64,000 nucleotides of DNA, taken from Geoalkalibacter ferrihydriticus DSM 17813 (GTDB lineage Bacteria > Desulfobacterota > Desulfuromonadia > Desulfuromonadales > Geoalkalibacteraceae). The notes under the pieces are model-generated. The model was not told the DNA's origin. It saw nothing but the letters and a program-made list of their open reading frames with translations, and searched no databases. The position numbers and the translations under genes were made by a program. Shown here in pieces: positions 1-64,000 of this stretch. The first letter of the stretch is position 1. Each line of letters begins with the position of its first letter. The stretch spans positions 190,955 to 254,954 of the forward strand of contig NZ_JWJD01000004.1 in NCBI RefSeq assembly GCF_000820505.1, read 5' to 3'.

Positions 1-148
1 CTTCCGCCAGATCGAGGATCTCATTGTGCGCAAACGCCTGAAAGTGCCGGTGCTCACCCTTGAAGGCGACCGGCCCGGCCCCCTCGACGCCCGCAGCCGC
101 ATCCGCATTGAAGGATTTCTCGAAATGCTCAAGGCCCGCAAACCATGA
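1..148 (+). CDS. 2-hydroxyacyl-CoA dehydratase subunit, C-terminal end (partial)
   Basis: Only the last 48 codons lie in the window. The frame starts at base 2 and stops with TGA at 146-148. The tail contains PVLTLEGDRPGPLDARSRIR followed by a helix ending in EMLKARKP. This matches what I know of the C-terminus of HgdB/BadD-type 2-hydroxyacyl-CoA dehydratase subunits, where a short strand, a GD-P-PLD-R loop and a final helix close the domain. The family removes water from 2-hydroxyacyl-CoA, or reduces benzoyl-CoA, using a [4Fe-4S] cluster. The stop overlaps the next start in ATGA, and the next gene is the matching activase, which supports the call. The substrate cannot be told from this fragment. 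Confidence 0.7.
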   Translation, partial: FRQIEDLIVRKRLKVPVLTLEGDRPGPLDARSRIRIEGFLEMLKARKP

Positions 149-921
149 CGACACTCGGAATCGACCTGGGCAGCCGCAAGGTCAAAATCGCCGCTCTGCG
201 GGCAGGCGAAATCCTGTGGCTGCGCGACTTTGACACCATCCCCTTCTACAAGAGCTACGGCGGCCTGCACAAGGGGCACCTGACCATCGACTTTGCCGCG
301 CTGGAATTGTTCCAGGACGGCGATGCGCCCGCGGCGATGGTGGCCACGGGCTACGGCCGCAACACCATCAACCTTCAGGGCGCCCGCGTCATCCCCGAAA
401 TCCAGGCGCATGTCGCCGGCGCGCGCTTCCAGACCGGTTGTGATACGTTCACCCTCATCGACCTGGGCGGCCAGGACACCAAGGTGGCGCGGGTGGAAGA
501 GGGCATTCTTCAGGACTTTCTGATGAACGACAAATGCGCCGCCAGTTCCGGCCGCTATCTTGAAAACATGGCCCAGGTACTCGACATCGACCTTGACGAA
601 CTGGCCCGCTATGCCGATAATCCAGTAGCTCTCGATGCCACCTGCGGTATTTTTGGCGAAAGCGAACTGATCGGCAAAATTGTCGAAGGGCACCCCCTGC
701 CGCACCTGTGTGCCGGCATCAACGCAACCCTGGTCAAGCGGGTAATGCCCATGCTGCGCCGCTTTCCCCAGGACGTACTGTTGGTCACCGGGGGCGTGGC
801 GCGCAACCAGGCATTTCGGCAACTTCTGCAACAGGCCGTCGCGGCCCGCCTGCTGATGCCGCCACACCCGCAGCACAACGGCGCCATCGGCTGCGCGATC
901 CTCGCCTCGACCTCAAGTTGA
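145..921 (+). CDS. acyl-CoA dehydratase activase (BadF/BadG/BcrA/HgdC ATPase family)
   Basis: This 258-residue protein is an ASKHA-fold ATPase that passes one electron, driven by ATP hydrolysis, to the 2-hydroxyacyl-CoA dehydratase encoded just upstream. The phosphate-1 loop is GIDLGSRKVK at the N-terminus. The phosphate-2 region is LIDLGGQDTKV near residue 105. The cluster-binding cysteines of the homodimer are in NDKCAASSGRYLE (about residue 131) and DATCGIFGESELIG (about residue 166). VTGGVARN near residue 215 is the adenosine motif. Length and motif order fit HgdC-type activases. The ATG overlaps the stop of the dehydratase gene, so the two are probably translationally coupled. The activated pathway (amino acid fermentation or aromatic degradation) is not determined here. 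Confidence 0.88.
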   Translation: MTTLGIDLGSRKVKIAALRAGEILWLRDFDTIPFYKSYGGLHKGHLTIDFAALELFQDGDAPAAMVATGYGRNTINLQGARVIPEIQAHVAGARFQTGCDTFTLIDLGGQDTKVARVEEGILQDFLMNDKCAASSGRYLENMAQVLDIDLDELARYADNPVALDATCGIFGESELIGKIVEGHPLPHLCAGINATLVKRVMPMLRRFPQDVLLVTGGVARNQAFRQLLQQAVAARLLMPPHPQHNGAIGCAILASTSS

Positions 922-967
922 ACGACACAACCGACCACACCGCCTCGCACTTTGAAAGGAACACATA

Positions 968-1234
968 ATGAAACTCAAAAAACGCGACATCCTCCTGGTA
1001 ACAATCGGCGCGGCAATCGTTGTCTTTCTTCTGTCCGCCCCGCCTGCAACCACCAACCCGGTCCCATACGACGACACTCACCGGCAGTATTACGACCTGG
1101 CGCGCGATGAAGGCAAAAAATCGGCTGAGAGGTTCTGTGAAGACTGCCACAACCAGGACATGATGCCGCTGCCCGAAGGGCATCCGCCCAAATACCGCTG
1201 CCTGTTCTGCCATAGACTTGAGCGCGACAAATAG
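968..1234 (+). CDS. small membrane-anchored diheme c-type cytochrome-like protein
   Basis: The 88-residue product has one N-terminal hydrophobic segment (about residues 8-25, rich in V, I, L and A). It acts as an uncleaved anchor or signal, followed by a short periplasmic part. Two CxxCH heme-attachment motifs are present: CEDCH near residue 57 and CLFCH near residue 79. It should therefore carry two covalent hemes outside the inner membrane and serve as a small electron carrier. A purine-rich AAAGGA ribosome site sits 10 bases before the ATG. It follows the dehydratase activase by 46 bases and precedes a parvulin gene. I recognise no named family; it belongs with the short multiheme cytochromes common in Geobacter relatives. 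Confidence 0.75.
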   Translation: MKLKKRDILLVTIGAAIVVFLLSAPPATTNPVPYDDTHRQYYDLARDEGKKSAERFCEDCHNQDMMPLPEGHPPKYRCLFCHRLERDK

Positions 1235-1613
1235 CCATTCACCGCCATTTGCCGACACGTGGCCGGTCCTTTGGCGGATCGACTCGGCCGACAACCCGAG
1301 CACAGAGTGGCCACAAAACCGTTGCCCCTTTTTAACATTAAATTTCGCCCCGCTTCTTTATTGAAAACGCTTTCATCTCTCAGAAAAACAAACGGGCAAG
1401 AAAAGAAAAAGATTAACAGGCCCGAACACTTAGAAAATCGACCACGGGGAACACCAGCACGCCCCTTGAGCTTGACCACTTACCGAAGCCGTCGGCAGCA
1501 TGGCGAAAACTTCCTCGGCCATCTTGCGGTTTTTTGTCTGGCACATTAAGTTCATAACCGACAGCGTATGCCCTGCGGACTTCCAACACACGGCAAAAGG
1601 TTTGACTCAAATC
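1235..1613 (+). other. intergenic stretch with no gene found
   Basis: About 380 bases between the diheme protein and the parvulin gene. The middle is AT-rich and the end contains in-frame codons upstream of the chosen parvulin start. No convincing coding frame, RNA gene or strong promoter was recognised. Confidence 0.4.
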
Positions 1614-2630
1614 ATGACTCAGCAAAACACCCATCACGCACAGACCGGCAGCCTCGCGACCTTTTTCGCCCCCCTACTAGTGGCGGCGCTGGCCTGCATT
1701 CTCGTGGCGACCGCTGCAAAGGCCGCCGACGACACCCGCGAAGTTGCCGCGCGCGTCAATGGCGCCCCCATTTACATGGACCAGGTAACCCCTCTGGTTG
1801 AGAGCCAGTTGCAGCGCAATCCGCGCATCGCCGAGCAGGCCAGGGGAGAAGCCCTGCTGCACGACATGCATATGAGGGCCTTGAATCAACTGATTGATGT
1901 TGAGTTGCTTTACCAGGCAGGAAGCGAAATCGAGATTCCGGATGCTCAGGAACAGATCGCGGCCTATGTCGACCACTATCGCGCCAACAACCTGACCGCG
2001 AATCTGAGTGAAGAGCAAATGCATGCGGCGGCTCATCGCCAGGTTCAAGTCAACGCTTACTACCTCAGCCGGGGCCTTGATGATCCCGAGGTGCCCGAAG
2101 AGCGAATCCGCGCCTTTTTCGAACAGAACAAGCAGGACTTCACCCAGCAGCCATCCATCGAGGTCCGCCACATCCTGATCAAAGCAGATCCCGATGGGCC
2201 GGACGAAGATACGGCAAAAGCCCGAGGGCGCATGCAGGAAGCGCTGGATCGCTTGAATCAGGGTGAGGACTTTTCCAAGGTCGCACAGGATCTTTCTGAG
2301 TGTGCGAGCGCCGCCGAGGGTGGCCATCTTGGCCATGTCGAGCGAGGAAGCATGCCGCCGGAATTCATCGATGCCGGATTTTCCCTGCCCGTCGGTGACC
2401 TGAGCCGCGTTGTTCAGACCCGCTTTGGTTTTCACGTTCTCCAGGTTCTTGACAAAAATCCCGGCGGCGCGCCGTCTTACGAAGACATGCGCGATTTCTA
2501 CCGGACGTTTTTGCAAAAGCAGTTGCGCGAAGAATTGCTCGCCCAGGAATTTGCCCTGCTCCGTGAGCGGGCCGAGATCGAAATTTATCTGCCGCAGCGC
2601 GCCACCACGCCCATGCGCGGCACACGCTGA
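1614..2630 (+). CDS. secreted parvulin-type peptidyl-prolyl isomerase (PpiC/SurA-like)
   Basis: A 338-residue periplasmic folding factor that isomerises prolyl bonds. I chose ATG 1614, not the in-frame codon at 1500: it gives a proper signal sequence (hydrophobic AALACILVATAAKA, then DDTRE) and has AAAAGG upstream. Residues about 40-170 form the helical SurA_N-type chaperone domain, with INGAPIYM-like VNGAPIYMDQ at its start. The parvulin domain follows at about 180-285, with IEVRHILIKA, FSKVAQDLSECASAAEGGHLG, MPPEFIDAGFSL and RFGFHVLQVLDK as its signature strands. The gene lies before a GEMM-controlled cytochrome gene. Comparable PPIases occur next to extracellular cytochrome genes in Geobacter, so help in cytochrome maturation is plausible but inferred. 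Confidence 0.85.
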   Translation: MTQQNTHHAQTGSLATFFAPLLVAALACILVATAAKAADDTREVAARVNGAPIYMDQVTPLVESQLQRNPRIAEQARGEALLHDMHMRALNQLIDVELLYQAGSEIEIPDAQEQIAAYVDHYRANNLTANLSEEQMHAAAHRQVQVNAYYLSRGLDDPEVPEERIRAFFEQNKQDFTQQPSIEVRHILIKADPDGPDEDTAKARGRMQEALDRLNQGEDFSKVAQDLSECASAAEGGHLGHVERGSMPPEFIDAGFSLPVGDLSRVVQTRFGFHVLQVLDKNPGGAPSYEDMRDFYRTFLQKQLREELLAQEFALLRERAEIEIYLPQRATTPMRGTR

Positions 2631-2656
2631 GCCGGCTCAAAAGTCTAGTGAGTGTA

Positions 2657-2685
2657 TTGACAAACTGAGCATTACGGACGATACT
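2657..2685 (+). promoter_or_regulatory. sigma70-type promoter for the riboswitch-cytochrome transcript
   Basis: TTGACA at 2657-2662 and GATACT at 2680-2685 are separated by 17 bases. Transcription would start near 2692, directly in front of the GEMM aptamer. Confidence 0.65.
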
Positions 2686-2700
2686 TCAGCCTATCCGTCT

Positions 2701-2789
2701 TGCTCGACCACAGTCGGACAAAGCCAAACCCGTCGCGAGGCGGGGACGGAAAGCCACGGGTCTCTTGCAGACAGCCGGGTTGCCCTTCA
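2701..2789 (+). promoter_or_regulatory. GEMM-I riboswitch (cyclic dinucleotide aptamer, probably the cGAMP subclass)
   Basis: The order of conserved pieces fits the GEMM-I aptamer. There is a GCCAAACC box at 2723-2730, a hairpin closed by a GCGA tetraloop (2734-2737), then GGACGGAAAGCCACGGGTCT as the second conserved strand, and an ACAGCCGGGTTGCC strand at the 3' side. The bases just 5' of the first box are AAA (2720-2722), where the c-di-GMP aptamer Vc2 has AGG. An A at the position equivalent to Vc2 G20 is the known mark of the GEMM-Ib class that senses 3',3'-cGAMP in Geobacter and controls cytochrome genes. The 3' strand overlaps the terminator stem, so ligand binding would favour read-through into the octaheme cytochrome gene. 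My alignment is by eye. Confidence 0.75.
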
Positions 2790-2820
2790 GCAGAAAGGGG
2801 CAACCCGGCTGTTTTTTTTT
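2772..2820 (+). terminator. intrinsic terminator of the GEMM riboswitch
   Basis: A 14-base perfect stem (2772-2785 with 2798-2811) is followed by nine T (2812-2820). The 5' arm is shared with the aptamer's last strand, which gives a terminator/anti-terminator switch about 215 bases before the cytochrome start. Confidence 0.85.
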
Positions 2821-3035
2821 GGTTCCGTTTCATAACCGGCGATTCGGACAATTGATCTTTCAGGGCAAAATTACACAAAGGAGGTGAACCCAAGCAGTTC
2901 GACCACACCCGAAAACCCATTTCTGCAATCAGTGTCACTGCCATTTTTAAGTTGTAACTGTCATTGGTCTATCTTTGCTGCTGTACCGTCTCATCAATGA
3001 ATGTCTCTGAACAAGGACACAAGGGAGTAAAGGGT

Positions 3036-4652
3036 ATGAAAAAAAACATTACTAAAGTTCTGGCTTTTGCCGCCGTCCTGGCCTTCAGCCTGGTCGCCAC
3101 CACCCAGGCAGCGGTACCGCCTCCGCCGGCCAACCAATTCGTCGGCTTTCCCGACACCGTCTTCGCCAATGTTTCAGAAGCCGACTGCCGCGCCTGCCAC
3201 GGCGCCACGCCGCCTGAAGGCGTACCGGTCGACACGACCTATCTGCCGGATCGCCACCACCTGCTGATCGGTACGGCGATCCCGCCCAACAGCGTCGTGC
3301 CCCATCCGGAATTCGGCACCTCCTACATGTGCTTCAGCTGTCACGGACTGACGATGACCGGCACGGATCCCGGCAACGAATTTGAATTCGACGAATTCCG
3401 CAATTGCTCCACCTGCCATACCGACGCCTCGCCTCACCACCTGACCAGCGCTGCCCAGATCGGCGACTGCCGCATTTGCCACGGCGCGGTGGTCGACAAC
3501 GGCCTGCTTCCGGAAAACCGCGAAGTCCGCAACGGCGTCGAAGTTCCCGTGTGGCTGCCCACCTACAATCCCAGCCTGATCACCCCTTGGCCGAGCCGCA
3601 AAAACGGCGACTCGGCCTCGGCGGGCAACTGCACCTTCTGCCACGCACCCAGCCCGCAGCAGGCGACGGGGTTGAATCGCGGATTTGCCATCGACCCGAT
3701 GAGCGGCGTCATGGTCTACAACAACGCCGACACGCATCATCTTCCCGGCTTTATGGGTGACAATGCGGACGCCAAATGCTCCTGGTGCCACCCCGGCGGC
3801 TCGCCTTTCCCGATCAATGCCATGAGCATCCGGACCTGCCAGAACTGCCACGGCATCCCCTCGCTGCACAACATTCAGTATGACAATACCGGCGACGGCA
3901 TCATGCCCGGCCAGATGGATCCCTGGTACGGCCATATCGGCAACAACCTCGACTGCATGGGTTGCCACGCCTCTTCCGCTTTCGGCGCCTCCGCCGCGGA
4001 CATCGGCAATACCGTACCGCAGATCAACAGCATGACCAGCTATGTCATCATCGAGGGCACGGAAGTCGATGTTGAACTGAGCGGTTTCGGCTTCATCAGC
4101 CGCACTTTTGCGGGCAATGAATACGTCGCGACAGTGGTCCTTACGGACAAATCCGGCACTACCTATGAGCTGGCGCCCAAGTCCGTTTCGCCCACCAGCA
4201 TCGAAGTGACCGTTCCTGCCTATCTGCCCGCCGCCACCTATCGCGTGGTGGCCCAGAAGGCCGACAAGGTTTCCAGGCCCGAGATTCTGGTCATCAAGCC
4301 CCTGGTGGCCATTGACAGCGCCGACATTCAAAACAACGGCGACATCGTCATTGCCGGTCAGGGCTTCGGCATTGAGCCCCCGCAGAACGTCCGCAACCTG
4401 GGCGTCGAAGTCGCAGGCGCCAAAGCTCAGGTGCTTTCCTGGAACGAGGACCGCATCGTCGTTTCCGCCGCCAACGCTCAGGCAGGTCAGACGGTTGAAG
4501 TTCTCTCCACCTTTGCCGTGTCCACACAGCTGACCGGCGAAGCTGCTCCTCCCGTTGTCGAGGAGCCTCCCGTTGTCGAGCCTCCCGCAGACAAAAACCG
4601 CGGCCGCAGCAAGGCCGACGAAAAGTCCAACAGCAGCAGAAGAGGGCGCTAA
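3036..4652 (+). CDS. secreted octaheme c-type cytochrome with C-terminal IPT/TIG-like domains
   Basis: A 538-residue exported electron-transfer protein. ATG 3036 is preferred over earlier in-frame codons because it gives a standard signal peptide (KKNITKVLAFAAVLAFSLV, then TQA) and follows AAGGGAG. Eight CxxCH motifs lie between residues about 50 and 310: CRACH, CFSCH, CSTCH, CRICH, CTFCH, CSWCH, CQNCH and CMGCH. Residues about 325-505 carry no heme motifs but have two repeated beta-rich segments (SGFGFISRTF and AGQGFGIEPP mark equivalent turns), typical of IPT/TIG folds. The end is Pro/Glu-rich, then basic. The protein is probably on the cell surface or in the periplasm, for extracellular electron transfer. 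It is controlled by the GEMM riboswitch upstream. Confidence 0.85.
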   Translation: MKKNITKVLAFAAVLAFSLVATTQAAVPPPPANQFVGFPDTVFANVSEADCRACHGATPPEGVPVDTTYLPDRHHLLIGTAIPPNSVVPHPEFGTSYMCFSCHGLTMTGTDPGNEFEFDEFRNCSTCHTDASPHHLTSAAQIGDCRICHGAVVDNGLLPENREVRNGVEVPVWLPTYNPSLITPWPSRKNGDSASAGNCTFCHAPSPQQATGLNRGFAIDPMSGVMVYNNADTHHLPGFMGDNADAKCSWCHPGGSPFPINAMSIRTCQNCHGIPSLHNIQYDNTGDGIMPGQMDPWYGHIGNNLDCMGCHASSAFGASAADIGNTVPQINSMTSYVIIEGTEVDVELSGFGFISRTFAGNEYVATVVLTDKSGTTYELAPKSVSPTSIEVTVPAYLPAATYRVVAQKADKVSRPEILVIKPLVAIDSADIQNNGDIVIAGQGFGIEPPQNVRNLGVEVAGAKAQVLSWNEDRIVVSAANAQAGQTVEVLSTFAVSTQLTGEAAPPVVEEPPVVEPPADKNRGRSKADEKSNSSRRGR

Positions 4653-4708
4653 GGCGTTAGCCGCACCTCAGAACCTTAAATGTTCAAAATTATTCTGATA
4701 TGAGCCAT

Positions 4709-4738
4709 GGGGGGACGTTAAAGCGTCCCCCCGTTTTT
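4709..4738 (+). terminator. intrinsic terminator after the octaheme cytochrome
   Basis: GGGGGGACG (4709-4717) pairs with CGTCCCCCC (4724-4732) across a six-base loop, followed by G and five T. Confidence 0.85.
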
Positions 4739-4789
4739 CTTGCCGGACCACCCTGGAAGCTTTAACCCCTTACGGGAGTCTCACCCAAC

Positions 4790-6064
4790 ATGAAAATTTT
4801 TCCCTTGGCACTTTTTGTCCTGGGCTTGCTCGTTTTTTTTCCTGCCGCTCAGACCCAAGCCACGCAGACAAAGGAATATCTGGTCGGCTTTCACAGCCCT
4901 GCCCTGGCCGCTGAACAAGGCAAAGCACTCGGCAAGGATCGCCGCAGCAACCGCAGCATGCGCAGGCTGCCTATCCTCACCCTGGCCCTTGATGAAGCCG
5001 AGGCCGAGGCGTTGGGCCGCAACCCAGGGGTCGCCTATATCGAAGAAAACCGTTGGGTGCAGGCCATCGATCCGACCCTGGGAGCCGAGTATTCCAACAG
5101 CTGGGGAGTTACCCACATCGGCGGCATGAGTGTGCATGAGAAGGGCTATTTCGGCCAGGGCGTGCGTATTGCGGTTCTCGATACCGGCATCGACTACACG
5201 CATCCGGACCTGATGTTTCGCTATGCCGGCGGCTACAATTTCGTGTTCGACGATGCCGACCCCATGGATGATAGCTCCAGCAGTCACGGCACCCATACCG
5301 CCGGCATTATCGCCGCAGAGCTCAACGGCATCGGAGTGGTGGGGGTCGCGCCGCGTGCGCGTCTCTATGGCGTCAAGGTGCTGGACGGCGCGGGGTTCGG
5401 TACACTGGAGTGGCTGATTGCGGGTATCGACTGGGCCATAGACAACCAGATGGACATCATCAACCTGAGCCTCGCCTTCGATTTAGACTCCCCCGCCGTC
5501 CGCGACGCTTGTGATCGCGCCTTTGCCGCCGGAATCCTGCTGGTTGCCGCCGCCGGAAACACCAATGGCTCCGCCGCCCTGTATCCCGCCGCCTACGATT
5601 CGGTCATTGCGGTCAACGCCACCTCCGGCGACGATCAGCTCGCCGCTATCTCCGCCATCGATCCCCGCATCGAACTGGCGGCCCCCGGTGTTGATGTCGT
5701 GTCCACCGCGCGCGGCAATGAATACCTCTCCCACATCGGCACCTCGCAGGCCGCGCCGCATGTCACCGGTGTCGCCGCGCTGATTCTCGCCGCCGGCATC
5801 GAGGATGCCAACAACGATGGACGCCTGGCGGACGACGTGCGCCTGCGCTTGCAGCAGACCGCCGTGTCTTTGGGGGAAGCCGGTCGCGATTCTTTCTACG
5901 GATTTGGGCGGGTCGATGCCGTAGCCGCACTTGAACTTGCAACCGCTCCGCCCCCGCCCGCCCCCGTCGTCAAAGAAAAGAAGGAAAAAAGACTCAAGCG
6001 GGCGGAAATTATCCGGACCGTCCCCCCAGGCCCTGGAAAATCCCACCCGGCGCGCTCCCGCTGA
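4790..6064 (+). CDS. secreted subtilisin-like serine protease (S8 family)
   Basis: The 424-residue product has a signal peptide (FPLALFVLGLLVFFPAAQTQA) and an inhibitor-like propeptide (about residues 25-95, with EYLVGFH and VAYIEENRWVQA). The catalytic triad is visible: Asp in VLDTGIDYTHPDL (about 131), His in SHGTHTAGIIAA (about 167) and Ser in GTSQAAPHVTGVAALIL (about 317). The oxyanion Asn is in LVAAAGNTNGSA. The C-terminus after about residue 390 is Pro/Lys-rich, which may be a linker or cell-wall-facing tail. It probably degrades or processes extracellular protein. ACGGGAG lies 11 bases before the ATG. The gene stands alone between two terminators. Confidence 0.9.
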   Translation: MKIFPLALFVLGLLVFFPAAQTQATQTKEYLVGFHSPALAAEQGKALGKDRRSNRSMRRLPILTLALDEAEAEALGRNPGVAYIEENRWVQAIDPTLGAEYSNSWGVTHIGGMSVHEKGYFGQGVRIAVLDTGIDYTHPDLMFRYAGGYNFVFDDADPMDDSSSSHGTHTAGIIAAELNGIGVVGVAPRARLYGVKVLDGAGFGTLEWLIAGIDWAIDNQMDIINLSLAFDLDSPAVRDACDRAFAAGILLVAAAGNTNGSAALYPAAYDSVIAVNATSGDDQLAAISAIDPRIELAAPGVDVVSTARGNEYLSHIGTSQAAPHVTGVAALILAAGIEDANNDGRLADDVRLRLQQTAVSLGEAGRDSFYGFGRVDAVAALELATAPPPPAPVVKEKKEKRLKRAEIIRTVPPGPGKSHPARSR

Positions 6065-6111
6065 ACCCGCCTGCCGCCCTGGTGAGGCCGCACTTGCCTC
6101 GACGAAAAAAA

Positions 6112-6136
6112 GCCGCTCCTTCCGAGCGGCTTTTTT
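6112..6136 (+). terminator. intrinsic terminator after the protease gene
   Basis: GCCGCTC (6112-6118) pairs with GAGCGGC (6124-6130), followed by six T. The A-run before the stem means it could also work on the minus strand, for nikR. Confidence 0.85.
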
Positions 6137-6149
6137 CGTTTCAACAAAC

Positions 6150-6283
6150 GTAACTATTCAGCGGCAACGTCCGACGGTACCGCAGGGTGCGGCAGTTGAG
6201 TGCTGCGGCAAATGTTTGAGCCGCAGGTGATTTTTTGCCGCACGCGATGCCGCCGTACCCTGCGGTGCATGCTGAACAGTTAC
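6150..6283. mobile_element. 134-bp imperfect palindrome, MITE-like
   Basis: The ends GTAACTATTCAGC (6150-6162) and GCTGAACAGTTAC (6271-6283) are inverted repeats matching at 12 of 13 positions. Inside them, ACCGCAGGGTGCGGC and its near complement around GCCGTACCCTGCGGT continue the pairing. The middle has no open frame. A non-coding palindrome with defined terminal inverted repeats suggests a MITE or the remains of an insertion sequence. No parent transposase is in the window. Confidence 0.5.
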
Positions 6284-6440
6284 CTAACTTATTCAGTTGC
6301 AAGCAATGCTTGCGCGGCCGGCGCTGAATGCGAAACAATTTCTCTGCAAATTGACGTATTTCGTCACGGAACCCGCGGATATTGAGAGAGGCGAAAAACG
6401 CGAACTTTCTTCGCCGCGCCGTTGCGACGCAAGACAACCC

Positions 6441-6860
6441 TCAGAGCAACCCCTTGCCGGTGGTCGTTGTCACCAGCTTGCCGTGCTTGACGCCCTTGGT
6501 GCCGATGAGTTCGTCGGCCAGGCGCCGCACTTCGCCGACCCTGCCTTTGACCACCACCACCTCAAGACAGTGGTGGGTATCGAGGTGGACATGCAGAGCC
6601 GAGATAATGGCGTCATGATGGCTGTGCTGCTGCTCGGTGAGTTTGTCGGCGAGATCGCGGGTGTGATGATCGTAAACCAGGGTGACCGTGCCGACCGTTT
6701 CTTCATTTTCGTCGGCCCACTGCTGTTCGACCAGGGCGTTGCGAATCAGATCGCGAATGGCTTCAGAACGATTGCTGTAGCCCTTGTCTGCAATCAGGTC
6801 GTCAAAGCGCTGCAACAACCGATCGTCGATGGATATACCGAAGCGGATGGTTTCGGACAT
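6441..6860 (-). CDS. nikR: nickel-responsive transcriptional regulator NikR
   Basis: A 139-residue ribbon-helix-helix repressor. The N-terminal RHH domain is about residues 1-50 ([20 protein letters not shown], then [11 protein letters not shown]). The C-terminal ACT-like nickel-binding domain follows. Its ligands match the known NikR site: His in [11 protein letters not shown], and the H-x-H and Cys of [18 protein letters not shown]. The start was set at ATG 6860 because of the GGAGG site just upstream and because the N-terminus then matches the family. Nickel-loaded NikR normally represses nickel uptake genes. A candidate operator lies in front of the ECF nickel transporter at 10092-10118, about 3.2 kb away. 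Confidence 0.93.
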
Positions 6861-7056
6861 GGCGAACCTCCAGGTGGGGATAAACGAACGAATTTTTCTA
6901 GCACGCCCGCCGCCAGGGGTCAAGGGCGCAAGATCCATGGAGAAATTCCTTCCCGTGGGTCATTCGCTCAGGCCTTATCCACAGGCTGTCCACCGCAGGA
7001 TCACAACATCTGGTGCCCCGAACACAACTTCTAATCTACATCTTGGGTTTTTTGCC

Positions 7057-7084
7057 TTGACTCACAGCGACTCTGTGCTAAATT
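7057..7084 (+). promoter_or_regulatory. candidate promoter for nrdD
   Basis: TTGACT (7057-7062) and TAAATT (7079-7084) are 16 bases apart, about 50 bases before the nrdD start. GAGGGAG precedes the ATG as ribosome site. I looked for a clear NrdR box and did not find one. Confidence 0.45.
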
Positions 7085-7142
7085 CAGCCAGTTGCCAAAG
7101 CGCCGCGGGGCGCCGTGAGTCCAACAGAGGGAGTTTGTAACT

Positions 7143-9131
7143 ATGTTGAAATTTATCCGCAAGCGCGATGGGCGCCTGGTACCCTTCGAGGAGAAAAAAA
7201 TCGGAGAGGCCATCCAGAAGGCGGTGCGCGCGGTGGGCGGCAGCGACATGAATCGCGCATCCGGCATCGCGCGCCAGGTGGTGGGCATCCTGGAAGTCAT
7301 CTACAAGGATGAGCGCATTCCCACCGTCGAAAACGTGCAGGATCTGGTTGAGAAGATTCTCATCGAAAACGGTCACGCCCAGGTCGCCAAGGCCTATATT
7401 CTTTACCGAAACCAGCACGAGAGCCTGCGTCGCACACAGGAATTCATGCGTGAGTCCATCGAGTCCATCGACTCCTATCTCGCCCAGGAGGACTGGCGGG
7501 TCAACGAAAACGCCAACATGGGCTACTCCCTGCAGGGGCTCAACAATCATATCGCCAGCAACATCACCAGCAACTACTGGCTCAACAAAATCTACCCCGA
7601 GTACATCGCCGCGCCGCATCGCAATGCCGATCTACACCTTCACGACCTCGGCATGCTCTCGGTTTATTGCTGCGGCTGGGACCTCAAAGAGGTGCTGCTC
7701 AAAGGCTTCACCGGCGCCTACGGCAAGGTGCAGAGCGGCCCGCCCAAACACTTCCGCACCGCCCTCGGGCAGGTGGTCAACTTTTTCTACACCCTGCAGG
7801 GCGAGGCCGCCGGCGCCCAGGCCTTCGCCAATTTCGACACCCTTCTGGCACCCTTCATTCGCTACGACGGCCTCGGCTTTACCGAGGTCAAGCAGGCCAT
7901 GCAGGAGTTCATCTTCAACATGAACGTGCCGACCCGGGTCGGTTTCCAGACGCCCTTTACCAATGTCACCATGGACATGACTCCGCCTTCGACCCTGGCC
8001 GGCGAAGGGGTAATTATCGGCGGACGGCTGACTGAAGCCACCTACGGCGAATTCCAAGAGGAGATGGACCTCTTCAATCGCGCCTTCTGCGAAGTGATGA
8101 TGGCGGGCGACGCCTCGGGGCGCATCTTCTCTTTTCCCATCCCGACCTACAATCTGACACGCGAACTGGACTGGGAGAGCACCCGCTTCCAGCCCATATG
8201 GGAGATGACCGCCAAGTACGGCATTCCCTATTTCAGCAACTTCATCAATTCGGACATGAGTCCCGAGGACGCGCGCTCCATGTGCTGCCGCCTACGTCTC
8301 GACAACCGCGAGTTGCGGCGGCGCGGCGGCGGACTGTTCGGCAGCAACCCGTTGACCGGCTCCATCGGCGTGGTGACCCTCAACCTGCCGCGCGCCGCCT
8401 ATCTGGCTGATTCCAAGGAAGCCTTTTTCGCGCGCATTGGCGAATTGATGGACATCGCGCGCGACTCTCTGGAGATCAAGCGCAAGCAGCTTGAGCGCTT
8501 CACCGAGCACGGCCTCTACCCTTACAGCCGTTTTTACCTCGACGGCATCAAAGAGCGCTCGGGAAATTTTTGGGACAATCACTTCTCCACCATCGGCCTG
8601 ATCGGCATGAACGAAGCCTGTCTCAACCTTCTCGGCCGCGACATCACGACCCCGGCCGGAAATGCCCTGGCGGTGGAAACCCTGGAATTCATGCGCACCA
8701 AGCTGGAAGCCTACCAGGAAGAAACCGGGCACCTGTACAACCTGGAAGCCACCCCCGGCGAAGGCACCAGCTTTCGTCTGGCGCGCGCCGATCATGAGCG
8801 CTACCCCGAAATTCTGGCCGCAGGCCATGAGCAACCCTACTATACCAACAGCACCCAACTGCCGGTGGGCAGCACCGATGATATCTTCCAGGCCCTGCGT
8901 CATCAGGACCAGTTGCAGACCCGCTACACCGGCGGCACGGTATTTCACGGCTTCCTCGGCGAGCGCCTCGACGACTGGCAAAGCGCACGCCTGCTGGCGC
9001 GGCGCATCGCCGAGAATTTCCACCTGCCCTACTTCACCATCACACCGACCTTCACCATCTGCCCCGAACATGGCTACATTGCCGGCGAGCACTTCGAATG
9101 CCCGCACTCTGGGCATGGCCAGGCGGCCTGA
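7143..9131 (+). CDS. nrdD: anaerobic ribonucleoside-triphosphate reductase (class III), catalytic part without the glycyl-radical loop
   Basis: The 662-residue protein reduces ribonucleotides to deoxyribonucleotides without oxygen. An ATP-cone regulatory domain fills about residues 1-90 (KFIRKRDGRLVPFEEKKIGEA). The ten-stranded barrel follows, with ASNITSNYWLNKIYPEYIAA, DLHLHDLG and PTRVGFQTPFTN. The sequence stops soon after TICPEHGYIAGEHFECPHSG, where other NrdD proteins continue with a CxxC zinc site and the RVxGY radical loop. That loop is encoded by the next small ORF, in the same frame after TGA and 24 bases. The enzyme is therefore in two pieces. The gene is the first of three with the radical-domain gene and nrdG. 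Confidence 0.93.
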   Translation: MLKFIRKRDGRLVPFEEKKIGEAIQKAVRAVGGSDMNRASGIARQVVGILEVIYKDERIPTVENVQDLVEKILIENGHAQVAKAYILYRNQHESLRRTQEFMRESIESIDSYLAQEDWRVNENANMGYSLQGLNNHIASNITSNYWLNKIYPEYIAAPHRNADLHLHDLGMLSVYCCGWDLKEVLLKGFTGAYGKVQSGPPKHFRTALGQVVNFFYTLQGEAAGAQAFANFDTLLAPFIRYDGLGFTEVKQAMQEFIFNMNVPTRVGFQTPFTNVTMDMTPPSTLAGEGVIIGGRLTEATYGEFQEEMDLFNRAFCEVMMAGDASGRIFSFPIPTYNLTRELDWESTRFQPIWEMTAKYGIPYFSNFINSDMSPEDARSMCCRLRLDNRELRRRGGGLFGSNPLTGSIGVVTLNLPRAAYLADSKEAFFARIGELMDIARDSLEIKRKQLERFTEHGLYPYSRFYLDGIKERSGNFWDNHFSTIGLIGMNEACLNLLGRDITTPAGNALAVETLEFMRTKLEAYQEETGHLYNLEATPGEGTSFRLARADHERYPEILAAGHEQPYYTNSTQLPVGSTDDIFQALRHQDQLQTRYTGGTVFHGFLGERLDDWQSARLLARRIAENFHLPYFTITPTFTICPEHGYIAGEHFECPHSGHGQAA

Positions 9132-9155
9132 CATTCACCTGCGGAGGAGAACATC

Positions 9156-9302
9156 ATGAACCCCAAATGCGAAGCAAAGGTTGAAGTCTATTCCCGCGTC
9201 TGCGGATTTTTCCGCCCCGTGCAGCAATGGAACAAAGGCAAGAAAGAAGAATTCCGCGACCGCCGTGAATTTCTTGTCGAGCAGAGCAACGGCAAAGGCT
9301 GA
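9156..9302 (+). CDS. separately encoded NrdD glycyl-radical domain (48 aa)
   Basis: The 48-residue peptide looks like the extreme C-terminus of class III ribonucleotide reductase: KVEVYSRVCGFFRPVQQWNK, then KKEEFRDRREFL. Gly17 in SRVCGFF is the expected radical glycine activated by NrdG. Cys5 may be part of the split zinc site. It has its own ATG and a strong GCGGAGGAG ribosome site (9141-9149), and sits between nrdD and nrdG. It probably docks onto the truncated NrdD to complete the active site, as YfiD does for damaged pyruvate formate-lyase (comparison only). It is too short for many gene finders. Confidence 0.85.
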   Translation: MNPKCEAKVEVYSRVCGFFRPVQQWNKGKKEEFRDRREFLVEQSNGKG

Positions 9303-9305
9303 TTC

Positions 9306-10004
9306 ATGGGCATCAAAGGATTCCAGGGAACCAGCCTGCTTGATTTCCCCGGCCGCATCGCCTCCCTGGTCTTTTTCGGCGGGTGCAATCTCACCTGCCC
9401 CTTCTGCCACAATCCATCCCTGGTGCTGACGCCGGAGGATCACCCCGATTACCCCCCGCAGGTGCTGCTGGGGGAACTCGCGGAGCGCCGTGCTTTCATA
9501 GACGGCGCCGTGGTCTCCGGCGGCGAGCCGACCCTCGACCCTGAACTGCCGGGGTTTCTGCGCCAGATCAAGGCCCTTGGCCTGCTGGTCAAGCTCGACA
9601 CCAACGGTCTGGCGCCGGATATGCTCGCAAGCCTGATTGATGAAGAACTTCTCGATTATGTGGCTCTCGATGTCAAGACCGCCCCAAGCCGTTACGGCGA
9701 GCTGCATCGCGCCCCCGTCGACCTCGACCTGCTGCCGCGCAGTGTGCAGTTGCTTAAATCCAGCGCGCTTGATTACGAATTCCGCACCACCTGCGTTCCC
9801 GGCTTCGTCGAGGAGAGTGACATTCGCGCTCTTGGCGAGCTCTTGACGGGGGGCCGGCGCTGGGTCCTGCAACAGTTCGTCCCCCAGCACTCGCTTGCAC
9901 TGCCTCTGCGGAAAATCACCTCACATCCCCCCGCCAAGCTGCATCAAATGGCGGCCATCGCCCGCGACCATGTTGCCGAGGTGAAACTGCGCGGCATCGA
10001 ATAA
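9306..10004 (+). CDS. nrdG: anaerobic ribonucleotide reductase activating protein (radical SAM)
   Basis: A 232-residue radical SAM activase that makes the glycyl radical on NrdD using S-adenosylmethionine. The cluster motif CNLTCPFCHNP (CxxxCxxC) is near residue 29, in the typical context LVFFGGCNLTCPFCHNPSLV. The GGEPTLD motif near residue 76 is the SAM-binding glycine-rich strand, and LKVDTNG-like VKLDTNG follows near 100. Length fits the longer NrdG subgroup (TIGR02495-like). It starts 3 bases after the radical-domain ORF, so the three genes form one unit. Confidence 0.92.
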   Translation: MGIKGFQGTSLLDFPGRIASLVFFGGCNLTCPFCHNPSLVLTPEDHPDYPPQVLLGELAERRAFIDGAVVSGGEPTLDPELPGFLRQIKALGLLVKLDTNGLAPDMLASLIDEELLDYVALDVKTAPSRYGELHRAPVDLDLLPRSVQLLKSSALDYEFRTTCVPGFVEESDIRALGELLTGGRRWVLQQFVPQHSLALPLRKITSHPPAKLHQMAAIARDHVAEVKLRGIE

Positions 10005-10058
10005 GCACGTCCCGCCTTGAGCCTGCCCCCCCGGCAGAATTTGCGCTGAAACTACACC

Positions 10059-10087
10059 TTGACACCTTCTCTTAGCTTTTTTATCCT
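10059..10087 (+). promoter_or_regulatory. sigma70-type promoter of the nickel ECF transporter operon
   Basis: TTGACA (10059-10064) and TATCCT (10082-10087) with 17 bases between. The start point would fall near 10093, inside the proposed NikR operator. Confidence 0.65.
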
Positions 10088-10091
10088 GCCA

Positions 10092-10118
10092 GTGATACAA
10101 TATCCGAATTCGTAGCAT
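10092..10118 (+). promoter_or_regulatory. candidate NikR operator
   Basis: GTGATAC (10092-10098), 13 bases, then GTAGCAT (10112-10118). The NikR consensus known to me for deltaproteobacteria is GTGTTAC-N13/14-GTAACAC, so the half sites match 6 of 7 and 5 of 7 with correct spacing. The site overlaps the expected transcription start, which fits repression by nickel-bound NikR. Confidence 0.55.
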
Positions 10119-10196
10119 TCAAAGGTTGCCGCCAGGCGCTTGCTCAACCCGTTTGACTTAGTTGCCAAGATGAGTTTTCAATTCAGGAGATCGTCC

Positions 10197-10526
10197 ATGA
10201 AAAAATTTGTCTGTCCGATTCCGGCGGCGCTTTTGCTCCTCGTCCTGACATCGACATCGGTCTGGGCCCACGGGATGAGCATTTTCGCCTACGTCGACAA
10301 CCAGGTTGTTTACACCGAGAGCTATTTCTCCAACGGCCAGGCGGTGCGCCAGGGACGCGTGCTGGTCTTCGACAGCGAGAGGAACCCATTGTTGGAAGGC
10401 GAAACCGACGATGAAGGTCTGTTTGACTTTCCCGTTCCCAAGATTGATGATCTGACCCTCGTCATCGAAGCCGGAATGGGTCATAAGGCGGTTTTTGTTC
10501 TTGAAAAATCCGCAGTGCAGGAATAA
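10197..10526 (+). CDS. periplasmic accessory protein of the nickel ECF transporter (NikK/NikL-like)
   Basis: The 109-residue product has a signal peptide (ALLLLVLTSTSVWA) followed by a mature end beginning HGM. It is a single beta-rich domain with NGQAVRQGRVLVFDSERNPL and GETDDEGLFDFPVP, resembling a carboxypeptidase-regulatory (Ig-like) fold. A histidine exposed at the mature N-terminus could help capture metal, as histidine at position 2 does in NikM and CbiM. The start at 10197 follows AGGAGA. It is the first gene of the operon behind the NikR site. NikK/NikL assignment rests on position and architecture, not on a recognised motif. Confidence 0.6.
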   Translation: MKKFVCPIPAALLLLVLTSTSVWAHGMSIFAYVDNQVVYTESYFSNGQAVRQGRVLVFDSERNPLLEGETDDEGLFDFPVPKIDDLTLVIEAGMGHKAVFVLEKSAVQE

Positions 10527-10529
10527 TCC

Positions 10530-10874
10530 ATGCGCTGGGCCCTACGAACCCTTAGCCTGGGAGCCTGCCTGATGCTGCTGAGCGGGACATTGACGCCGCT
10601 TTCCGCCAAGGCCGCCACCGCCCTACCGGAGGAAGCCGCCGTCTCAGCACCGCAGGAGAATTCCTGCGGCGAGGTGCTGGTTTTGCTGCGGCAGCAGAAC
10701 CAAGATCTCGCGCGCGACATGCGCCGCCTGCATCGCGAGTTGGCGGCCCTGCGCCACGAACTGGAACAACCCGGCCTGAAGGAAATTTTCAGTGGCATCG
10801 GCTATATCTTCGGCCTGTGCGGAGTGGCGTTCTTTTTTCTGGGCCGCAAAAGCCGCGCCGAAGACGGGGGATAA
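10530..10874 (+). CDS. small membrane protein of the nickel transporter operon (NikL/NikN-like)
   Basis: The 114-residue protein has an N-terminal signal or anchor segment (LGACLMLLSGTLTPLSA) and a predicted coiled coil at about residues 45-85 (LVLLRQQNQDLARDMRRLHR and LAALRHELEQ). A C-terminal membrane segment follows (IGYIFGLCGVAFFFLG) with a basic end. Extra small membrane subunits of this layout occur with NikM-type ECF transporters. It lies three bases after the previous gene and seven before nikM. No catalytic motif is seen; a structural role in metal delivery or complex assembly is inferred. Confidence 0.5.
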   Translation: MRWALRTLSLGACLMLLSGTLTPLSAKAATALPEEAAVSAPQENSCGEVLVLLRQQNQDLARDMRRLHRELAALRHELEQPGLKEIFSGIGYIFGLCGVAFFFLGRKSRAEDGG

Positions 10875-10880
10875 GCGGCC

Positions 10881-11504
10881 ATGCATATTTCTGATGGGGT
10901 TCTGCCGGTCAGCGTAGCTCTGGGGAGTGGGGCGGCGAGTCTCGCCCTGGCCGCCTGGAGTGCGCGCCGCACGCCCAGCGAAGACTTGCCGAAACTGGCG
11001 GTGGTTGCGGCATCCTTTTTCGTTGCCTCCCTGGTTCACGTGCCTCTAGGCCCCACCAGCGTCCATCTGCTGATTCCGGGACTGGTCGGCATCCTGCTGG
11101 GCTCCGCATCATTTCTGGCCATCGCCCTGGGTCTGGTCCTGCAAAGTCTGCTGTTTCAATACGGCGGATTGACCGCCCTGGGGGCCAATGCCTTGCTGAT
11201 GGGCATCCCGGCCCTGATCTGCGGCTGGCTGTTTCAGCGCCTCAAGGGGCACAACCGCAAGCGCCAGATGATCGTCGGCGGCATTATCGGCGGCCTCGGC
11301 ACGGTCTTCGCGGCCATGCTCCTGGCCGTTCTTCTGGCCAGCGGCGGCGAGGATTTTTTCGGCGTGGCACGCCTTGCGGTGCTTGCCCATGTGCCGGTCG
11401 TGGCCATCGAGGCTCTGGTCAGCGCCTTTACCATCGGGTTTCTGTGCAAGGTCAAACCTGAACTTCTGCACCTGGCCCAAACCGGCCTGAAACGGGAACA
11501 TTGA
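10881..11504 (+). CDS. nikM: ECF transporter substrate-binding membrane protein NikM/CbiM
   Basis: The 207-residue S component starts MHISDGVLPVSV, the CbiM/NikM hallmark. In this family Met1 and His2 and later histidines bind the metal directly, so there is no signal peptide. About six hydrophobic segments follow, including FFVASLVHVPLGPTSVHLL and ALGANALLMGIPALICG. The family imports Ni2+ or Co2+. Nickel is favoured by the NikR-like operator, the histidine-rich ATPase tail and the presence of a separate cobalt system in the cobalamin operon. The stop overlaps the next start in TGATG. Confidence 0.88.
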   Translation: MHISDGVLPVSVALGSGAASLALAAWSARRTPSEDLPKLAVVAASFFVASLVHVPLGPTSVHLLIPGLVGILLGSASFLAIALGLVLQSLLFQYGGLTALGANALLMGIPALICGWLFQRLKGHNRKRQMIVGGIIGGLGTVFAAMLLAVLLASGGEDFFGVARLAVLAHVPVVAIEALVSAFTIGFLCKVKPELLHLAQTGLKREH

Positions 11505-12430
11505 TGATTTCAACGCCCGGCGGAGTCATCCAGGCAGCGGCCGGGATTTTACCCGCCGCCTTGCTGATTCTGCTCGGCGGTGCGAGTCTGGTGGCCATCT
11601 TGCTCAAGCGGGCGGCGCGCAATAGGCGCGACGGCTCGCCGGAGCAAAACTGGGCGGTTCCGGTCATCGATCAGGCCGGCGGCGACTCGCCCTTTCACTG
11701 CTGGGATGTGCGCTTTAAACTCGTGAGCCTGCTGGCCTTTGCTTTTTTCATCGTCGCGACGCGCTCCCTCACCAGCGCGCTGCTCGCGCTGGGGTTGGCC
11801 GCACTCACTGCGGCGGCCGCGCGGGTCTGCTGGAAGCGCGTCGGGCGGAGGCTGCTGGCCATGAGCGGCTTTCTCGCCATGTTCGTCATCGTCATGCCGT
11901 TGACCGCGGTGGTTTATCCCGACGACACCCTGTTGGTTTTTCCGGAGATTTCGCGCCTGCCCCTCAATCTGCGCGGCCTCGAACTGGCGCTTGCGATCTG
12001 CGCCAAGGCCTGTGCCGTAGCCCTGCTCATGGAGCCGCTGCTGGCCACCGCGCCTCTCTCCACCACGCTTGAGGGACTCACGCGCCTGGGGGTACCGCCC
12101 AAAGTCGGCCAGATGATCCTGCTCGCCCACCGCTACATTTTCGTCTTTCTTGAAGAAGCGCGCCGCATGACGATCGGCATGAATGTGCGCGGTTTTCGCA
12201 AACGCACCCAGGTGGAGACCCTGCGGGTCATGGGCAATTTTCTCGGCATGCTGTTCATCCGTAGTTTCGAGCGCACCCATCGGGTGTTCGACGCCATGCA
12301 GGCGCGTGGGTTCGAAGGCGTCTTTCCGCAACAGGCGCAATTTCACGCCCAACCCAGCGATTGGCTCAAGGGAGCCTTCTTCTTGGCCCTCGGGCTGTTT
12401 CTCGTAATTTTCGATCGCCTCTGGTCCTGA
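11504..12430 (+). CDS. nikQ: ECF transporter transmembrane (T) component, CbiQ/NikQ type
   Basis: The 308-residue T component couples the S component to the ATPase. Family features are DVRFKLVSLLAFAFFIVATRS, several membrane helices and the cytoplasmic coupling motifs EEARRMTIGMNVRGFRK (about residue 215) and ERTHRVFDAMQARGF (about residue 260). It has about 65 extra N-terminal residues, with an added hydrophobic segment (ILPAALLILLGGASLVAILL) and a basic stretch before the usual start. That may be a fused small subunit. It overlaps nikM by one base. Confidence 0.87.
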   Translation: MISTPGGVIQAAAGILPAALLILLGGASLVAILLKRAARNRRDGSPEQNWAVPVIDQAGGDSPFHCWDVRFKLVSLLAFAFFIVATRSLTSALLALGLAALTAAAARVCWKRVGRRLLAMSGFLAMFVIVMPLTAVVYPDDTLLVFPEISRLPLNLRGLELALAICAKACAVALLMEPLLATAPLSTTLEGLTRLGVPPKVGQMILLAHRYIFVFLEEARRMTIGMNVRGFRKRTQVETLRVMGNFLGMLFIRSFERTHRVFDAMQARGFEGVFPQQAQFHAQPSDWLKGAFFLALGLFLVIFDRLWS

Positions 12431-12458
12431 ACCACGCCAAGGAGGACGCTTCTTCCCA

Positions 12459-14339
12459 ATGCACCAGATTCATCGCCTGCCCCCCATGCCTTTTACGGGC
12501 GAGGCCCTGTTCGACATTCGCAGGCTCAATTTCCACTATCCCAACGGCCACTGCGCCCTGCGAAACATCGACTTGCGCATCGCACCCGGCGACCGCATCG
12601 CCCTGGTCGGGCAAAACGGCTCCGGCAAATCAACCCTGGTGCGCCACCTCAACGGCCTCTTGGCCGTGCAGCAGGGCCGCCTTACCTACAAGGGGCTGCC
12701 CCTTGGGGGTGAACACCTGCGGCGCGCGCGCCTCGAAATCGGGCTGCTCTTTCAAGACCCCGACGACCAGTTGTTTTGCAACTCCCTTTACGAAGATGTC
12801 GCCTTCGGCCCCCTCAATCAGGGCCTGCAAACCCCGGAGGTTGATCTGCTGGTCAAAGAGTCCCTGGCACAGGTCGGTCTCGGGCATCTGCTGTACAAAC
12901 CCTCTCACCACCTGAGCTACGGGCAGAAAAAACGCGCGGCTCTCGCCACGCTTCTGGCCATGAAGCCTGAAGTGCTGATCCTCGATGAGCCCACCGCCAA
13001 CCTGGATTCGGCCCAGGAAAACATCCTCATCGAGCTGCTGCGCGACTTTGCGGGCACCCTGATCTGCATCACCCACGACCTGCTCTTCGCTTATGAACTC
13101 TGCCGCAGGGCGGTGGTTCTCGACCAGGGCCGCATTCACCACGATTTCAGCATGCCTGAGCTGGTTTCGCATCGCCCTTCCCTGCGCGAACACGGGCTGG
13201 ATTTCTCCTTCCGTCTGCACGATCCCCTGGCCACGGCAGCGCCTCTGCCTGCGGCTGAAATTGCCGAACTCGCACCGCCCCGGGCTGTGGCGCCGCCCCC
13301 GTCCGGTGCCGGGCACGCCCCTCCCCTGGTGGAGCTGCGCGCTTACCATTTTGCCTATCCGGACGGCACCTGCGCCCTAAACGGCATCGATTTCAGCCTG
13401 AGACCAGGCGAAAGCGTCGCCGTCGTCGGCGAAAACGGGGCTGGCAAAACAACTCTGTTATCCTGTCTCCTGGGTGTGCGCCACGGCGAGGGCGCGCATC
13501 TTTTCGCCGGACGACCGGTCGGCAAAAAACAGCGCCGCGAACTCTGGCGCCAGGTCGGCATGGTGTTCCAGGATCCATCCGATCAGCTCTTTTGCGCCAG
13601 TTGCGCCGAAGAAGTGGCTTTTGGTCCGCGCCAGATGGGCCTGCCCACCGACGAGATCGCGCGGCGCGTGGCGGAAGCCCTGGCCCGAGTGCGGCTGGCG
13701 GGCTATGAAGAACGCGTGCCCCTGCATCTTTCGGGCGGCGAGCGTAAGCGGCTGGCCATCGCCACGGTTCTGAGCCTCAACCCCGAAATCCTCATCCTCG
13801 ACGAGCCCACCGCCGGCCTCGACCCCCAGGGCGAAGAACTCTTGCTGGAGATTCTAGGAGAACTTTCACAAACCCGCGTCCTGGTCAGTCACGACCCCTA
13901 TCTGGTCGGCAAGCTGACACAACGCACCCTGGTCATGCACCAGGGCCGCATCCTTGAGGATTATTCCACCGCAGAATTTCTCGCCGATCAGAACCACAAA
14001 AACCTGAACGCTTTGGCCCTGAGTTACAAGTCTGTCTGCTGCAACGAAATTCGGGAATTACAGCACCGCCATGAGCACAGCCACCCTCATCGCCATCTGC
14101 ACGAACATGCCCACCGCCACGGCGACTTGGTACACTGTCACCTCCATGAGCATGAACACATGCATCCGCACGACTACATCCATGCACATCACACCCATTC
14201 AGAGCAACATGACCACCCCCCGCAACCGCGCTACCACGAGCACGGCCATGCCGAACATGAACAGGAGCCTCACGAGCATGAACATCGTCCGGAGGCTCCC
14301 CTTGAACCTAAAAAAACGGCGCCGGACGCAGACAGATAG
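12459..14339 (+). CDS. nikO: ECF transporter ATPase, two fused CbiO/NikO domains with histidine-rich tail
   Basis: The 626-residue protein holds both ATPase halves in one chain. Domain 1 (about 10-265) has Walker A GQNGSGKST, Q-loop FQDPDDQLF, signature LSYGQKKRA and Walker B VLILDEPTANLD. Domain 2 (about 290-530) has GENGAGKTT, FQDPSDQLF, LSGGERKRLA and ILILDEPTAGLD. Residues about 540-620 are a remarkable run of His with Glu, in patterns such as HRHEHSHPHRH and HEHEHMHPHDY, and could bind many nickel ions in the cytoplasm. AAGGAGG sits 12 bases before ATG 12459. It is the last gene of the operon. Confidence 0.93.
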   Translation: MHQIHRLPPMPFTGEALFDIRRLNFHYPNGHCALRNIDLRIAPGDRIALVGQNGSGKSTLVRHLNGLLAVQQGRLTYKGLPLGGEHLRRARLEIGLLFQDPDDQLFCNSLYEDVAFGPLNQGLQTPEVDLLVKESLAQVGLGHLLYKPSHHLSYGQKKRAALATLLAMKPEVLILDEPTANLDSAQENILIELLRDFAGTLICITHDLLFAYELCRRAVVLDQGRIHHDFSMPELVSHRPSLREHGLDFSFRLHDPLATAAPLPAAEIAELAPPRAVAPPPSGAGHAPPLVELRAYHFAYPDGTCALNGIDFSLRPGESVAVVGENGAGKTTLLSCLLGVRHGEGAHLFAGRPVGKKQRRELWRQVGMVFQDPSDQLFCASCAEEVAFGPRQMGLPTDEIARRVAEALARVRLAGYEERVPLHLSGGERKRLAIATVLSLNPEILILDEPTAGLDPQGEELLLEILGELSQTRVLVSHDPYLVGKLTQRTLVMHQGRILEDYSTAEFLADQNHKNLNALALSYKSVCCNEIRELQHRHEHSHPHRHLHEHAHRHGDLVHCHLHEHEHMHPHDYIHAHHTHSEQHDHPPQPRYHEHGHAEHEQEPHEHEHRPEAPLEPKKTAPDADR

Positions 14340-14367
14340 CACGTTTTTTATTTTCGTAACAATTAAT

Positions 14368-14396
14368 TTGACATACGTATTTTTTTTTCGTATGTT
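14368..14396 (+). promoter_or_regulatory. promoter of a candidate small RNA
   Basis: TTGACA (14368-14373), 17 bases, TATGTT (14391-14396). The spacer lies within a small palindrome (ACATACG 14371-14377 with CGTATGT 14389-14395) that might be an operator or a weak terminator for the transporter operon. Confidence 0.5.
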
Positions 14397-14402
14397 CTGA
14401 CC

Positions 14403-14525
14403 TGGTTGTGCTTCCGTCCTTGGCAGGGGGAATAGCAGCCAACCTGCAATCGACTCTCCTACCTTGGAGCCCCCTTTTGTTCATGGGGGCAGCAACGGCC
14501 TCCCATCCGCGCTGCCCCCTTTTTT
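14403..14525 (+). ncRNA. candidate stand-alone structured small RNA, about 120 nt
   Basis: A good promoter ends at 14396 and a strong terminator ends at 14525, with no ORF and no plus-strand gene after it (the next gene is convergent). The 5' half can fold as a long hairpin: GGTTG with CAACC, TGC with GCA, TTCC with GGAA. In the 3' half, GGGGGCAGC (14485-14493) can pair either back with GCCCCC or forward with the terminator strand. I recognise no family. A GCAGG...GGAA...GCAGCC stretch recalls the SRP RNA apical loop but lacks its stem. Confidence 0.4.
14485..14525 (+). terminator. intrinsic terminator of the candidate small RNA
   Basis: GGGGGCAGC (14485-14493) pairs with GCTGCCCCC (14511-14519), followed by six T. 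Confidence 0.8.
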
Positions 14526-14630
14526 CATTTTCAAGCCCCACCTCGTGCCACATGCGGCTCGTCCTGTCTTCTAATTCCGGCTCTTTTCAGCGCGTTTGCG
14601 TTACGCCAACCTGCCTAAGTGCGCGAGACA

Positions 14631-17426
14631 CTAGCCCGTATTGCGCAACCCCGCCGCGATGCCGTTAATGGTTGAAGCCAGCACGTAATTGAGTTCATCG
14701 CTGTCCTCGCCGCTGCGCTTGCGGCGCAGCAACTCAACCTGAATCAGACTCAGGGGATCGACATAGGGGTTGCGCAGGCGCAGACTCTGGGCCATATCGG
14801 GCGTGCGCTCCAGCAGCTTCTGCTGGCCGCTAACCGCCAGAACCATCGCGCGGGTGCGCTCAAACTCCTCCACAAACAAAGCAAACACCCGCTCACGCAA
14901 CGCCTCGTCCGCGACCAGCCCCGCATAGAGCCGCGCCAGGGGCAGATCGACTTTGGCCAGCGCCACTTCGACATTGCGCACCAGATCGCGAAAAATGGGG
15001 AAGTTCTTCATCATGGCCTGCAGCAGATCCAGACCGCCCTGATGCTTTTTCGTGAACGCCTCAAACGCACATCCGACGCCGTACCAGCCGGGAAGCAGGT
15101 GGCGGCTCTGAATCCAGCCAAAGCCCCAGGGGATGGCACGCAGATCGTCGAGGCTGCGGTTATCGCTGCGCCGCGCCGGGCGCGAACCGATTTTGGCCAG
15201 GTCGAATTCCAGCACCGGCGTGGCCTGCTCGAAATAAAGCAGGATATCGGGGTTATCGGCAATGTCCCGGCGGTAGCAGGCAAAAGCGCTTGCCGACATT
15301 TCATCCATGGCCTCAAGCCACTGCGATTGCGGCTGGGGGTCGGCCACGCCGGGGCGCGTCAGGGCTTCCAGCGAAGCGGCGACCATGAGTTCCAGATTGC
15401 GCAGAGCCAGAGAGGCGTCGGCGTACTTGAAATTGATCACCTCGCCCTGTTCGGTGATTTTCAGGCACCCCTCAAAGGCACCGGCCGGCTGGGCGACGAT
15501 GGCGCGATGGGTGGGACTGCCGCCGCGCCCCACGGTGCCGCCGCGCCCGTGAAAAAGCTGCAACCGCACCTGGCACTGCTCAGCGACGCGATGCAGATCG
15601 CGATGCGCCTTAAAGATCTCCCAGGTGCTGGTGAGCATGCCGCCGTCCTTGTTGGAATCCGAGTAGCCAAGCATGACTTCCTGGCGGCGCTGCCAGGAAT
15701 CGAGCAGCGGCTGGTAGTCGGGCGCGCTCCACAGCGCACGGCAGATATCAGGAGCGTTTCGCAGATCGGTAATGGACTCGAACAGGGGCACCGGCATCAG
15801 ACCCGGATCTCCGCGCTCCTCGCCCCCCCGGACCTCGATCCCGGCCACCCCGCACAGCCATACCAGGTTGCGCAGATCCGCCGCGCAGGTGGCGCCGCTG
15901 ATGACGTAACTGCGGATGGCCTGAGGGGGATATTCGCGCTTAAGAGCGGCAATTGTCTTGAGGGTATCGAGCAGCTCGATGGTCGCGGCGCTGGGCTGCG
16001 GTACCGAGGCAGCACCGGACTGTTCATCGAAGTGCGCCATGGCGCCGAGCTCCTCCACCGCGGCACGATGAACGCGGGCATGCTGACGGATGTCGAGGCT
16101 GTGCAGATGAAATCCGAAGGTCTCCAGGCGGCGCAGCACCGGATCGACATAATTGCGCGCCAACCGTTCCGCACCATGGGCGGACAGGCTGCGCCGCACC
16201 AGGCGCAGCTCCGCGGCTAACTCCTCGGCGTCGGCGTAGCCTTCGGCCTGGTTGGGATCAACCAGAGTCTGTTTCAGCCGATACAGGGCGATACGCAGAA
16301 ATTTGCGGTAATGCTCGCAATCGGGATAGCCGGCGGTACTTGACGCGGTCTCGGGAAAGGCCTCCTGCGCTTTGGCCGCTGCCGCAAGCAGCTCGTCGCT
16401 CGCGCCGACCCGGCAGGCCGAAGGCGTGAGCAGCTCGCGCAGCTCTTCCAGGTTGTCGAGATACACCCCGAGAATGACTTCCCGCGCCCGCTCCAGCGCA
16501 TCACGTGTGGCCGCCGGGGTGACGAAGGGATTGCCGTCACGATCGCCGCCGATCCAGGAACCGAAGCGCACCACCACCGGCAACTCTGCAGGGGTCGGCG
16601 ATTGCCCGTACACATCGCTGAATGCCTCTGCCAGGTCGCGGTAGAAATCGGGTAGAGGATCGATGAGAGAACCCCGATAGTGGTCGATGCCCATGCGGAT
16701 TTCGTCTCCCACCTTCGGCTGGCGACGGCGCACTTCATCGGTCTGCCACAGGGCGTTGATCTCGGTGAGGATTTCATCCTGCATGTGCGCCGCCTCGCTG
16801 GCGGACAGGGGCAGGCGATCGAGGCATTCGAGCATGCGATCGAGGCGCCGGCGTTTGTAGCGCACCACACGCCGCGCGACTTCCGTGGGATGGGCGGTGA
16901 ACACAGGGATGACGCTGACACGCGCCAACTGCGCGAGGGCGCTCTGCATGTCGCATCCGGCGTCTTTGAGGCGCTGCAGGGTGCCGCGCATGGAGCCCGG
17001 CTTGTCGCCGCCGGGCTGCAGGCGCGCCGCCCGCCGGCGGCGCTTGCGGTGGTTGGTCTCGGCCAGGTTGGTCAACTCGAAATAGGTGGCAAAGGCCTTG
17101 ACGATCTGGTGCGCGTCATGCAGCGACAAACCGGCGACCAGCTTCTGGGCCTCTGCCTCCAGCTGCTGCTCCTCTGCGCAGTTCAGAGCGGCGCTCGAGC
17201 CTTCGGCACAGATCTCGCGATGGCGAATGGCACCGGTGCGCAAAGCTTCTTCGGCGGCGAAGATATGCTCGCCGGCCTGTTCACGCAGCACGACGCCGAG
17301 CAGTTTGCCCAGCGAGCGCACATCGCGCCGCAGGGGCAGTTCCTTGCGCTGCCCATCGCAGGTGATCAATTCCTCCAGGCGCTCGGCCTGGTTGTCTGCG
17401 CGCCAGAAAAGTTCCGGTTTTTCCAT
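14631..17426 (-). CDS. ppc: phosphoenolpyruvate carboxylase
   Basis: The 931-residue cytoplasmic enzyme makes oxaloacetate from PEP and bicarbonate. Characteristic motifs are VFTAHPTEVARR (catalytic His, about residue 180), GSWIGGDRDGNPFVT, LGYSDSNKDGGMLTSTWE, LFHGRGGTVGRGGSPTHRA and the C-terminal LRNTG tail that enters the active site. The length is normal for bacterial PEPC. ATG 17426 is preferred to the GTG two codons earlier, with AAGGGG upstream. It supplies C4 acids for an incomplete or branched TCA cycle. The gene is convergent with the nickel operon and is followed by no minus-strand partner. Confidence 0.96.
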   Translation of the reverse strand: MEKPELFWRADNQAERLEELITCDGQRKELPLRRDVRSLGKLLGVVLREQAGEHIFAAEEALRTGAIRHREICAEGSSAALNCAEEQQLEAEAQKLVAGLSLHDAHQIVKAFATYFELTNLAETNHRKRRRRAARLQPGGDKPGSMRGTLQRLKDAGCDMQSALAQLARVSVIPVFTAHPTEVARRVVRYKRRRLDRMLECLDRLPLSASEAAHMQDEILTEINALWQTDEVRRRQPKVGDEIRMGIDHYRGSLIDPLPDFYRDLAEAFSDVYGQSPTPAELPVVVRFGSWIGGDRDGNPFVTPAATRDALERAREVILGVYLDNLEELRELLTPSACRVGASDELLAAAAKAQEAFPETASSTAGYPDCEHYRKFLRIALYRLKQTLVDPNQAEGYADAEELAAELRLVRRSLSAHGAERLARNYVDPVLRRLETFGFHLHSLDIRQHARVHRAAVEELGAMAHFDEQSGAASVPQPSAATIELLDTLKTIAALKREYPPQAIRSYVISGATCAADLRNLVWLCGVAGIEVRGGEERGDPGLMPVPLFESITDLRNAPDICRALWSAPDYQPLLDSWQRRQEVMLGYSDSNKDGGMLTSTWEIFKAHRDLHRVAEQCQVRLQLFHGRGGTVGRGGSPTHRAIVAQPAGAFEGCLKITEQGEVINFKYADASLALRNLELMVAASLEALTRPGVADPQPQSQWLEAMDEMSASAFACYRRDIADNPDILLYFEQATPVLEFDLAKIGSRPARRSDNRSLDDLRAIPWGFGWIQSRHLLPGWYGVGCAFEAFTKKHQGGLDLLQAMMKNFPIFRDLVRNVEVALAKVDLPLARLYAGLVADEALRERVFALFVEEFERTRAMVLAVSGQQKLLERTPDMAQSLRLRNPYVDPLSLIQVELLRRKRSGEDSDELNYVLASTINGIAAGLRNTG

Positions 17427-17557
17427 GTCCACCCCTTGAAGATTGAAGGTTCAGCCGAAAGAATCAGAGTAGATAGAATCCCTGAATCAGTAACTGCCAC
17501 TCAATCTTAAGGGCTGTGCGGCAAGATGCAAGCGGCACGGACAGAGACTGGGGAAAA

Positions 17558-17851
17558 TCAGCGCTGCTCGAACATTCCGCTCACCGATTCGACCAGAATG
17601 TCGAAAGCCTGCTCGCGGGTCACATCTTTGGGCAGCCAGCGCACCAGCACCTCTTCAAGTTCATTGAGCACGTTGCCGTCGCGACAATCGTAGGCATCCA
17701 TCACCGCTTCCAGCATGGGAATGACCTCGAACAGGTCATCGGCCGCAAAGGCATGGCTGTCGGGCTTGCCGATGAATTTCGGACTGTGCTTGTTGGCGTG
17801 GTTTTTGGGGTAACGATAAAAAAGATCGGACGGATTGATTCTGATTCCCAT
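17558..17851 (-). CDS. small protein of unknown function (97 aa)
   Basis: The product is soluble, with no signal or membrane segment. The N-terminus is basic and aromatic (GIRINPSDLFYRYPKNHANKH). An acidic helical part follows (DLFEVIPMLEAVMDAYDCRD), then LEEVLVRWLPKDVTREQAF. A CAGGAG ribosome site precedes the ATG, so it is likely a real gene. It lies 131 bases upstream of ppc on the same strand and could be co-transcribed. I do not recognise the family. Confidence 0.6.
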   Translation of the reverse strand: MGIRINPSDLFYRYPKNHANKHSPKFIGKPDSHAFAADDLFEVIPMLEAVMDAYDCRDGNVLNELEEVLVRWLPKDVTREQAFDILVESVSGMFEQR

Positions 17852-18203
17852 GAGCCGGCTCCTGAAAAGAGGTTGGAAATTGCAGATCTTGCGGGAAGCC
17901 CTCTATAGCAGTTGGGTCACGCCCTGCTAGACTTAAGGCATGTCCATCCTTGCCATGCAAAAGGTTCACCAGCACGACAAATAGCGGAAAATGGCGGTTT
18001 CTCCCGCGCGAATGCCTCACAAAGAGCCCTTAACCCATGCCCTTTGCCTGCAAAACAAGCATTCTCTCTCCCCGTGCCGATCCTGCCCACCCGCGCGCAA
18101 ACAGGCCACCAGAAAATATAACCAAGCCGGTTGCATTTTATTTTTTCAGCAGTATACTACGGCCAATTTTTTATTTTCGCCATCTCAACGGGCAGGAGGC
18201 AGC
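17852..18203. other. divergent intergenic region upstream of ccoN
   Basis: About 350 bases between the minus-strand unknown gene and the cbb3 oxidase operon. It contains the ccoN promoter near 18131-18158. I saw no clear FNR or Anr palindrome and no small gene. Confidence 0.4.
18131..18158 (+). promoter_or_regulatory. candidate promoter of the cbb3 oxidase operon
   Basis: TTGCAT (18131-18136) and TATACT (18153-18158) are 16 bases apart, about 45 bases before ATG 18204. Confidence 0.55.
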
Positions 18204-19601
18204 ATGGAAACACCGAACTACAATGTAGCCATTGTGCGCAGCTTCATTCACTGGAGTATTCTCTGGGGAGTGGTCGCGATTCTGGTGGGGGTTCTCATTT
18301 CCTTTCAACTGGTCTACCCTAACCTGAATCTTCCGCCCTATCTCACCTACGGTCGCCTGCGCCCTCTGCACACCAATGCCGGTATCTTCGGCTGGGCCAT
18401 CGGCAGTTTCTTTGCCCTCTACCTCTACATGGTGCAGCGCCTGTGCCGTCGGCCTCTGTGGAGCGATGGGCTTGCGCGTTTTCAGCTCTACCTGTTCAAT
18501 TTCACCATCATCGTTGCCGCCGTCACCCTGCTTATGGGCTTTACCCAATCCAAGGAGTATCATGAGCTGGAATGGCCGGTGGACATTCTGGTGGTGGTAC
18601 TGTGGGTGGTCTTTTCAGTCAATGTCCTCATGACCATCTTCAAGCGCAAAGAGCAACAGATGTATGTTTCCCTGTGGTTCATGGCCGCCTCCCTGATCGG
18701 GGTGGCGATTCTCTATCTGGTCAATTCCGCGGCGATCCCCGTTTCTCTGTTCAAATCATACTCGGCCTACGCCGGTGCCAACGACGCCAATGTGCAGTGG
18801 TGGTACGGCCACAACGCGGTAGCCATGGTGCTGACCCTGCCGCCGCTGGCCATCTTCTATTATTTTCTGCCCAAATCAACGGGGGTCGCCATCTACAGCC
18901 ACCGCCTGTCCATCGTTGCCTTCTGGAGCCTGGTCTTCATGTACCTGTGGACCGGCGCCCACCATCTGCTGTGGACGCCGATCCCCGACTGGGTGCAGAC
19001 TCTTGCCATGGCTTTCTCCATCATGCTCATCGCCCCGTCCTGGGGCTCGGTCATCAACGGCTATCTGTCCATGAACGGCCAATGGCATCAGATGCGCGAG
19101 AATTACCTGGTCAAATTTCTGATTCTCGGCATCACCTTCTACGGCCTGCAGACCCTGCAGGGGCCGCTACAGGCGGTGCGCTCCTTCTCGGCGTTCATCC
19201 ATTACACCGAATGGGTGCCGGGTCATGTGCACATGGGAGCGCTGGGCTGGGTGTCACTGGTGCTGTTCGCAGCCTTCTATTACCTGGCGCCGCGCATCTA
19301 CGGCCGCGAGCTCTACAGCATCCCCCTGGCCAATCTGCATTTCTGGCTGGTGCTCCTCGGTCAGTTGATCTACTCGGTGAGCATGTGGATCGCCGGGGTG
19401 CAACAGGCCGGCATGTGGCATGCCATTGGCCCCGATGGCAGCCTCGCCTACTCCTTCGTGGAGAGTCTCATTGAAATGTATCCCTACTATTGGGTGCGCG
19501 CCTTCAGCGGGGTGATCTATGTCGCCGGAGTGGCGGTCTTTATTTACAACCTGGCCATGACCGCCCGCCGCGGCAAGCCCCTCACCGCGGCCACTGCCTG
19601 A
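18204..19601 (+). CDS. ccoN: cbb3-type cytochrome c oxidase subunit I
   Basis: The 465-residue heme-copper oxidase core reduces oxygen with high affinity and pumps protons. ATG 18204 follows GGAGG, and the N-terminus (YNVAIVRSFIHWSILWGVV) is typical of CcoN. About twelve membrane helices are present. The conserved histidines are visible: RPLHTNAGIFGW for low-spin heme b, WYGHNAVAMVL for CuB, the pair in TGAHHLLW, and HYTEWVPGHVHMGALGW for the two hemes. An isolated cbb3 oxidase in an otherwise anaerobic gene set suggests use at low oxygen or for detoxification. Confidence 0.95.
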   Translation: METPNYNVAIVRSFIHWSILWGVVAILVGVLISFQLVYPNLNLPPYLTYGRLRPLHTNAGIFGWAIGSFFALYLYMVQRLCRRPLWSDGLARFQLYLFNFTIIVAAVTLLMGFTQSKEYHELEWPVDILVVVLWVVFSVNVLMTIFKRKEQQMYVSLWFMAASLIGVAILYLVNSAAIPVSLFKSYSAYAGANDANVQWWYGHNAVAMVLTLPPLAIFYYFLPKSTGVAIYSHRLSIVAFWSLVFMYLWTGAHHLLWTPIPDWVQTLAMAFSIMLIAPSWGSVINGYLSMNGQWHQMRENYLVKFLILGITFYGLQTLQGPLQAVRSFSAFIHYTEWVPGHVHMGALGWVSLVLFAAFYYLAPRIYGRELYSIPLANLHFWLVLLGQLIYSVSMWIAGVQQAGMWHAIGPDGSLAYSFVESLIEMYPYYWVRAFSGVIYVAGVAVFIYNLAMTARRGKPLTAATA

Positions 19602-19616
19602 GAGAGGAGATTGTTT

Positions 19617-20489
19617 ATGTTCGGCTCCTGGGAAATCAAGCCTTCTGTCTTCCTCGCCCTGGCGACCCTCGCCATTCTGGTCGGCACGGTCGTCACCATG
19701 GTGCTACCCTTTGCCTGGATCAACACCGAGGGCGACCGCATCGAAGGGGTGACCCCTTACAACCCTCTCGAACTGGCCGGGCGTGATGTTTACATTCGCG
19801 AAGGCTGCAACAACTGTCACACTCAGACGATACGCCCCCTCGTGGCTGAAGTACTGCGCTATGGCGATTATTCGCGCGCCGGTGAATTCGTCCACGATCG
19901 CCCCCACCTGTGGGGATCGCGCCGCACCGGTCCTGATCTGGCGCGCATCGGCGGCAAATATCCCGATGCCTGGCATTATCAGCACATGGCCGATCCGACC
20001 GTTTTTGTGCCGCGCTCCAACATGCCGGCTTATGCCTTTCTCAACAACAGGCAGGTCGATCCTGATCTGACGCGGCGCAAGATGGAGATCCTGAGATTCC
20101 CCTACGAGGTGGAGCAGATCAGCGCACTGCGCGGCAAGACCGAAATGGATGCCATCGTCGCCTACATGCAGAAACTCGGCACCGGGGTGGAGCGCACCGA
20201 AGTGGCTGCAACCCTTGCCTCCCCGACGACGGATAAAAACCCCTTCGGCGACGACCCACAGGCCCTTAAGGAAGGCGCCGATCTCTACCGGCAACACTGT
20301 GCCGCTTGCCACGGCGCCGATCTTCAGGGCGGCATCGGGCCGGAGCTTGCCACGCCAGGCCGGGATGACGCGGATCTGTTTCAGGTGATTTTCCACGGCA
20401 TCATCGAAGGCGGTATGCCGTCCTATGCGACTTTGGGACAAGAGCGGGTCTGGAAAATGGTCGGCTACATTCAGTCGCGACAGGAGTAG
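19617..20489 (+). CDS. ccoO: cbb3 oxidase subunit II with an added C-terminal cytochrome c domain
   Basis: The 290-residue protein has one N-terminal membrane helix and a monoheme CcoO domain with GCNNCHTQT (about residue 63) and the family strands WGSRRTGPDLARIGGKY and SNMPAYAFL. After residue about 205 it continues with a second cytochrome c fold: LYRQHCAACHGADLQGGIGP (about residue 225) and the distal Met in GGMPSY. Canonical CcoO ends near 200-240 residues with one heme. The extra domain looks like one of the two domains normally in CcoP, which here has only one. GAGAGGAGA precedes the ATG. Confidence 0.9.
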   Translation: MFGSWEIKPSVFLALATLAILVGTVVTMVLPFAWINTEGDRIEGVTPYNPLELAGRDVYIREGCNNCHTQTIRPLVAEVLRYGDYSRAGEFVHDRPHLWGSRRTGPDLARIGGKYPDAWHYQHMADPTVFVPRSNMPAYAFLNNRQVDPDLTRRKMEILRFPYEVEQISALRGKTEMDAIVAYMQKLGTGVERTEVAATLASPTTDKNPFGDDPQALKEGADLYRQHCAACHGADLQGGIGPELATPGRDDADLFQVIFHGIIEGGMPSYATLGQERVWKMVGYIQSRQE

Positions 20490-20492
20490 GGC

Positions 20493-20633
20493 ATGGGACT
20501 CAAGGAAATTCTGTATCTGGCGGTAACTATCGGCATGTTTGCGGTGTTCGCTGCGATTGTGCGCTATGTTTACAACAGCAAACGCCGCCGCCGGCTGGAA
20601 GAGCCCAAACATCGCATGCTTGATGAGGATTGA
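20493..20633 (+). CDS. ccoQ: cbb3 oxidase small subunit CcoQ-like (46 aa)
   Basis: One membrane helix (ILYLAVTIGMFAVFAAIVRYV) is followed by a basic KRRRR patch and a tail ending PKHRMLDED. Position between ccoO and ccoP and the single-helix form fit CcoQ, which stabilises the oxidase complex. The last residues are nearly the same as part of CcoS in this operon (EGPKHRMLDEDD), which is unusual. Confidence 0.7.
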   Translation: MGLKEILYLAVTIGMFAVFAAIVRYVYNSKRRRRLEEPKHRMLDED

Positions 20634-20675
20634 ACCGCGACACCCAGGATTCTTTCACCAGAGGAGATCGACGCC

Positions 20676-21161
20676 ATGCTTGAGGATCACCAACACAAAC
20701 GCCCGGCGCGTGAATTCGACGGCCTGATCGAAATGCGTTCGACGCCTGTGCCCCGCTATTTCAGCATCCTTTTTTACGGTCTGATCATTTGGGGGGTGCT
20801 GTTCATGGCCTACTACCTTTTCAGCGGCTGGAGCTCCGAAGGAGAGTTCGCGCGCAAGATGAGCGCCCATCTGGAACAGACCGCCGCGCAGCAGACCCAA
20901 CCCGGCACTCAGGCCACGCCTGCGGTCGATGCGGACGAGGCGCGCCACCTCTATAACCAGCACTGCGCAGCCTGTCACGGTGGCAGCGGGCAGGGCGGTA
21001 TCGGCCCGGCCCTGGATGACACGCAATACAAGTACGGCAATGAGCGCGAAGCCGTCATTCAGAGCATCGCCCAAGGCCGGCCTGCAGGCATGCCCGGTTA
21101 CAACAATCAGTTTTCCGCCGCCCAGATCGAGGCCTTGGCCGATTATCTGAAAAAGCTGTGA
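20676..21161 (+). CDS. ccoP: cbb3 oxidase subunit III, monoheme form
   Basis: The 161-residue protein starts like CcoP (FDGLIEMRSTPVPRYFSILF) with one membrane helix at about residues 30-50. It then has a single cytochrome c domain with HCAACHGGSGQGGIGP (about residue 103) and the Met ligand in GRPAGMPGY. Standard CcoP has two heme domains and about 300 residues, so one is missing here. CcoO carries an additional one, keeping the total. It delivers electrons from soluble cytochrome c to CcoN. Its TGA overlaps the ccoG GTG. Confidence 0.85.
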   Translation: MLEDHQHKRPAREFDGLIEMRSTPVPRYFSILFYGLIIWGVLFMAYYLFSGWSSEGEFARKMSAHLEQTAAQQTQPGTQATPAVDADEARHLYNQHCAACHGGSGQGGIGPALDDTQYKYGNEREAVIQSIAQGRPAGMPGYNNQFSAAQIEALADYLKKL

Positions 21162-22420
21162 CGCATTTGACCATCGCGCCCGGCCTGCTCGGTCCCTGGC
21201 GCCGAGGTTTCCAGTGGGCATTGAGCCTCACGCTGCTCGGTGTTCCCTTCATGCACCGGGGCGGCGAGAGTCTGTTGCGGCTTGACTTGCCCGGACGGAC
21301 TTTGTATGCCGCGGGACGTTCCCTGCCCATCGAAGATCTCTATCTGGCTCTGCTGCTGGGCATCGCGCTAATTCTGCTATTTCTGCTCCTCACCCTGGCC
21401 CTGGGCCGCGCCTGGTGCGGTTGGGCCTGCCCACAAACCACCCTGAGCGATCTACTGGAGTGGTTCGAGGGGTACAGCGCTCGTCTTATGCCCGCCGCCG
21501 GGCCCTGGTGCCGCGCCGGATTGCGCCATCTGTTCTGCCTGGCATTGGCCCTGCTGGTGGCCGCCAACCTGGTTTGGTATTTCATAGCACCCTACGATTT
21601 CTTCGCGCGTCTGGCGGAGGGGCATCTGGGTTATGCAGCTGCCCTGAGCCTGGCGGTGGTGACTGCGACGGTATATTTGGACCTGGCGTTCGTGCGGCGC
21701 CTTTTGTGTCGCGAATTCTGTCCCTATGGGCGCCTGCAGAGCGCCCTCATCGACCCAGGCACACTGACCTTGCGCTTTCACTCTGGCGAGGCCAGGCGCT
21801 GCATCCGCTGTTCGGCCTGTGTGCGGGCTTGTCCCATGGGCATCGACATCCGCCAGGGTGAGCAGATCGAGTGCATCAATTGCGGCCGATGCCTCGATGC
21901 CTGCCGCAAGGTGATGGCGGTCCGCCATCAACCCGGCATCATCCGCTACACCTTCGGCCTTGAAGGGCGTGGCGCGGCGGCACTGCTCAACCCGCGCCTG
22001 CTGTTGGTCGCCGGTGCCTGCGTGGTGGTCTTGGTTATTTTTGTCGGCACCCTGGTGCTGCGGCCACCCGCAACCTTGAAGCTGAGTCGCCCGGCTGAAA
22101 TCGTGGCCAGCGCCCTGAGTGATGGACGCAGCGCCAACTTTTTCCTGGCGGTGGCGCACAATCGCGGACGACAAGCCCATGAGGTTTCTCTTCGCGCAAC
22201 AACCGCTGATGGATCGCCCCTGGAGGTCCATGGCCCGGTACAGCGCGTTTCATTGGCCGGTGGAGAACGACGGCGTCTCGATTTTGCGGTGGTTACGCCG
22301 GCGGATGCGATTCCCGCGCCCATTATACTTACGCTTTACGACGCGCAGGGCCGCACCCTGGTGCAGAGCCGCGCACAACTCATCCTTCCGCCCACCAGCA
22401 CAGAGAGGGTTTCACCATGA
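21158..22420 (+). CDS. ccoG: cbb3 oxidase assembly ferredoxin-like protein CcoG (FixG)
   Basis: The 420-residue membrane iron-sulfur protein is involved in copper supply for cbb3 oxidase assembly. Five or so membrane helices are present, with the CGWACPQTTLSDLLEW motif near residue 87. Two [4Fe-4S] motifs follow: CIRCSACVRACPMGID (about 215) and CINCGRCLDACRKVM (about 240). The periplasmic C-terminus is an Ig-like beta domain. It starts with GTG in a GTGA overlap with ccoP, and its TGA overlaps the next ATG. Confidence 0.92.
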   Translation: MTHLTIAPGLLGPWRRGFQWALSLTLLGVPFMHRGGESLLRLDLPGRTLYAAGRSLPIEDLYLALLLGIALILLFLLLTLALGRAWCGWACPQTTLSDLLEWFEGYSARLMPAAGPWCRAGLRHLFCLALALLVAANLVWYFIAPYDFFARLAEGHLGYAAALSLAVVTATVYLDLAFVRRLLCREFCPYGRLQSALIDPGTLTLRFHSGEARRCIRCSACVRACPMGIDIRQGEQIECINCGRCLDACRKVMAVRHQPGIIRYTFGLEGRGAAALLNPRLLLVAGACVVVLVIFVGTLVLRPPATLKLSRPAEIVASALSDGRSANFFLAVAHNRGRQAHEVSLRATTADGSPLEVHGPVQRVSLAGGERRRLDFAVVTPADAIPAPIILTLYDAQGRTLVQSRAQLILPPTSTERVSP

Positions 22421-22590
22421 AGCAGAAAAACCCCGCAAACTTCTGGCCCTGGGGACTTGGCCTACTTTTTCTGGCCTTTCTCCTTTTCTCCGGCTGGTCT
22501 ATTTATGCCGCCGGAACCCGGGTCAGCCCAGTGGTTGACGACTACGGTCAGCATTCTACCCCCGGCCGCAGTCTCAACAAGCCTCAATGA
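22417..22590 (+). CDS. short membrane protein in the CcoH/FixH position (57 aa)
   Basis: One membrane helix (WGLGLLFLAFLLFSGWSIYAA) and a short polar tail with VSPVVDDYG. Placed between ccoG and ccoI with four-base overlaps on both sides, exactly where ccoH usually lies. Normal CcoH is about 150 residues with a periplasmic domain. Only the anchor and the first few residues correspond, so it is a minimal or reduced form. Confidence 0.65.
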   Translation: MKQKNPANFWPWGLGLLFLAFLLFSGWSIYAAGTRVSPVVDDYGQHSTPGRSLNKPQ

Positions 22591-25013
22591 CTCCGGATTC
22601 CATGGTCTGCGCCCATTGCGGTCTGAGCATAACCGCCACCGAGCGGGTACGCGGCCGCATCGCCGGAATTGATCAGGATTTCTGCTGTCAGGGCTGTCGC
22701 GGCGCCTTCCTCATCCTTACCGATGCGGGTCTTGACGATTTCTATCGGCGCCGCGAAGGCGAAATCGGCCTGCCGGCGGGTGCCTATGAGAATGCTTACG
22801 GCGAAGACTATTTAGCAAATTTTGTGCGTCCCGACCCGGACGGGGCGCAACTGTGCTTCATCGTCGACGGCATTCGCTGCGCTGCCTGCGTCTGGGTTCT
22901 GGAAAAACTTCTCGGCCGCTGCGACGGGGTGTTGGAGGCACGTCTCAATTACGGCAACCACCGCGCCCGAGTGAAGTTCGATCCGACGCGCACCAGCGCC
23001 GCGCGGATTTTTTCCGCCGTCGCCCGCATCGGTTACCTGCCCCGGCCCCTGAGCGTCGATCAAGGCGAAGAGCGTGCCGAGCGGGAAAGGCGGGCGCTGC
23101 TCATTCGATTCGGCACCGCCCTCTTTCTGTCCATGCAGCTCATGGGCTACTCCCTGGCTCTTTACGCCGGCTATTTTCAGGGCATGGATGCCCAAGCCAA
23201 GCAAATCTTCCACTATTTTTCCGCCGCCGTGGCCACCCCCGTAGTGTTCTACTCGGGCGCGCCCTTTCTGCAAGGAGGCTGGCGCAATCTGCGTAATGGT
23301 GTGCCCGGCATGGATTTGCTCATTGCCATGGGCGTGCTGGCGGCCTACGGTACCAGCCTCTACGCCACCTTTGCGGGCGGCGAGGTCTATTTCGACACGG
23401 CTGCCATGATCGTTACCCTGATTCTTGCGGGGCGCCTCTTCGAGGGCGCCGCGCGTCGCCGCGCGGCGGCCGGCATCGATCTGCTGCTGCGTCTCGCGCC
23501 TCAGACGGCGCGGCGCTTGCTGGGAGAACAGCGCGAAGAGATCTCGGCCTCCCAGGTGCGTTGCGGAGATCTTCTTGAGGTACGCCCGGGCGAGCGTTTT
23601 GCCGTGGATGCACAGGTGGTCGGGGGTGAAACGGAGGTCGATGAGGCGCCCGTGACCGGAGAACCCCTGCCGGTCTGGCGACGGCCGGGAGACCAGGTAG
23701 CCGCCGGCACTCTCAATCTGAGCGCTCTGGTTCGCGTACGCGCCACGGCAACCGCTGCGAACTCTTTCATTGCCCGCGTTGCGCAGTTGGTGGAGGAGGC
23801 ACAGATGCGGCGCGCGCCCATCCAGCGCCTGGTCGACCGCATTTGCGCTCTGTTTGTGCCGGCGGTCATGGTCCTGGCGCTTGCGACATTTTTGTTTTGG
23901 AGTTGGCGCGCCACGGAGATATCGCCGCTGCTGGCGGCGGTCGCGGTGCTGGTCATTGCCTGCCCCTGCGCTCTAGGTCTGGCAACCCCCATGGCCGTGC
24001 TGGTGGCCACCGGCGCCGCCGCCCGGCGCGGCATCCTGTTTCGCGGCGGCGACATTCTCGAAATGACCGGACGGCTCACCCTGGTCGCCTTTGACAAAAC
24101 CGGCACTCTGACCCTGGGACGTCCACGTCTGACCGATGTGTACCCCGCGCACGGCAGCGTCGATGAATTGCTGGCTCTGGCCGCGCAAGCCGAGTGCGGC
24201 TCCAGCCATCCCCTGGCCCAAGCCCTGGTGGCCGAGGCGCGCCGCCGAAGGCTTGATTTTACTCCGGCCCAAAATGTGCGTACCCTACCCGGACGCGGCC
24301 TGGAAGCCACAACGCCGCAGGGATCGCTGCGAGTCGGCAGCGAGGCCTTTTTGCGCCAGGCCGGGATCGACATTCCGCCGTCGACCGCCCTTGAGGGGGC
24401 AACCCAGGTCCATGTCGCCCTGGATGCCGACTATCAGGGTGTCATTCTGCTGGAGGATGCCTTGCGGCCTGAAGCTGCCGCGTGCCTTCAACAATTACAC
24501 ACCCTGGGACTCTCCCAGGCCCTGCTCACTGGGGACAGCCCTCAAGCCGCGCAACGCCTAGCCGCCAAATTGCCCCTGTCGTCTGTTCATGGCGGACTCA
24601 GCCCGGCGGACAAGGCCGCCTGGATCACCGCCGCGCGCGCGGAACGCGAACGTGTGCTGATGGTCGGAGACGGCATCAACGACGCCCCGGCTCTGGCCGC
24701 GGCACAGGTCGGCTGCGCCATGGTCGGCGGCACCGACATCGCCCTGGAAAACTCCGACCTGGTTTTGACGCGACCCGACCTTGGGCGCCTGGTCGAAGCC
24801 CTGTTATTGGCGCGCCGCGCCCGCATTCTCATCCGCCAGAATCTGCTCTGGGCCTTTGCTTACAACCTTCTCGCGTTGCCCCTAGCGGCGGCCGGACAAT
24901 TGGCCCCGGTACACGCTGCCGCCGCCATGGCCCTAAGCTCCATCTGCGTAGTGGGCAATTCCCTGCGTCTCGGGCGCAAGGAATTGCTTCGACCTGAGAT
25001 AAGGGTAAACTGA
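22587..25013 (+). CDS. ccoI: copper-translocating P-type ATPase for cbb3 assembly (FixI)
   Basis: The 808-residue heavy-metal P1B-ATPase moves copper towards cbb3 assembly. The N-terminus has a cysteine cluster (MVCAHCG and FCCQGCRGAF) and an HMA domain with GIRCAACVWVLEKLL. Core motifs are the intramembrane CPC in VIACPCALGLATPMA, the phosphorylation site DKTGTLTLGRP, SSHPLAQAL in the nucleotide domain and MVGDGINDAPALAAA. The length and CPC motif fit CopA2/FixI. Its neighbours, ccoG and ccoS, are the standard cbb3 maturation genes. Confidence 0.95.
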   Translation: MTPDSMVCAHCGLSITATERVRGRIAGIDQDFCCQGCRGAFLILTDAGLDDFYRRREGEIGLPAGAYENAYGEDYLANFVRPDPDGAQLCFIVDGIRCAACVWVLEKLLGRCDGVLEARLNYGNHRARVKFDPTRTSAARIFSAVARIGYLPRPLSVDQGEERAERERRALLIRFGTALFLSMQLMGYSLALYAGYFQGMDAQAKQIFHYFSAAVATPVVFYSGAPFLQGGWRNLRNGVPGMDLLIAMGVLAAYGTSLYATFAGGEVYFDTAAMIVTLILAGRLFEGAARRRAAAGIDLLLRLAPQTARRLLGEQREEISASQVRCGDLLEVRPGERFAVDAQVVGGETEVDEAPVTGEPLPVWRRPGDQVAAGTLNLSALVRVRATATAANSFIARVAQLVEEAQMRRAPIQRLVDRICALFVPAVMVLALATFLFWSWRATEISPLLAAVAVLVIACPCALGLATPMAVLVATGAAARRGILFRGGDILEMTGRLTLVAFDKTGTLTLGRPRLTDVYPAHGSVDELLALAAQAECGSSHPLAQALVAEARRRRLDFTPAQNVRTLPGRGLEATTPQGSLRVGSEAFLRQAGIDIPPSTALEGATQVHVALDADYQGVILLEDALRPEAAACLQQLHTLGLSQALLTGDSPQAAQRLAAKLPLSSVHGGLSPADKAAWITAARAERERVLMVGDGINDAPALAAAQVGCAMVGGTDIALENSDLVLTRPDLGRLVEALLLARRARILIRQNLLWAFAYNLLALPLAAAGQLAPVHAAAAMALSSICVVGNSLRLGRKELLRPEIRVN

Positions 25014-25016
25014 GCC

Positions 25017-25196
25017 ATGCTGCAATCAACCCTAATCCTCATTATTCTATCCTTATTCATTGGAGCTGCTGTCTGGCTGGTATTTATCTGGGCCGTCAAA
25101 CGCGGGGAATTCGATGACATCGAAGGACCCAAGCACCGCATGCTTGACGAAGACGATGCACGATCCGGCAAACCAAATCGCCGAAGGGATTCCTGA
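25017..25196 (+). CDS. ccoS: cbb3 oxidase maturation protein CcoS
   Basis: The 59-residue protein has one membrane helix (LILIILSLFIGAAVWLVFIW) followed by AVKRGEFDDIEGPKHRMLDE, the CcoS signature (usually W-x-V-K-G-Q-F-D-D-L-E-x-P). It is needed for cofactor insertion into CcoN. It overlaps the next gene in TGATG. The tail after residue 48 is polar and unremarkable. Confidence 0.88.
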   Translation: MLQSTLILIILSLFIGAAVWLVFIWAVKRGEFDDIEGPKHRMLDEDDARSGKPNRRRDS

Positions 25197-25906
25197 TGCC
25201 CGCCTGCTGCCCTTCCGAAATCGCCTCCAGCGGGCCGCTGCTGCTGAGCATGGCTCTGGTCACCGGCCTGCTTGGCTCCGGCCACTGCATCGGCATGTGT
25301 GGCGGCATCATCGCGGCGCTCTCCCTGAGTGTACGCCAAGGCGGTGCAGGGCTGTGGTTCCAGCTGGCCTATCATCTCGGCCGCCTGACCACCTATGGGG
25401 TCATGGGTGCAACTCTGGGCTGGGTAGGAAGCATGGTGGTTTATACGGAAGGATTTCAGGCAGCCAGCCGAGTGATTCTTATCGGCGCCGATCTGCTGCT
25501 CATCGCGGCAGGACTTGCCACTGCGGGGCTGGCCGGGCGCCGCAGCCCCCTGGAAATAGAAGGGATGGTGCCGACCCGCTTGATCGGAAAAGCCGTCATC
25601 CGCCTGCGCCGCTGGCCGCCGGCCCTGGCGGCGCTGCCCCTGGGCTTGGCATTCGGCCTTCTGCCCTGTGGTCTGGTTTATGCCGTGGCATTAACCGCGG
25701 CGCAAAGCGCCGATCCTGGACGCGGCGCCCTTTTGATGCTGGCTTTCGGCCTTGGCACGGTGCCGGCCTTGATGCTGGTGGGGGCCGCCGCCGCCTGGCT
25801 GGGCCAACGCGGCCGCCGCTGGATGATGCGCGCCGCGGGATTGACGGTTGCACTCATGGGCTTATATCAACTGCTGCGCCATCTGGGGCTGCTCACCCCG
25901 CACTGA
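25196..25906 (+). CDS. DsbD_2/SafE-type membrane protein at the end of the cbb3 maturation genes
   Basis: The 236-residue protein has about six membrane helices. The motif GLLGSGHCIGMCGG near residue 30 and LPLGLAFGLLPCGLVYAVA near 155 place two paired cysteines and a histidine in the membrane. This is typical of the DsbD_2 (sulfite exporter TauE/SafE-like) family found next to ccoS in many genomes. It is probably involved in copper or redox handling for oxidase assembly. Its 3' end overlaps the convergent SDR gene by 14 bases. Confidence 0.8.
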   Translation: MPACCPSEIASSGPLLLSMALVTGLLGSGHCIGMCGGIIAALSLSVRQGGAGLWFQLAYHLGRLTTYGVMGATLGWVGSMVVYTEGFQAASRVILIGADLLLIAAGLATAGLAGRRSPLEIEGMVPTRLIGKAVIRLRRWPPALAALPLGLAFGLLPCGLVYAVALTAAQSADPGRGALLMLAFGLGTVPALMLVGAAAAWLGQRGRRWMMRAAGLTVALMGLYQLLRHLGLLTPH

Positions 25907-26789
25907 GACTGGCCGGCAAACCATCGCGCAACCTGGGGAATTGCAACTCCACGCCCAGATCGTTCATAATTTTTTTATTGTTCATGATTCTTGATTCTAT
26001 AAAATAGCTGAACAAAAGAGGCTTCATGAGGCGGCGGGCCTCCTCCAGAGGGATCTGCGGCGGGCAGGGAATCCCCAGCAACTCGGCAACGGCGGTGAAA
26101 TAGGCTGTCGCAGAACAGGGTTCATCATCACAGACATTGAACACCGCCCCGGGTCGGCCCTTTTCCGCGGCCGCCAGGCAGATCCGCGCGAGATCCTCGC
26201 TGTGAACGCGACTGGTCGGCTTGCTCTGCGATTCGACCAGCAGGGGATGTCCATTTTGCAGGTGCACGACCGGCAGGCGCCCCGGCCCATAGATATTGGC
26301 GATGCGCAGAGTGACCAGAGTTACCCCATGCTGCGCGCCCCAGGCACGCAGAGTTTCCTCGGCATCAAAGCGCCGCCGGGCGCGCGCCGTCAAAGGCTGC
26401 GCGGGACGGCTTTCATCAACCGCGACATCGCCGCTGTCGCCGTAAACCCCGCTGGTGCTCAAATAGACCAACCGCGCAGGCAGGTTTCCAGGCGCCAGGG
26501 CGGCCAGAAAATTTCTCACGCGCATCTCGCTGAAACCGCCCCCCGGCGGGGGCGCGAAGTAAAATACACTCCCTCCGCCGAGATCCGGCAGCCGCAAGGA
26601 CGCAGGCTGGTCGAGATGGCCGAGGCACGGCTCTACGCCTAGAGCCATCAATTCACACGCCCCTTGTTCGCTGCGCACCAGACCGGCGACGGGCAATTGC
26701 CGCTGCTGAGCAAGGCGTGCCACGCGTCTGCCGATATCGCCGCAGCCGACAATGAAAATCCGTCCCAGAAGCTGTTCGTTAGAGTTCAC
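25893..26789 (-). CDS. NAD(P)-dependent epimerase/SDR-family protein (YeeZ-like)
   Basis: The 298-residue Rossmann protein has the nucleotide-binding turn IFIVGCGDIGRRVARLA at its start and VYLSTSGVYGDSGD around residue 110. IANIYGPGRLP appears near 170 and FNVCDDEPCSATAYF near 220. These are extended-SDR features. The canonical YxxxK is not obvious, so activity may differ from sugar epimerases. It overlaps the start of the GGDEF gene by four bases and is probably co-transcribed with it. Substrate unknown. Confidence 0.75.
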   Translation of the reverse strand: MNSNEQLLGRIFIVGCGDIGRRVARLAQQRQLPVAGLVRSEQGACELMALGVEPCLGHLDQPASLRLPDLGGGSVFYFAPPPGGGFSEMRVRNFLAALAPGNLPARLVYLSTSGVYGDSGDVAVDESRPAQPLTARARRRFDAEETLRAWGAQHGVTLVTLRIANIYGPGRLPVVHLQNGHPLLVESQSKPTSRVHSEDLARICLAAAEKGRPGAVFNVCDDEPCSATAYFTAVAELLGIPCPPQIPLEEARRLMKPLLFSYFIESRIMNNKKIMNDLGVELQFPRLRDGLPASLSAG

Positions 26790-27739
26790 GCTCTCTGCCC
26801 CTTGACACGGTTGCGGCCCTCGCGTTTGGCCTCATACAAACAGCGGTCGGCACACTCAATCAGGGCCTCGGCGGCCAGGCGTTGGCGCGTGGAGGTCTCA
26901 GGCAGACTGGCGACACCAAAGCTCGCAGTCGTCCTGACAGGGCCCTGCGGCGTGCTGATGTCAAACTGGGCCAGAGAGCTACGCAGGCGCTCGGCAACCA
27001 CCAGGGCACCGTCCAGATCAGTTTCCGGCAAGACCACCAGGAATTCCTCCCCACCATAGCGAACCGCCCAGTCGAGGTCATGGCGCAACGCATCGACAAC
27101 ACTCACCCCGCATTGCTGCAACAGCAAATCCCCAACCTGATGGCCGAACTGGTCATTGACACGCTTAAAGTGATCGAGATCAAACAGCAGCAGGGAGAGC
27201 GGCCGCCCATAGCGAACGGCGCGCCTGATTTCCTGGGGCAAACGTTCGGCCAGGTAACGACGATTGAAAAATCCGGTAAGGGAATCCTTGACAGACAGAT
27301 TCTTGAACTCTTCGAGACTTTTTTTGAGGGAACTCTCCAGATCAAGAATACGCCGGGCGATTTTCAGGCGCGCACGCAACTCGGCCTCGCCCAAAGGCTT
27401 GACCAGATACTCGTCGGCGCCGGCTTCAAGGCCTTCGATCAAATCCTCCCTGGATCCGCGCGCAGTCAAGACAATAATATAGATGTAGTACTTCTGAAAC
27501 CGCTCACGAATGGTTCGGCACAACTCCAGGCCATCCATGCCGGAGACCACAAGGTCGGTGATGACGATGGGAAAATACCCTTGCTCCAATTGCGCCAGGG
27601 CGTCCGGACCATTGGTCACGCACAGCGAGGCGTGTCCGGCACCCTCAAGGGCATTCTGCAGCAGGCTGCAAATCGGCGGGTTATCTTCGACGACCAGCAC
27701 CGGGAAAGTCGACGAAGAGTCACACTGAGAACCGTCCAT
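26786..27739 (-). CDS. response regulator with diguanylate cyclase domain (REC-GGDEF)
   Basis: The 317-residue protein has a receiver domain at residues about 13-130. The phospho-acceptor Asp is in VITDLVVSGMDG, the acidic pair in VVEDN, and the Lys in YLVKPLGEAEL. The GGDEF domain is at about 150-310, with LTGFFNRRYL, LFDLDHFKRVNDQFGHQVGD and the active site YGGEEFLVVLPETD. The Asp after GHQVG is the residue that reads guanine. Its presence marks a normal c-di-GMP synthase, not a Hypr enzyme making cGAMP. Phosphorylation from an unlinked kinase should activate it. Confidence 0.93.
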   Translation of the reverse strand: MDGSQCDSSSTFPVLVVEDNPPICSLLQNALEGAGHASLCVTNGPDALAQLEQGYFPIVITDLVVSGMDGLELCRTIRERFQKYYIYIIVLTARGSREDLIEGLEAGADEYLVKPLGEAELRARLKIARRILDLESSLKKSLEEFKNLSVKDSLTGFFNRRYLAERLPQEIRRAVRYGRPLSLLLFDLDHFKRVNDQFGHQVGDLLLQQCGVSVVDALRHDLDWAVRYGGEEFLVVLPETDLDGALVVAERLRSSLAQFDISTPQGPVRTTASFGVASLPETSTRQRLAAEALIECADRCLYEAKREGRNRVKGQRA

Positions 27740-27787
27740 GAGCCGTGGCTCCTTTCACAAATATACGACCAATGCAACCCACAAGCC

Positions 27788-28555
27788 TCACCCCTGGGCC
27801 CCGCCGTCCCCTTTGCGCCGACCGCGCCAGTCGCGAATGCTCCAAGCCAATTGTCCCCACATGCCGCGCAACATGCCGGCTTCGGCGGACGACAATCCGG
27901 CACGGCGAAAGATGTCGCGCAAAGGGTTGGTGACTGCTTCGGGACGCTCGGGATTCAGAAAGGCAATGCGCTGCAGCACAGCTTCCATGTCTGCATACAG
28001 GCTTGCCATCTCCCCCTGGCTCGCTGGTTCTTGCCGCGGCGCGGGAGTTGCGCAGGCCACCGACCGGCAAGTTTCATAAAGACAGACAACCACGGCCTGA
28101 GCCAGATTGAGGGAGCCTCCCTGAGCCGAGGTACCGATGGTGGCGGCATGGCTGCACAAGGCCACCTCGGCATTGGTCAGCCCTGCGTCCTCGCGCCCGA
28201 AAACCAACCCGGCGCGACCGGCGGCGGAGAGCGTCGCAAAGGTTTGCGGCAACCGGGAGACATCCAACAGCTCACCACGCATGCGGCCCATGCGGCGCGT
28301 GGTTGCGACAGTTATTTCAAGATCGGCCAGGGCCTCGGCCAAACTTGCATAAACCTGCGCCTGCCCAAGCAGATCGGAGGCAAAAACCGCAAGCTTATGC
28401 GCCTCCGGGTGCAGGTAATGACACGGATTGACCAGACGCAGATCGCTGACACCGAAATTGGCCATGGCACGACAGACCATGCCGATGTTGCCGGGATGGC
28501 GGGGCTCGACCAGGACAACGGCAATACGCTCAGAAAACGGCAAAGCTTGTGTCAT
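27788..28555 (-). CDS. trmJ: tRNA (cytidine/uridine-2'-O-)-methyltransferase TrmJ
   Basis: The 255-residue SPOUT methyltransferase has motif 1 VVLVEPRHPGNIGMVCRAMANFG at the start (read from residue 12) and LVNPCHYLHPEAHKLA. Motif 2 is GRAGLVFGREDAGLTNAEV, and motif 3 is SLNLAQAVVVCLYE. The alpha/beta knot would bind SAM; the family methylates position 32 of tRNA anticodon loops. The C-terminal helical extension matches TrmJ. It lies 48 bases upstream of the REC-GGDEF gene on the same strand. Confidence 0.85.
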   Translation of the reverse strand: MTQALPFSERIAVVLVEPRHPGNIGMVCRAMANFGVSDLRLVNPCHYLHPEAHKLAVFASDLLGQAQVYASLAEALADLEITVATTRRMGRMRGELLDVSRLPQTFATLSAAGRAGLVFGREDAGLTNAEVALCSHAATIGTSAQGGSLNLAQAVVVCLYETCRSVACATPAPRQEPASQGEMASLYADMEAVLQRIAFLNPERPEAVTNPLRDIFRRAGLSSAEAGMLRGMWGQLAWSIRDWRGRRKGDGGAQG

Positions 28556-28583
28556 TCGAATATCCGGGAGATTCCGTGCAATG

Positions 28584-28611
28584 GAAAAAGGGGAGCATCC
28601 GCCCCCCTTTT
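28584..28611 (-). terminator. terminator after the ferritin gene
   Basis: AAAAGGGG (28586-28593) pairs with CCCCTTTT (28604-28611), so the minus-strand transcript ends in a short G/C stem and a run of U. The stem is modest. Confidence 0.5.
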
Positions 28612-28632
28612 ATTGTCAATGAAAGCGCCGCC

Positions 28633-29157
28633 TCAACCGCCGGTGACACTCATTCCGGCCGGCGGCACAAAAGTGCGCGAACCGGCTTCCTGATCAAGCA
28701 TCAGCAAGCCGCGCCCGTCGCCTTCAACGCGTTTGAGCTTTTTCTTCACCAGCCCAAAACTGGCCTCTTCTTCCACCTGCTCGGTGACAAACCACTGCAG
28801 GAAAATCTGCGCGGCATGGTTGCTCTCGTCACGCGCGAGGTCCATAAGCTTATTGATACGATCGGTGACGAAATATTCATGTTCCAGAGCATAGTCAAAA
28901 ACGTCATAGGCCGATGTGTAATCACCCTTAGGCGCATCAATCGGCAACATCACCGCGCGTCCGCCCGCCTCGCAGATAAAGTTGAAAAACTTTTCTCCGT
29001 GCGTCATTTCCTCCATGGCCTGAACGCGCATCCACGCGGAAAAACCGGGCAGGTCTTCCGCCTCGAAATAGGCCGCCATCGCCTTATAAAGATAAGCGGA
29101 AAAGAATTCGTTTTTCATCTGCTCATTCAATGCGTCCTGCAATGTCTGGCTCAGCAT
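28633..29157 (-). CDS. ferritin (non-heme iron storage)
   Basis: The 174-residue four-helix protein stores iron by oxidising Fe2+. Start ATG 29157 follows GGAGGAAA and gives the usual ferritin N-terminus (LSQTLQDALNEQMKNEFFSA). Ferroxidase ligands are visible: Glu in NEFFSAYLY, Glu and His in AMEEMTHGEKFFNF, and later Glu in EHEYFVTDRI and Gln in FLQWFVTEQVEEE. The pattern is FtnA-type, without a bacterioferritin heme methionine. It fits an iron-rich, metal-reducing lifestyle. Confidence 0.93.
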   Translation of the reverse strand: MLSQTLQDALNEQMKNEFFSAYLYKAMAAYFEAEDLPGFSAWMRVQAMEEMTHGEKFFNFICEAGGRAVMLPIDAPKGDYTSAYDVFDYALEHEYFVTDRINKLMDLARDESNHAAQIFLQWFVTEQVEEEASFGLVKKKLKRVEGDGRGLLMLDQEAGSRTFVPPAGMSVTGG

Positions 29158-29275
29158 GAGATTTCCTCCCAGGAACAAGAAAAAAAAGGTTACGCAGGGA
29201 AACCCGGCGTTTTCGGTCGATTTATATTTATACACCAGTGGAAAATCAGTGTCCACAAACCACCGCAACCACAAA

Positions 29276-29308
29276 AAAGGCAGGTCCACCACCGGCGAAC
29301 CTGCCTTT
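29276..29308 (-). terminator. terminator of the secreted protein gene at 29339-29791
   Basis: AAAGGCAGGT (29276-29285) pairs with ACCTGCCTTT (29299-29308). On the minus strand this gives a ten-base stem followed by a U-run. Confidence 0.75.
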
Positions 29309-29338
29309 CAAATTATTTGTTCCGGTGCCGGGCAAAAA

Positions 29339-29791
29339 TCAGCGATCGTCGAAAACAATTCGACGCAATCCGTCAATGGCGAAATTGCCCCGGTTGATAT
29401 CGTCGGTGAACGGATTGCGATAGGAATAAGTCAGGTAGGTGCAATCACAGTCGGAGGGGAGAAACGCGTCCTGTATAATAAACTTCTGGCCATCGGTCTT
29501 GCGCGTCAGTTCCATCTCGCCCGCACTGATGTCATTGCCGAACATGCTGTAGCTGGCGTTGGGACTGTCAAAAAAAACGATTTCTCTTACGGCGTCCATG
29601 GGCACTTCAAGAGCGGTCCCATTAAACCACCCCTTGATCAGGTTGCGGTCTTCAATGCGAAAAAACCGGACTTCCTGGCCGTCGATGGTGACGAATCTAC
29701 CCGAGCGGGTCGCCCCGGAAGCGGTGCTGACCAGCACGGACAAAAGAAGCAGCGGGATGGCGACATAGCGCAGCCACTTGCAAATCTTCAT
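29339..29791 (-). CDS. exported protein of unknown function (150 aa)
   Basis: ATG 29791 follows AAGGAG and yields a signal peptide (WLRYVAIPLLLLSVLVSTASG). The mature part looks like a small beta-rich domain: GRFVTIDGQEVRFFRIED, GTALEVPMDAVREIVFFD, and near the end FAIDGLRRIVFDDR. The repeated element VPMDAVREIVFFD versus FAIDGLRRIVFDD suggests two copies of one strand motif. A CDC pair lies near residue 121. It is probably periplasmic; I recognise no family. It has its own terminator. Confidence 0.65.
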   Translation of the reverse strand: MKICKWLRYVAIPLLLLSVLVSTASGATRSGRFVTIDGQEVRFFRIEDRNLIKGWFNGTALEVPMDAVREIVFFDSPNASYSMFGNDISAGEMELTRKTDGQKFIIQDAFLPSDCDCTYLTYSYRNPFTDDINRGNFAIDGLRRIVFDDR

Positions 29792-30207
29792 TTCAAAAAT
29801 CTCCTTTTTCAATTGTTTTATTCAATTTCAGGAATCGGGTAAAAAAAGAAAACTCCGCGGGACTTTCGACACCCTCACTCAGACAACCGGGCATGGGCTC
29901 CCTTGCATTGACGTCGAGAATGTCGCTCCTCACGGATTAAGCCTTTTTTAAATGGCTGCCGCCAGCCTCATCTCTTAACAGTTTTTGAAAAAAAATTCAA
30001 TGGTTTTTCCCTGGGAAGACAAGTTCATTCCACCGCAAAAAAAGATCGAACTCGCCAGAAAAACCCAACATTTCCCACGGCTGGATAGCTGGGCTCGCGA
30101 TTTTTCCCCCGCGCGGAGAAAACATGCTATCATAGCCGCCACGCCTGCCGACACTTTAAAGAGACCCACTAACCGTAAAACTTTTCCAGCTCCGCCGAGG
30201 TCGCATT
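29792..30207. other. intergenic region between divergent genes, nothing further found
   Basis: About 415 bases between the minus-strand exported protein and engB. It is AT-richer than its surroundings. A possible minus-10 TATCAT at 30128-30133 lacks a good minus-35. No ORF or structured RNA was recognised. Confidence 0.35.
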
Positions 30208-30804
30208 TTGCACATCAAATCTGCTGAATTTCTTAAAAGTGCCGTCCACCCAGAGCATTATCCGGAAGAGAGCCTTCCGGAAATCGCCTTTGCCGGGCGC
30301 AGCAACGTCGGCAAAAGCTCGATGATCAACTGCCTGCTCGGGCGGCGCGGTCTGGTGCGTACCTCCTCGACTCCCGGACGCACCCAATTGCTGAACTTTT
30401 TCACCGTCAACGATGCCTTTCAACTCGTCGACCTGCCCGGCTACGGTTTCGCCAAAGTCCCCCTGGCGGTTAAACGCAGTTGGGGGCCGATGATCCGCAC
30501 CTATCTCGAAAAGCGCCGCAGCCTGCGTTGCGTGGTGCTGATTCTGGATATCCGCCGGGTGCCCAGCGAGGAGGATCTGCAATTTCTTGACTGGCTTGAA
30601 GAATACGAGATTCCCACCATCCCCGTGGTCACCAAGGCCGACAAAGTCACCCGTGGTCGCCGCCGGGACCATCTGAAGAAAATCGCCGAGGCTTGCGCCC
30701 TGCCGGTAGAAGCTTTCACCCTGTTCTCCGCCACCAGCCGCGAGGGTCGCGAAGAGATTTGGGGGCGGGTTGCCGAAGCGCTGAATCCCGAGGAAAAACC
30801 CTGA
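30208..30804 (+). CDS. engB: ribosome biogenesis GTPase EngB/YihA
   Basis: The 198-residue GTPase helps assemble the large ribosomal subunit. G1 is AGRSNVGKSSMIN (about residue 30), G2 includes TSSTPGRTQLLNFF, G3 is LVDLPGYGFAKV, G4 is VTKADKVTRG and G5 is FSATSREGREE. The start is TTG 30208, with GCCGAGG upstream. It is the last gene before the cobalamin regulon, which has its own promoter. Confidence 0.95.
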   Translation: MHIKSAEFLKSAVHPEHYPEESLPEIAFAGRSNVGKSSMINCLLGRRGLVRTSSTPGRTQLLNFFTVNDAFQLVDLPGYGFAKVPLAVKRSWGPMIRTYLEKRRSLRCVVLILDIRRVPSEEDLQFLDWLEEYEIPTIPVVTKADKVTRGRRRDHLKKIAEACALPVEAFTLFSATSREGREEIWGRVAEALNPEEKP

Positions 30805-30816
30805 TATTTTCAACCA

Positions 30817-30845
30817 TTGACAGTTCCGAACGCCTCTGCTAAAAG
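30817..30845 (+). promoter_or_regulatory. candidate promoter of the cobalamin operon
   Basis: TTGACA (30817-30822), 17 bases, TAAAAG (30840-30845), about 40 bases before the cobalamin aptamer. Confidence 0.5.
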
Positions 30846-30885
30846 AGTTTGCACCAAAAATTGTTTACGTACGACCCTTATTGAT

Positions 30886-31074
30886 TCGGGTGCCCGCCGC
30901 AGCTTCAGCGCAGGCGGGAGAATAGGGAAGAGGGTGAAAGTCCCTCGCTGCCCCGCAACTGTAAGCGGTGACGAACGCCGATCTTAAGGCCACTGTTTTT
31001 TACCTGCTTCAGGTATCGGAAAACGGGAAGGCCCGGCCAGTAGGATGACCCGCAAGCCAGGAGACCTGCCCGAA
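30886..31074 (+). promoter_or_regulatory. cobalamin (adenosylcobalamin) riboswitch
   Basis: The conserved elements occur in order: GGGTGCCCGC at the start, GGGAAGAGGGTGAAAGTCCC, the CTGCCCCGCAACTGTAAGCG core, GCCACTG, and GGGAAGGCCCGGCC. The B12 box neighbourhood GCAAGCCAGGAGACCTGCCC comes last. This is a clear class of cobalamin riboswitch. It precedes a terminator and cobO, so adenosylcobalamin should shut off the whole synthesis and cobalt-uptake operon. Confidence 0.96.
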
Positions 31075-31130
31075 TGTCGGTTTACTCATCCTTCGTGGGA
31101 AGGGGTGGGGCCCGTCGTTCACTTATCTGA

Positions 31131-31164
31131 ACCCCGGCCTCGCATCCTGCGACCGGGGTTTTTT
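31131..31164 (+). terminator. intrinsic terminator downstream of the cobalamin riboswitch
   Basis: ACCCCGG (31131-31137) pairs with CCGGGGT (31153-31159), followed by a T-run to 31164. It is the expression platform, 22 bases before cobO. Confidence 0.8.
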
Positions 31165-31185
31165 CGTGCGATTGAAAGGACGGTT

Positions 31186-31707
31186 TTGAAAACGGGACTG
31201 ATTCAGGTCTACACCGGCGAGGGCAAGGGCAAAACCACCGCCGCCCTGGGCCTGGTGGTGCGTGCCCTCGGCCAGGGGCTGCGGGTGCTGCTGGTGCGCT
31301 TTCTCAAGACGGAGCAACCGATGAGCGGTGAGGTCCGCTTTTTCCAGCAGACTCCCGGCCTGGAGATTCTCACTTCAGGCGTGGGCGGCATTCGTCAAGG
31401 GCAGGACAGGGAATTGTTGCGCTCCAGCGTCACCCGAACCTTCGCCGAAGTCAAACAGCGCCTGGCGCATGAACACTATGACCTGGTGGTCCTCGATGAA
31501 ATTAACGGCGCCCTGCATAAAGAACTCCTCAACGTGCGGGAATTCCTGCAATTTCTCGATGAGCGTCCCACCAACACTGAGCTGGTACTGACCGGGCGCA
31601 ACGCCCTGCCCGAAGTGCTGGAGCGCGCCCACCTGATCAGCCGTATCGACAAAATCAAGCATCCCCTCGACCAAGGCATTGCCGCCCGGTGCGGCCTGGA
31701 GTTCTGA
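31186..31707 (+). CDS. cobO: cob(I)alamin/corrinoid adenosyltransferase CobO (BtuR)
   Basis: The 173-residue enzyme adds the adenosyl group of ATP to reduced corrinoids. TTG 31186 is chosen because GAAAGGA lies upstream and the N-terminus becomes KTGLIQVYTGEGKGKTTAA, the P-loop that opens all CobO proteins. An earlier ATG would start inside the riboswitch. LVVLDEINGALHKELL (about residue 103) and LVLTGRNALPEVLERAHLIS are also family motifs. First gene of the regulon. Confidence 0.95.
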   Translation: MKTGLIQVYTGEGKGKTTAALGLVVRALGQGLRVLLVRFLKTEQPMSGEVRFFQQTPGLEILTSGVGGIRQGQDRELLRSSVTRTFAEVKQRLAHEHYDLVVLDEINGALHKELLNVREFLQFLDERPTNTELVLTGRNALPEVLERAHLISRIDKIKHPLDQGIAARCGLEF

Positions 31708-31712
31708 CGTCT

Positions 31713-32231
31713 ATGGCACGAACTGTCTTCATCACCGGCGGCGCCCGCTCGGGCAAAAGCACTTTCGCGCAGCAGCAGGCCGAAGCCTGCCCCGGCCCTC
31801 TGCTCTACCTGGCGGCCGCGCGCGTCGAGGACGCGGAGATGGCGGCGCGCATCCAGGCCCATCGCGCCGTGCGCGGCGCACGCTGGCAGACCTTGGAGGA
31901 GCCCCTGGAGATCGTGCGGGCGCTGAGCGGTGCTTGCGGTTATGGCGCAGTGCTTTTTGACTGCGTCACCCTGTGGCTGAGCAATCTGCTTTTTCATCAT
32001 CAAGAAGATCAGACGTTGATCCTGAACGCCGTTGACCAGCTTGCCGCAACCCTGACCCAGCTTGAAATACCGGTGTTCATTGTGAGCAACGAGGTCGGCA
32101 GCGGCATCGTCCCCGAAAATCGCCTGGCGCGACTGTTTCGCGACCTGGCCGGCACCGCCAACCAGCGCCTGGCGGCAGTGGCTGACGAAGCCTGGCTGGT
32201 CGCCGCGGGCTGTCCCTTGCGCTTGAAATAA
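31713..32231 (+). CDS. cobU: adenosylcobinamide kinase/guanylyltransferase
   Basis: The 172-residue bifunctional enzyme phosphorylates adenosylcobinamide and then attaches GMP. The P-loop is [14 protein letters not shown], followed by [17 protein letters not shown] with [14 protein letters not shown] (guanylylation region). [12 protein letters not shown] follows, then the conserved [19 protein letters not shown] segment. ATG 31713 comes six bases after the cobO stop. Confidence 0.95.
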
Positions 32232-32263
32232 AACACGAATCCCTACAGAAAGAAGGAAAGATC

Positions 32264-33325
32264 ATGCCCTCGCCGACTCTGGCCCGCACCCTGGCCTCCA
32301 TTCGCCCCGTCGACCTTGACCGCATGGCCGCCGTGCAGGCGCGCATGGATCGCCAGACCAAGCCGCGCGGCTCCCTCGGGCGACTTGAAGAGTTCGCCCG
32401 ACGCTTTGTGGCCATCACCGGCCGCGAAGACATCCGCCGCAAGGAAATCTATACCTTTGCCGGAGATCACGGCGTGGCCGCGGAAGGGGTGAGCGCCTTC
32501 CCCCCCGAGGTCACACCGCAGATGGTTTACAACTTTCTCGCCGGCGGTGCCGGGGTCAACGCCCTGGCCCGCCATGCCGGCGCGGAGGTGCGGGTGGTGG
32601 ACATGGGCGTCGATCATGATTTCGGCGAATTGCCGGGGCTCATCCATCGCAAAATCGCCCGCGGCACGGCCAATTTGCGGCGCGGTCCAGCCATGACGCG
32701 CGACCAGGCGATTGAAGCCCTGGAGGCGGGTATCGCCCTGGCCAATGCAGCGGCGGATGCCGGGGTCGATCTGCTCGGCACCGGCGATATGGGCATCGCC
32801 AACACCACGCCCTCGGCGGCGATTGCCGCGGTCTTCAGCGGCCTGCCACCGACCCAGGTCACCCATCGCGGCACGGGTATCGATGATCAGTCCCTGCTGC
32901 GCAAGATTGCGGTCATCGAAGAGGGCATCGCGATCAATGCTCCCAATCCGCAGAATCCGCTGGATGTCCTGGCCAAGGTCGGCGGATTCGAAATCGGCGG
33001 CATCGCCGGACTGGTGCTGGGCGGCGCCGCCCGCTCGATACCAGTAGTGGTGGACGGCTTCATCTCCACCGCCGGCGCGCTCATCGCCTGCGAGATGCAT
33101 CCGCAGGTGCGCGAATACATTTTCGCCGCGCATCGCTCGGTGGAAGTCGGCCATGCCGTCATGCTCGAGCGCATGGCGCAGCAGCCGATCCTCGATCTGC
33201 AGATGCGCCTCGGCGAAGGCACGGGCGCGGCTCTGGCCATGAGCCTCATCGAGGCCGCCCTGCGCGGCTTGCGTGAAATCCAGACATTCGACCAGGCAGG
33301 GGTTACTCAGGGGAGGGATCAATGA
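32264..33325 (+). CDS. cobT: nicotinate-nucleotide-dimethylbenzimidazole phosphoribosyltransferase
   Basis: The 353-residue enzyme activates the lower ligand base as alpha-ribazole phosphate. Typical motifs are [60 protein letters not shown] and, at the C-terminus, [12 protein letters not shown], which carries the catalytic glutamate. AGAAGGAAAG precedes the ATG. Its stop overlaps cobS in ATGA. No gene for making the base itself was seen nearby. Confidence 0.96.
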
Positions 33326-34077
33326 AACGCGAATGGCAGGAGGTGCGCCTCGCCGGTGCCTTTCTTACCGTCTTTCCGGTGGCGCGCAATCTGGAAACGA
33401 CCCCGGAGAGACTCGGGCGCAGCCTGGCTTTTTTCCCCGCCGTCGGCCTCTTAATCGGCCTCGGCCTGGTCGTGCTCAACTGGGCGCTGGGCGCCTTTCT
33501 GCCGCGGGCGGTGCTTGATTGCCTGCTGATTCTGACTCTGATCGCCGCCACCGGCGCGTTGCATCTCGACGGGATCGCCGATCTCCTCGACGGGCTGGCC
33601 GGCGGCAAAGACCGCGAGGGCATCCTGCGCATCATGAAAGACAGTCGCGTCGGCGCCATGGGCGCAGTCGGGCTGATCATGGTGCTGCTGCTCAAGTATC
33701 TGTCGCTCTACAACGTACCCGAAGAATTCAAATCAGCGGCGCTGCTCTTCATGCCCTGCGCCGGGCGCTGGGTCCAGGTCGTGTTGGCGTCCTTCTGCCG
33801 CTACATCCGCCCCGAAGGGGGCACGGGGGGCGCCTTTGTCGACCATGCCGGCGAACGCGAATTTCTCATCGGCACAGTCACCCTGCTCCTGGCCGGTCTG
33901 GTGCTGTTCGGCCTGAAAGGCATCTTTCTGGTGTTTCTCATCGGCTTGTCGGCCATGGTCCTGATCCGCTTTTTCGAAGCGCGTCTCGGCGGTGTCACCG
34001 GCGACGTGCTCGGCGCGGCCACCGAAGCTGTCGAAGTATTGACTCTGCTCTTAGTGCTGGCGGTGATGTCCCCATGA
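33322..34077 (+). CDS. cobS: adenosylcobinamide-GDP ribazoletransferase (cobalamin synthase)
   Basis: The 251-residue membrane enzyme joins alpha-ribazole to adenosylcobinamide-GDP. The signature [20 protein letters not shown] (about residue 75) with [14 protein letters not shown] contains the Mg-binding aspartates. About six membrane helices follow. It has four-base overlaps on both sides with cobT and cobC. Confidence 0.95.
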
Positions 34078-34679
34078 TGACCGAACACACCCGCCTCTAT
34101 CTCATCCGCCACGGCCAGGTGGAAGGCTTCGGCAACAAGCGCTATAACGGCCAAGCCGATGTCGCCCTCACGACCTTCGGCCGCGAACAGTCGCAAGCCC
34201 TGGGTGCGCGCTTGGCCGAGGCACCCCTGGCAGCCGTCTACACCAGCGATTTGTCGCGCTGCGTCTTTGCCGCCGAGTGCCTGGCCGCGCCCCATGGACT
34301 GCAGGCGGTTCGCGTGCCCGAGGTGCGTGAACTGCACATCGGCGCATGGGAGGGGCGCACCTGGCAGGAGTTGCAAGAGCTTTACCCGGAGCAATGGCAG
34401 GCACGGCTCAACGATCTGGTTCATTACCGCGTCCCCGGCGGCGAGAGTCTCGCGGAAATGGCACAGCGGGTGCGCCCGGCCCTGCAACGCATCATTGAGC
34501 GACATCGCGGCGAAGAGGTCGCCCTGGTCGGCCATGGCGGCGTCAACCGAGTGATTCTCCTTGATGCCATCGGCGCGCCCCTCACGCAGATGTTCGCTGT
34601 CGAGCAGGATTATGGCTGCCTCAATATCATCGACTATTTCGCCGACGGCAACGCGGTGGTGAAACGGCTCAATGGCTGA
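34074..34679 (+). CDS. cobC: alpha-ribazole phosphatase (histidine phosphatase family)
   Basis: The 201-residue phosphatase removes phosphate from alpha-ribazole-5'-phosphate or adenosylcobalamin phosphate. The RHG motif is in YLIRHGQVEGFGNKRYNGQ (catalytic His near residue 12). The second part is HIGAWEGRTWQEL, and LVGHGGVNRVILL carries the second His. Two ATG codons (34074 and 34077) are both possible; the first overlaps the cobS stop. Confidence 0.9.
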   Translation: MMTEHTRLYLIRHGQVEGFGNKRYNGQADVALTTFGREQSQALGARLAEAPLAAVYTSDLSRCVFAAECLAAPHGLQAVRVPEVRELHIGAWEGRTWQELQELYPEQWQARLNDLVHYRVPGGESLAEMAQRVRPALQRIIERHRGEEVALVGHGGVNRVILLDAIGAPLTQMFAVEQDYGCLNIIDYFADGNAVVKRLNG

Positions 34680-36036
34680 AGCGATTCCAACCTTTCTCAT
34701 CGCCGCTCCCGCCAGCGGCTGCGGCAAGACCACCCTGACCCTGGCGCTGCTCGCCGCCTTGCGCCGCCGCGAGCTGCGCGTGGCGCCCTTCAAGGTCGGC
34801 CCCGACTTCATCGATCCCGGCCATCATGCCGCCGCCTGTGGCCGTGCCTCGCGCAATCTCGACAGCTGGATGTGCGGCACGAACTACGTCCGCGACACCT
34901 TTCGCCGTGCCTGCGTGGGGGCCGATGTGGCGGTGATTGAAGGAGTCATGGGACTGTTTGACGGCGCTTCAGGCAGTGACGACGCCGGCAGCAGCGCCGC
35001 AATCGCCCGCCTACTCGATGCCCGGGTGCTGCTGGTCATCGACGCCCGCGCCCAGGCGCGCAGTGCCGCGGCTCTCGTACAAGGCTTCACCCGCTTCGAC
35101 CCGCGCCTGAAATTCGCCGGAATCCTCTGCAACCGGGTCGGCAGTCCCCGTCACGCCGAACTGCTGCATGACGCCCTCGCCTCGGTCCCCGACCTGCCGC
35201 CGCTGCTCGGCTGTCTGCCGCGGGAAGAAGCGCTGAGCCTGCCCGAACGCCATCTGGGCCTGGTCACCGCCGGGGACGCGCGGCGCGATGAGAGCTTCTA
35301 CCAACACCTCGCCGAATGGCTGGAAAGCCACGTCGATCTGAACCCGATTTTTCCATCGGACCCATCGGGACCATTGGCGCCATGCGTTTCACCCGCGCAC
35401 AGACCTCCCAGAGCCCGCATCGCCGTGGCCCGGGATGAGGCCTTCTGCTTCTACTATCCGGACAACCTCGAACTGCTCGAGGCGGCCGGTGCCGAGCTGG
35501 TCTTCTTCTCGCCCCTGCGCGACACGCGCCTGCCGCAAGGAATCCACGGGCTGTACCTGGGCGGCGGCTATCCTGAATTGCACGCGGAAAAACTTGCGGC
35601 CAATACCCACCTGCTCGCCGATATCCGCCGGGCCGCCGACCAGGAACTGCCCATCTACGCCGAATGCGGCGGCTTCATGCTGCTGTCGCAAAGCATCGAC
35701 GAGTACCCCATGGCCGGGGTGTTTCCCGCCCATGCGCGCCTGCTGAAAAAACGCAGGGCGCTGGGCTACCGCGAGGTGACTCTGACTGCCGATTCGCTGC
35801 TGGGTCCCGCGGGCACCTGCCTGCGCGGCCACGAATTCCATTATTCGGAGATGGAGATGCCGCCCGAGGTGCCGCGCCAGTACCGGCTGAGTCGGCGTGG
35901 CGGTGAGGACCTTGCGGACGAAGGCTATCGCCGCCGCAACGTACTGGGCAGCTACATCCACCTGCATTTCGGCAGCCATCCATCGGTTGCCGAACATTTT
36001 GTCAATTTCTGTCGCAAAGGAGTTCAATCCCCATGA
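34672..36036 (+). CDS. cbiA: cobyrinate a,c-diamide synthase
   Basis: The 454-residue amidotransferase amidates the a and c side chains of cobyrinate. The N-terminal synthetase P-loop is IAAPASGCGKTTLTL, followed by FKVGPDFIDPGHH and GVMGLFDGASGSDDAGSSA. The glutaminase domain is at about 245-454 with the nucleophile Cys in PIYAECGGFMLLSQ (about residue 331) and a C-terminal His in GSYIHLHFGSHP. It overlaps cobC by eight bases. Confidence 0.95.
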   Translation: MAEAIPTFLIAAPASGCGKTTLTLALLAALRRRELRVAPFKVGPDFIDPGHHAAACGRASRNLDSWMCGTNYVRDTFRRACVGADVAVIEGVMGLFDGASGSDDAGSSAAIARLLDARVLLVIDARAQARSAAALVQGFTRFDPRLKFAGILCNRVGSPRHAELLHDALASVPDLPPLLGCLPREEALSLPERHLGLVTAGDARRDESFYQHLAEWLESHVDLNPIFPSDPSGPLAPCVSPAHRPPRARIAVARDEAFCFYYPDNLELLEAAGAELVFFSPLRDTRLPQGIHGLYLGGGYPELHAEKLAANTHLLADIRRAADQELPIYAECGGFMLLSQSIDEYPMAGVFPAHARLLKKRRALGYREVTLTADSLLGPAGTCLRGHEFHYSEMEMPPEVPRQYRLSRRGGEDLADEGYRRRNVLGSYIHLHFGSHPSVAEHFVNFCRKGVQSP

Positions 36037-36440
36037 AAACCGCCATTTTGCTCATGGGCCACGGCTCACGCATTCCCGCCGCCAACGAGGCCCTGCACGC
36101 CATTGCCGCCATGGTGCGCGAGTGCACCGGCTTCGAGATCGTCGAAGTTTCGTTCCGCGAGCAGCACGCCCCCAACATCCAGAAAGGCATTGATGCCTGT
36201 GTCGCGCAAGGCGCGCAGCGCGTTCTGCTCTATCCCTATTTTCTCTTTGCCGGCGCCCATGTGCTCGAGGATCTGCCGGCGGAAATGGAAGAGGCGGCAC
36301 GCCGTTATCCCGGCCTGGTTATGGCCCTGGGTGAGCCCCTCGGGGTGCACGCCAAACTCGGCGAAATCGTGTGCGAACGCATCGAGGATGCCATGACGCG
36401 CGCCGGCTGGGATGCTCCGGCCAAGATGGCGGCGCGCTAA
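36033..36440 (+). CDS. cbiX: sirohydrochlorin cobaltochelatase, short form
   Basis: The 135-residue CbiX(S) chelatase inserts Co2+ into sirohydrochlorin, the entry step of the anaerobic route. LLMGHGSRIPAANE contains the first metal-binding His, and LLYPYFLFAGAHVLEDLPAEM the second. The short length means it acts as a homodimer, as in archaea. It overlaps cbiA in ATGA. Confidence 0.93.
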   Translation: MKTAILLMGHGSRIPAANEALHAIAAMVRECTGFEIVEVSFREQHAPNIQKGIDACVAQGAQRVLLYPYFLFAGAHVLEDLPAEMEEAARRYPGLVMALGEPLGVHAKLGEIVCERIEDAMTRAGWDAPAKMAAR

Positions 36441-36441
36441 G

Positions 36442-37086
36442 ATGACTATGAACGACGGCGAAATCATCCTCGACCCCGCGGCCATTGAAACACAGAGCTT
36501 TGCCATCATTGATGCCGAGGTCGGCGCGCACACCTATACGGCCCGGCAATGGCCTATCGTGCGCCGGGTGATCCACACCACCGCCGATTTCGACTTTGCC
36601 CGCGCCACCTGGTTTTCCCCCGACGCACTGGAGACCGGGCTTGCCGCCCTGCGCAACGGCGCGCGAATACTGTGCGATACCAACATGGTCATGGCCGGCG
36701 TGAACAAAACGCGTCTCGCCACTCTGGGTGGCAGCCTCAGCTGCCATGTGGCCGATGCCGATGTCGCCGCCGAAGCACGCGCCCAAGGCATCACCCGCTC
36801 GCTTCTCGCCACGCGCAAGGGAGTCGCCGCCGGTGCTTCGATCTTTCTCATCGGCAACGCGCCCACCGCCCTCTATGAACTGCTGCGCCTGGCGCGCAGC
36901 GGCGCGGTGCAACCGGCACTGGTGGTCGGGGTTCCGGTGGGCTTCGTCGGCGCGCAGGAGTCAAAAGAAGCGCTGGTTGCCGCGGGCCTGCCGGCCATCG
37001 TCTGCCGGGGCCGCAAGGGGGGTTCGGCGATTGCGGCAGCAATCCTCAACGCGCTGATGATTCTCGCCGAGGAAAGTCAACCATGA
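36442..37086 (+). CDS. cbiC: cobalt-precorrin-8 methylmutase
   Basis: The 214-residue isomerase moves the methyl group from C11 to C12 to give cobyrinate. IVRRVIHTTADFDFA holds the catalytic His (about residue 46). RILCDTNMVMAGVNKTRL and FLIGNAPTALYELLRL are conserved. The start is ATG 36442 directly after the cbiX stop; ATG 36448 is an alternative. Confidence 0.95.
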   Translation: MTMNDGEIILDPAAIETQSFAIIDAEVGAHTYTARQWPIVRRVIHTTADFDFARATWFSPDALETGLAALRNGARILCDTNMVMAGVNKTRLATLGGSLSCHVADADVAAEARAQGITRSLLATRKGVAAGASIFLIGNAPTALYELLRLARSGAVQPALVVGVPVGFVGAQESKEALVAAGLPAIVCRGRKGGSAIAAAILNALMILAEESQP

Positions 37087-37823
37087 GTCCTTACCGAATT
37101 TTCGCGGGCGTCGCGCTGCTGACGCTCTTGATCCCTGCCCCCGCGGCAGCCATGCACATCTCCGAAGGCATCCTGCCCGCGGGCTGGGCGTTGTTCTGGT
37201 TTCTCGCGGCGGCGCCCTTCGTCGCCCTGGGCGTGCGCCAGATCAACCGGCGCAAACAGATCGATCCCATGTACATCCCTCTGCTCGGCATTTTTGGCGC
37301 CGCGGTATTCGTCTTCAGCTGCTTCCCCATCCCGGTGCCGGTCGCCGGCAGCACCGCGCATCCGGCGGGTACGGGCCTCAGTGCGATTTTCCTCGGCCCC
37401 TTTGCCAGCGTGGTCGTTGCCTTCGTCTCGCTGCTGCTGCAGGCACTGTTTCTCGCCCACGGCGGACTGACCACCCTGGGCGGCAACACCTTTTCCATGG
37501 GCGTGGTCGGCAGCTTCGGCGCTTTCGGCGCTTTTCTCCTGGTGCGCCGTCTGGGCCTGCCTCTGTTCTGGTGCGGATTCGCCGCAGGCGTGGCGGCGGA
37601 TCTGCTCACCTACCTGAGCACTTCGCTGGAACTGGCCCTGGCTCTGCACGGCGATCTTTCCTTCTGGCTTGTCCTCGGGCAGATCTATCTGGCTTTCATG
37701 CCCACGCAGATTCCCCTGGCGCTCCTCGAAGGGGCGGTCACCGGCGGCATTCTGGTCTATGTGCGCAAAAACCGTCCCGACATCCTGCGCAGGGTCGGCC
37801 TGGTCAAGGAGGCGAGGGCATGA
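37083..37823 (+). CDS. cbiM: cobalt ECF transporter S component
   Basis: The 246-residue CbiM has an N-terminal signal peptide (IFAGVALLTLLIPAPAAA) that ends just before MHISEGILPAGW. Cleavage therefore frees the Met-His end needed for Co2+ coordination. Other CbiM features are VPVAGSTAHPAGTGLSAI and FLAHGGLTTLGGNTFSMGV. Its place within the cobalamin operon under the B12 riboswitch points to cobalt. It overlaps cbiC and cbiN by four bases. Confidence 0.94.
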   Translation: MSPYRIFAGVALLTLLIPAPAAAMHISEGILPAGWALFWFLAAAPFVALGVRQINRRKQIDPMYIPLLGIFGAAVFVFSCFPIPVPVAGSTAHPAGTGLSAIFLGPFASVVVAFVSLLLQALFLAHGGLTTLGGNTFSMGVVGSFGAFGAFLLVRRLGLPLFWCGFAAGVAADLLTYLSTSLELALALHGDLSFWLVLGQIYLAFMPTQIPLALLEGAVTGGILVYVRKNRPDILRRVGLVKEARA

Positions 37824-38107
37824 AAAAGGGTTTGGCTCTACTGGTTCTTCTGGTCACTCTCCTGGGCACGGCCGCAGCCTTCGGCGAAGACGAGGAGCCC
37901 CGCTGGGCGGGCGTCGATGAAACCGTGGTGGAAAAATTCGCCCGCGATCTCGGCCGTGAGCCACGCGATTCCCTCATCGACACGGACCAGGGCGATCTGC
38001 TGCTGTTTTTCTTCACTCTGGCAGGGGCAACCGGCGGCTTCATCATGGGCTACTACTGGCACAAGGTCTTTGTCGCCGGGAAGCAGGAGACCCCACCGCG
38101 CGGATGA
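37820..38107 (+). CDS. cbiN: cobalt transport protein CbiN
   Basis: The 95-residue protein has two membrane segments, ALLVLLVTLLGTAAA at the start and LLLFFFTLAGATGGFIMGYYW near the end. An acidic extracytoplasmic loop lies between them (EDEEPRWAGVDETV). This layout matches CbiN, which triggers cobalt release in CbiMN. It overlaps both neighbours by four bases. Confidence 0.82.
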   Translation: MKKGLALLVLLVTLLGTAAAFGEDEEPRWAGVDETVVEKFARDLGREPRDSLIDTDQGDLLLFFFTLAGATGGFIMGYYWHKVFVAGKQETPPRG

Positions 38108-38874
38108 GCGGCGCTCACTCTTTCATCGATGCCCAGGGCGACAGCCGGCGCCTGTTGGTCGTGCTGGACGGCCGTGTCAAACTGGCCCTGCTGCTCGCGG
38201 CCCTGCTCGTCAACCTCATCGCGGGGGGGCTGCGGGCGCCGTTGCTGCTGCTGGTTCTGGCCCTGGTTCTGATCCCGGCAGCCGGCGTACCGCTACGCAC
38301 CTTCGCGCGACGCATGGCAATGCCGGCACTCATCGCCCTGGTGGCCCTCGTCACCCAGTTGTTCTGGGTTAAACAGGGCAATGAACTCCTGCAGGTGCCC
38401 CTGTTTTTCTGGGAATGGAGCATCACCAGCGGCGGCATCCAGCGCGGTCTGGAGTTGGCCTCACGCATCCTCGGCGGCATGAGCGTGCTGCTGTTTTTCG
38501 CCCTGACCACGCCGCTTCCCGAACTGCTACGCGCCGCGCGCTTCTTCCGTTGCCCGCCGGTGCTGGTGGAGTTGGCCATGATCATGTATCGTTATATCTT
38601 CCTGCTGCTGGAAGAAGGGGTGCGCATCCGTAACGCGCAGCGAAGCCGTCTGGGTTATGCCGATCTGCGCAGCAGCCTGCGCTCCTCGGGGATTCTCGGC
38701 GGAATGCTGATTCTGCGCACCTTTGATCGCGCCGAACGCAATTTTTCCGCCATGCTCTGTCGCGGCTACCGCGACGCCCTCACCGGCGTCACCCTCCGCC
38801 CTGTGCAAAAGCACGACTGGATCGCCCTGGCCCTTGGCCTAGTGCTCCTGGCCGCAATTTTCGCGCTGCGCTGA
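38104..38874 (+). CDS. cbiQ: cobalt ECF transporter T component
   Basis: The 256-residue membrane protein links CbiM to the CbiO ATPase. It has about five helices and the cytoplasmic coupling motifs LLEEGVRIRNAQRSRLGY (about residue 175) and FDRAERNFSAMLCRGY (about residue 212). Unlike the NikQ homologue in this window it lacks the extra N-terminal membrane segment. Confidence 0.93.
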   Translation: MSGAHSFIDAQGDSRRLLVVLDGRVKLALLLAALLVNLIAGGLRAPLLLLVLALVLIPAAGVPLRTFARRMAMPALIALVALVTQLFWVKQGNELLQVPLFFWEWSITSGGIQRGLELASRILGGMSVLLFFALTTPLPELLRAARFFRCPPVLVELAMIMYRYIFLLLEEGVRIRNAQRSRLGYADLRSSLRSSGILGGMLILRTFDRAERNFSAMLCRGYRDALTGVTLRPVQKHDWIALALGLVLLAAIFALR

Positions 38875-38920
38875 GATTTCTTGTCTTCGCTTTTCCACCA
38901 CTGACAAATGACGGTTTTCC

Positions 38921-39775
38921 ATGCCCCTGATCAGAACTGAAAATCTGCATTACACCTACGAGGACGGCACACCTGCCCTCAACGGCATCAATCTGGACAT
39001 AGAAGCGGGCGAGTTTCTCGCCGTGCTCGGCTCCAACGGCAGCGGCAAGACGACTCTGATCAAACATCTCAACGGCCTGCTGCGCCCCACTCTCGGCCGG
39101 GTGCTGTTCGACGACAAGCCCATCGAAAGCGTCGCGGAGCGCGAGGTTTTCAGCCGCATCGGCATCGTTTTTCAGGATCCCAACGATCAGCTTTTCGCCT
39201 CTACCGTCGAGGAAGACGTCGCCTTCGGCCCGACGAATATGGGTCTGGCCCCGCAGCAGATCAAAGAGCGCGTGCATGAAGCCCTGCACCGTGTCGGCAT
39301 GGAAGACTTCGCCCGCAAATCCATCCACGCCCTCTCCCATGGACAGAAAAAACGCATCTGCATCGCCGGCATCCTCGCCATGGCGCCGCAGGTGATCGTG
39401 CTCGACGAACCCACGGCGGGGCTCGATCCCATGGGGGTACACTCCCTCATGCACCTGCTCGAAGACCTCAACAAGAAGCAGGGCGTGACCATGATCATGG
39501 CCACTCACGTGGTCGATCTGGTGCCCCTGTTCATGAGCAAGATCGCCATTCTGAGCAGGGGGCGAGTGCTGCGTTCCGGCACTCCGGTCGAGGTGTTCGG
39601 CGATCCCGAGGCCATCGAGAAGGCCAAACTGCACCTGCCGCTCATCGCCGAGTTGATGAACATTCTCAAAACCCGCGATCACGTCAAGCTGCACCATATT
39701 CCCCTCACCGTCGGCGAGGCGCGACATGAAATTCTTCGCTTGCTGTCGGTGCAGGATGTCATTGAGCGGGTCTAA
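38921..39775 (+). CDS. cbiO: cobalt ECF transporter ATPase
   Basis: The 284-residue single ATPase has Walker A GSNGSGKTTLIKHLNG, Q-loop VFQDPNDQLFAST, signature LSHGQKKRICIAG and Walker B VIVLDEPTAGLDPMG, with H-loop MATHVVDLVPL. It should work as a homodimer, in contrast to the fused NikO at 12459-14339. Five bases separate it from cbiD. Confidence 0.94.
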   Translation: MPLIRTENLHYTYEDGTPALNGINLDIEAGEFLAVLGSNGSGKTTLIKHLNGLLRPTLGRVLFDDKPIESVAEREVFSRIGIVFQDPNDQLFASTVEEDVAFGPTNMGLAPQQIKERVHEALHRVGMEDFARKSIHALSHGQKKRICIAGILAMAPQVIVLDEPTAGLDPMGVHSLMHLLEDLNKKQGVTMIMATHVVDLVPLFMSKIAILSRGRVLRSGTPVEVFGDPEAIEKAKLHLPLIAELMNILKTRDHVKLHHIPLTVGEARHEILRLLSVQDVIERV

Positions 39776-39779
39776 CAAA

Positions 39780-40877
39780 ATGAGACGCACTCTGCGCAGC
39801 GGTTTCACCACCGGCGCCTGCGCGGCCGCCGCCGCCAAAGGCGCGGCGTTGATGCTGCGTGAGCAACGCCGCCGCGACCAGGCGGAACTGACTCTGCCGA
39901 CGGGTTGCAAGGCGACCTTCGTTCTCAACGGCCAGCATTTCGACGACGAGCGAGCCGCCTGTTTTGTCATCAAAGATGCCGGCGATGATCCGGACGTCAC
40001 CCATGGCGTTGCAATCCATGCTCAGGTCTCTCTGGTGCAGAGTGAAGGGGATATTCTCATCGACGGCGGCACGGGCATCGGTCGCGTCACCAAACCGGGG
40101 CTGGCGGTTCCGGTCGGCGAGTGGGCCATCAACCCGGTGCCGCGGCGCATGATCAGAGAGGCTGTACTGGAAGTTTTCCCCTCTCTCCCCGCCCGGCTCA
40201 TCCCGCGCGTAACCCTCAGCATTCCCGACGGGGAACAGCGCGCGGCAAAAACTCTCAATGCCCGCCTCGGCATCCTCGGGGGGCTCTCCATCCTCGGCAC
40301 CACCGGGGTGGTCAGGCCCATATCGCATCAGGCCTGGACCGACACTCTGGAAGTGGCCCTCGACGTGGCCCGCGCCGCCGACTGCGCGCGGGTCGTTCTG
40401 AGTACCGGCCGCACCAGTGAGCAGGCGGCCCAGGCAGCATTGAACGGGAGGGAAGAAGCTTACATCATGATGGGCGATTTCACCGCCTATACCCTTGATG
40501 CCTGCCACCGCAAGGGCTTCGCGGGCGTCATCCTTTCCGCGCAGTTCGCCAAACTGGTCAAGATCGCCTGCGGCGAGGATCACACCCATGTGCGCAACGC
40601 GCGCCTGGACCTGGCGCAATTGGCGGACTGGGCGCGCACCCTCGGCCTTGACGGAACCCTGATTAAAAAGATAGAGTTTGCCAACACCGCACGGGAGGTT
40701 TTCGTCGAATTGGGCGCGAACCACCCCCTGGTCGACGCAGTCGCGCGCCGCGCCCTGAGCTGGATCAGTCGGCGTATCCCCGGTGCGGATCCCGGCCTCC
40801 TGCTGGTCGGCTATGACGGCCGGGAGGCGCGCCGTTTTGGCTCCACATGGCTTTTTGCAGAAGGGACAGTTCCATGA
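39780..40877 (+). CDS. cbiD: cobalt-precorrin-5B C1-methyltransferase
   Basis: The 365-residue SAM-dependent enzyme methylates C1 in the anaerobic route. It starts RRTLRSGFTTGACAAAAAKG, the hallmark CbiD opening, and continues with KDAGDDPDVTHG, GGTGIGRVTKPGL and the SAM-binding-like GGLSILGTTGVVRPIS. ATG 39780 is chosen over an upstream in-frame codon lying inside cbiO. It overlaps cbiE by four bases. Confidence 0.95.
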   Translation: MRRTLRSGFTTGACAAAAAKGAALMLREQRRRDQAELTLPTGCKATFVLNGQHFDDERAACFVIKDAGDDPDVTHGVAIHAQVSLVQSEGDILIDGGTGIGRVTKPGLAVPVGEWAINPVPRRMIREAVLEVFPSLPARLIPRVTLSIPDGEQRAAKTLNARLGILGGLSILGTTGVVRPISHQAWTDTLEVALDVARAADCARVVLSTGRTSEQAAQAALNGREEAYIMMGDFTAYTLDACHRKGFAGVILSAQFAKLVKIACGEDHTHVRNARLDLAQLADWARTLGLDGTLIKKIEFANTAREVFVELGANHPLVDAVARRALSWISRRIPGADPGLLLVGYDGREARRFGSTWLFAEGTVP

Positions 40878-42088
40878 ACAAGAAAATTTACGTCATCGGC
40901 GCCGGTGTCGAGGGCCATGAGGGTTTCGGTTCCCGCTCGTTGGATCTGATTGCCCAGGCCGCCGTACTCATCGGCGGCGAACGTCAACTCGCACTGTTTC
41001 CCGAGCATCCCGGGCGCAAGGTCGCCATCGGCAACAATCTCGCCGAGGTGGTGGATTTGCTCACCAAAACCCAGGAACCGACGGTGGTGCTGACCTCGGG
41101 TGATCCCCTGTTTTTCAGCATAGGACGCTATCTGTTGCGCAACCTGCCCAGTGCCGACCTCGAATTCCTCCCCAACGTCAGTTCCGTGCAATACGCCTTT
41201 GCCAAGATCAAGGAACCCTGGGACGACGCGGTTTTCATTTCCGCCCACGGACGCGGCCTCAAAAAAGCGGTGGATCGCATTGTCGCCAACGATAAGGCGG
41301 CGGTGCTGACCGATGAGATCAACACGCCCAAGGCCATCGCCGAAGAATTGACGGCACGCGGCCGCGACGGCTACGCCGCCTACCTGTGCGAGGAACTGGG
41401 CACCACCCGCGAGCGGATCCTCGCCACCGACGTCAAGGGATTGCTGGAGATTGAAGCTGCGCCCCTCAACGTACTCATTCTCATCAAGGAATACGACGCC
41501 GAAGGCGACAGCTACATTCCCACCCTGGGCATTCCCGATGAGGCCTTCGCCGCCGTCAAAAAGCTCATCACCAAGGAAGAAGTGCGCGTCATCGCCCTGG
41601 CCAAGCTGCAATTGCGCCACGACATGACCCTGTGGGACATCGGCGCCGGCTCGGGTTCGGTGAGTATCGAAGCCGACCATCTGCTGCCCAACGGCCGCAT
41701 CTTCGCCATCGAACGCAACGCCCAATGTCTGCAATTCATCCGCGAAAATCTCAGAAAATTCAACGCGCGCAACGTGTCCCTGGTCGAAGGAATGGCGCCC
41801 GACTGCCTCGAAACCCTGCCCGACCCCGACCGCGTGTTCATCGGCGGCTCCGGCGGCAATCTGTGGAGCATTCTGCAGGCGGTGGATGGCCGCTTGCCCG
41901 CCGACGGCCGCATCGTGCTTAACGCCATCACCCTCGACACCCTGACCAGTGCCACGGAATTTTTCGATAATGCCGGCTATGAGGTCGAAGTAACGGCCGT
42001 CAACATTTCACGCACCCGACCGCTCACCGACTACAAGATGTTCGAAGCCAACAACCCGGTTTTCGTCATCACGGCCTCCAAGAAATGA
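40874..42088 (+). CDS. cbiET: cobalt-precorrin-7 C5-methyltransferase / C15-methyltransferase-decarboxylase (CbiE-CbiT fusion)
   Basis: The 404-residue fusion combines two steps. Residues about 1-205 are CbiE (tetrapyrrole methylase fold, VIGAGVEGHEGFG, TSGDPLFFSIGRYL). Residues about 215-404 are CbiT, a class I methyltransferase with LWDIGAGSGSVSIEAD and FIGGSGGNLWSIL. Together they methylate C5 and C15 and remove the C12 acetate carboxyl. The same fusion is CobL in aerobic pathways. Four-base overlaps with cbiD and cbiL. Confidence 0.95.
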   Translation: MNKKIYVIGAGVEGHEGFGSRSLDLIAQAAVLIGGERQLALFPEHPGRKVAIGNNLAEVVDLLTKTQEPTVVLTSGDPLFFSIGRYLLRNLPSADLEFLPNVSSVQYAFAKIKEPWDDAVFISAHGRGLKKAVDRIVANDKAAVLTDEINTPKAIAEELTARGRDGYAAYLCEELGTTRERILATDVKGLLEIEAAPLNVLILIKEYDAEGDSYIPTLGIPDEAFAAVKKLITKEEVRVIALAKLQLRHDMTLWDIGAGSGSVSIEADHLLPNGRIFAIERNAQCLQFIRENLRKFNARNVSLVEGMAPDCLETLPDPDRVFIGGSGGNLWSILQAVDGRLPADGRIVLNAITLDTLTSATEFFDNAGYEVEVTAVNISRTRPLTDYKMFEANNPVFVITASKK

Positions 42089-42792
42089 GCCTTCAGGTTT
42101 TAGCCATCGTCGGTGTCGGCCCCGGCGACCCCGAGTTGGTGACCCTCAAGGCGGCGCGCCTGATTCAGGAAGCCGATGTGGTGATCGCGCCCCTGGGCGA
42201 CCGCTCCGATGCCAGCATCGCCGAAGGCATCATCGCCGGGCTGGTCGATGCGCCGCGCCAGCAGGTCATCCGCCAGGTCTATCCCATGTCCAAGAACCCC
42301 GCGGACATGCAGGAATTCTGGCGCGACGCGGCGCGTCAGGCGGCGCACCTGGTGCGATCCGGAAAAAAAGTGGTCTTCATCACTCTCGGCGACCCCCTGC
42401 TCTACAGCACCGCCCTCTATCTGGCCCGCCAACTGCGCGACGAAGCCCCGGAAATTGGGGTGGAATTCGTCTCCGGCGTCTCCTCCATCAATGCCGCCGC
42501 CGCCCGCGCCGGCCTGCCCCTGGCCCTGGCCGACGAGCGCCTGGCGGTGCTGCCCGCCACCTTCGAAGGCGACAAGCTGCGTCGCGCCCTGGAAGATTTC
42601 GACACGGTGGTGCTGATGAAGGTGCATCGGGTGTTCGAGCGAGTCAGAGCCTTACTCACCGAGATGGGACTGCTGGAAAGCGCCGTTTACCTGCGCCGCA
42701 TCGGCCTGGCGGACGAACGCATTTTCACCGACCTGCGCCAGGTTACCGAGGAAGACCTCAATTATCTCTCCCTGATCATCGTCCGCAAATAA
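42085..42792 (+). CDS. cbiL: cobalt-precorrin-2 C20-methyltransferase
   Basis: The 235-residue tetrapyrrole methylase has VGVGPGDPELVTLKAARLI at the start, VIRQVYPMSKNPADMQEFW, VFITLGDPLLYSTALYL (SAM loop) and EFVSGVSSINAAAARAGLPL. The YPM segment is typical of CbiL/CobI. It acts early, after cobalt insertion by CbiX. Confidence 0.93.
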   Translation: MSLQVLAIVGVGPGDPELVTLKAARLIQEADVVIAPLGDRSDASIAEGIIAGLVDAPRQQVIRQVYPMSKNPADMQEFWRDAARQAAHLVRSGKKVVFITLGDPLLYSTALYLARQLRDEAPEIGVEFVSGVSSINAAAARAGLPLALADERLAVLPATFEGDKLRRALEDFDTVVLMKVHRVFERVRALLTEMGLLESAVYLRRIGLADERIFTDLRQVTEEDLNYLSLIIVRK

Positions 42793-42810
42793 GGGCGACT
42801 GGAGTTGAAC

Positions 42811-43578
42811 GTGTCCACTGTCCTCTTCGTCGGCGCCGGTCCCGGCGACCCGGAACTGATTACCGTCAAGGGCCTCAAGGCCCTGCGCCAAGCCGATCTG
42901 GTGGTCTATGCCGGCTCCCTGGTCAACCGCGCGTTGCTCGCCGAACTCAAACCCGGCGCCCGGGCCGTCGACAGCGCGCCCCTGGCCCTGGAGGAGATCG
43001 TCGCCTGCATGGCGGAGGCGCTGGCCGCAGGTCGGCAGGTGGTGCGCCTGCACACCGGCGATCCCTGTATTTACGGCGCCATTCAAGAACAGATCGCGGC
43101 CCTGGCGGAACACGGCATCGCCGCACAGGTCATCCCCGGCGTCACCGCCGCCTTTGCCGCCGCTGCCGGACTCGGGCAGGAATTGACTCTGCCGGAGGTC
43201 TCCCAGACGGTGATCATCAGTCGCCGCGAGGGACGCACCCCGGTGCCCGAGCGCGAGAAGCTTGAAAAAATCGCCGCCCTCGGCGCGACCCTGTGCCTCT
43301 ACCTGTCCGTGGGCATGATGGAGGAAGTCGTCGCCGATCTGCTCGCCGGCGGAGCCTACGCCCCGTCCACCCCCGTGGCCGTGGTGAGCAAGGCAAGCTG
43401 GGCTGATGAGCAGCGGATCGAGGGCACCCTGGGCGACATTACCGAAAAAGTCAGACAGGCCGGTATCAGCCGCCAGGCCGTGATCCTCGTCGGCGAAGTC
43501 CTCAACGCACGCCACCAGGGCGTCGGCGAGAAATCAAAACTCTATGATCGAAATTTTGTGCACGGCTTTCGAACCTAA
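42811..43578 (+). CDS. cbiF: cobalt-precorrin-4 C11-methyltransferase
   Basis: The 255-residue methylase begins VLFVGAGPGDPELITVKGLK and has VVYAGSLVN, RLHTGDPCIYGAIQEQ and PGVTAAFAAAAGLGQELTLP, all CbiF/CobM markers. GTG 42811 is preferred: CTGGAG lies six bases upstream, and the codon two positions earlier is too close to that site. Confidence 0.93.
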   Translation: MSTVLFVGAGPGDPELITVKGLKALRQADLVVYAGSLVNRALLAELKPGARAVDSAPLALEEIVACMAEALAAGRQVVRLHTGDPCIYGAIQEQIAALAEHGIAAQVIPGVTAAFAAAAGLGQELTLPEVSQTVIISRREGRTPVPEREKLEKIAALGATLCLYLSVGMMEEVVADLLAGGAYAPSTPVAVVSKASWADEQRIEGTLGDITEKVRQAGISRQAVILVGEVLNARHQGVGEKSKLYDRNFVHGFRT

Positions 43579-43584
43579 GGGTTT

Positions 43585-43612
43585 CCACAAAAGACCAAGG
43601 ACAAAGGACAGC
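43585..43612 (+). repeat. seven-base periodic spacer before cbiG
   Basis: GACCAAG, GACAAAG, GACAG follow in a seven-base rhythm just upstream of the cbiG start. Related units occur before cbiO (38900-38914) and at the start of cbiH-cbiP (44724-44751). Confidence 0.5.
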
Positions 43613-43620
43613 TTTCCACC

Positions 43621-44664
43621 ATGATTGCCATCATCGCCATTACGCCGGGCGGCGCCGAGCTGGCCCGCCGCCTTCAGCGCGAACTGCCTCACAGTCAGGT
43701 ATTTACACCCGCGCGCCTGGCGCAGGGAGGGGACCAGGTGTTTCATCAGCCCCTTGCCCAAGTGTTACCCGAACTCTTCAGCCAGGCGCGTGGGCTGGTC
43801 TGCATCATGGCCACCGGCATCGTTGTGCGCCTGCTGGCGCCGCACCTGCGCAACAAGGCCGAGGATCCGGCGGTGGTCGTCATGGACGAGGCCGGCCGTT
43901 TTGCCATCAGTCTGCTCTCCGGGCATCTCGGCGGGGCCAACGATTTGGCTCGGCAAACAGCCGCGGCGGTGGGTGCGCAGGCGGTCATCACCACCGCCAC
44001 GGACGTCAACGGCCTGATGGCCTGGGACGACATTGCGCGCCGCGAGCAGTTGGCCATCGAGCCCTTGCGCAACATTCGCCGCCTCAACAGCCTGCTCCTC
44101 GAGCGCCGCAACATTGCGCTGGTCGATCGCCGCCACCGTATCAACCATTACTTTCTGCCCCAAAGCGGCGTGACTCTGGTCGCAAACTTCGCCGAGGCCA
44201 TGCAGAGCCGCTTCGACGGGCAGGTGTTTGTGACCCACCGCCTGCTCGGTGGAAACCAGAACCAGGACAACCTTCTGCTGCTGCGTCCCCGCGATCTTGT
44301 GGTGGGCATCGGCTGCAATCGCGGCACCAGCGCCGAGGAAATCGAAGAGGCGGTGCGCAGCGAGTTCGCCGCCGCTTTTCTCTCCCCGTCAAGCATCGCC
44401 GCAGTTGCCAGCATCGAAGACAAATGTGATGAAGCAGGGTTGGTGAGCTTTACCAAAAATCTCGGCGTGCCCCTGCAGTTGTTTTCCGCCGCCGAACTCA
44501 ATTGCCTGGACGCGCCCTCCGCCCCTTCATCCCACGCCCTCGATGCCGTCGGCGCCAAAGGCGTCTGCGAACCGGCGGCTATGGCCGCAAGCGGTGCCCG
44601 CACCCTGCTGATCAAAAAGAAAAAGCACGGCAATGTGACCCTCGCGGTGGCGGAAAAAGGGTGA
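43621..44664 (+). CDS. cbiG: cobalt-precorrin-5A hydrolase
   Basis: The 347-residue enzyme opens the delta-lactone ring of cobalt-precorrin-5A and releases acetaldehyde. The N-terminal part has VCIMATGIVVRLLAPHL and DPAVVVMDEAGRFAISLLSG, then HLGGANDLAR. The C-terminal CbiG_C domain starts VVGIGCNRGTSAEEIEEAV and ends with FTKNLGVPLQLFSA and GARTLLIKKKKHGNVT. It follows cbiF after 42 bases of heptamer-like spacer. Confidence 0.94.
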   Translation: MIAIIAITPGGAELARRLQRELPHSQVFTPARLAQGGDQVFHQPLAQVLPELFSQARGLVCIMATGIVVRLLAPHLRNKAEDPAVVVMDEAGRFAISLLSGHLGGANDLARQTAAAVGAQAVITTATDVNGLMAWDDIARREQLAIEPLRNIRRLNSLLLERRNIALVDRRHRINHYFLPQSGVTLVANFAEAMQSRFDGQVFVTHRLLGGNQNQDNLLLLRPRDLVVGIGCNRGTSAEEIEEAVRSEFAAAFLSPSSIAAVASIEDKCDEAGLVSFTKNLGVPLQLFSAAELNCLDAPSAPSSHALDAVGAKGVCEPAAMAASGARTLLIKKKKHGNVTLAVAEKG

Positions 44665-44723
44665 GTGTCGATGATGGATTGTACATTCGCATATACGAAG
44701 ACACCCCCCCAAACCGGGTTTTC

Positions 44724-44751
44724 AACCAATGACCAATGACCAAGGACCAAG
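44724..44751 (+). repeat. seven-base tandem repeat overlapping the cbiH-cbiP start
   Basis: CAATGAC-like units (CAATGAC, CAATGAC, CAAGGAC, CAAGAAC) run in register from 44728. The likely ATG at 44729 lies inside the first unit and an out-of-frame ATG at 44736 in the second. No ribosome site is visible here. Confidence 0.6.
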
Positions 44752-47107
44752 AACAGCAGTTGACCCTCAAGGCAAGCTGTCCATCATCGGCCTGGGACCT
44801 GGCGGGCCTGAGCATCTGACGCCCGCGGCCCGCGAGGCCCTTGCGCAGGCGCAAGTGGTGGTGGGCTATCAGACGTATATCGATCTGGTGGCATCGCTGC
44901 TCAACGGCAAGCAGGTGCGGGCTTCGGGCATGCGCCAGGAGGTGGAGCGGGCGCGCCAGGCTCTGGATGAAGCCGCGCAGGGAAAGCGAGTCGCTTTGAT
45001 TTCCTCCGGCGATGCGGGCATCTACGGCATGGCCGGACTGGTGCTGGAAATGGCGCAGGGCACCGGTACGGACATCAGGGTCATTCCCGGTGTTTCCGCG
45101 GTGCAGGCGGCTGCCGCGGCGCTCGGCGCGCCGCTCATGCATGATTTTGCGGTGATCTCCCTCTCCGACCTGCTCACTCCCTGGGAACTTATCCGGAGCC
45201 GGCTGGATGCCGCCGGACAGGCCGATTTCGTCGTCGCTCTCTACAACCCGCGCAGTCACGGCCGCACCACTCAGCTTGACGAAGCGCGGCATATTCTGCT
45301 GCGCCACCGACACCCGGAAACGCCCGTAGGCATCGTGCGCCATGCCGGGCGCGGCGCTCAAGAGCAATCCTGGGTGGGGCAGCTCGCTTCGTTTGACGAC
45401 AGTGCGGTGGACATGAGCACCCTGGTGATCATCGGCAACAGCCGCACCTTTGTCGATGAAGGCGGCCGCATGATCACGCCACGGGGCTATGAAAAACGCT
45501 ATGAGGTCGCCGGACGCCGAACGCCGCAAAAGGCAGCGGCAAAGAGTCAATCCCTCAGCCCGGAATCCTCATCCGCCCGGGCCCTGTTCATCGGCGGCAC
45601 CGGCTCGGACGTGGGCAAAAGCGTCATCACCGCCGGTCTGTGCCGCCTGTTCAAACGCCGCGGCCTGTCGGTGGCGCCCTTCAAGGCGCAGAACATGGCT
45701 CTCAATTCGGCGGTCACCCCGGAGGGCGGCGAGATCGGCCGCGCCCAGGCGCTGCAGGCGGCGGCCTGCGGCCTCGAACCCCATACCGACATGAATCCCA
45801 TTCTGCTCAAACCCACTTCGGAGCAGGGCTCGCAGGTCATCATCCAGGGCCGAGTGCATGGCAATCTGTCGGTGCGCGAGTATCACGCCTTCAAGCCCCA
45901 GGCCTTCGCCCGAGTGCGGGAGAGCTTCACCCGCCTGGCCGCCGCCCACGACCTGATCGTCATGGAAGGCGCGGGCAGCATTGCCGAAATCAACCTCAGA
46001 GCGCACGACATCACCAACCTCAAAGCCGCGGCCCTGGCCCAGGCTCCCGTGTTGTTGGTCGCCGATATCGACCGTGGCGGAGTGTTCGCCGCCATTGTCG
46101 GCACCCTGGAACTGCTCAATAGCGAAGAGCGGGCTCTCATCGCCGGTGTCATCATCAACCGTTTTCGCGGCGATCCGAGTCTGCTCGCTCCGGGCATCAG
46201 CGAGATCGAGGCGCGCACCGGGGTACCGGTGCTCGGCGTGGTTCCCTGGATCGAGCTGAAGCTGCCGCAAGAGGACTCGGTGGCTCTGATCCACAAAAAA
46301 AAGCGCGGCGGTGAGCGCCCCCTGCGCATTGCCGTGGTTCGCCTGCCGCGCCTTTCCAATTACACGGACTTCGACCCCCTGGAAAACGAGCCGGACGTAG
46401 ACCTGCTTTACGTCACCGAGGCCGAACAACTGGCGGGCTGCGACCTGGTAATCCTGCCCGGCAGCAAGAACACCCTGGAGGATCTCGCCTGGCTGCACGA
46501 CAACGGGTTGGCAGCGGCGCTGCTCGCCCATCACCGCGACGGCGGCAGAGTCATCGGCATTTGCGGCGGCTTTCAGATGCTCGGCCGCACCCTCGGCGAT
46601 CCCAACGGCGTCGAATCCGCGCGCGGCACGATGCCGGGTCTGGAGTTGCTCGATGTCACCACCATCCTGCAGGGCGAAAAGCAGACCCACCGCGTCAGCG
46701 CCCGGCCATTGCCCGCCGCTCAGATCCTCGGTCTGGACAACAGCGCCCCTGTGCAAGGCTACGAAATCCACATGGGCGAAACCCGGCGCGGCCCGCAGGT
46801 CGAGCCTCTGTTGCAACTGACCCGCTGCACCGACGGCCGCATTCTGGAAGACGGCGCCCTGAGCAGCGACGGCCGGGTGTGGGGGACTTACGTGCATGGC
46901 CTGTTCGACAATGCCGCGTTACGCAGCGCCCTGCTCAGGCCCCTGCGGCAAGCACGCCACCTTACCGAGCCGCCGGCTGCCGCACCGAGCCTGGATGCCG
47001 AGCTCGACCGTCTTGCCGATCACCTTGCCGCGCATCTCGACCTGGTGCGTATCGGCGCCCTGCTGCACCTCGACCTACAGGAGAATGACTCATGCTTGGC
47101 TGGCTGA
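44729..47107 (+). CDS. cbiHP: CbiH-CbiP fusion: cobalt-factor III C17-methyltransferase / cobyric acid synthase
   Basis: One 792-residue chain joins two non-consecutive pathway enzymes. Residues about 16-255 are CbiH/CobJ (LSIIGLGPGGPEHLTPAA, ALISSGDAGIYGMAGL, VVALYNPRSHGR), which contracts the ring while methylating C17. After a linker of about 30 residues, residues about 285-792 are CbiP/CobQ. Its parts are P-loop GGTGSDVGKSVITAGLC, FKAQNMALNSAVT, glutaminase Cys in GICGGFQMLG (about 612) and His in GTYVHGLFDN (about 722). CbiP amidates four side chains. The start lies in the heptamer repeat. The last 16 bases overlap cbiB. Confidence 0.93.
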   Translation: MTNDQGPRTAVDPQGKLSIIGLGPGGPEHLTPAAREALAQAQVVVGYQTYIDLVASLLNGKQVRASGMRQEVERARQALDEAAQGKRVALISSGDAGIYGMAGLVLEMAQGTGTDIRVIPGVSAVQAAAAALGAPLMHDFAVISLSDLLTPWELIRSRLDAAGQADFVVALYNPRSHGRTTQLDEARHILLRHRHPETPVGIVRHAGRGAQEQSWVGQLASFDDSAVDMSTLVIIGNSRTFVDEGGRMITPRGYEKRYEVAGRRTPQKAAAKSQSLSPESSSARALFIGGTGSDVGKSVITAGLCRLFKRRGLSVAPFKAQNMALNSAVTPEGGEIGRAQALQAAACGLEPHTDMNPILLKPTSEQGSQVIIQGRVHGNLSVREYHAFKPQAFARVRESFTRLAAAHDLIVMEGAGSIAEINLRAHDITNLKAAALAQAPVLLVADIDRGGVFAAIVGTLELLNSEERALIAGVIINRFRGDPSLLAPGISEIEARTGVPVLGVVPWIELKLPQEDSVALIHKKKRGGERPLRIAVVRLPRLSNYTDFDPLENEPDVDLLYVTEAEQLAGCDLVILPGSKNTLEDLAWLHDNGLAAALLAHHRDGGRVIGICGGFQMLGRTLGDPNGVESARGTMPGLELLDVTTILQGEKQTHRVSARPLPAAQILGLDNSAPVQGYEIHMGETRRGPQVEPLLQLTRCTDGRILEDGALSSDGRVWGTYVHGLFDNAALRSALLRPLRQARHLTEPPAAAPSLDAELDRLADHLAAHLDLVRIGALLHLDLQENDSCLAG

Positions 47108-48030
47108 TCCTCGCTGCCTTCGCCCTTGATCTGGTGCTCGCCGAACCGCGCCGGATTCCCCATCCGGTGGTGGGCATCGGACGCCTTATCGAAAAGCTCG
47201 AACTGGTCCTGGCAATGCTGCGCAATCGCCGCCTGGCCGGCGTCATCCTGGTGATTCTCACCCTGCTCATCACCGGCGCCGTCACCTGGGGGCTGCTCGC
47301 CCTCTTCCATGCCATGCATCCGGTGCTCGGCTTCCTGCTCGGCGTGTGGATCGCCTTTACCACCCTGGCGCTGCGCTCCCTGCACAAGGAAAGCCGTGAA
47401 GTGGTGAGTTGGGTGAAAAAAGGCAACCTGCCCGAAGCACGACGCTCCCTCTCGCTGATCGTCGGCCGCGAAACCCGCACCCTCGACGAAGAAGGCATCA
47501 TCAAGGCCTGCATAGAAACCGTCGCGGAAAACACCTCCGACGGCCTGGTGGCGCCACTGTTCTACCTGTTCATCGGCGGGCCGATCCTTGCCATCCTCTA
47601 CAAGGCGATCAACACCCTCGACAGTATGGTCGGCTATCTCACCGATCGCTACCGCGAACTGGGCTGGGCGGCGGCCAGGATTGATGATCTGGCCAACTGG
47701 ATTCCCGCCCGCTTGACCGCCCTGCTGATGATTCTGGCCAGCTTTCCCCTGGGCCTCAACGGCTTCAACGCCCTGCGCATTACCCTGCGCGACGCACGCA
47801 AGCACCGCAGCCCCAACGCCGGCTGGCCCGAAGCGGCCGCAGCCGGCGCCCTGGGCGTCCAACTGGGCGGACCGGCGGTGTATTTTGGCGAGAAGGTCGA
47901 CAAGATCACCCTCGGCGATGCCGAAAAACCCGTCACCATCGCCTGCTACCACCGCATGATTCGCCTCATGTACCTCACCGCCGTCCTGGCTCTGGGATTG
48001 GGATTGGCGGTGCTGGGACTGATTTTTTAG
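47092..48030 (+). CDS. cbiB: adenosylcobinamide-phosphate synthase
   Basis: The 312-residue membrane enzyme attaches aminopropanol phosphate to adenosylcobyric acid. It begins AFALDLVLAEPRRIPHPVVG and contains LSLIVGRETRTLDEEGIIKA, ETVAENTSDGLVAPLFY and KAINTLDSMVGY, all CbiB/CobD(aerobic) signatures. Several membrane helices are present. The C-terminus carries NAGWPEAAAAGALGVQLGGP. Confidence 0.95.
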   Translation: MLGWLILAAFALDLVLAEPRRIPHPVVGIGRLIEKLELVLAMLRNRRLAGVILVILTLLITGAVTWGLLALFHAMHPVLGFLLGVWIAFTTLALRSLHKESREVVSWVKKGNLPEARRSLSLIVGRETRTLDEEGIIKACIETVAENTSDGLVAPLFYLFIGGPILAILYKAINTLDSMVGYLTDRYRELGWAAARIDDLANWIPARLTALLMILASFPLGLNGFNALRITLRDARKHRSPNAGWPEAAAAGALGVQLGGPAVYFGEKVDKITLGDAEKPVTIACYHRMIRLMYLTAVLALGLGLAVLGLIF

Positions 48031-48048
48031 CCTTCTCCCGAGTCAGCC

Positions 48049-49116
48049 ATGCAACCTTCTCAACACGGCGGCAACGTCTTGCAAACAGCCCGCGAACTGG
48101 GCCTGGAGCCCGAGGCTCTGCGGGATTTTTCCGCCAGCATCAATCCTCTCGGCACGCCGGACGAGGTCATGGCGGCGATTCGCGCCTCCCTTGAGCAGAT
48201 TCAGCATTATCCTGAAATCGACGGCGCTTCCCTGATCCAGGCCCTCGCCGAGCATCACCAGATGGCGCCCGGACACTTTGTCCCGGGCAGCGGCTCCACC
48301 GAACTCATCTACCTGCTGCCGCGTGTGCTGCGGCCACGCCGCGCCCTGCTCCTCGCGCCCTGCTTCAGCGAATACGCACGCAGCCTTGCCCAGATCGGCT
48401 GCAGCGTTGATTATCATCTCCTCAGCGCCGAAGATAACTTTCTGTTCGACCCCTTGTCTCTGCTGCACCAGATCCGCCCCGAGACCGATCTCATCGTCCT
48501 CGCCAATCCGGGCAATCCCGCAGGCACGGCCCTGGCGCCGCAAGCGCTGCTGGAACTTGCCGCCGGCATACGCGAGCAGGCCCTGCTGCTGGTCGATGAA
48601 GCCTTTGTCGATTTCTGTCCCGACCACTCTCTTCTGCCGCACCTCAAACACTGCGACAATGTTCTGGTGCTGCGCTCCTTCACCAAGTTCTACGCCATGC
48701 CCGGCCTGCGCGCCGGCTATCTCGCCGGAGCGCCGCATACCCTGGCCCGCCTGGCGCAGGCGCGCGAACCCTGGACCCTTTCCACCCCGGCGCTGGCCGC
48801 CGCCCGAGCCTGCCTGGGCGCCGCGGACTTTCGTCGCCACACCCTGAGAGTCATCCCCCAATGGCGCGGCCAATTGCAAAAGGGTCTGCAGGAACTGGGC
48901 TGGCGGGTTTTCCCCGGCGAAGCCAACTATCTGCTCGCGCACCTTCCCCCAGGCTCGACCAAGGCGCCGCAGCTTGCAGCCACCTTGCGGGCGCAAGGCA
49001 TCCTCGTCCGCGATTGCAGCAACTTCGTCGGCCTTGATGAGACCTACGTGCGCGTTGCAGTGCGCCGTCCCGAAGACAACCAGCGCCTGCTCCACGCCCT
49101 GCGCACTCTAACCTGA
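48049..49116 (+). CDS. cobD: threonine-phosphate decarboxylase
   Basis: The 355-residue PLP enzyme makes (R)-1-amino-2-propanol phosphate for CbiB. HGGNVLQTARELGL and FSASINPLGTPDEV are the CobD-type start. The aminotransferase fold shows NPGNPAGTALAP, LLVDEAFVDFCPD and the PLP lysine in LRSFTKFYAMPGLRAGY. It is the last gene of the cobalamin operon. Histidinol-phosphate aminotransferase is a homologue, but the context decides. Confidence 0.92.
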   Translation: MQPSQHGGNVLQTARELGLEPEALRDFSASINPLGTPDEVMAAIRASLEQIQHYPEIDGASLIQALAEHHQMAPGHFVPGSGSTELIYLLPRVLRPRRALLLAPCFSEYARSLAQIGCSVDYHLLSAEDNFLFDPLSLLHQIRPETDLIVLANPGNPAGTALAPQALLELAAGIREQALLLVDEAFVDFCPDHSLLPHLKHCDNVLVLRSFTKFYAMPGLRAGYLAGAPHTLARLAQAREPWTLSTPALAAARACLGAADFRRHTLRVIPQWRGQLQKGLQELGWRVFPGEANYLLAHLPPGSTKAPQLAATLRAQGILVRDCSNFVGLDETYVRVAVRRPEDNQRLLHALRTLT

Positions 49117-49129
49117 GAATCCAGGACCG

Positions 49130-49159
49130 AAAAAGGGGACGGATTTATTTTCTGTTCGG
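49130..49159. repeat. REP-like sequence scrap
   Basis: AAAAAGGGGACGGATTTATT and the next bases resemble a motif I remember beside IS200-like/REP-associated transposase genes in related genomes. No transposase is nearby and the match is from memory. Confidence 0.3.
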
Positions 49160-49189
49160 GCGGGGACAATACAAAATCAGTTTTCAGAG

Positions 49190-49642
49190 TCAGTTGAGTT
49201 TCTGGCAGGGCAGGTCGATGCGGATGATCTGGCCGCGGCGCTCGATGAAGACGTGCGACTCGATGAGCAAAGGCAGATAGTTCTCCCCCTCGCACTCGAT
49301 GTCGTAGCCGCCGCTCAGGTCGAGACCGGGGATAAAAGCAGGCACCTGATAGGTGATGTCGCCGACGGTGCAGTGGATCTTGCCGTGCAGTTCACGCTCG
49401 CCGGGATCGCGGCGATTGTTGCCGTTGGCGTCGTGAAAGGCGTAGATGACGAGCTTGCCGCGCTCGGTGGGCAAAGGCGGGGCGGGACCGAAGAACAAAT
49501 CCAGAATATTGCCGCGCTTGCGGGGCTCATGGCCGATGCGAAATTCTTCGCCCTCCGCTGGAACCGCGCCCGCCGGGGAACCCCAGAGATAGAGTCCACA
49601 AACCAGCAAGAACCCGACGATGTATGTGATGCGCTGCGCCAA
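49190..49642 (-). CDS. exported protein of unknown function (150 aa)
   Basis: TTG 49642 is preferred because CGGAG lies seven bases upstream and a TATACT minus-10 (complement of 49675-49680) sits ahead; TTG 49660 is also possible. A signal peptide (YIVGFLLVCGLYLWGSPAGA) leads to a mature beta-rich domain. FHDANGNNRRDPGERELHGK resembles the calcium-binding loop of SdrD-B-like or Cna-B-like surface domains. It also has ITYQVPAFIPGLDLSGGYDI and VFIERRGQIIRIDLPC. Probably periplasmic or surface-associated; no specific family recognised. Confidence 0.6.
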   Translation of the reverse strand: MAQRITYIVGFLLVCGLYLWGSPAGAVPAEGEEFRIGHEPRKRGNILDLFFGPAPPLPTERGKLVIYAFHDANGNNRRDPGERELHGKIHCTVGDITYQVPAFIPGLDLSGGYDIECEGENYLPLLIESHVFIERRGQIIRIDLPCQKLN

Positions 49643-49747
49643 AGAAAGACTCCGTTGCAATCCAGGAATAGCTCAGTATAGCGGCTTTCGGAATTAAATT
49701 GCAGGGGGGCTCCGCCGATTTATCTCTGGGCAGCCGCAGGGCCGCCC

Positions 49748-50497
49748 TCAGCGCGGCTCCATCTCCACCAGATATTTCCAGTATTTCATGGGCATGAAAC
49801 TTTTCTGTTGACGCGGGTTGGTGCGCTCGGCAATGGCGATGCGCGCAAAAAAAGTCTGCCAGAGCTGCTGCCAGTGCGATTCTTCCGCAGAAAACTGCGG
49901 CGAAGCATGGACATCCAGATCGGCCAGCACCCAGCGACCCTCCGCATAAAAAACCCCCTTGCTGCGCCGCACGTCTTGAATCAACCAGCGCTCCTGCCCC
50001 AAGCGCTCGGCAAAATGCGGCGCCAGCAGCGGCAGCACGAAATGCTCGGGCTCCAGCGGGGCATAAAGCAACCCCTCGTCCGTTTCACGAAAACGCGCCA
50101 GACCCTTGAGGCGATGAGACTCGCGCCGCACCCGCTGCGCCAGGCGCTGCACCTCGGCCACGGCGGGACAGGCCAGGTCGTCATCGAGGCGCCTGCGCAC
50201 CTTCCAGCCATGGGCCAGATAACGATAAATCGCCATTTCAACGCCGGGAACCTCCGAGAAAAAGGCGTGGCGCACAAAAGTGGCGCTGTCGGGTGAGAGA
50301 TGCGTACGGATGGCGCTCAGCAGTTGATCGGCACGTTGCAGATCGGTGGCAACCTGCGCCGCAGTGGAAAATAGATCGTCCTGCGCAGGCGCGGCGACAC
50401 AGATTTCGGTCGGCGTTTCACGCCAGGCGAAGATGCGCTGCAACACACTGAGCAACCCCGCGTAGCTGCCATCGTAGTGATAGGTGAGTTCATCCAT
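49748..50497 (-). CDS. DUF4130-type protein (TIGR03915-like, possible DNA metabolism)
   Basis: The 249-residue protein starts MDELTYHYDGSYAGLLSVLQ, then IFAWRETPTEI, as in the TIGR03915/DUF4130 family. The middle has RYLAHGWKVRRRLDDDLACP and VQRLAQRVRRESHRLKGLAR with FRETDEGLLYAPLEPEH. The end, NPRQQKSFMPMKYWKYLVEM, is also typical. This family usually neighbours a radical SAM protein (TIGR03916) and is thought to act on DNA, but the partner is absent here. Start ATG 50497 is chosen because the family begins there. Confidence 0.75.
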   Translation of the reverse strand: MDELTYHYDGSYAGLLSVLQRIFAWRETPTEICVAAPAQDDLFSTAAQVATDLQRADQLLSAIRTHLSPDSATFVRHAFFSEVPGVEMAIYRYLAHGWKVRRRLDDDLACPAVAEVQRLAQRVRRESHRLKGLARFRETDEGLLYAPLEPEHFVLPLLAPHFAERLGQERWLIQDVRRSKGVFYAEGRWVLADLDVHASPQFSAEESHWQQLWQTFFARIAIAERTNPRQQKSFMPMKYWKYLVEMEPR

Positions 50498-50641
50498 GAA
50501 GTTTTCCCGCCGGCAGGGGCCTAGCAAGCTGGGCCCCTTGATGTTGGGCAGAACAGGTCGCCGCAGGGGCAAGCTGTCGCAATCCTAGGCCATTGCGTGG
50601 AGGCAGTCAAACAGCAAGCATCGCCGATTTTTGCTGAAGGT

Positions 50642-50670
50642 TTGCATTAAATAAGAATATTTTCTATTCT
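50642..50670 (+). promoter_or_regulatory. candidate promoter of the cas operon
   Basis: TTGCAT (50642-50647), 17 AT-rich bases, TATTCT (50665-50670). It precedes the small ORF at 50714 and cas3. Confidence 0.5.
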
Positions 50671-50713
50671 TCTGTGATGGCAAGTGTCATCTATGCGATT
50701 TCAGGAGGGGATT

Positions 50714-50833
50714 ATGGAAGATTTTTTTGAAACAAATGCCACTCACCAACCAGTCAGCAATACCATCCCCAATTCGCCAGAACTGTGGGCGCGCCTCTCT
50801 CCTCTTAAAGATTCTTTGTGCTTTGACCATTAA
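50714..50833 (+). CDS. 39-residue ORF ahead of cas3
   Basis: The ATG follows a very strong AGGAGGGG ribosome site (50703-50710). The peptide begins MEDFFETNATHQPVSNT and ends in WARLSPLKDSLCFDH. It is soluble and acidic with no recognisable domain. It sits between the cas promoter and cas3, so it would be the first gene of the transcript. It could be a real microprotein, a regulatory leader peptide, or the remains of a larger gene. No homologue is known to me. Confidence 0.45.
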   Translation: MEDFFETNATHQPVSNTIPNSPELWARLSPLKDSLCFDH

Positions 50834-50932
50834 ATTTGCCATTGCGACTTATTTTGTCATACAGACAATTTAAAATTTGTTTTGCTTGTTGGGTTTATCT
50901 GGAATTTACGCCGATCTTGGGAGGGTAACGCT

Positions 50933-53131
50933 ATGGCCGAATATTATGCGCACTCAACGGCAAACCAAGACAAATCGGACTGGCAGACCCTTCCCGATCA
51001 TTTGGCAAATGTCGCCAGGCTCGCCGAAAAATTTGCGGATGTATTCAACGCGGGTGAATGGGGGCGCTGTGCCGGTTTGCTGCATGACGCCGGCAAGGCA
51101 ACGGACGCTTTTACCGCAAGGCTGGAGGGAAACACGGCCCGCGTCGATCACTCAACCTTCGGTGCGCGCCTGGCGAGAGAGCGTCTGGGACGCCTCGGAC
51201 TGCTTCTGGCGTATGTGATCGTCGGCCATCACGGCGGGTTGACCAATGGCGGCAATCAGGAAGGCGAGCTTCATTTTCGCCTGAAACACGCCAAGGTGCC
51301 GCCGGACGTCGCGCTGCTTACCGATTTTGACCTGCCCAAGAGGCTAGCCCCACCTTTCAAACTGCCCGTTGATCGCGCTGGATTCAGCCTGGCGTTTTTC
51401 ACCCGGATGATTTTCTCCTGTCTGGTAGATGCCGACTTTCTCGATACCGAAGCCTTTTGCGACCCTGATAAAGCCCAGCTTCGCCCAGAGCACGACAGCG
51501 GCACTGATTTCCGCAGTCTGCAACAGCGATTCACTTCCTTTCTTCAAGAAAAAGCACATACCGCCAAACCCTCCCCCGTCAATGCCCTGCGCCAAAGCAT
51601 TCTCGCCCAGTGCCGGGAAAATGCCCTGCTACCCCAAGGATTTTTTTCGCTGACAGTTCCCACCGGTGGGGGAAAAACCTTCTCGTCTCTGGCCTTCGCC
51701 CTGGACCACGCGTTAGCCCACGGCCTGCGGCGCATTATTTACGCGATTCCCTTCACCTCCATCATTGAACAGAATGCCAGGGAGTTCCAGGCGGCCATCG
51801 GGGCAGATTGCGTCCTTGAGCATCACTGCAATTACAAGGAGAGCGATGAGCACGAGAACGATGCCTACAATCGCAGACGCGGGCTGGCCACCGAGAACTG
51901 GGATGCCCCCCTCGTCGTCACGACCAACGTCCAATTTTTCGAGTCGTTGTTCAACAACAAAACCTCGCGGTGCCGCAAACTGCACAACATTGCCGGCAGC
52001 GTCATCATCCTCGACGAAGCCCAGGCGATCCCCACCGAATATCTGGAGGCCTGCCTCGCCGCCCTGCGCGAGCTGGTGGAACGCTACACGTGCACGGTTG
52101 TCCTCTGCACCGCGACCCAGCCGGCCCTGGACGACAAAAGCACTCTGCGCACGGCGTTGCCACACGTCCAGGAGATCATTGACGATCCGCTGCATCTCTA
52201 TCGGAGTTTGCAGCGCACCGAGGTCCAATTTATCGGCAAAGTTTGCGATGACGAACTCGCCGAGCGCCTCGCGGATGAGAGACAGGTTCTGTGCATCGTT
52301 TCCACCAAGGCACATGCCCGCACACTTTACGAGAAAATTAGGCAGGCGGCAGGAGAAGATGAGCGGTTATTCCATTTGTCGACCAACATGTACCCCATCC
52401 ATCGGCGGCAAGTGCTGAATGAAATTCGCGCCCAGCTCAAGGTCAACATGCCCTGCCGGGTGATTTCGACGTCCCTGGTCGAGGCGGGCGTCGACCTTGA
52501 CTTCCCGGTGGTGTATCGGGCCATGGCCGGGCTGGATTCCATCGCCCAGGCGGCAGGTCGTTGCAACCGCGAAGGGCTGCTGCCCGAAAAAGGCAAAGTG
52601 TTTGTCTTCGAAGCAGAGCAGCCCCCGCGCATGCCCTGGATCAAGCGTTGCGCCGCCCGCGCCGCGGAAACTCTGCGCACCCTGCCCCAGGCCGACCCTT
52701 TGGGGCTTGAAACCATGCGCCGATATTTCGAATTGCTTTACGATGTGGAGGACTTGGACAAGAAGCAGATCCTGCCATTGCTCAATCCCAAATTGAGCAC
52801 CGATCTGATCTGGCCGTTCCAGGAAGCGGGCCAGGCCTTCCGCTTCATCGAGGAGGAAACCATCGGCGTGATCATCCCCATTGAGGCGCAGGCGCAAGGC
52901 CTGGTGCAGGAGTTGCGGTACACCCAATACCCGCGCGCCACGCTTAGAAAACTTCAGCAGTACACGGTTGGGGTGCGTTCCAGAGACTTTGCGGCTCTGG
53001 ATGCCGCCGGCGCGCTGGAAATGATTCACGGCGAATTTCCGCTGTTGTGCAACGAAGCTACATACCGCGCTGCGGTTGGATTGTGCGTTGATGAGGGTGA
53101 AGTCTGGAATCCGGAGAATTTGTGCATATAA
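50933..53131 (+). CDS. cas3: CRISPR-associated helicase-nuclease Cas3 (type I-C)
   Basis: The 732-residue effector unwinds and degrades target DNA after Cascade binding. The N-terminal HD nuclease has His23 in TLPDHLANVARL and His51-Asp52 in AGLLHDAGKATDAF, with VGHHGG near residue 103. The SF2 helicase has Walker A VPTGGGKTFSSLAFAL (about 243), VILDEAQAIPTEYLE (DEAQ box, about 360) and VLCTATQPALDDKS. In the C-terminal part it has STSLVEAGVDLDFPVV and QAAGRCNREG. GGGAGG precedes ATG 50933. HD-helicase order is standard. Confidence 0.95.
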   Translation: MAEYYAHSTANQDKSDWQTLPDHLANVARLAEKFADVFNAGEWGRCAGLLHDAGKATDAFTARLEGNTARVDHSTFGARLARERLGRLGLLLAYVIVGHHGGLTNGGNQEGELHFRLKHAKVPPDVALLTDFDLPKRLAPPFKLPVDRAGFSLAFFTRMIFSCLVDADFLDTEAFCDPDKAQLRPEHDSGTDFRSLQQRFTSFLQEKAHTAKPSPVNALRQSILAQCRENALLPQGFFSLTVPTGGGKTFSSLAFALDHALAHGLRRIIYAIPFTSIIEQNAREFQAAIGADCVLEHHCNYKESDEHENDAYNRRRGLATENWDAPLVVTTNVQFFESLFNNKTSRCRKLHNIAGSVIILDEAQAIPTEYLEACLAALRELVERYTCTVVLCTATQPALDDKSTLRTALPHVQEIIDDPLHLYRSLQRTEVQFIGKVCDDELAERLADERQVLCIVSTKAHARTLYEKIRQAAGEDERLFHLSTNMYPIHRRQVLNEIRAQLKVNMPCRVISTSLVEAGVDLDFPVVYRAMAGLDSIAQAAGRCNREGLLPEKGKVFVFEAEQPPRMPWIKRCAARAAETLRTLPQADPLGLETMRRYFELLYDVEDLDKKQILPLLNPKLSTDLIWPFQEAGQAFRFIEEETIGVIIPIEAQAQGLVQELRYTQYPRATLRKLQQYTVGVRSRDFAALDAAGALEMIHGEFPLLCNEATYRAAVGLCVDEGEVWNPENLCI

Positions 53132-53167
53132 CCTTGTGAACTCTTGGCAAGAGGGAAAGGAGCAGCT

Positions 53168-53833
53168 ATGGGGTATGGCGTCAAGTTAAGAGTCTGGGGG
53201 AATTACGCCTGTTTTACGCGACCGGAGATGAAGGTGGAACGCGTCTCCTACGACGTGATGACCCCTTCGGCTGCGCGGGGCATCCTGGAGGCGATTCACT
53301 GGAAGCCGGCGATCCGCTGGGTCGTGGATCGCATTCATGTATTGCAGCCCATCAAATTCGACAATGTACGGCGTAACGAAATCAGTTCGAAAATCCCCAA
53401 ACCCAATCCGACCACGGCCATGCGTGACGGCAAGCGCCTCTATTTTCTGGTGGATGACGGCGACAACCGCCAGCAGCGCGCCTCGACACTTCTGCGCGAT
53501 GTGGAATATGTCATCGAGGCACATTTCGAACTGACCGACAAGGCCGGCTTTGACGACAACGAAGGAAAGCATCTCGACATCTTCAACCGAAGAGCCGCGC
53601 GTGGCCAATTTTTTCATCAGCCCTGCCTTGGTTGCCGCGAATTCCCAGCCTATTTTGAGTTGCTCGAAGGGGACATTCCCGCATCGCCCTATGTCGGGCA
53701 GTCCAAGGAATTGGGCTACATGCTGCTCGACATGGATTTTGACAACGACATGACCCCCCTGTTTTTCCGCGCGACCATGGAGGATGGCATCATCCATGCC
53801 CCATCGCCGCTTTCCCCGGAGGTGCGGACATGA
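53168..53833 (+). CDS. cas5: Cas5 (Cas5d/c), crRNA-processing subunit of type I-C Cascade
   Basis: The 221-residue RAMP protein opens [20 protein letters not shown]. In type I-C, which lacks Cas6, Cas5 cuts the repeat RNA and holds the crRNA 5' handle. The segments [20 protein letters not shown] and [21 protein letters not shown] are Cas5d-like. GGAAAGGAG lies before ATG 53168. Its last four bases overlap cas8c (ATGA). Confidence 0.93.
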
Positions 53834-55581
53834 TTCTGCAAGCCTTGAACGGCTATTATGAGCGCATGGTCGAAGATCCGAATTCGGGGATGCCGCCTTT
53901 TGGGACCAGCATTGAGAACATCTCCTTTGCGTTGGTACTGGCAGCGGACGGCAATTTACAGAACATCGAAGATCTACGCGAATCCGAAGGCGGCAAGTTA
54001 CGGGCACGGAAAATCCCCGTACCAGCATCGGTGACGCGCACTTCTGGCGTTAAGCCTAATTTTCTGTGGGACAAAGCGAGCTACCTCTGCGGCGCAGATG
54101 CAGAGGGGGCAACCGAAAAAAATCAAGAGCGATTCGCGGCTTTCAAAGAATTTCTTCAGATCGTCGGGGCTGAAATTAACGATCCGGGATTTTTAGCTGT
54201 CATCAAATTCCTGCAAGGTTGGGATTGCGCACAAGCCGAGGAAATCGTCGGTAAATTTGCGGCTTGGGAAGATGTTTGTCATGCCAATCTGGTGTTTCGT
54301 TTGGATGGCGCCCCCGGATTTATTCACAATCGCGCGCCCGTACAGAAATTCTGGCTCCGATTCAACCAGGATAGGGACAGCGCCGAACTGGTTCAGTGCT
54401 TGATTTCCGGTGAAACAGATGCACCTTTGGCCCGCGTCCATACCCCCATCAAGGGTGTTCGCGGCGGACAGACATCGGGAGGGTACATTGTATCCTTTAA
54501 TAAATCCGCCTTCGTTTCTTACGATCAGACCAAGGCCTCCGTCGCTGAAAACTCGGCATTCGCTTACACGACCGCGCTGAATGTCCTTCTGGCAGGGAAA
54601 AGTCGACAAAATGTGCATATCGGCGATACCACCCTAGTCTTCTGGGCGCAACGTCCTACCCCGGCAGAGGATTTCCTTGCCGACCTGATCGAGCCTTCAG
54701 CCGGATCCACTGATGCCCCAGATATTGAGGACGATCAGCAAACCACCGGAAAAATCCGCAGCTTGCTTCAGGCAATTCGCGATGGGCGGCGGGCAACAGA
54801 CATCATTCCGGACCTTGACGAATCCGTGCAATTCTATGTGCTCGGCTTGGCACCCAATGCCGCGCGGCTGTCTATCCGCTTTTGGGAGGCAAACAGTGTG
54901 GGCGTTTTTCTGGACCGCATCGGCAGGCATTTTCAACAACTGGCGTTGGTTCGCCAATACGAAAGCGATCCCGAATTCCCCCCTCTGTGGCGACTGCTCT
55001 GCCAGACGGCACCTTTGGGAAAAAACGAAAACGTCTCACCGGTTCTCGCAGGCGCCCTGGCCAAAGCCATGTTGACCGGCACCCGCTATCCGCAAAATCT
55101 TCTTTCCGCCGTCCTAGGGCGCATTCGCACCGAACATCAGGTGAGCTATTTTCGCGCCGCGCTTCTTAAGGCTTTTCTCATTCGCAATCATCAAATGGAG
55201 GTGCCCGTGTCGCTCGATCCCCAAAAAAAAGACTTACCTTATTTACTGGGCCGCTTATTTGCCGTTTTGGAAAAAGCCCAGGAGGAGGCCGTCCCCGGTA
55301 CCAACGCCACCATCAAGGACCGCTATCTCGCCTCGGCATCGGCAACCCCGGGCCAGGTTTTTCACATGCTGCTGAAAAATGCGGCCAACCACATCGCCAA
55401 GTTACGCAAAGACCCGGAAAAAAGAGGCAGGGCACACAATTTCGAAATCATGACGCAAGACATCATGGCCGAGATCGTTGAGTTCCCCAGAACTCTGGCT
55501 GCCATTGAGCAGGGCCAATTCATGATCGGCTACTACCATCAGCGCAAAAACTTTTTCACCAAAAAAAATCAGGAGGGCTGA
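53830..55581 (+). CDS. cas8c: Cas8c (Csd1), large subunit of type I-C Cascade
   Basis: The 583-residue subunit recognises the PAM and, through an internal start, can also supply a Cas11-like small subunit. The start [20 protein letters not shown] and [20 protein letters not shown] is the Csd1 signature. [19 protein letters not shown] and [20 protein letters not shown]-like segments ([20 protein letters not shown]) follow, then [14 protein letters not shown] and a helical C-terminus. No separate cas11 gene is present, as usual for I-C. Confidence 0.93.
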
Positions 55582-55584
55582 CCC

Positions 55585-56445
55585 ATGACCGCTATCACCA
55601 ATCGTTATGAATTCGTACTGCTTTTCGATGTGGAAAACGGCAATCCTAACGGCGATCCCGACGCAGGCAACATGCCGCGCATCGATCCCGAAACGGGCCA
55701 TGGACTGGTGACCGATGTCTGTCTGAAGCGCAAAATCCGCAACCACGTGGCCCTGGCCAAAGAAGGCGCGGAAGGATTCAATATTTATGTGCAGGAAAAG
55801 GCCGTGCTCAATCAAACCAATGAACTGGCTTACAAAGCTTATGAATTGAAGCCCGAAACGAAAAAGCTCCCCAAAAAACTTGCGGATGCACAAAAAGTAA
55901 CCGGCTGGATGTGCGCCAACTTTTTCGACATCCGCAGCTTCGGCGCTGTCATGACCACCGAGGTCAATTGCGGACAGGTGCGCGGGCCGGTGCAATTGGC
56001 TTTTGCCAAAAGCGTTGAACCTATCATTCCGCAGGAAATCAGTATCACCCGTATGGCGGTCACCAACGAAAGAGACTTGGAAAAAGAACGCACTATGGGC
56101 CGCAAGCATATCGTCCCCTATGGGCTTTATGTCGCCCAGGGCTTTGTGTCGGCGCCTCTGGCAGAAAAGACCGGTTTCAGCGAGGATGACCTGGGCTTGC
56201 TGTGGGACGCGCTGGTCAACATGTTCGAGCACGACCGTTCAGCGGCTCGCGGCGTAATGAGCAGTCGTAAGCTCTATGTCTTCAAGCATAAAGACAAATT
56301 GGGTAATGCCCCGGCGCATAAGTTGTTCGACTTGGTGGAAATTGCGCGCGCTCCCGGTTCGCAGGGGCCGGCGCGGTCCTTTAAGGACTTTTCCGTAAAT
56401 GTAGGTACTGCGCCGACAGGTATCGAAATTATTGAAAAATTGTAG
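55585..56445 (+). CDS. cas7: Cas7 (Csd2), backbone subunit of type I-C Cascade
   Basis: The 286-residue RAMP protein coats the crRNA spacer in multiple copies. Its start, FVLLFDVENGNPNGDPDAGN, with TDVCLKRKIRNHV, is the Csd2/Csh2 hallmark. FFDIRSFGAVMTTEVNCGQV and MGRKHIVPYGLYVAQGFVS are also typical. It starts three bases after cas8c. A hairpin directly after its stop may protect the message end and raise its relative amount. Confidence 0.95.
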   Translation: MTAITNRYEFVLLFDVENGNPNGDPDAGNMPRIDPETGHGLVTDVCLKRKIRNHVALAKEGAEGFNIYVQEKAVLNQTNELAYKAYELKPETKKLPKKLADAQKVTGWMCANFFDIRSFGAVMTTEVNCGQVRGPVQLAFAKSVEPIIPQEISITRMAVTNERDLEKERTMGRKHIVPYGLYVAQGFVSAPLAEKTGFSEDDLGLLWDALVNMFEHDRSAARGVMSSRKLYVFKHKDKLGNAPAHKLFDLVEIARAPGSQGPARSFKDFSVNVGTAPTGIEIIEKL

Positions 56446-56450
56446 TTGAA

Positions 56451-56482
56451 AGCAAGGGGGTACAACCCTTACCCCACTTGCT
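56451..56482 (+). other. mRNA hairpin directly after cas7
   Basis: AGCAAGGGGGTA (56451-56462) pairs with TACCCC-A-CTTGCT (56470-56482), 12 pairs with one bulged A and a seven-base loop. There is no T-run, so it is more like an RNA-processing or stabilising stem than a terminator. Confidence 0.5.
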
Positions 56483-56510
56483 AGCAAAAGCGGGAGGGGG
56501 AAAATCACCT

Positions 56511-57377
56511 ATGGATAAAAATCTGGAAAAACGTTTCCGTGAGCGGGCAGTTACGCTGGGCAATTGCGGAGATCCGGCAGGATTGGCGGAACTTATCGAT
56601 TTGACACGTTTACCCGTTGCCAATGTGCGGCGCTTGGCGGCATCGGCCATCGGAAAGCTGGCCGGTTTGGCCGATGGCAGAGACGCCGTTGCAGCTTTGC
56701 AGCCGCTATTGCAGGATGCTTTTCCGCAGGTGCGCCAATATGCGGCAAAAGCCCTGGGTGCTTACGGCATCCAGGCCAAATGCGCCTTGGTCGATCTTCG
56801 CGATATGGCCATCAGCCCCGTTGAAAAGGACTACAACAACACCTGCGCAAAGCTGGCCATCGAACTCATCGAGGAGGCGACCCGCATCGAAGAGAGGAAA
56901 GCCGAGCATTGCTGCCAGCGCTGCGGGGTCAAACTTGAAGCCGATGAGTTCACCCGCAGCAAAAAAGCTTTTCAGCGCCCGTTCTGCAATTATTGCTTCG
57001 ATGAGGTCTTTATCGAACGACGTAATTTTGAAACCAAGGTGCAATTGCAGAAAAACATTCGTGCCAAGGACGGCACCTGGGTGCAATCGGACGGCGAGCG
57101 CTTGATTTGTGAGATATTGAACACCGAGAAAATCCACTACCGCTACGATGAGCGTTTCCGCATACTTGACGGATATGCCATCCGCCCCGATTTCTATCTG
57201 CCCGAGTTTGACGTCTATATCGAGTATTGGGGAATGGACACCGCCGACTACAAAATCGGCATGCTCAAAAAACAGCAGCTTTACCAGCAGCAGGGCAAAA
57301 GGCTTCTTTCCCTCTACCCCGATGACAAACCCAGAATCCGACATATGTTGCTGGAAAAACTCGCCAAATATAAATAA
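56511..57377 (+). CDS. HEAT-repeat / zinc-finger / PD-(D/E)XK-like nuclease protein inside the cas operon
   Basis: A 288-residue protein without a name known to me. Residues about 10-125 are alpha-helical HEAT-like repeats (VANVRRLAASAIGKLAGL and FPQVRQYAAKALGAYG). Residues 134-162 hold a likely zinc site: C135, C138, C159 and C162, in CCQRCGV and FCNYCFDE. Residues about 190-288 resemble a PD-(D/E)XK nuclease: Glu197 in SDGERLICEIL, Asp227 in RPDFYLPEFD, Glu238 in VYIEYWG and Lys253/254 in the next helix. GGGAGGGGG lies upstream of ATG 56511. It sits between cas7 and cas4 on the same strand. A role in interference or spacer acquisition is inferred from position only. Confidence 0.75.
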   Translation: MDKNLEKRFRERAVTLGNCGDPAGLAELIDLTRLPVANVRRLAASAIGKLAGLADGRDAVAALQPLLQDAFPQVRQYAAKALGAYGIQAKCALVDLRDMAISPVEKDYNNTCAKLAIELIEEATRIEERKAEHCCQRCGVKLEADEFTRSKKAFQRPFCNYCFDEVFIERRNFETKVQLQKNIRAKDGTWVQSDGERLICEILNTEKIHYRYDERFRILDGYAIRPDFYLPEFDVYIEYWGMDTADYKIGMLKKQQLYQQQGKRLLSLYPDDKPRIRHMLLEKLAKYK

Positions 57378-57435
57378 CTCGCTACGCCTGCGCTGCGCAT
57401 TGCAGGTACGGCAAAAGCAATCCGGAGAACCTTCG

Positions 57436-58113
57436 ATGTATGCTGAATCCGACTACGTTATGCTCTCGGCTTTGCAGCATTATCTTTACTGCCCACGTCA
57501 GTGTGCCCTGATTCACATTGAACAAACCTGGCAGGAAAACCGCTACACCGTTGAAGGACGCATTTTGCATGAGCGGGTCGACAGCCGAGAGAAAGAGATG
57601 AAAGGGCGTGTACGGATTGTACGCACCCTTCCCGTCCGCTCAGCGCGGCATGGTTTGAGTGGGCAGGCCGATGTGGTGGAGTTCCATGAGGACGGCAGCG
57701 TCTATCCCGTCGAGTACAAGCGAGGCCGGCCGAAAAGCGACCGCTGCGACGAAGTGCAACTTTGCGCTCAAGCCCTATGCCTCGAAGAAATGCTGGATAA
57801 AAAAATCGAAAGCGGGGCCTTATTTTACGGGCAGAATAAACGCCGGAGCGCTGTTGAATTTGATGTCGACCTAAGGCGGCTGACCGAAGAAACAGTTGAG
57901 CGGGTTCATGATCTTTTTCGCACCGGAGTTACGCCGAAAGCGGTCTACTCCAAAAAGTGCGATCAGTGTTCACTTATTGCCGTATGCCTGCCGAAAAGCT
58001 GCACATCCGGACGATCGGTCAGAAAATATCTGGTAGGGATGCTCAGGGAGACGAACCATGAGAAAGATGCTCAACACGCTGTATGTGACGACGCAAGGGG
58101 CCTATCTGAATAA
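57436..58113 (+). CDS. cas4: Cas4 nuclease for spacer acquisition
   Basis: The 225-residue RecB-type iron-sulfur nuclease trims prespacers and selects the PAM side. A first cysteine is in YLYCPRQCALIHIE (about residue 20). The nuclease core has LHERVDSRE, GQADVVEFHEDGSVYPVEYK (Asp and the E-x-K) and later QLCAQALCLEEM. The remaining cluster cysteines are in KKCDQCSLIAVCLPKSC. ATG 57436 follows GGAGAA. The C-terminus runs 56 bases into cas1, longer than usual. Confidence 0.93.
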   Translation: MYAESDYVMLSALQHYLYCPRQCALIHIEQTWQENRYTVEGRILHERVDSREKEMKGRVRIVRTLPVRSARHGLSGQADVVEFHEDGSVYPVEYKRGRPKSDRCDEVQLCAQALCLEEMLDKKIESGALFYGQNKRRSAVEFDVDLRRLTEETVERVHDLFRTGVTPKAVYSKKCDQCSLIAVCLPKSCTSGRSVRKYLVGMLRETNHEKDAQHAVCDDARGLSE

Positions 58114-59089
58114 GGAGGGAGAAACGGTCGTCGTCAACATCGAGCGCGAAACCAAGCTACGCTTGCCGATTCATACGCTCAGTTCCATTGTCTGTTTCGG
58201 CCAGGTGACATGCAGCCCCTTTCTGCTTGGGCATTGCGCTGAAAAGGATGTTACGGTCAGCTTCCTGACAGGTTACGGGCGGTTTTTAGCCAGGGTTCAG
58301 GGGCCGGTGGCAGGCAACGTACTTCTGCGTCGAGAGCAGTATCGCCAAGCCGACGACCTAGTGGCTTCGGCGCGTTTGGCACGCTTGTTTGTGCTGGGCA
58401 AGGTGACCAACTGCCGCACGGTTATGAGCCGGGCTCAGCGGGATCATGGGGAGAAAATCAACTCGCTGGACATTCCGAAAAAGGTGGGCTTATTTGCAAA
58501 GGTCGCTCGCAACCTTTTACTGGAAGATTCTCTTGATGATATCCGCGGTATTGAGGGCAGAGCAGCTAACGACTACTTCGGACTCTTCAATGATCTAATC
58601 GTGGCACAGAAGGACGACTTCGTCTTTGCCGGGCGAAACCGTAGGCCCCCTCTGGACCGGGTGAATTGCCTGCTTTCATTTCTCTATTCGCTGCTCTATC
58701 ACGATGCGCGCTCAGCTCTTGAAACGGTGGGACTCGATCCGGCTGTTGGCTTTTTGCACCGCGATAGGCCTGGCCGACTGAGTCTGGCCTTGGATCTGAT
58801 GGAGGAATTTCGGCCGGTAATGGCGGATCGCCTGGCGCTTTCATTGATTAACCTTGGTCAGGTGCGCAAAAAAGGGTTCCGGACCATGGAATCCGGAGCC
58901 GTGGTGATGGATGACGACACCCGAAAGGTTCTGCTCATGGAATACCAGAAGCGCAAACAGGTCGAAATCGAACATCCTTTTATCAAGGAGAAAATTCCGC
59001 TCGGGATGCTGATGTTTGCCCAAGCACAATTGCTCAGTCGCTATCTGCGCGGAGATCTGGACGAGTACCCTCCGTTTATCTGGCGGTGA
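58058..59089 (+). CDS. cas1: Cas1 integrase (type I-C)
   Basis: The 343-residue metal-dependent integrase inserts spacers at the leader end. It starts MRKMLNTLYVTTQGAYLNKE, typical of I-C Cas1. The catalytic Glu is in DIRGIEGRAANDYFGLF (about residue 172). The His and acidic residues lie in GLDPAVGFLHRDRPGRLSLA and LDLMEEFRPVMADR. GGGAG precedes ATG 58058, which lies inside the cas4 frame. Confidence 0.96.
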   Translation: MRKMLNTLYVTTQGAYLNKEGETVVVNIERETKLRLPIHTLSSIVCFGQVTCSPFLLGHCAEKDVTVSFLTGYGRFLARVQGPVAGNVLLRREQYRQADDLVASARLARLFVLGKVTNCRTVMSRAQRDHGEKINSLDIPKKVGLFAKVARNLLLEDSLDDIRGIEGRAANDYFGLFNDLIVAQKDDFVFAGRNRRPPLDRVNCLLSFLYSLLYHDARSALETVGLDPAVGFLHRDRPGRLSLALDLMEEFRPVMADRLALSLINLGQVRKKGFRTMESGAVVMDDDTRKVLLMEYQKRKQVEIEHPFIKEKIPLGMLMFAQAQLLSRYLRGDLDEYPPFIWR

Positions 59090-59093
59090 CGAC

Positions 59094-59384
59094 ATGATGG
59101 TGCTTGTCAGTTACGATGTGGCAACCTCTGATCGCGCCGGCGCCAAACGCTTGCGCAAGTTGGCAAAAATTTGCACCAATCACGGGCAACGCGTCCAGTA
59201 CTCGGTCTTTGAATGCCTTGTAGATCCAGCACAATGGGTGGCGATGCGCCAGCAATTGATCAATGTCATCGACGAATCCCAGGATAGCTTGCGATTTTAT
59301 TTTCTAGGGGCGGGATGGCGAAGGAAGATTGAACACATAGGCGCAAAGGAGGCTATCGACCAGGAAGGACCTTTAATCCTTTAG
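59094..59384 (+). CDS. cas2: Cas2 (type I-C)
   Basis: The 96-residue ferredoxin-fold protein bridges two Cas1 dimers in the acquisition complex. VLVSYDVATSDRAGAKRLRK has the conserved Asp, followed by HGQRVQYSVFECLVDPAQW and SLRFYFLGAGWRRKIEHIG. ATG 59094 and 59097 are both possible. It is the last cas gene; the leader starts right after the stop. Confidence 0.95.
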   Translation: MMVLVSYDVATSDRAGAKRLRKLAKICTNHGQRVQYSVFECLVDPAQWVAMRQQLINVIDESQDSLRFYFLGAGWRRKIEHIGAKEAIDQEGPLIL

Positions 59385-59548
59385 CGAACCCCAAGGGATG
59401 GTTGAAGCCCAGGGAGGTTCGCGCGGCCGATTTATAGGCGTTTTTTCGAGAATCTGGTGAGGATATAAGCATTTTGATTGTACGGGAGGATAAGGTTCGC
59501 GAATATCGGAAAAAAAATAGATAAAAATTAAAGACTTAGTGAACCACA
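59385..59548 (+). promoter_or_regulatory. CRISPR leader
   Basis: 164 bases between cas2 and the first repeat, AT-rich in the second half. GCGAACC (59384-59390, touching the cas2 stop) and GGTTCGC (59416-59422) form an inverted repeat; a third GGTTCGC lies at 59494-59500. New spacers are expected to enter at 59548/59549. The pre-crRNA promoter should lie here, but I could not fix its boxes. Confidence 0.75.

Positions 59549-64000
<4,452 letters not shown>

Follow-up and report, generated by a model that had tools for sequence, protein, structure and literature searches.

A gene that sits in a cas operon is often regarded as a CRISPR accessory for no other reason than its position. The type I-C operon of Geoalkalibacter ferrihydriticus DSM 17813 carries such a gene between cas7 and cas4, here termed HCP after its parts (HEAT repeats, Cys4 zinc site, PD-(D/E)XK nuclease), and the question is whether it serves the CRISPR system or is carried by it as a passenger. 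The window, that is the whole stretch of 64,000 nucleotides analyzed, holds a complete I-C set in the order cas3, cas5c, cas8c, cas7c, HCP, cas4c, cas1c and cas2c, based on Pfam, PADLOC and NCBIfam matches, and the operon is followed by a CRISPR array of 67 repeats (pattern count, at most four mismatches). An earlier, sequence-only reading had placed the open reading frame inside an I-C operon between cas7 and cas4, which was confirmed; the following features were assigned.

50933..55581, + strand: cas3, cas5c and cas8c (Pfam, PADLOC, NCBIfam)
55585..56445, + strand: cas7c, upstream border of the HCP junction (TIGR02589, 408.5 bits)
56511..57377, + strand: HCP (open reading frame and translation)
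57436..58098, + strand: cas4c, downstream border of the HCP junction (PDLC01773 Cas4c, 300.1 bits)
58058..59384, + strand: cas1c and cas2c (Pfam, PADLOC, NCBIfam)
59549..63941 (end approximate), + strand: CRISPR array with repeats of the GTCGCCCCC...GGGGGCGTGGATTGAAAC type (pattern count)

HCP begins with ATG, encodes 288 amino acids and has, as the same reading stated, a ribosome site of its own, located 10 nt 5' of the start codon. Its parts are as follows.

56492..56500, + strand: purine-rich ribosome-binding sequence GGGAGGGGG (from the sequence)
56517..56900, + strand: HEAT-repeat domain, residues 3-130 (Pfam HEAT_2 and alphaRep fold matches)
56913..56996, + strand: four-cysteine zinc site C135, C138, C159 and C162, residues 135-162 (conservation)
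57090..57374, + strand: nuclease core, residues 194-288, with E196, D227, E238 and K254 (conservation and model)

The proposed domain order of HEAT repeats, four-cysteine site and nuclease was upheld. Pfam HEAT_2 was matched at 3.1e-9, over the Pfam cut-off, and fold comparison of the HCP model with alphaRep HEAT proteins gave Z up to 18.6; Zn_ribbon_2 (0.0051) was under the Pfam cut-off. Conservation was assessed in an alignment of 78 rows, comprising the window and 77 of 80 further loci (L049, L094 and L099 were omitted as incomplete). The four cysteines were invariant in 78/78 rows, as were E196, E238, K254 and K263, and D227 was present in 77. Among the catalytic residues proposed before, D227, E238 and K254 thus stood and Glu197 did not, since residue 197 is an arginine and the catalytic glutamate is E196. 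Nor is the gene unnamed, as had been supposed: PADLOC model PDLC01150 'HEAT_CxxC_PDDEXK' matched residues 1-288 of 288 with 609.6 bits, and the window HCP is a member of this family, which probably goes back to a survey of genes linked to CRISPR (Shmakov et al. 2018). No NCBIfam model was matched over its cut-off, and no published function for the family was found among open-licence papers.

A fold search with the whole protein was taken up by HEAT proteins, and the absence of nuclease matches from it carries no weight. The kinship of the nuclease part was investigated with a structure model of residues 128-288, built with the 78 rows (pLDDT 84, pTM 0.65). The best PDB match was the catalytic domain of the homing endonuclease I-Bth0305I (3r3p; Foldseek E 6.7e-3, prob 1.00; Z 9.4, rmsd 2.7 over 88 residues), no Foldseek match of this model lying below 0.001. 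Further fold matches were Vsr (Z 8.7), NGO0050 (7.9), VRR_NUC (7.4) and TnsA (7.3). Two unrelated mitoribosome chains reached Z 9.1-9.2, so that the lead of I-Bth0305I is not clear-cut on Z alone. A search of the PDB by sequence with the nuclease part gave no match. Two PHROG families annotated as homing endonuclease were matched at E<=0.01, phrog_9084 by 76/78 members (best 1.9e-7) and phrog_3339 by 52/78, as were 'HNH endonuclease' by 77/78 and 'Holliday junction resolvase' by 78/78, counts that are not independent since the 78 members are interrelated; the Vsr Pfam model was weakly matched in 7/78 (best 0.007). The nuclease core anticipated by the sequence-only reading is therefore present in the model, and the predicted fold, with the Glu, Asp and Glu/Lys residues in place, puts HCP in the PD-(D/E)XK / Vsr-like nuclease superfamily. 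In the model K254 sits on a later helix and not in an ExK strand motif, and the invariant histidine of the EDxHD motif (taken from the family name) was not found among the positions at least 93% conserved in the 78 rows.

The first explanation to be weighed is that HCP is a facultative type I CRISPR accessory, which would trim prespacers with Cas4-Cas1-Cas2 or help in target degradation, its stand-alone copies acting in trans. The distribution within the order bears on this in both directions. Full-length HCP was found in 7/136 genomes of the order, 39 others having matches at E<=0.001 that were only partial; the 7/277 carriers in the class were these same seven, and an even sample of 395 genomes of the phylum contained four carriers, three of them among the seven. 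Window-type Cas7 was identified in 23/136 order genomes and all seven carriers fell within these 23 (Fisher p 1.7e-6), as an accessory would predict, but HCP was missing in the remaining 16. A constant or core I-C component was thereby ruled out, only 7/23 genomes with this Cas7 carrying HCP and 4/24 cas7/cas4 junctions abutting directly, and the earlier statement that the gene lies outside the core set was borne out.

The gap from cas7 to cas4 was examined in 24 cas7 loci (L195-L218, from 23 genomes, one with two). It contained HCP in seven, measured -1 to 8 nt in four and 44 nt in one, and was 237 nt in L218. Other junctions carried other genes: a DUF559 gene in L203, 23S_rRNA_IVP genes in L210 and, just below the cut-off, L209 (L215 was alike by eye), a Bro-N gene running off the contig in L214 (L204 and L208 alike by eye), an HTH gene in L213 and, by eye, a RhuM-like fragment in L198 with no Pfam match at 0.001. 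The junctions of L202 and L211 were interrupted by contig ends. Further cargo adjoined HCP in other loci, namely Bro-N and RhuM-Fic genes in L035, ORF6N in L106 and a nucleotidyltransferase in L072. Since optional, unrelated genes alternate at this place, the cas7/cas4 junction is a lodging site and HCP one of several lodgers, which speaks against an accessory role.

Three loci hold what look like recombination scars in the sequence. In L051 a Bro-N gene stops at residue 126 of 282 directly before HCP, and no significant match to its remainder was found in the locus. In L074 HCP is flanked by a 5' fragment of cas4 on its upstream side and by an intact cas4 on its downstream side. In L088 direct repeats of 85 bp (8916-9000 and 9895-9977) lie before the starts of both HCP and cas3, which would fit a duplication of the leader together with the gene. 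Separately, L035 may hold a mosaic operon at 5654-7961, its best Cas5 segment being 86% and its Cas8c 37% identical to those of the window.

The search for relatives covered 84,980 species, each represented by a single genome. Of 161 found, the best 80 were analyzed, a set biased towards the window HCP. Based on record titles, the sources were Desulfuromonas-type and other deltaproteobacterial bacteria, together with members of the PVC group (Lentisphaerae, Kiritimatiellae, Pontiellaceae, Verrucomicrobia, Chlamydiae). Among these best 80 of 161, 33 lay in type I cas operons, 45 elsewhere and two were assigned to neither; with I-C queries alone the numbers were 27, 51 and two, and neighbour family scans with reading of open reading frames moved six more (L046, L073, L076, L078, L081 and L088) into the linked class. 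The class of 45 may include loci whose cas genes lie further out than the nearest neighbours, and that of 33 includes L083 with cas4 at 5.6 kb and L113 counted on a short Cas4 match.

The 33 linked copies belonged to subtypes I-C, I-B-like, I-E and I-G and were often immediately 5' of cas4; recurrence at the cas7/cas4 junction in several phyla, which the sequence-only reading had held to favor a CRISPR-linked role, was found. In 20/33 the cas4 match started within 150 nt 3' of HCP, and in L047, L052, L056 and L058 the HCP stop shares an ATGA with a start that reads into cas4 (frame read by eye). In I-E loci HCP lies between putative cse1 and cse2, identified by sequence reading (L046 and L076, the latter linked through clusters in common with L046), and in I-G loci between cas56g and cas3g (L073, L081). 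The cas genes of L078 are Cas3b and then a putative Cas4, again identified by reading, and in L088 HCP stands just before cas3 (45% tblastn match to cas3). This enrichment over several subtypes, the nearness to cas4 and the listing of the family in PADLOC speak for an accessory.

The 45 copies outside recognized cas operons argue against it. They adjoined polA (L040, L042 and L097, and by sequence L049), recJ, carB, trpA, a ClpB-like gene, lplA, a gene for an SNF2/PLD protein and others. In L040, L042 and L097 the start of HCP falls between 1 nt inside polA and 5 nt behind it, and L094 has an orthologous polA (84-87% amino acid identity) without HCP behind it. Cas1 was detected in 14/26 genomes with unlinked or unassigned copies and not detected in 12/26, a weak piece of evidence as many of these genomes are metagenome-assembled and at least two of the 12 (G665, G672) have a cas gene beside another HCP copy. 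The sequence-only reading had named scattered homologues with no cas association as the finding that would speak against it; the homologues are indeed scattered, but with 33/80 linked to cas genes only half of that picture was seen.

The neighbours polA, recJ and the SNF2/PLD gene, together with the fold match to Vsr, suggest a second explanation, namely that HCP is an independent nuclease serving the host in anti-phage defence or Vsr-like DNA repair, which moves on its own and is frequently kept in defence loci. Relatives of its nuclease domain occur in the PADLOC candidates PDC-S69 and PDC-S68, consistent with such a role, and domain relatives in plasmid UvrD-helicase-domain proteins, described below, may be added. 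Against a host-serving nuclease, a PADLOC scan of 99 nearest-neighbour proteins, from loci first called unlinked or neither, revealed no fixed partner gene: Cas3, Cas56g and a PolA model were what recurred among the matches listed (25 of 133 families). Several copies are, moreover, truncated or split, and 21 genomes had one to eight HCP matches each, several of them fragments.

Beyond chromosomes, no relative was found in viral contigs searched with one HCP protein, nor in a phage collection; a second query (A1) gave at least 51 distant partial matches in viral contigs, at no more than 46% identity among the matches listed. On plasmids, three distant, partial matches were observed between the HCP nuclease domain and UvrD-helicase-domain proteins of Vibrio and haloarchaeal origin (NZ_CP045340, NZ_CP010886, NZ_CP087722).

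The mode of inheritance was examined by comparison with RecA, using one HCP per genome; 30 genomes were searched and 29 compared, as one fragmentary RecA was dropped. Where HCP identity was at least 0.80, RecA identity was lower in 60/64 genome pairs; many copies were 80-90% identical between genomes whose RecA proteins were 64-80% identical, and L086 and L108 showed 0.90 for HCP against 0.70 for RecA. The four exceptions (L048/L051, L087/L092, L111/L112 and L090/L101) were close pairs in which RecA was more conserved than HCP, and HCP is thus not simply the slower protein. Distances of HCP and RecA were correlated overall (r 0.37) and in one clade of 20 rows (0.46), 0/3000 permutations being as high in either case, and outside that clade (0.20, p 0.028), which indicates that inheritance is partly by lineage. 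From these sequence comparisons the spread of HCP was largely horizontal. On a quick tree, cas linkage underwent at least 15 changes by parsimony, nine of them forced by the starred branches alone, for which support is SH-aLRT only. Eight same-genome pairs of HCP were 51-80% identical, suggesting that the copies were mostly acquired separately; recent transposition within a genome was rejected as no near-identical copies were present.

In 21 cas operons the distances of HCP correlated with those of Cas1 at r 0.12 (Mantel p 0.15), Cas4 at 0.21 (p 0.04) and Cas7 at 0.36 (p 0.016), against reference values of 0.93 for Cas7-Cas5 and 0.63 for Cas1-Cas4; in a wider set of 26 loci the value was 0.42 for HCP-Cas1 and 0.93 for Cas1-Cas4. 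HCP therefore does not appear to be co-inherited with the cas genes in the way of a core Cas protein. The idea that it travels with the adaptation module was set aside, since in the 21-locus set Cas1 and Cas4 correlate and HCP does not. A partnership with Cas4 in prespacer processing, one of the functions proposed from the sequence, did not hold as the main explanation in view of the 16/23 genomes with the same Cas7 and no HCP, the 45/80 copies outside cas operons, the carriers without detected Cas1 (some of them incomplete) and the low correlation with Cas1. We regard a facultative accessory role as rather unlikely.

Both the accessory and the host-serving explanation draw on selection. In 13 hand-picked close pairs with dS of 0.47-1.46, the dN/dS of HCP was 0.05-0.14 and was low in both halves of the gene; cas-linked and unlinked copies alike show constraint on the protein. 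Such values are lower than would be expected if the gene were purely selfish, and they are the main reason why our confidence in the interpretation preferred below is modest; such strong purifying selection leaves open a benefit to the host. With no fixed partner gene among the neighbours listed, and with the damaged copies and the end signals described next set against it, an independent nuclease maintained for the host was judged unlikely.

Many copies of HCP are bordered by signals of their own. A hairpin of about 37 nt, termed Y, was identified in the 5' flank of 19 loci, where it ends 0-27 nt before the HCP ATG; L057 has a second, downstream copy and in L078 it is downstream only. In an alignment of 21 copies, 95.2% of cells were paired and 23 cells were changed on both sides, and the covariation score was 0.415 (slid versions at most 0.079). 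For these three measures 0/500 shuffles were as high, and two of five measures were unremarkable (pairs changed on both sides, 11/500 shuffles; further pair types, 255/500); the structure was chosen from the same sequences that were tested, which favors the covariation result. A covariance model run over 83 sources (1.13 Mb) gave 24 matches at E<=0.016. Each lay beside HCP; 21 were training rows and three were new (L084, L088 and L100, the last 165 nt away). In 21 whole genomes, 15 matches at E<0.01 were found in 14 genomes, all at HCP copies, 14 being training rows and L084 new; the first look of this search scored 150 of 457-3139 candidates per genome. In the leaders of L048, L053, L056, L058 and L060, a half-element 5' of hairpin Y could, as seen by eye, pair with parts of Y in the interleaved order A-B-A'-B', which would be a pseudoknot if formed in RNA.

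The window genome gave no match to the covariance model of hairpin Y. Two other elements border its HCP.

56451..56482, + strand: 5' leader hairpin AGCAAGGGGG...CCCCACTTGCT between cas7 and HCP, distinct from hairpin Y (fold of 56446-56540)
57375..57407, + strand: 3' element from the HCP stop codon, a decayed copy of the palindrome TGACTT...GTCA of close relatives (alignment with L002, L003, L035 and L037-L039)

The leader fold (56446-56540) had a z of -2.50, with 4/200 shuffles equally good, compared with -4.4 to +0.7 for nine other HCP leaders. The 3' copy folds weakly (z -1.08), and the R1 model found no match in the window; in close relatives of the window HCP a palindrome likewise begins at the stop codon, most clearly in L035, L038 and L039. 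By eye, a palindrome of the GGGGTACAA-TTGTACCCC type was observed after cas7 and before the Bro-N genes in L204, L206, L208 and L214, and similar ones seem to be present inside the Bro-N coding sequence; the window leader hairpin may be a relative of it.

The terminal palindromes are best developed in the clade of 20 rows (starred on the tree), where inverted palindromes scoring at least 24 were found at the two ends in 13/20 loci, against 0/20 and 0/18 for inverted controls from shifted flanks. At the same score the other 57 loci gave five inverted and six direct matches (controls, 1/214 comparisons), and a stricter first flank cut gave four inverted and five direct matches in 77 loci with none in shuffles. 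A pattern search for the clade palindrome, whose reversed control pattern had two matches, found it in 13/20 genomes, in nine of them at HCP only; it also occurs in arrays and on other contigs in G676 and G677 and at two further sites in G680, and in G663 every copy found lies away from HCP. In 5/20 genomes just two copies were found, one + and one -, each at an end of HCP. A weight matrix from one clade's palindrome, applied to 59 other loci, showed a modest excess near HCP at scores of at least 11 (11 seen, 1.9 expected, with 87 elsewhere). In two related Lentisphaerae, arrays of the palindrome that forms the HCP ends in its clade, mostly at 41-bp spacing, were observed around HCP (L111, 8480-8820 and 9917-10090; L112, 9886-10070 and 11690-11866; G677 contig C226). 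Dispersed REP-like repeats were rejected as a general account because of the nine of 13 palindrome genomes in which the palindrome is at HCP only.

These ends raise a third explanation, in which a minimal cut-and-paste element has the terminal palindromes as its ends and HCP as its transposase-like gene. The inverted pairs in 13/20 loci and the five genomes with solely two opposed copies would fit, as would TnsA among the fold matches and the finding that no adjacent gene family is common to two loci of this clade. The inverted arrangement was, however, seen in just 5/57 other loci, no clear target-site duplication was found by eye at HCP loci, same-genome pairs are far from identical, and dS values of 0.5-1.5 between close members suggest that the placements are old. 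A cut-and-paste element is accordingly the least probable of the explanations, and a very improbable one.

HCP is probably a mobile passenger and not a core Cas protein. For the more specific reading, that it is a horizontally mobile, free-standing endonuclease gene working like a free-standing homing endonuclease, we see a chance just short of even. It is favored by the Vsr/I-Bth0305I-like domain, the intact neighbours, the optional presence, the horizontal spread and the gene-specific end palindromes; an optional gene between conserved neighbours, with empty junctions also on record, was found at cas7/cas4 and at the 3' end of polA, compared between species and not between alleles. The protein would bind and cut DNA in or close to junctions that lack the gene, cas7/cas4 among them, and HCP would be inserted there when the break is repaired from a copy that has it. 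The HEAT and zinc parts could supply DNA binding and target choice, and a 5' hairpin might keep translation of HCP low, sparing its neighbours. In the window HCP would then be a passenger of the I-C operon and not a working Cas part, which is near to the suggestion in the sequence-only reading of an independent gene carried in the operon. More tentatively, the family may form an unrecognized class of chromosomal homing genes (HEAT, Cys4, Vsr-like nuclease), spread between distant phyla, many copies with their own palindromic ends or leader hairpin, that repeatedly invades type I CRISPR operons, chiefly at cas7/cas4.

Several observations weaken the homing interpretation. The enrichment in type I cas operons, often 5' of cas4 and with stop/start overlaps, could mean a function there; the sites outside cas operons differ too much to be a single, fixed target of homing; none of the eight same-genome pairs shows a recent jump; the match to I-Bth0305I is moderate and the EDxHD motif was not found; and the 3' palindrome of the window is decayed, with no hairpin Y match in its genome. 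HCP looks like an accessory by position, yet has the spread, optional presence and gene-specific end signals of a passenger. If it is a homing gene, selfish nucleases with an architecture new to homing enzymes have spread through CRISPR operons of several subtypes in Desulfuromonas-type and PVC chromosomes, and others may readily be sought at the cas7/cas4 junction. If it is an accessory, it is a portable nuclease common to several type I subtypes.

Among known systems, the PADLOC-DB entry PDLC01150 consists of a name and a model, without function, mobility, hairpins or range. The Vsr mismatch endonuclease is like HCP in fold and differs in its flanking domains. RAYT elements encode a HUH transposase and are associated with short palindromes. 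The resemblance of REP/RAYT elements to HCP lies in short palindromes around a nuclease-type gene, with 41-bp arrays in two HCP genomes, but the palindrome is found at HCP only in 9/13 genomes and HCP is no HUH transposase. The recent same-genome duplicates of an insertion sequence were not seen, and inverted ends are largely a trait of the one clade.

The closest likeness is to homing endonucleases. I-Bth0305I, of the EDxHD family, is the best structural match of the nuclease domain, and enzymes of its type have, according to PMC3943268, a catalytic domain tethered to extra DNA-binding parts. HCP differs in its HEAT array and Cys4 site, has no invariant histidine and is chromosomal, its cleavage being only predicted. 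The free-standing homing endonuclease genes of T4 lie intergenically between conserved genes, with hairpins near the ribosome-binding site or start codon and co-conversion of flanks (PMC2988022; see also PMC6083498 and PMC3943268). The mobE and seg genes of T4-like phages belong to the HNH and GIY-YIG classes and to phage genomes, whereas HCP has no close phage or viral relative among the matches listed. What they share with HCP, going by PMC2988022, is an optional gene between conserved neighbours and possible co-conversion scars. In part of the HCP family a hairpin near the start codon that may act as RNA is also present (Y, 19 loci), the window copy having another leader hairpin instead.
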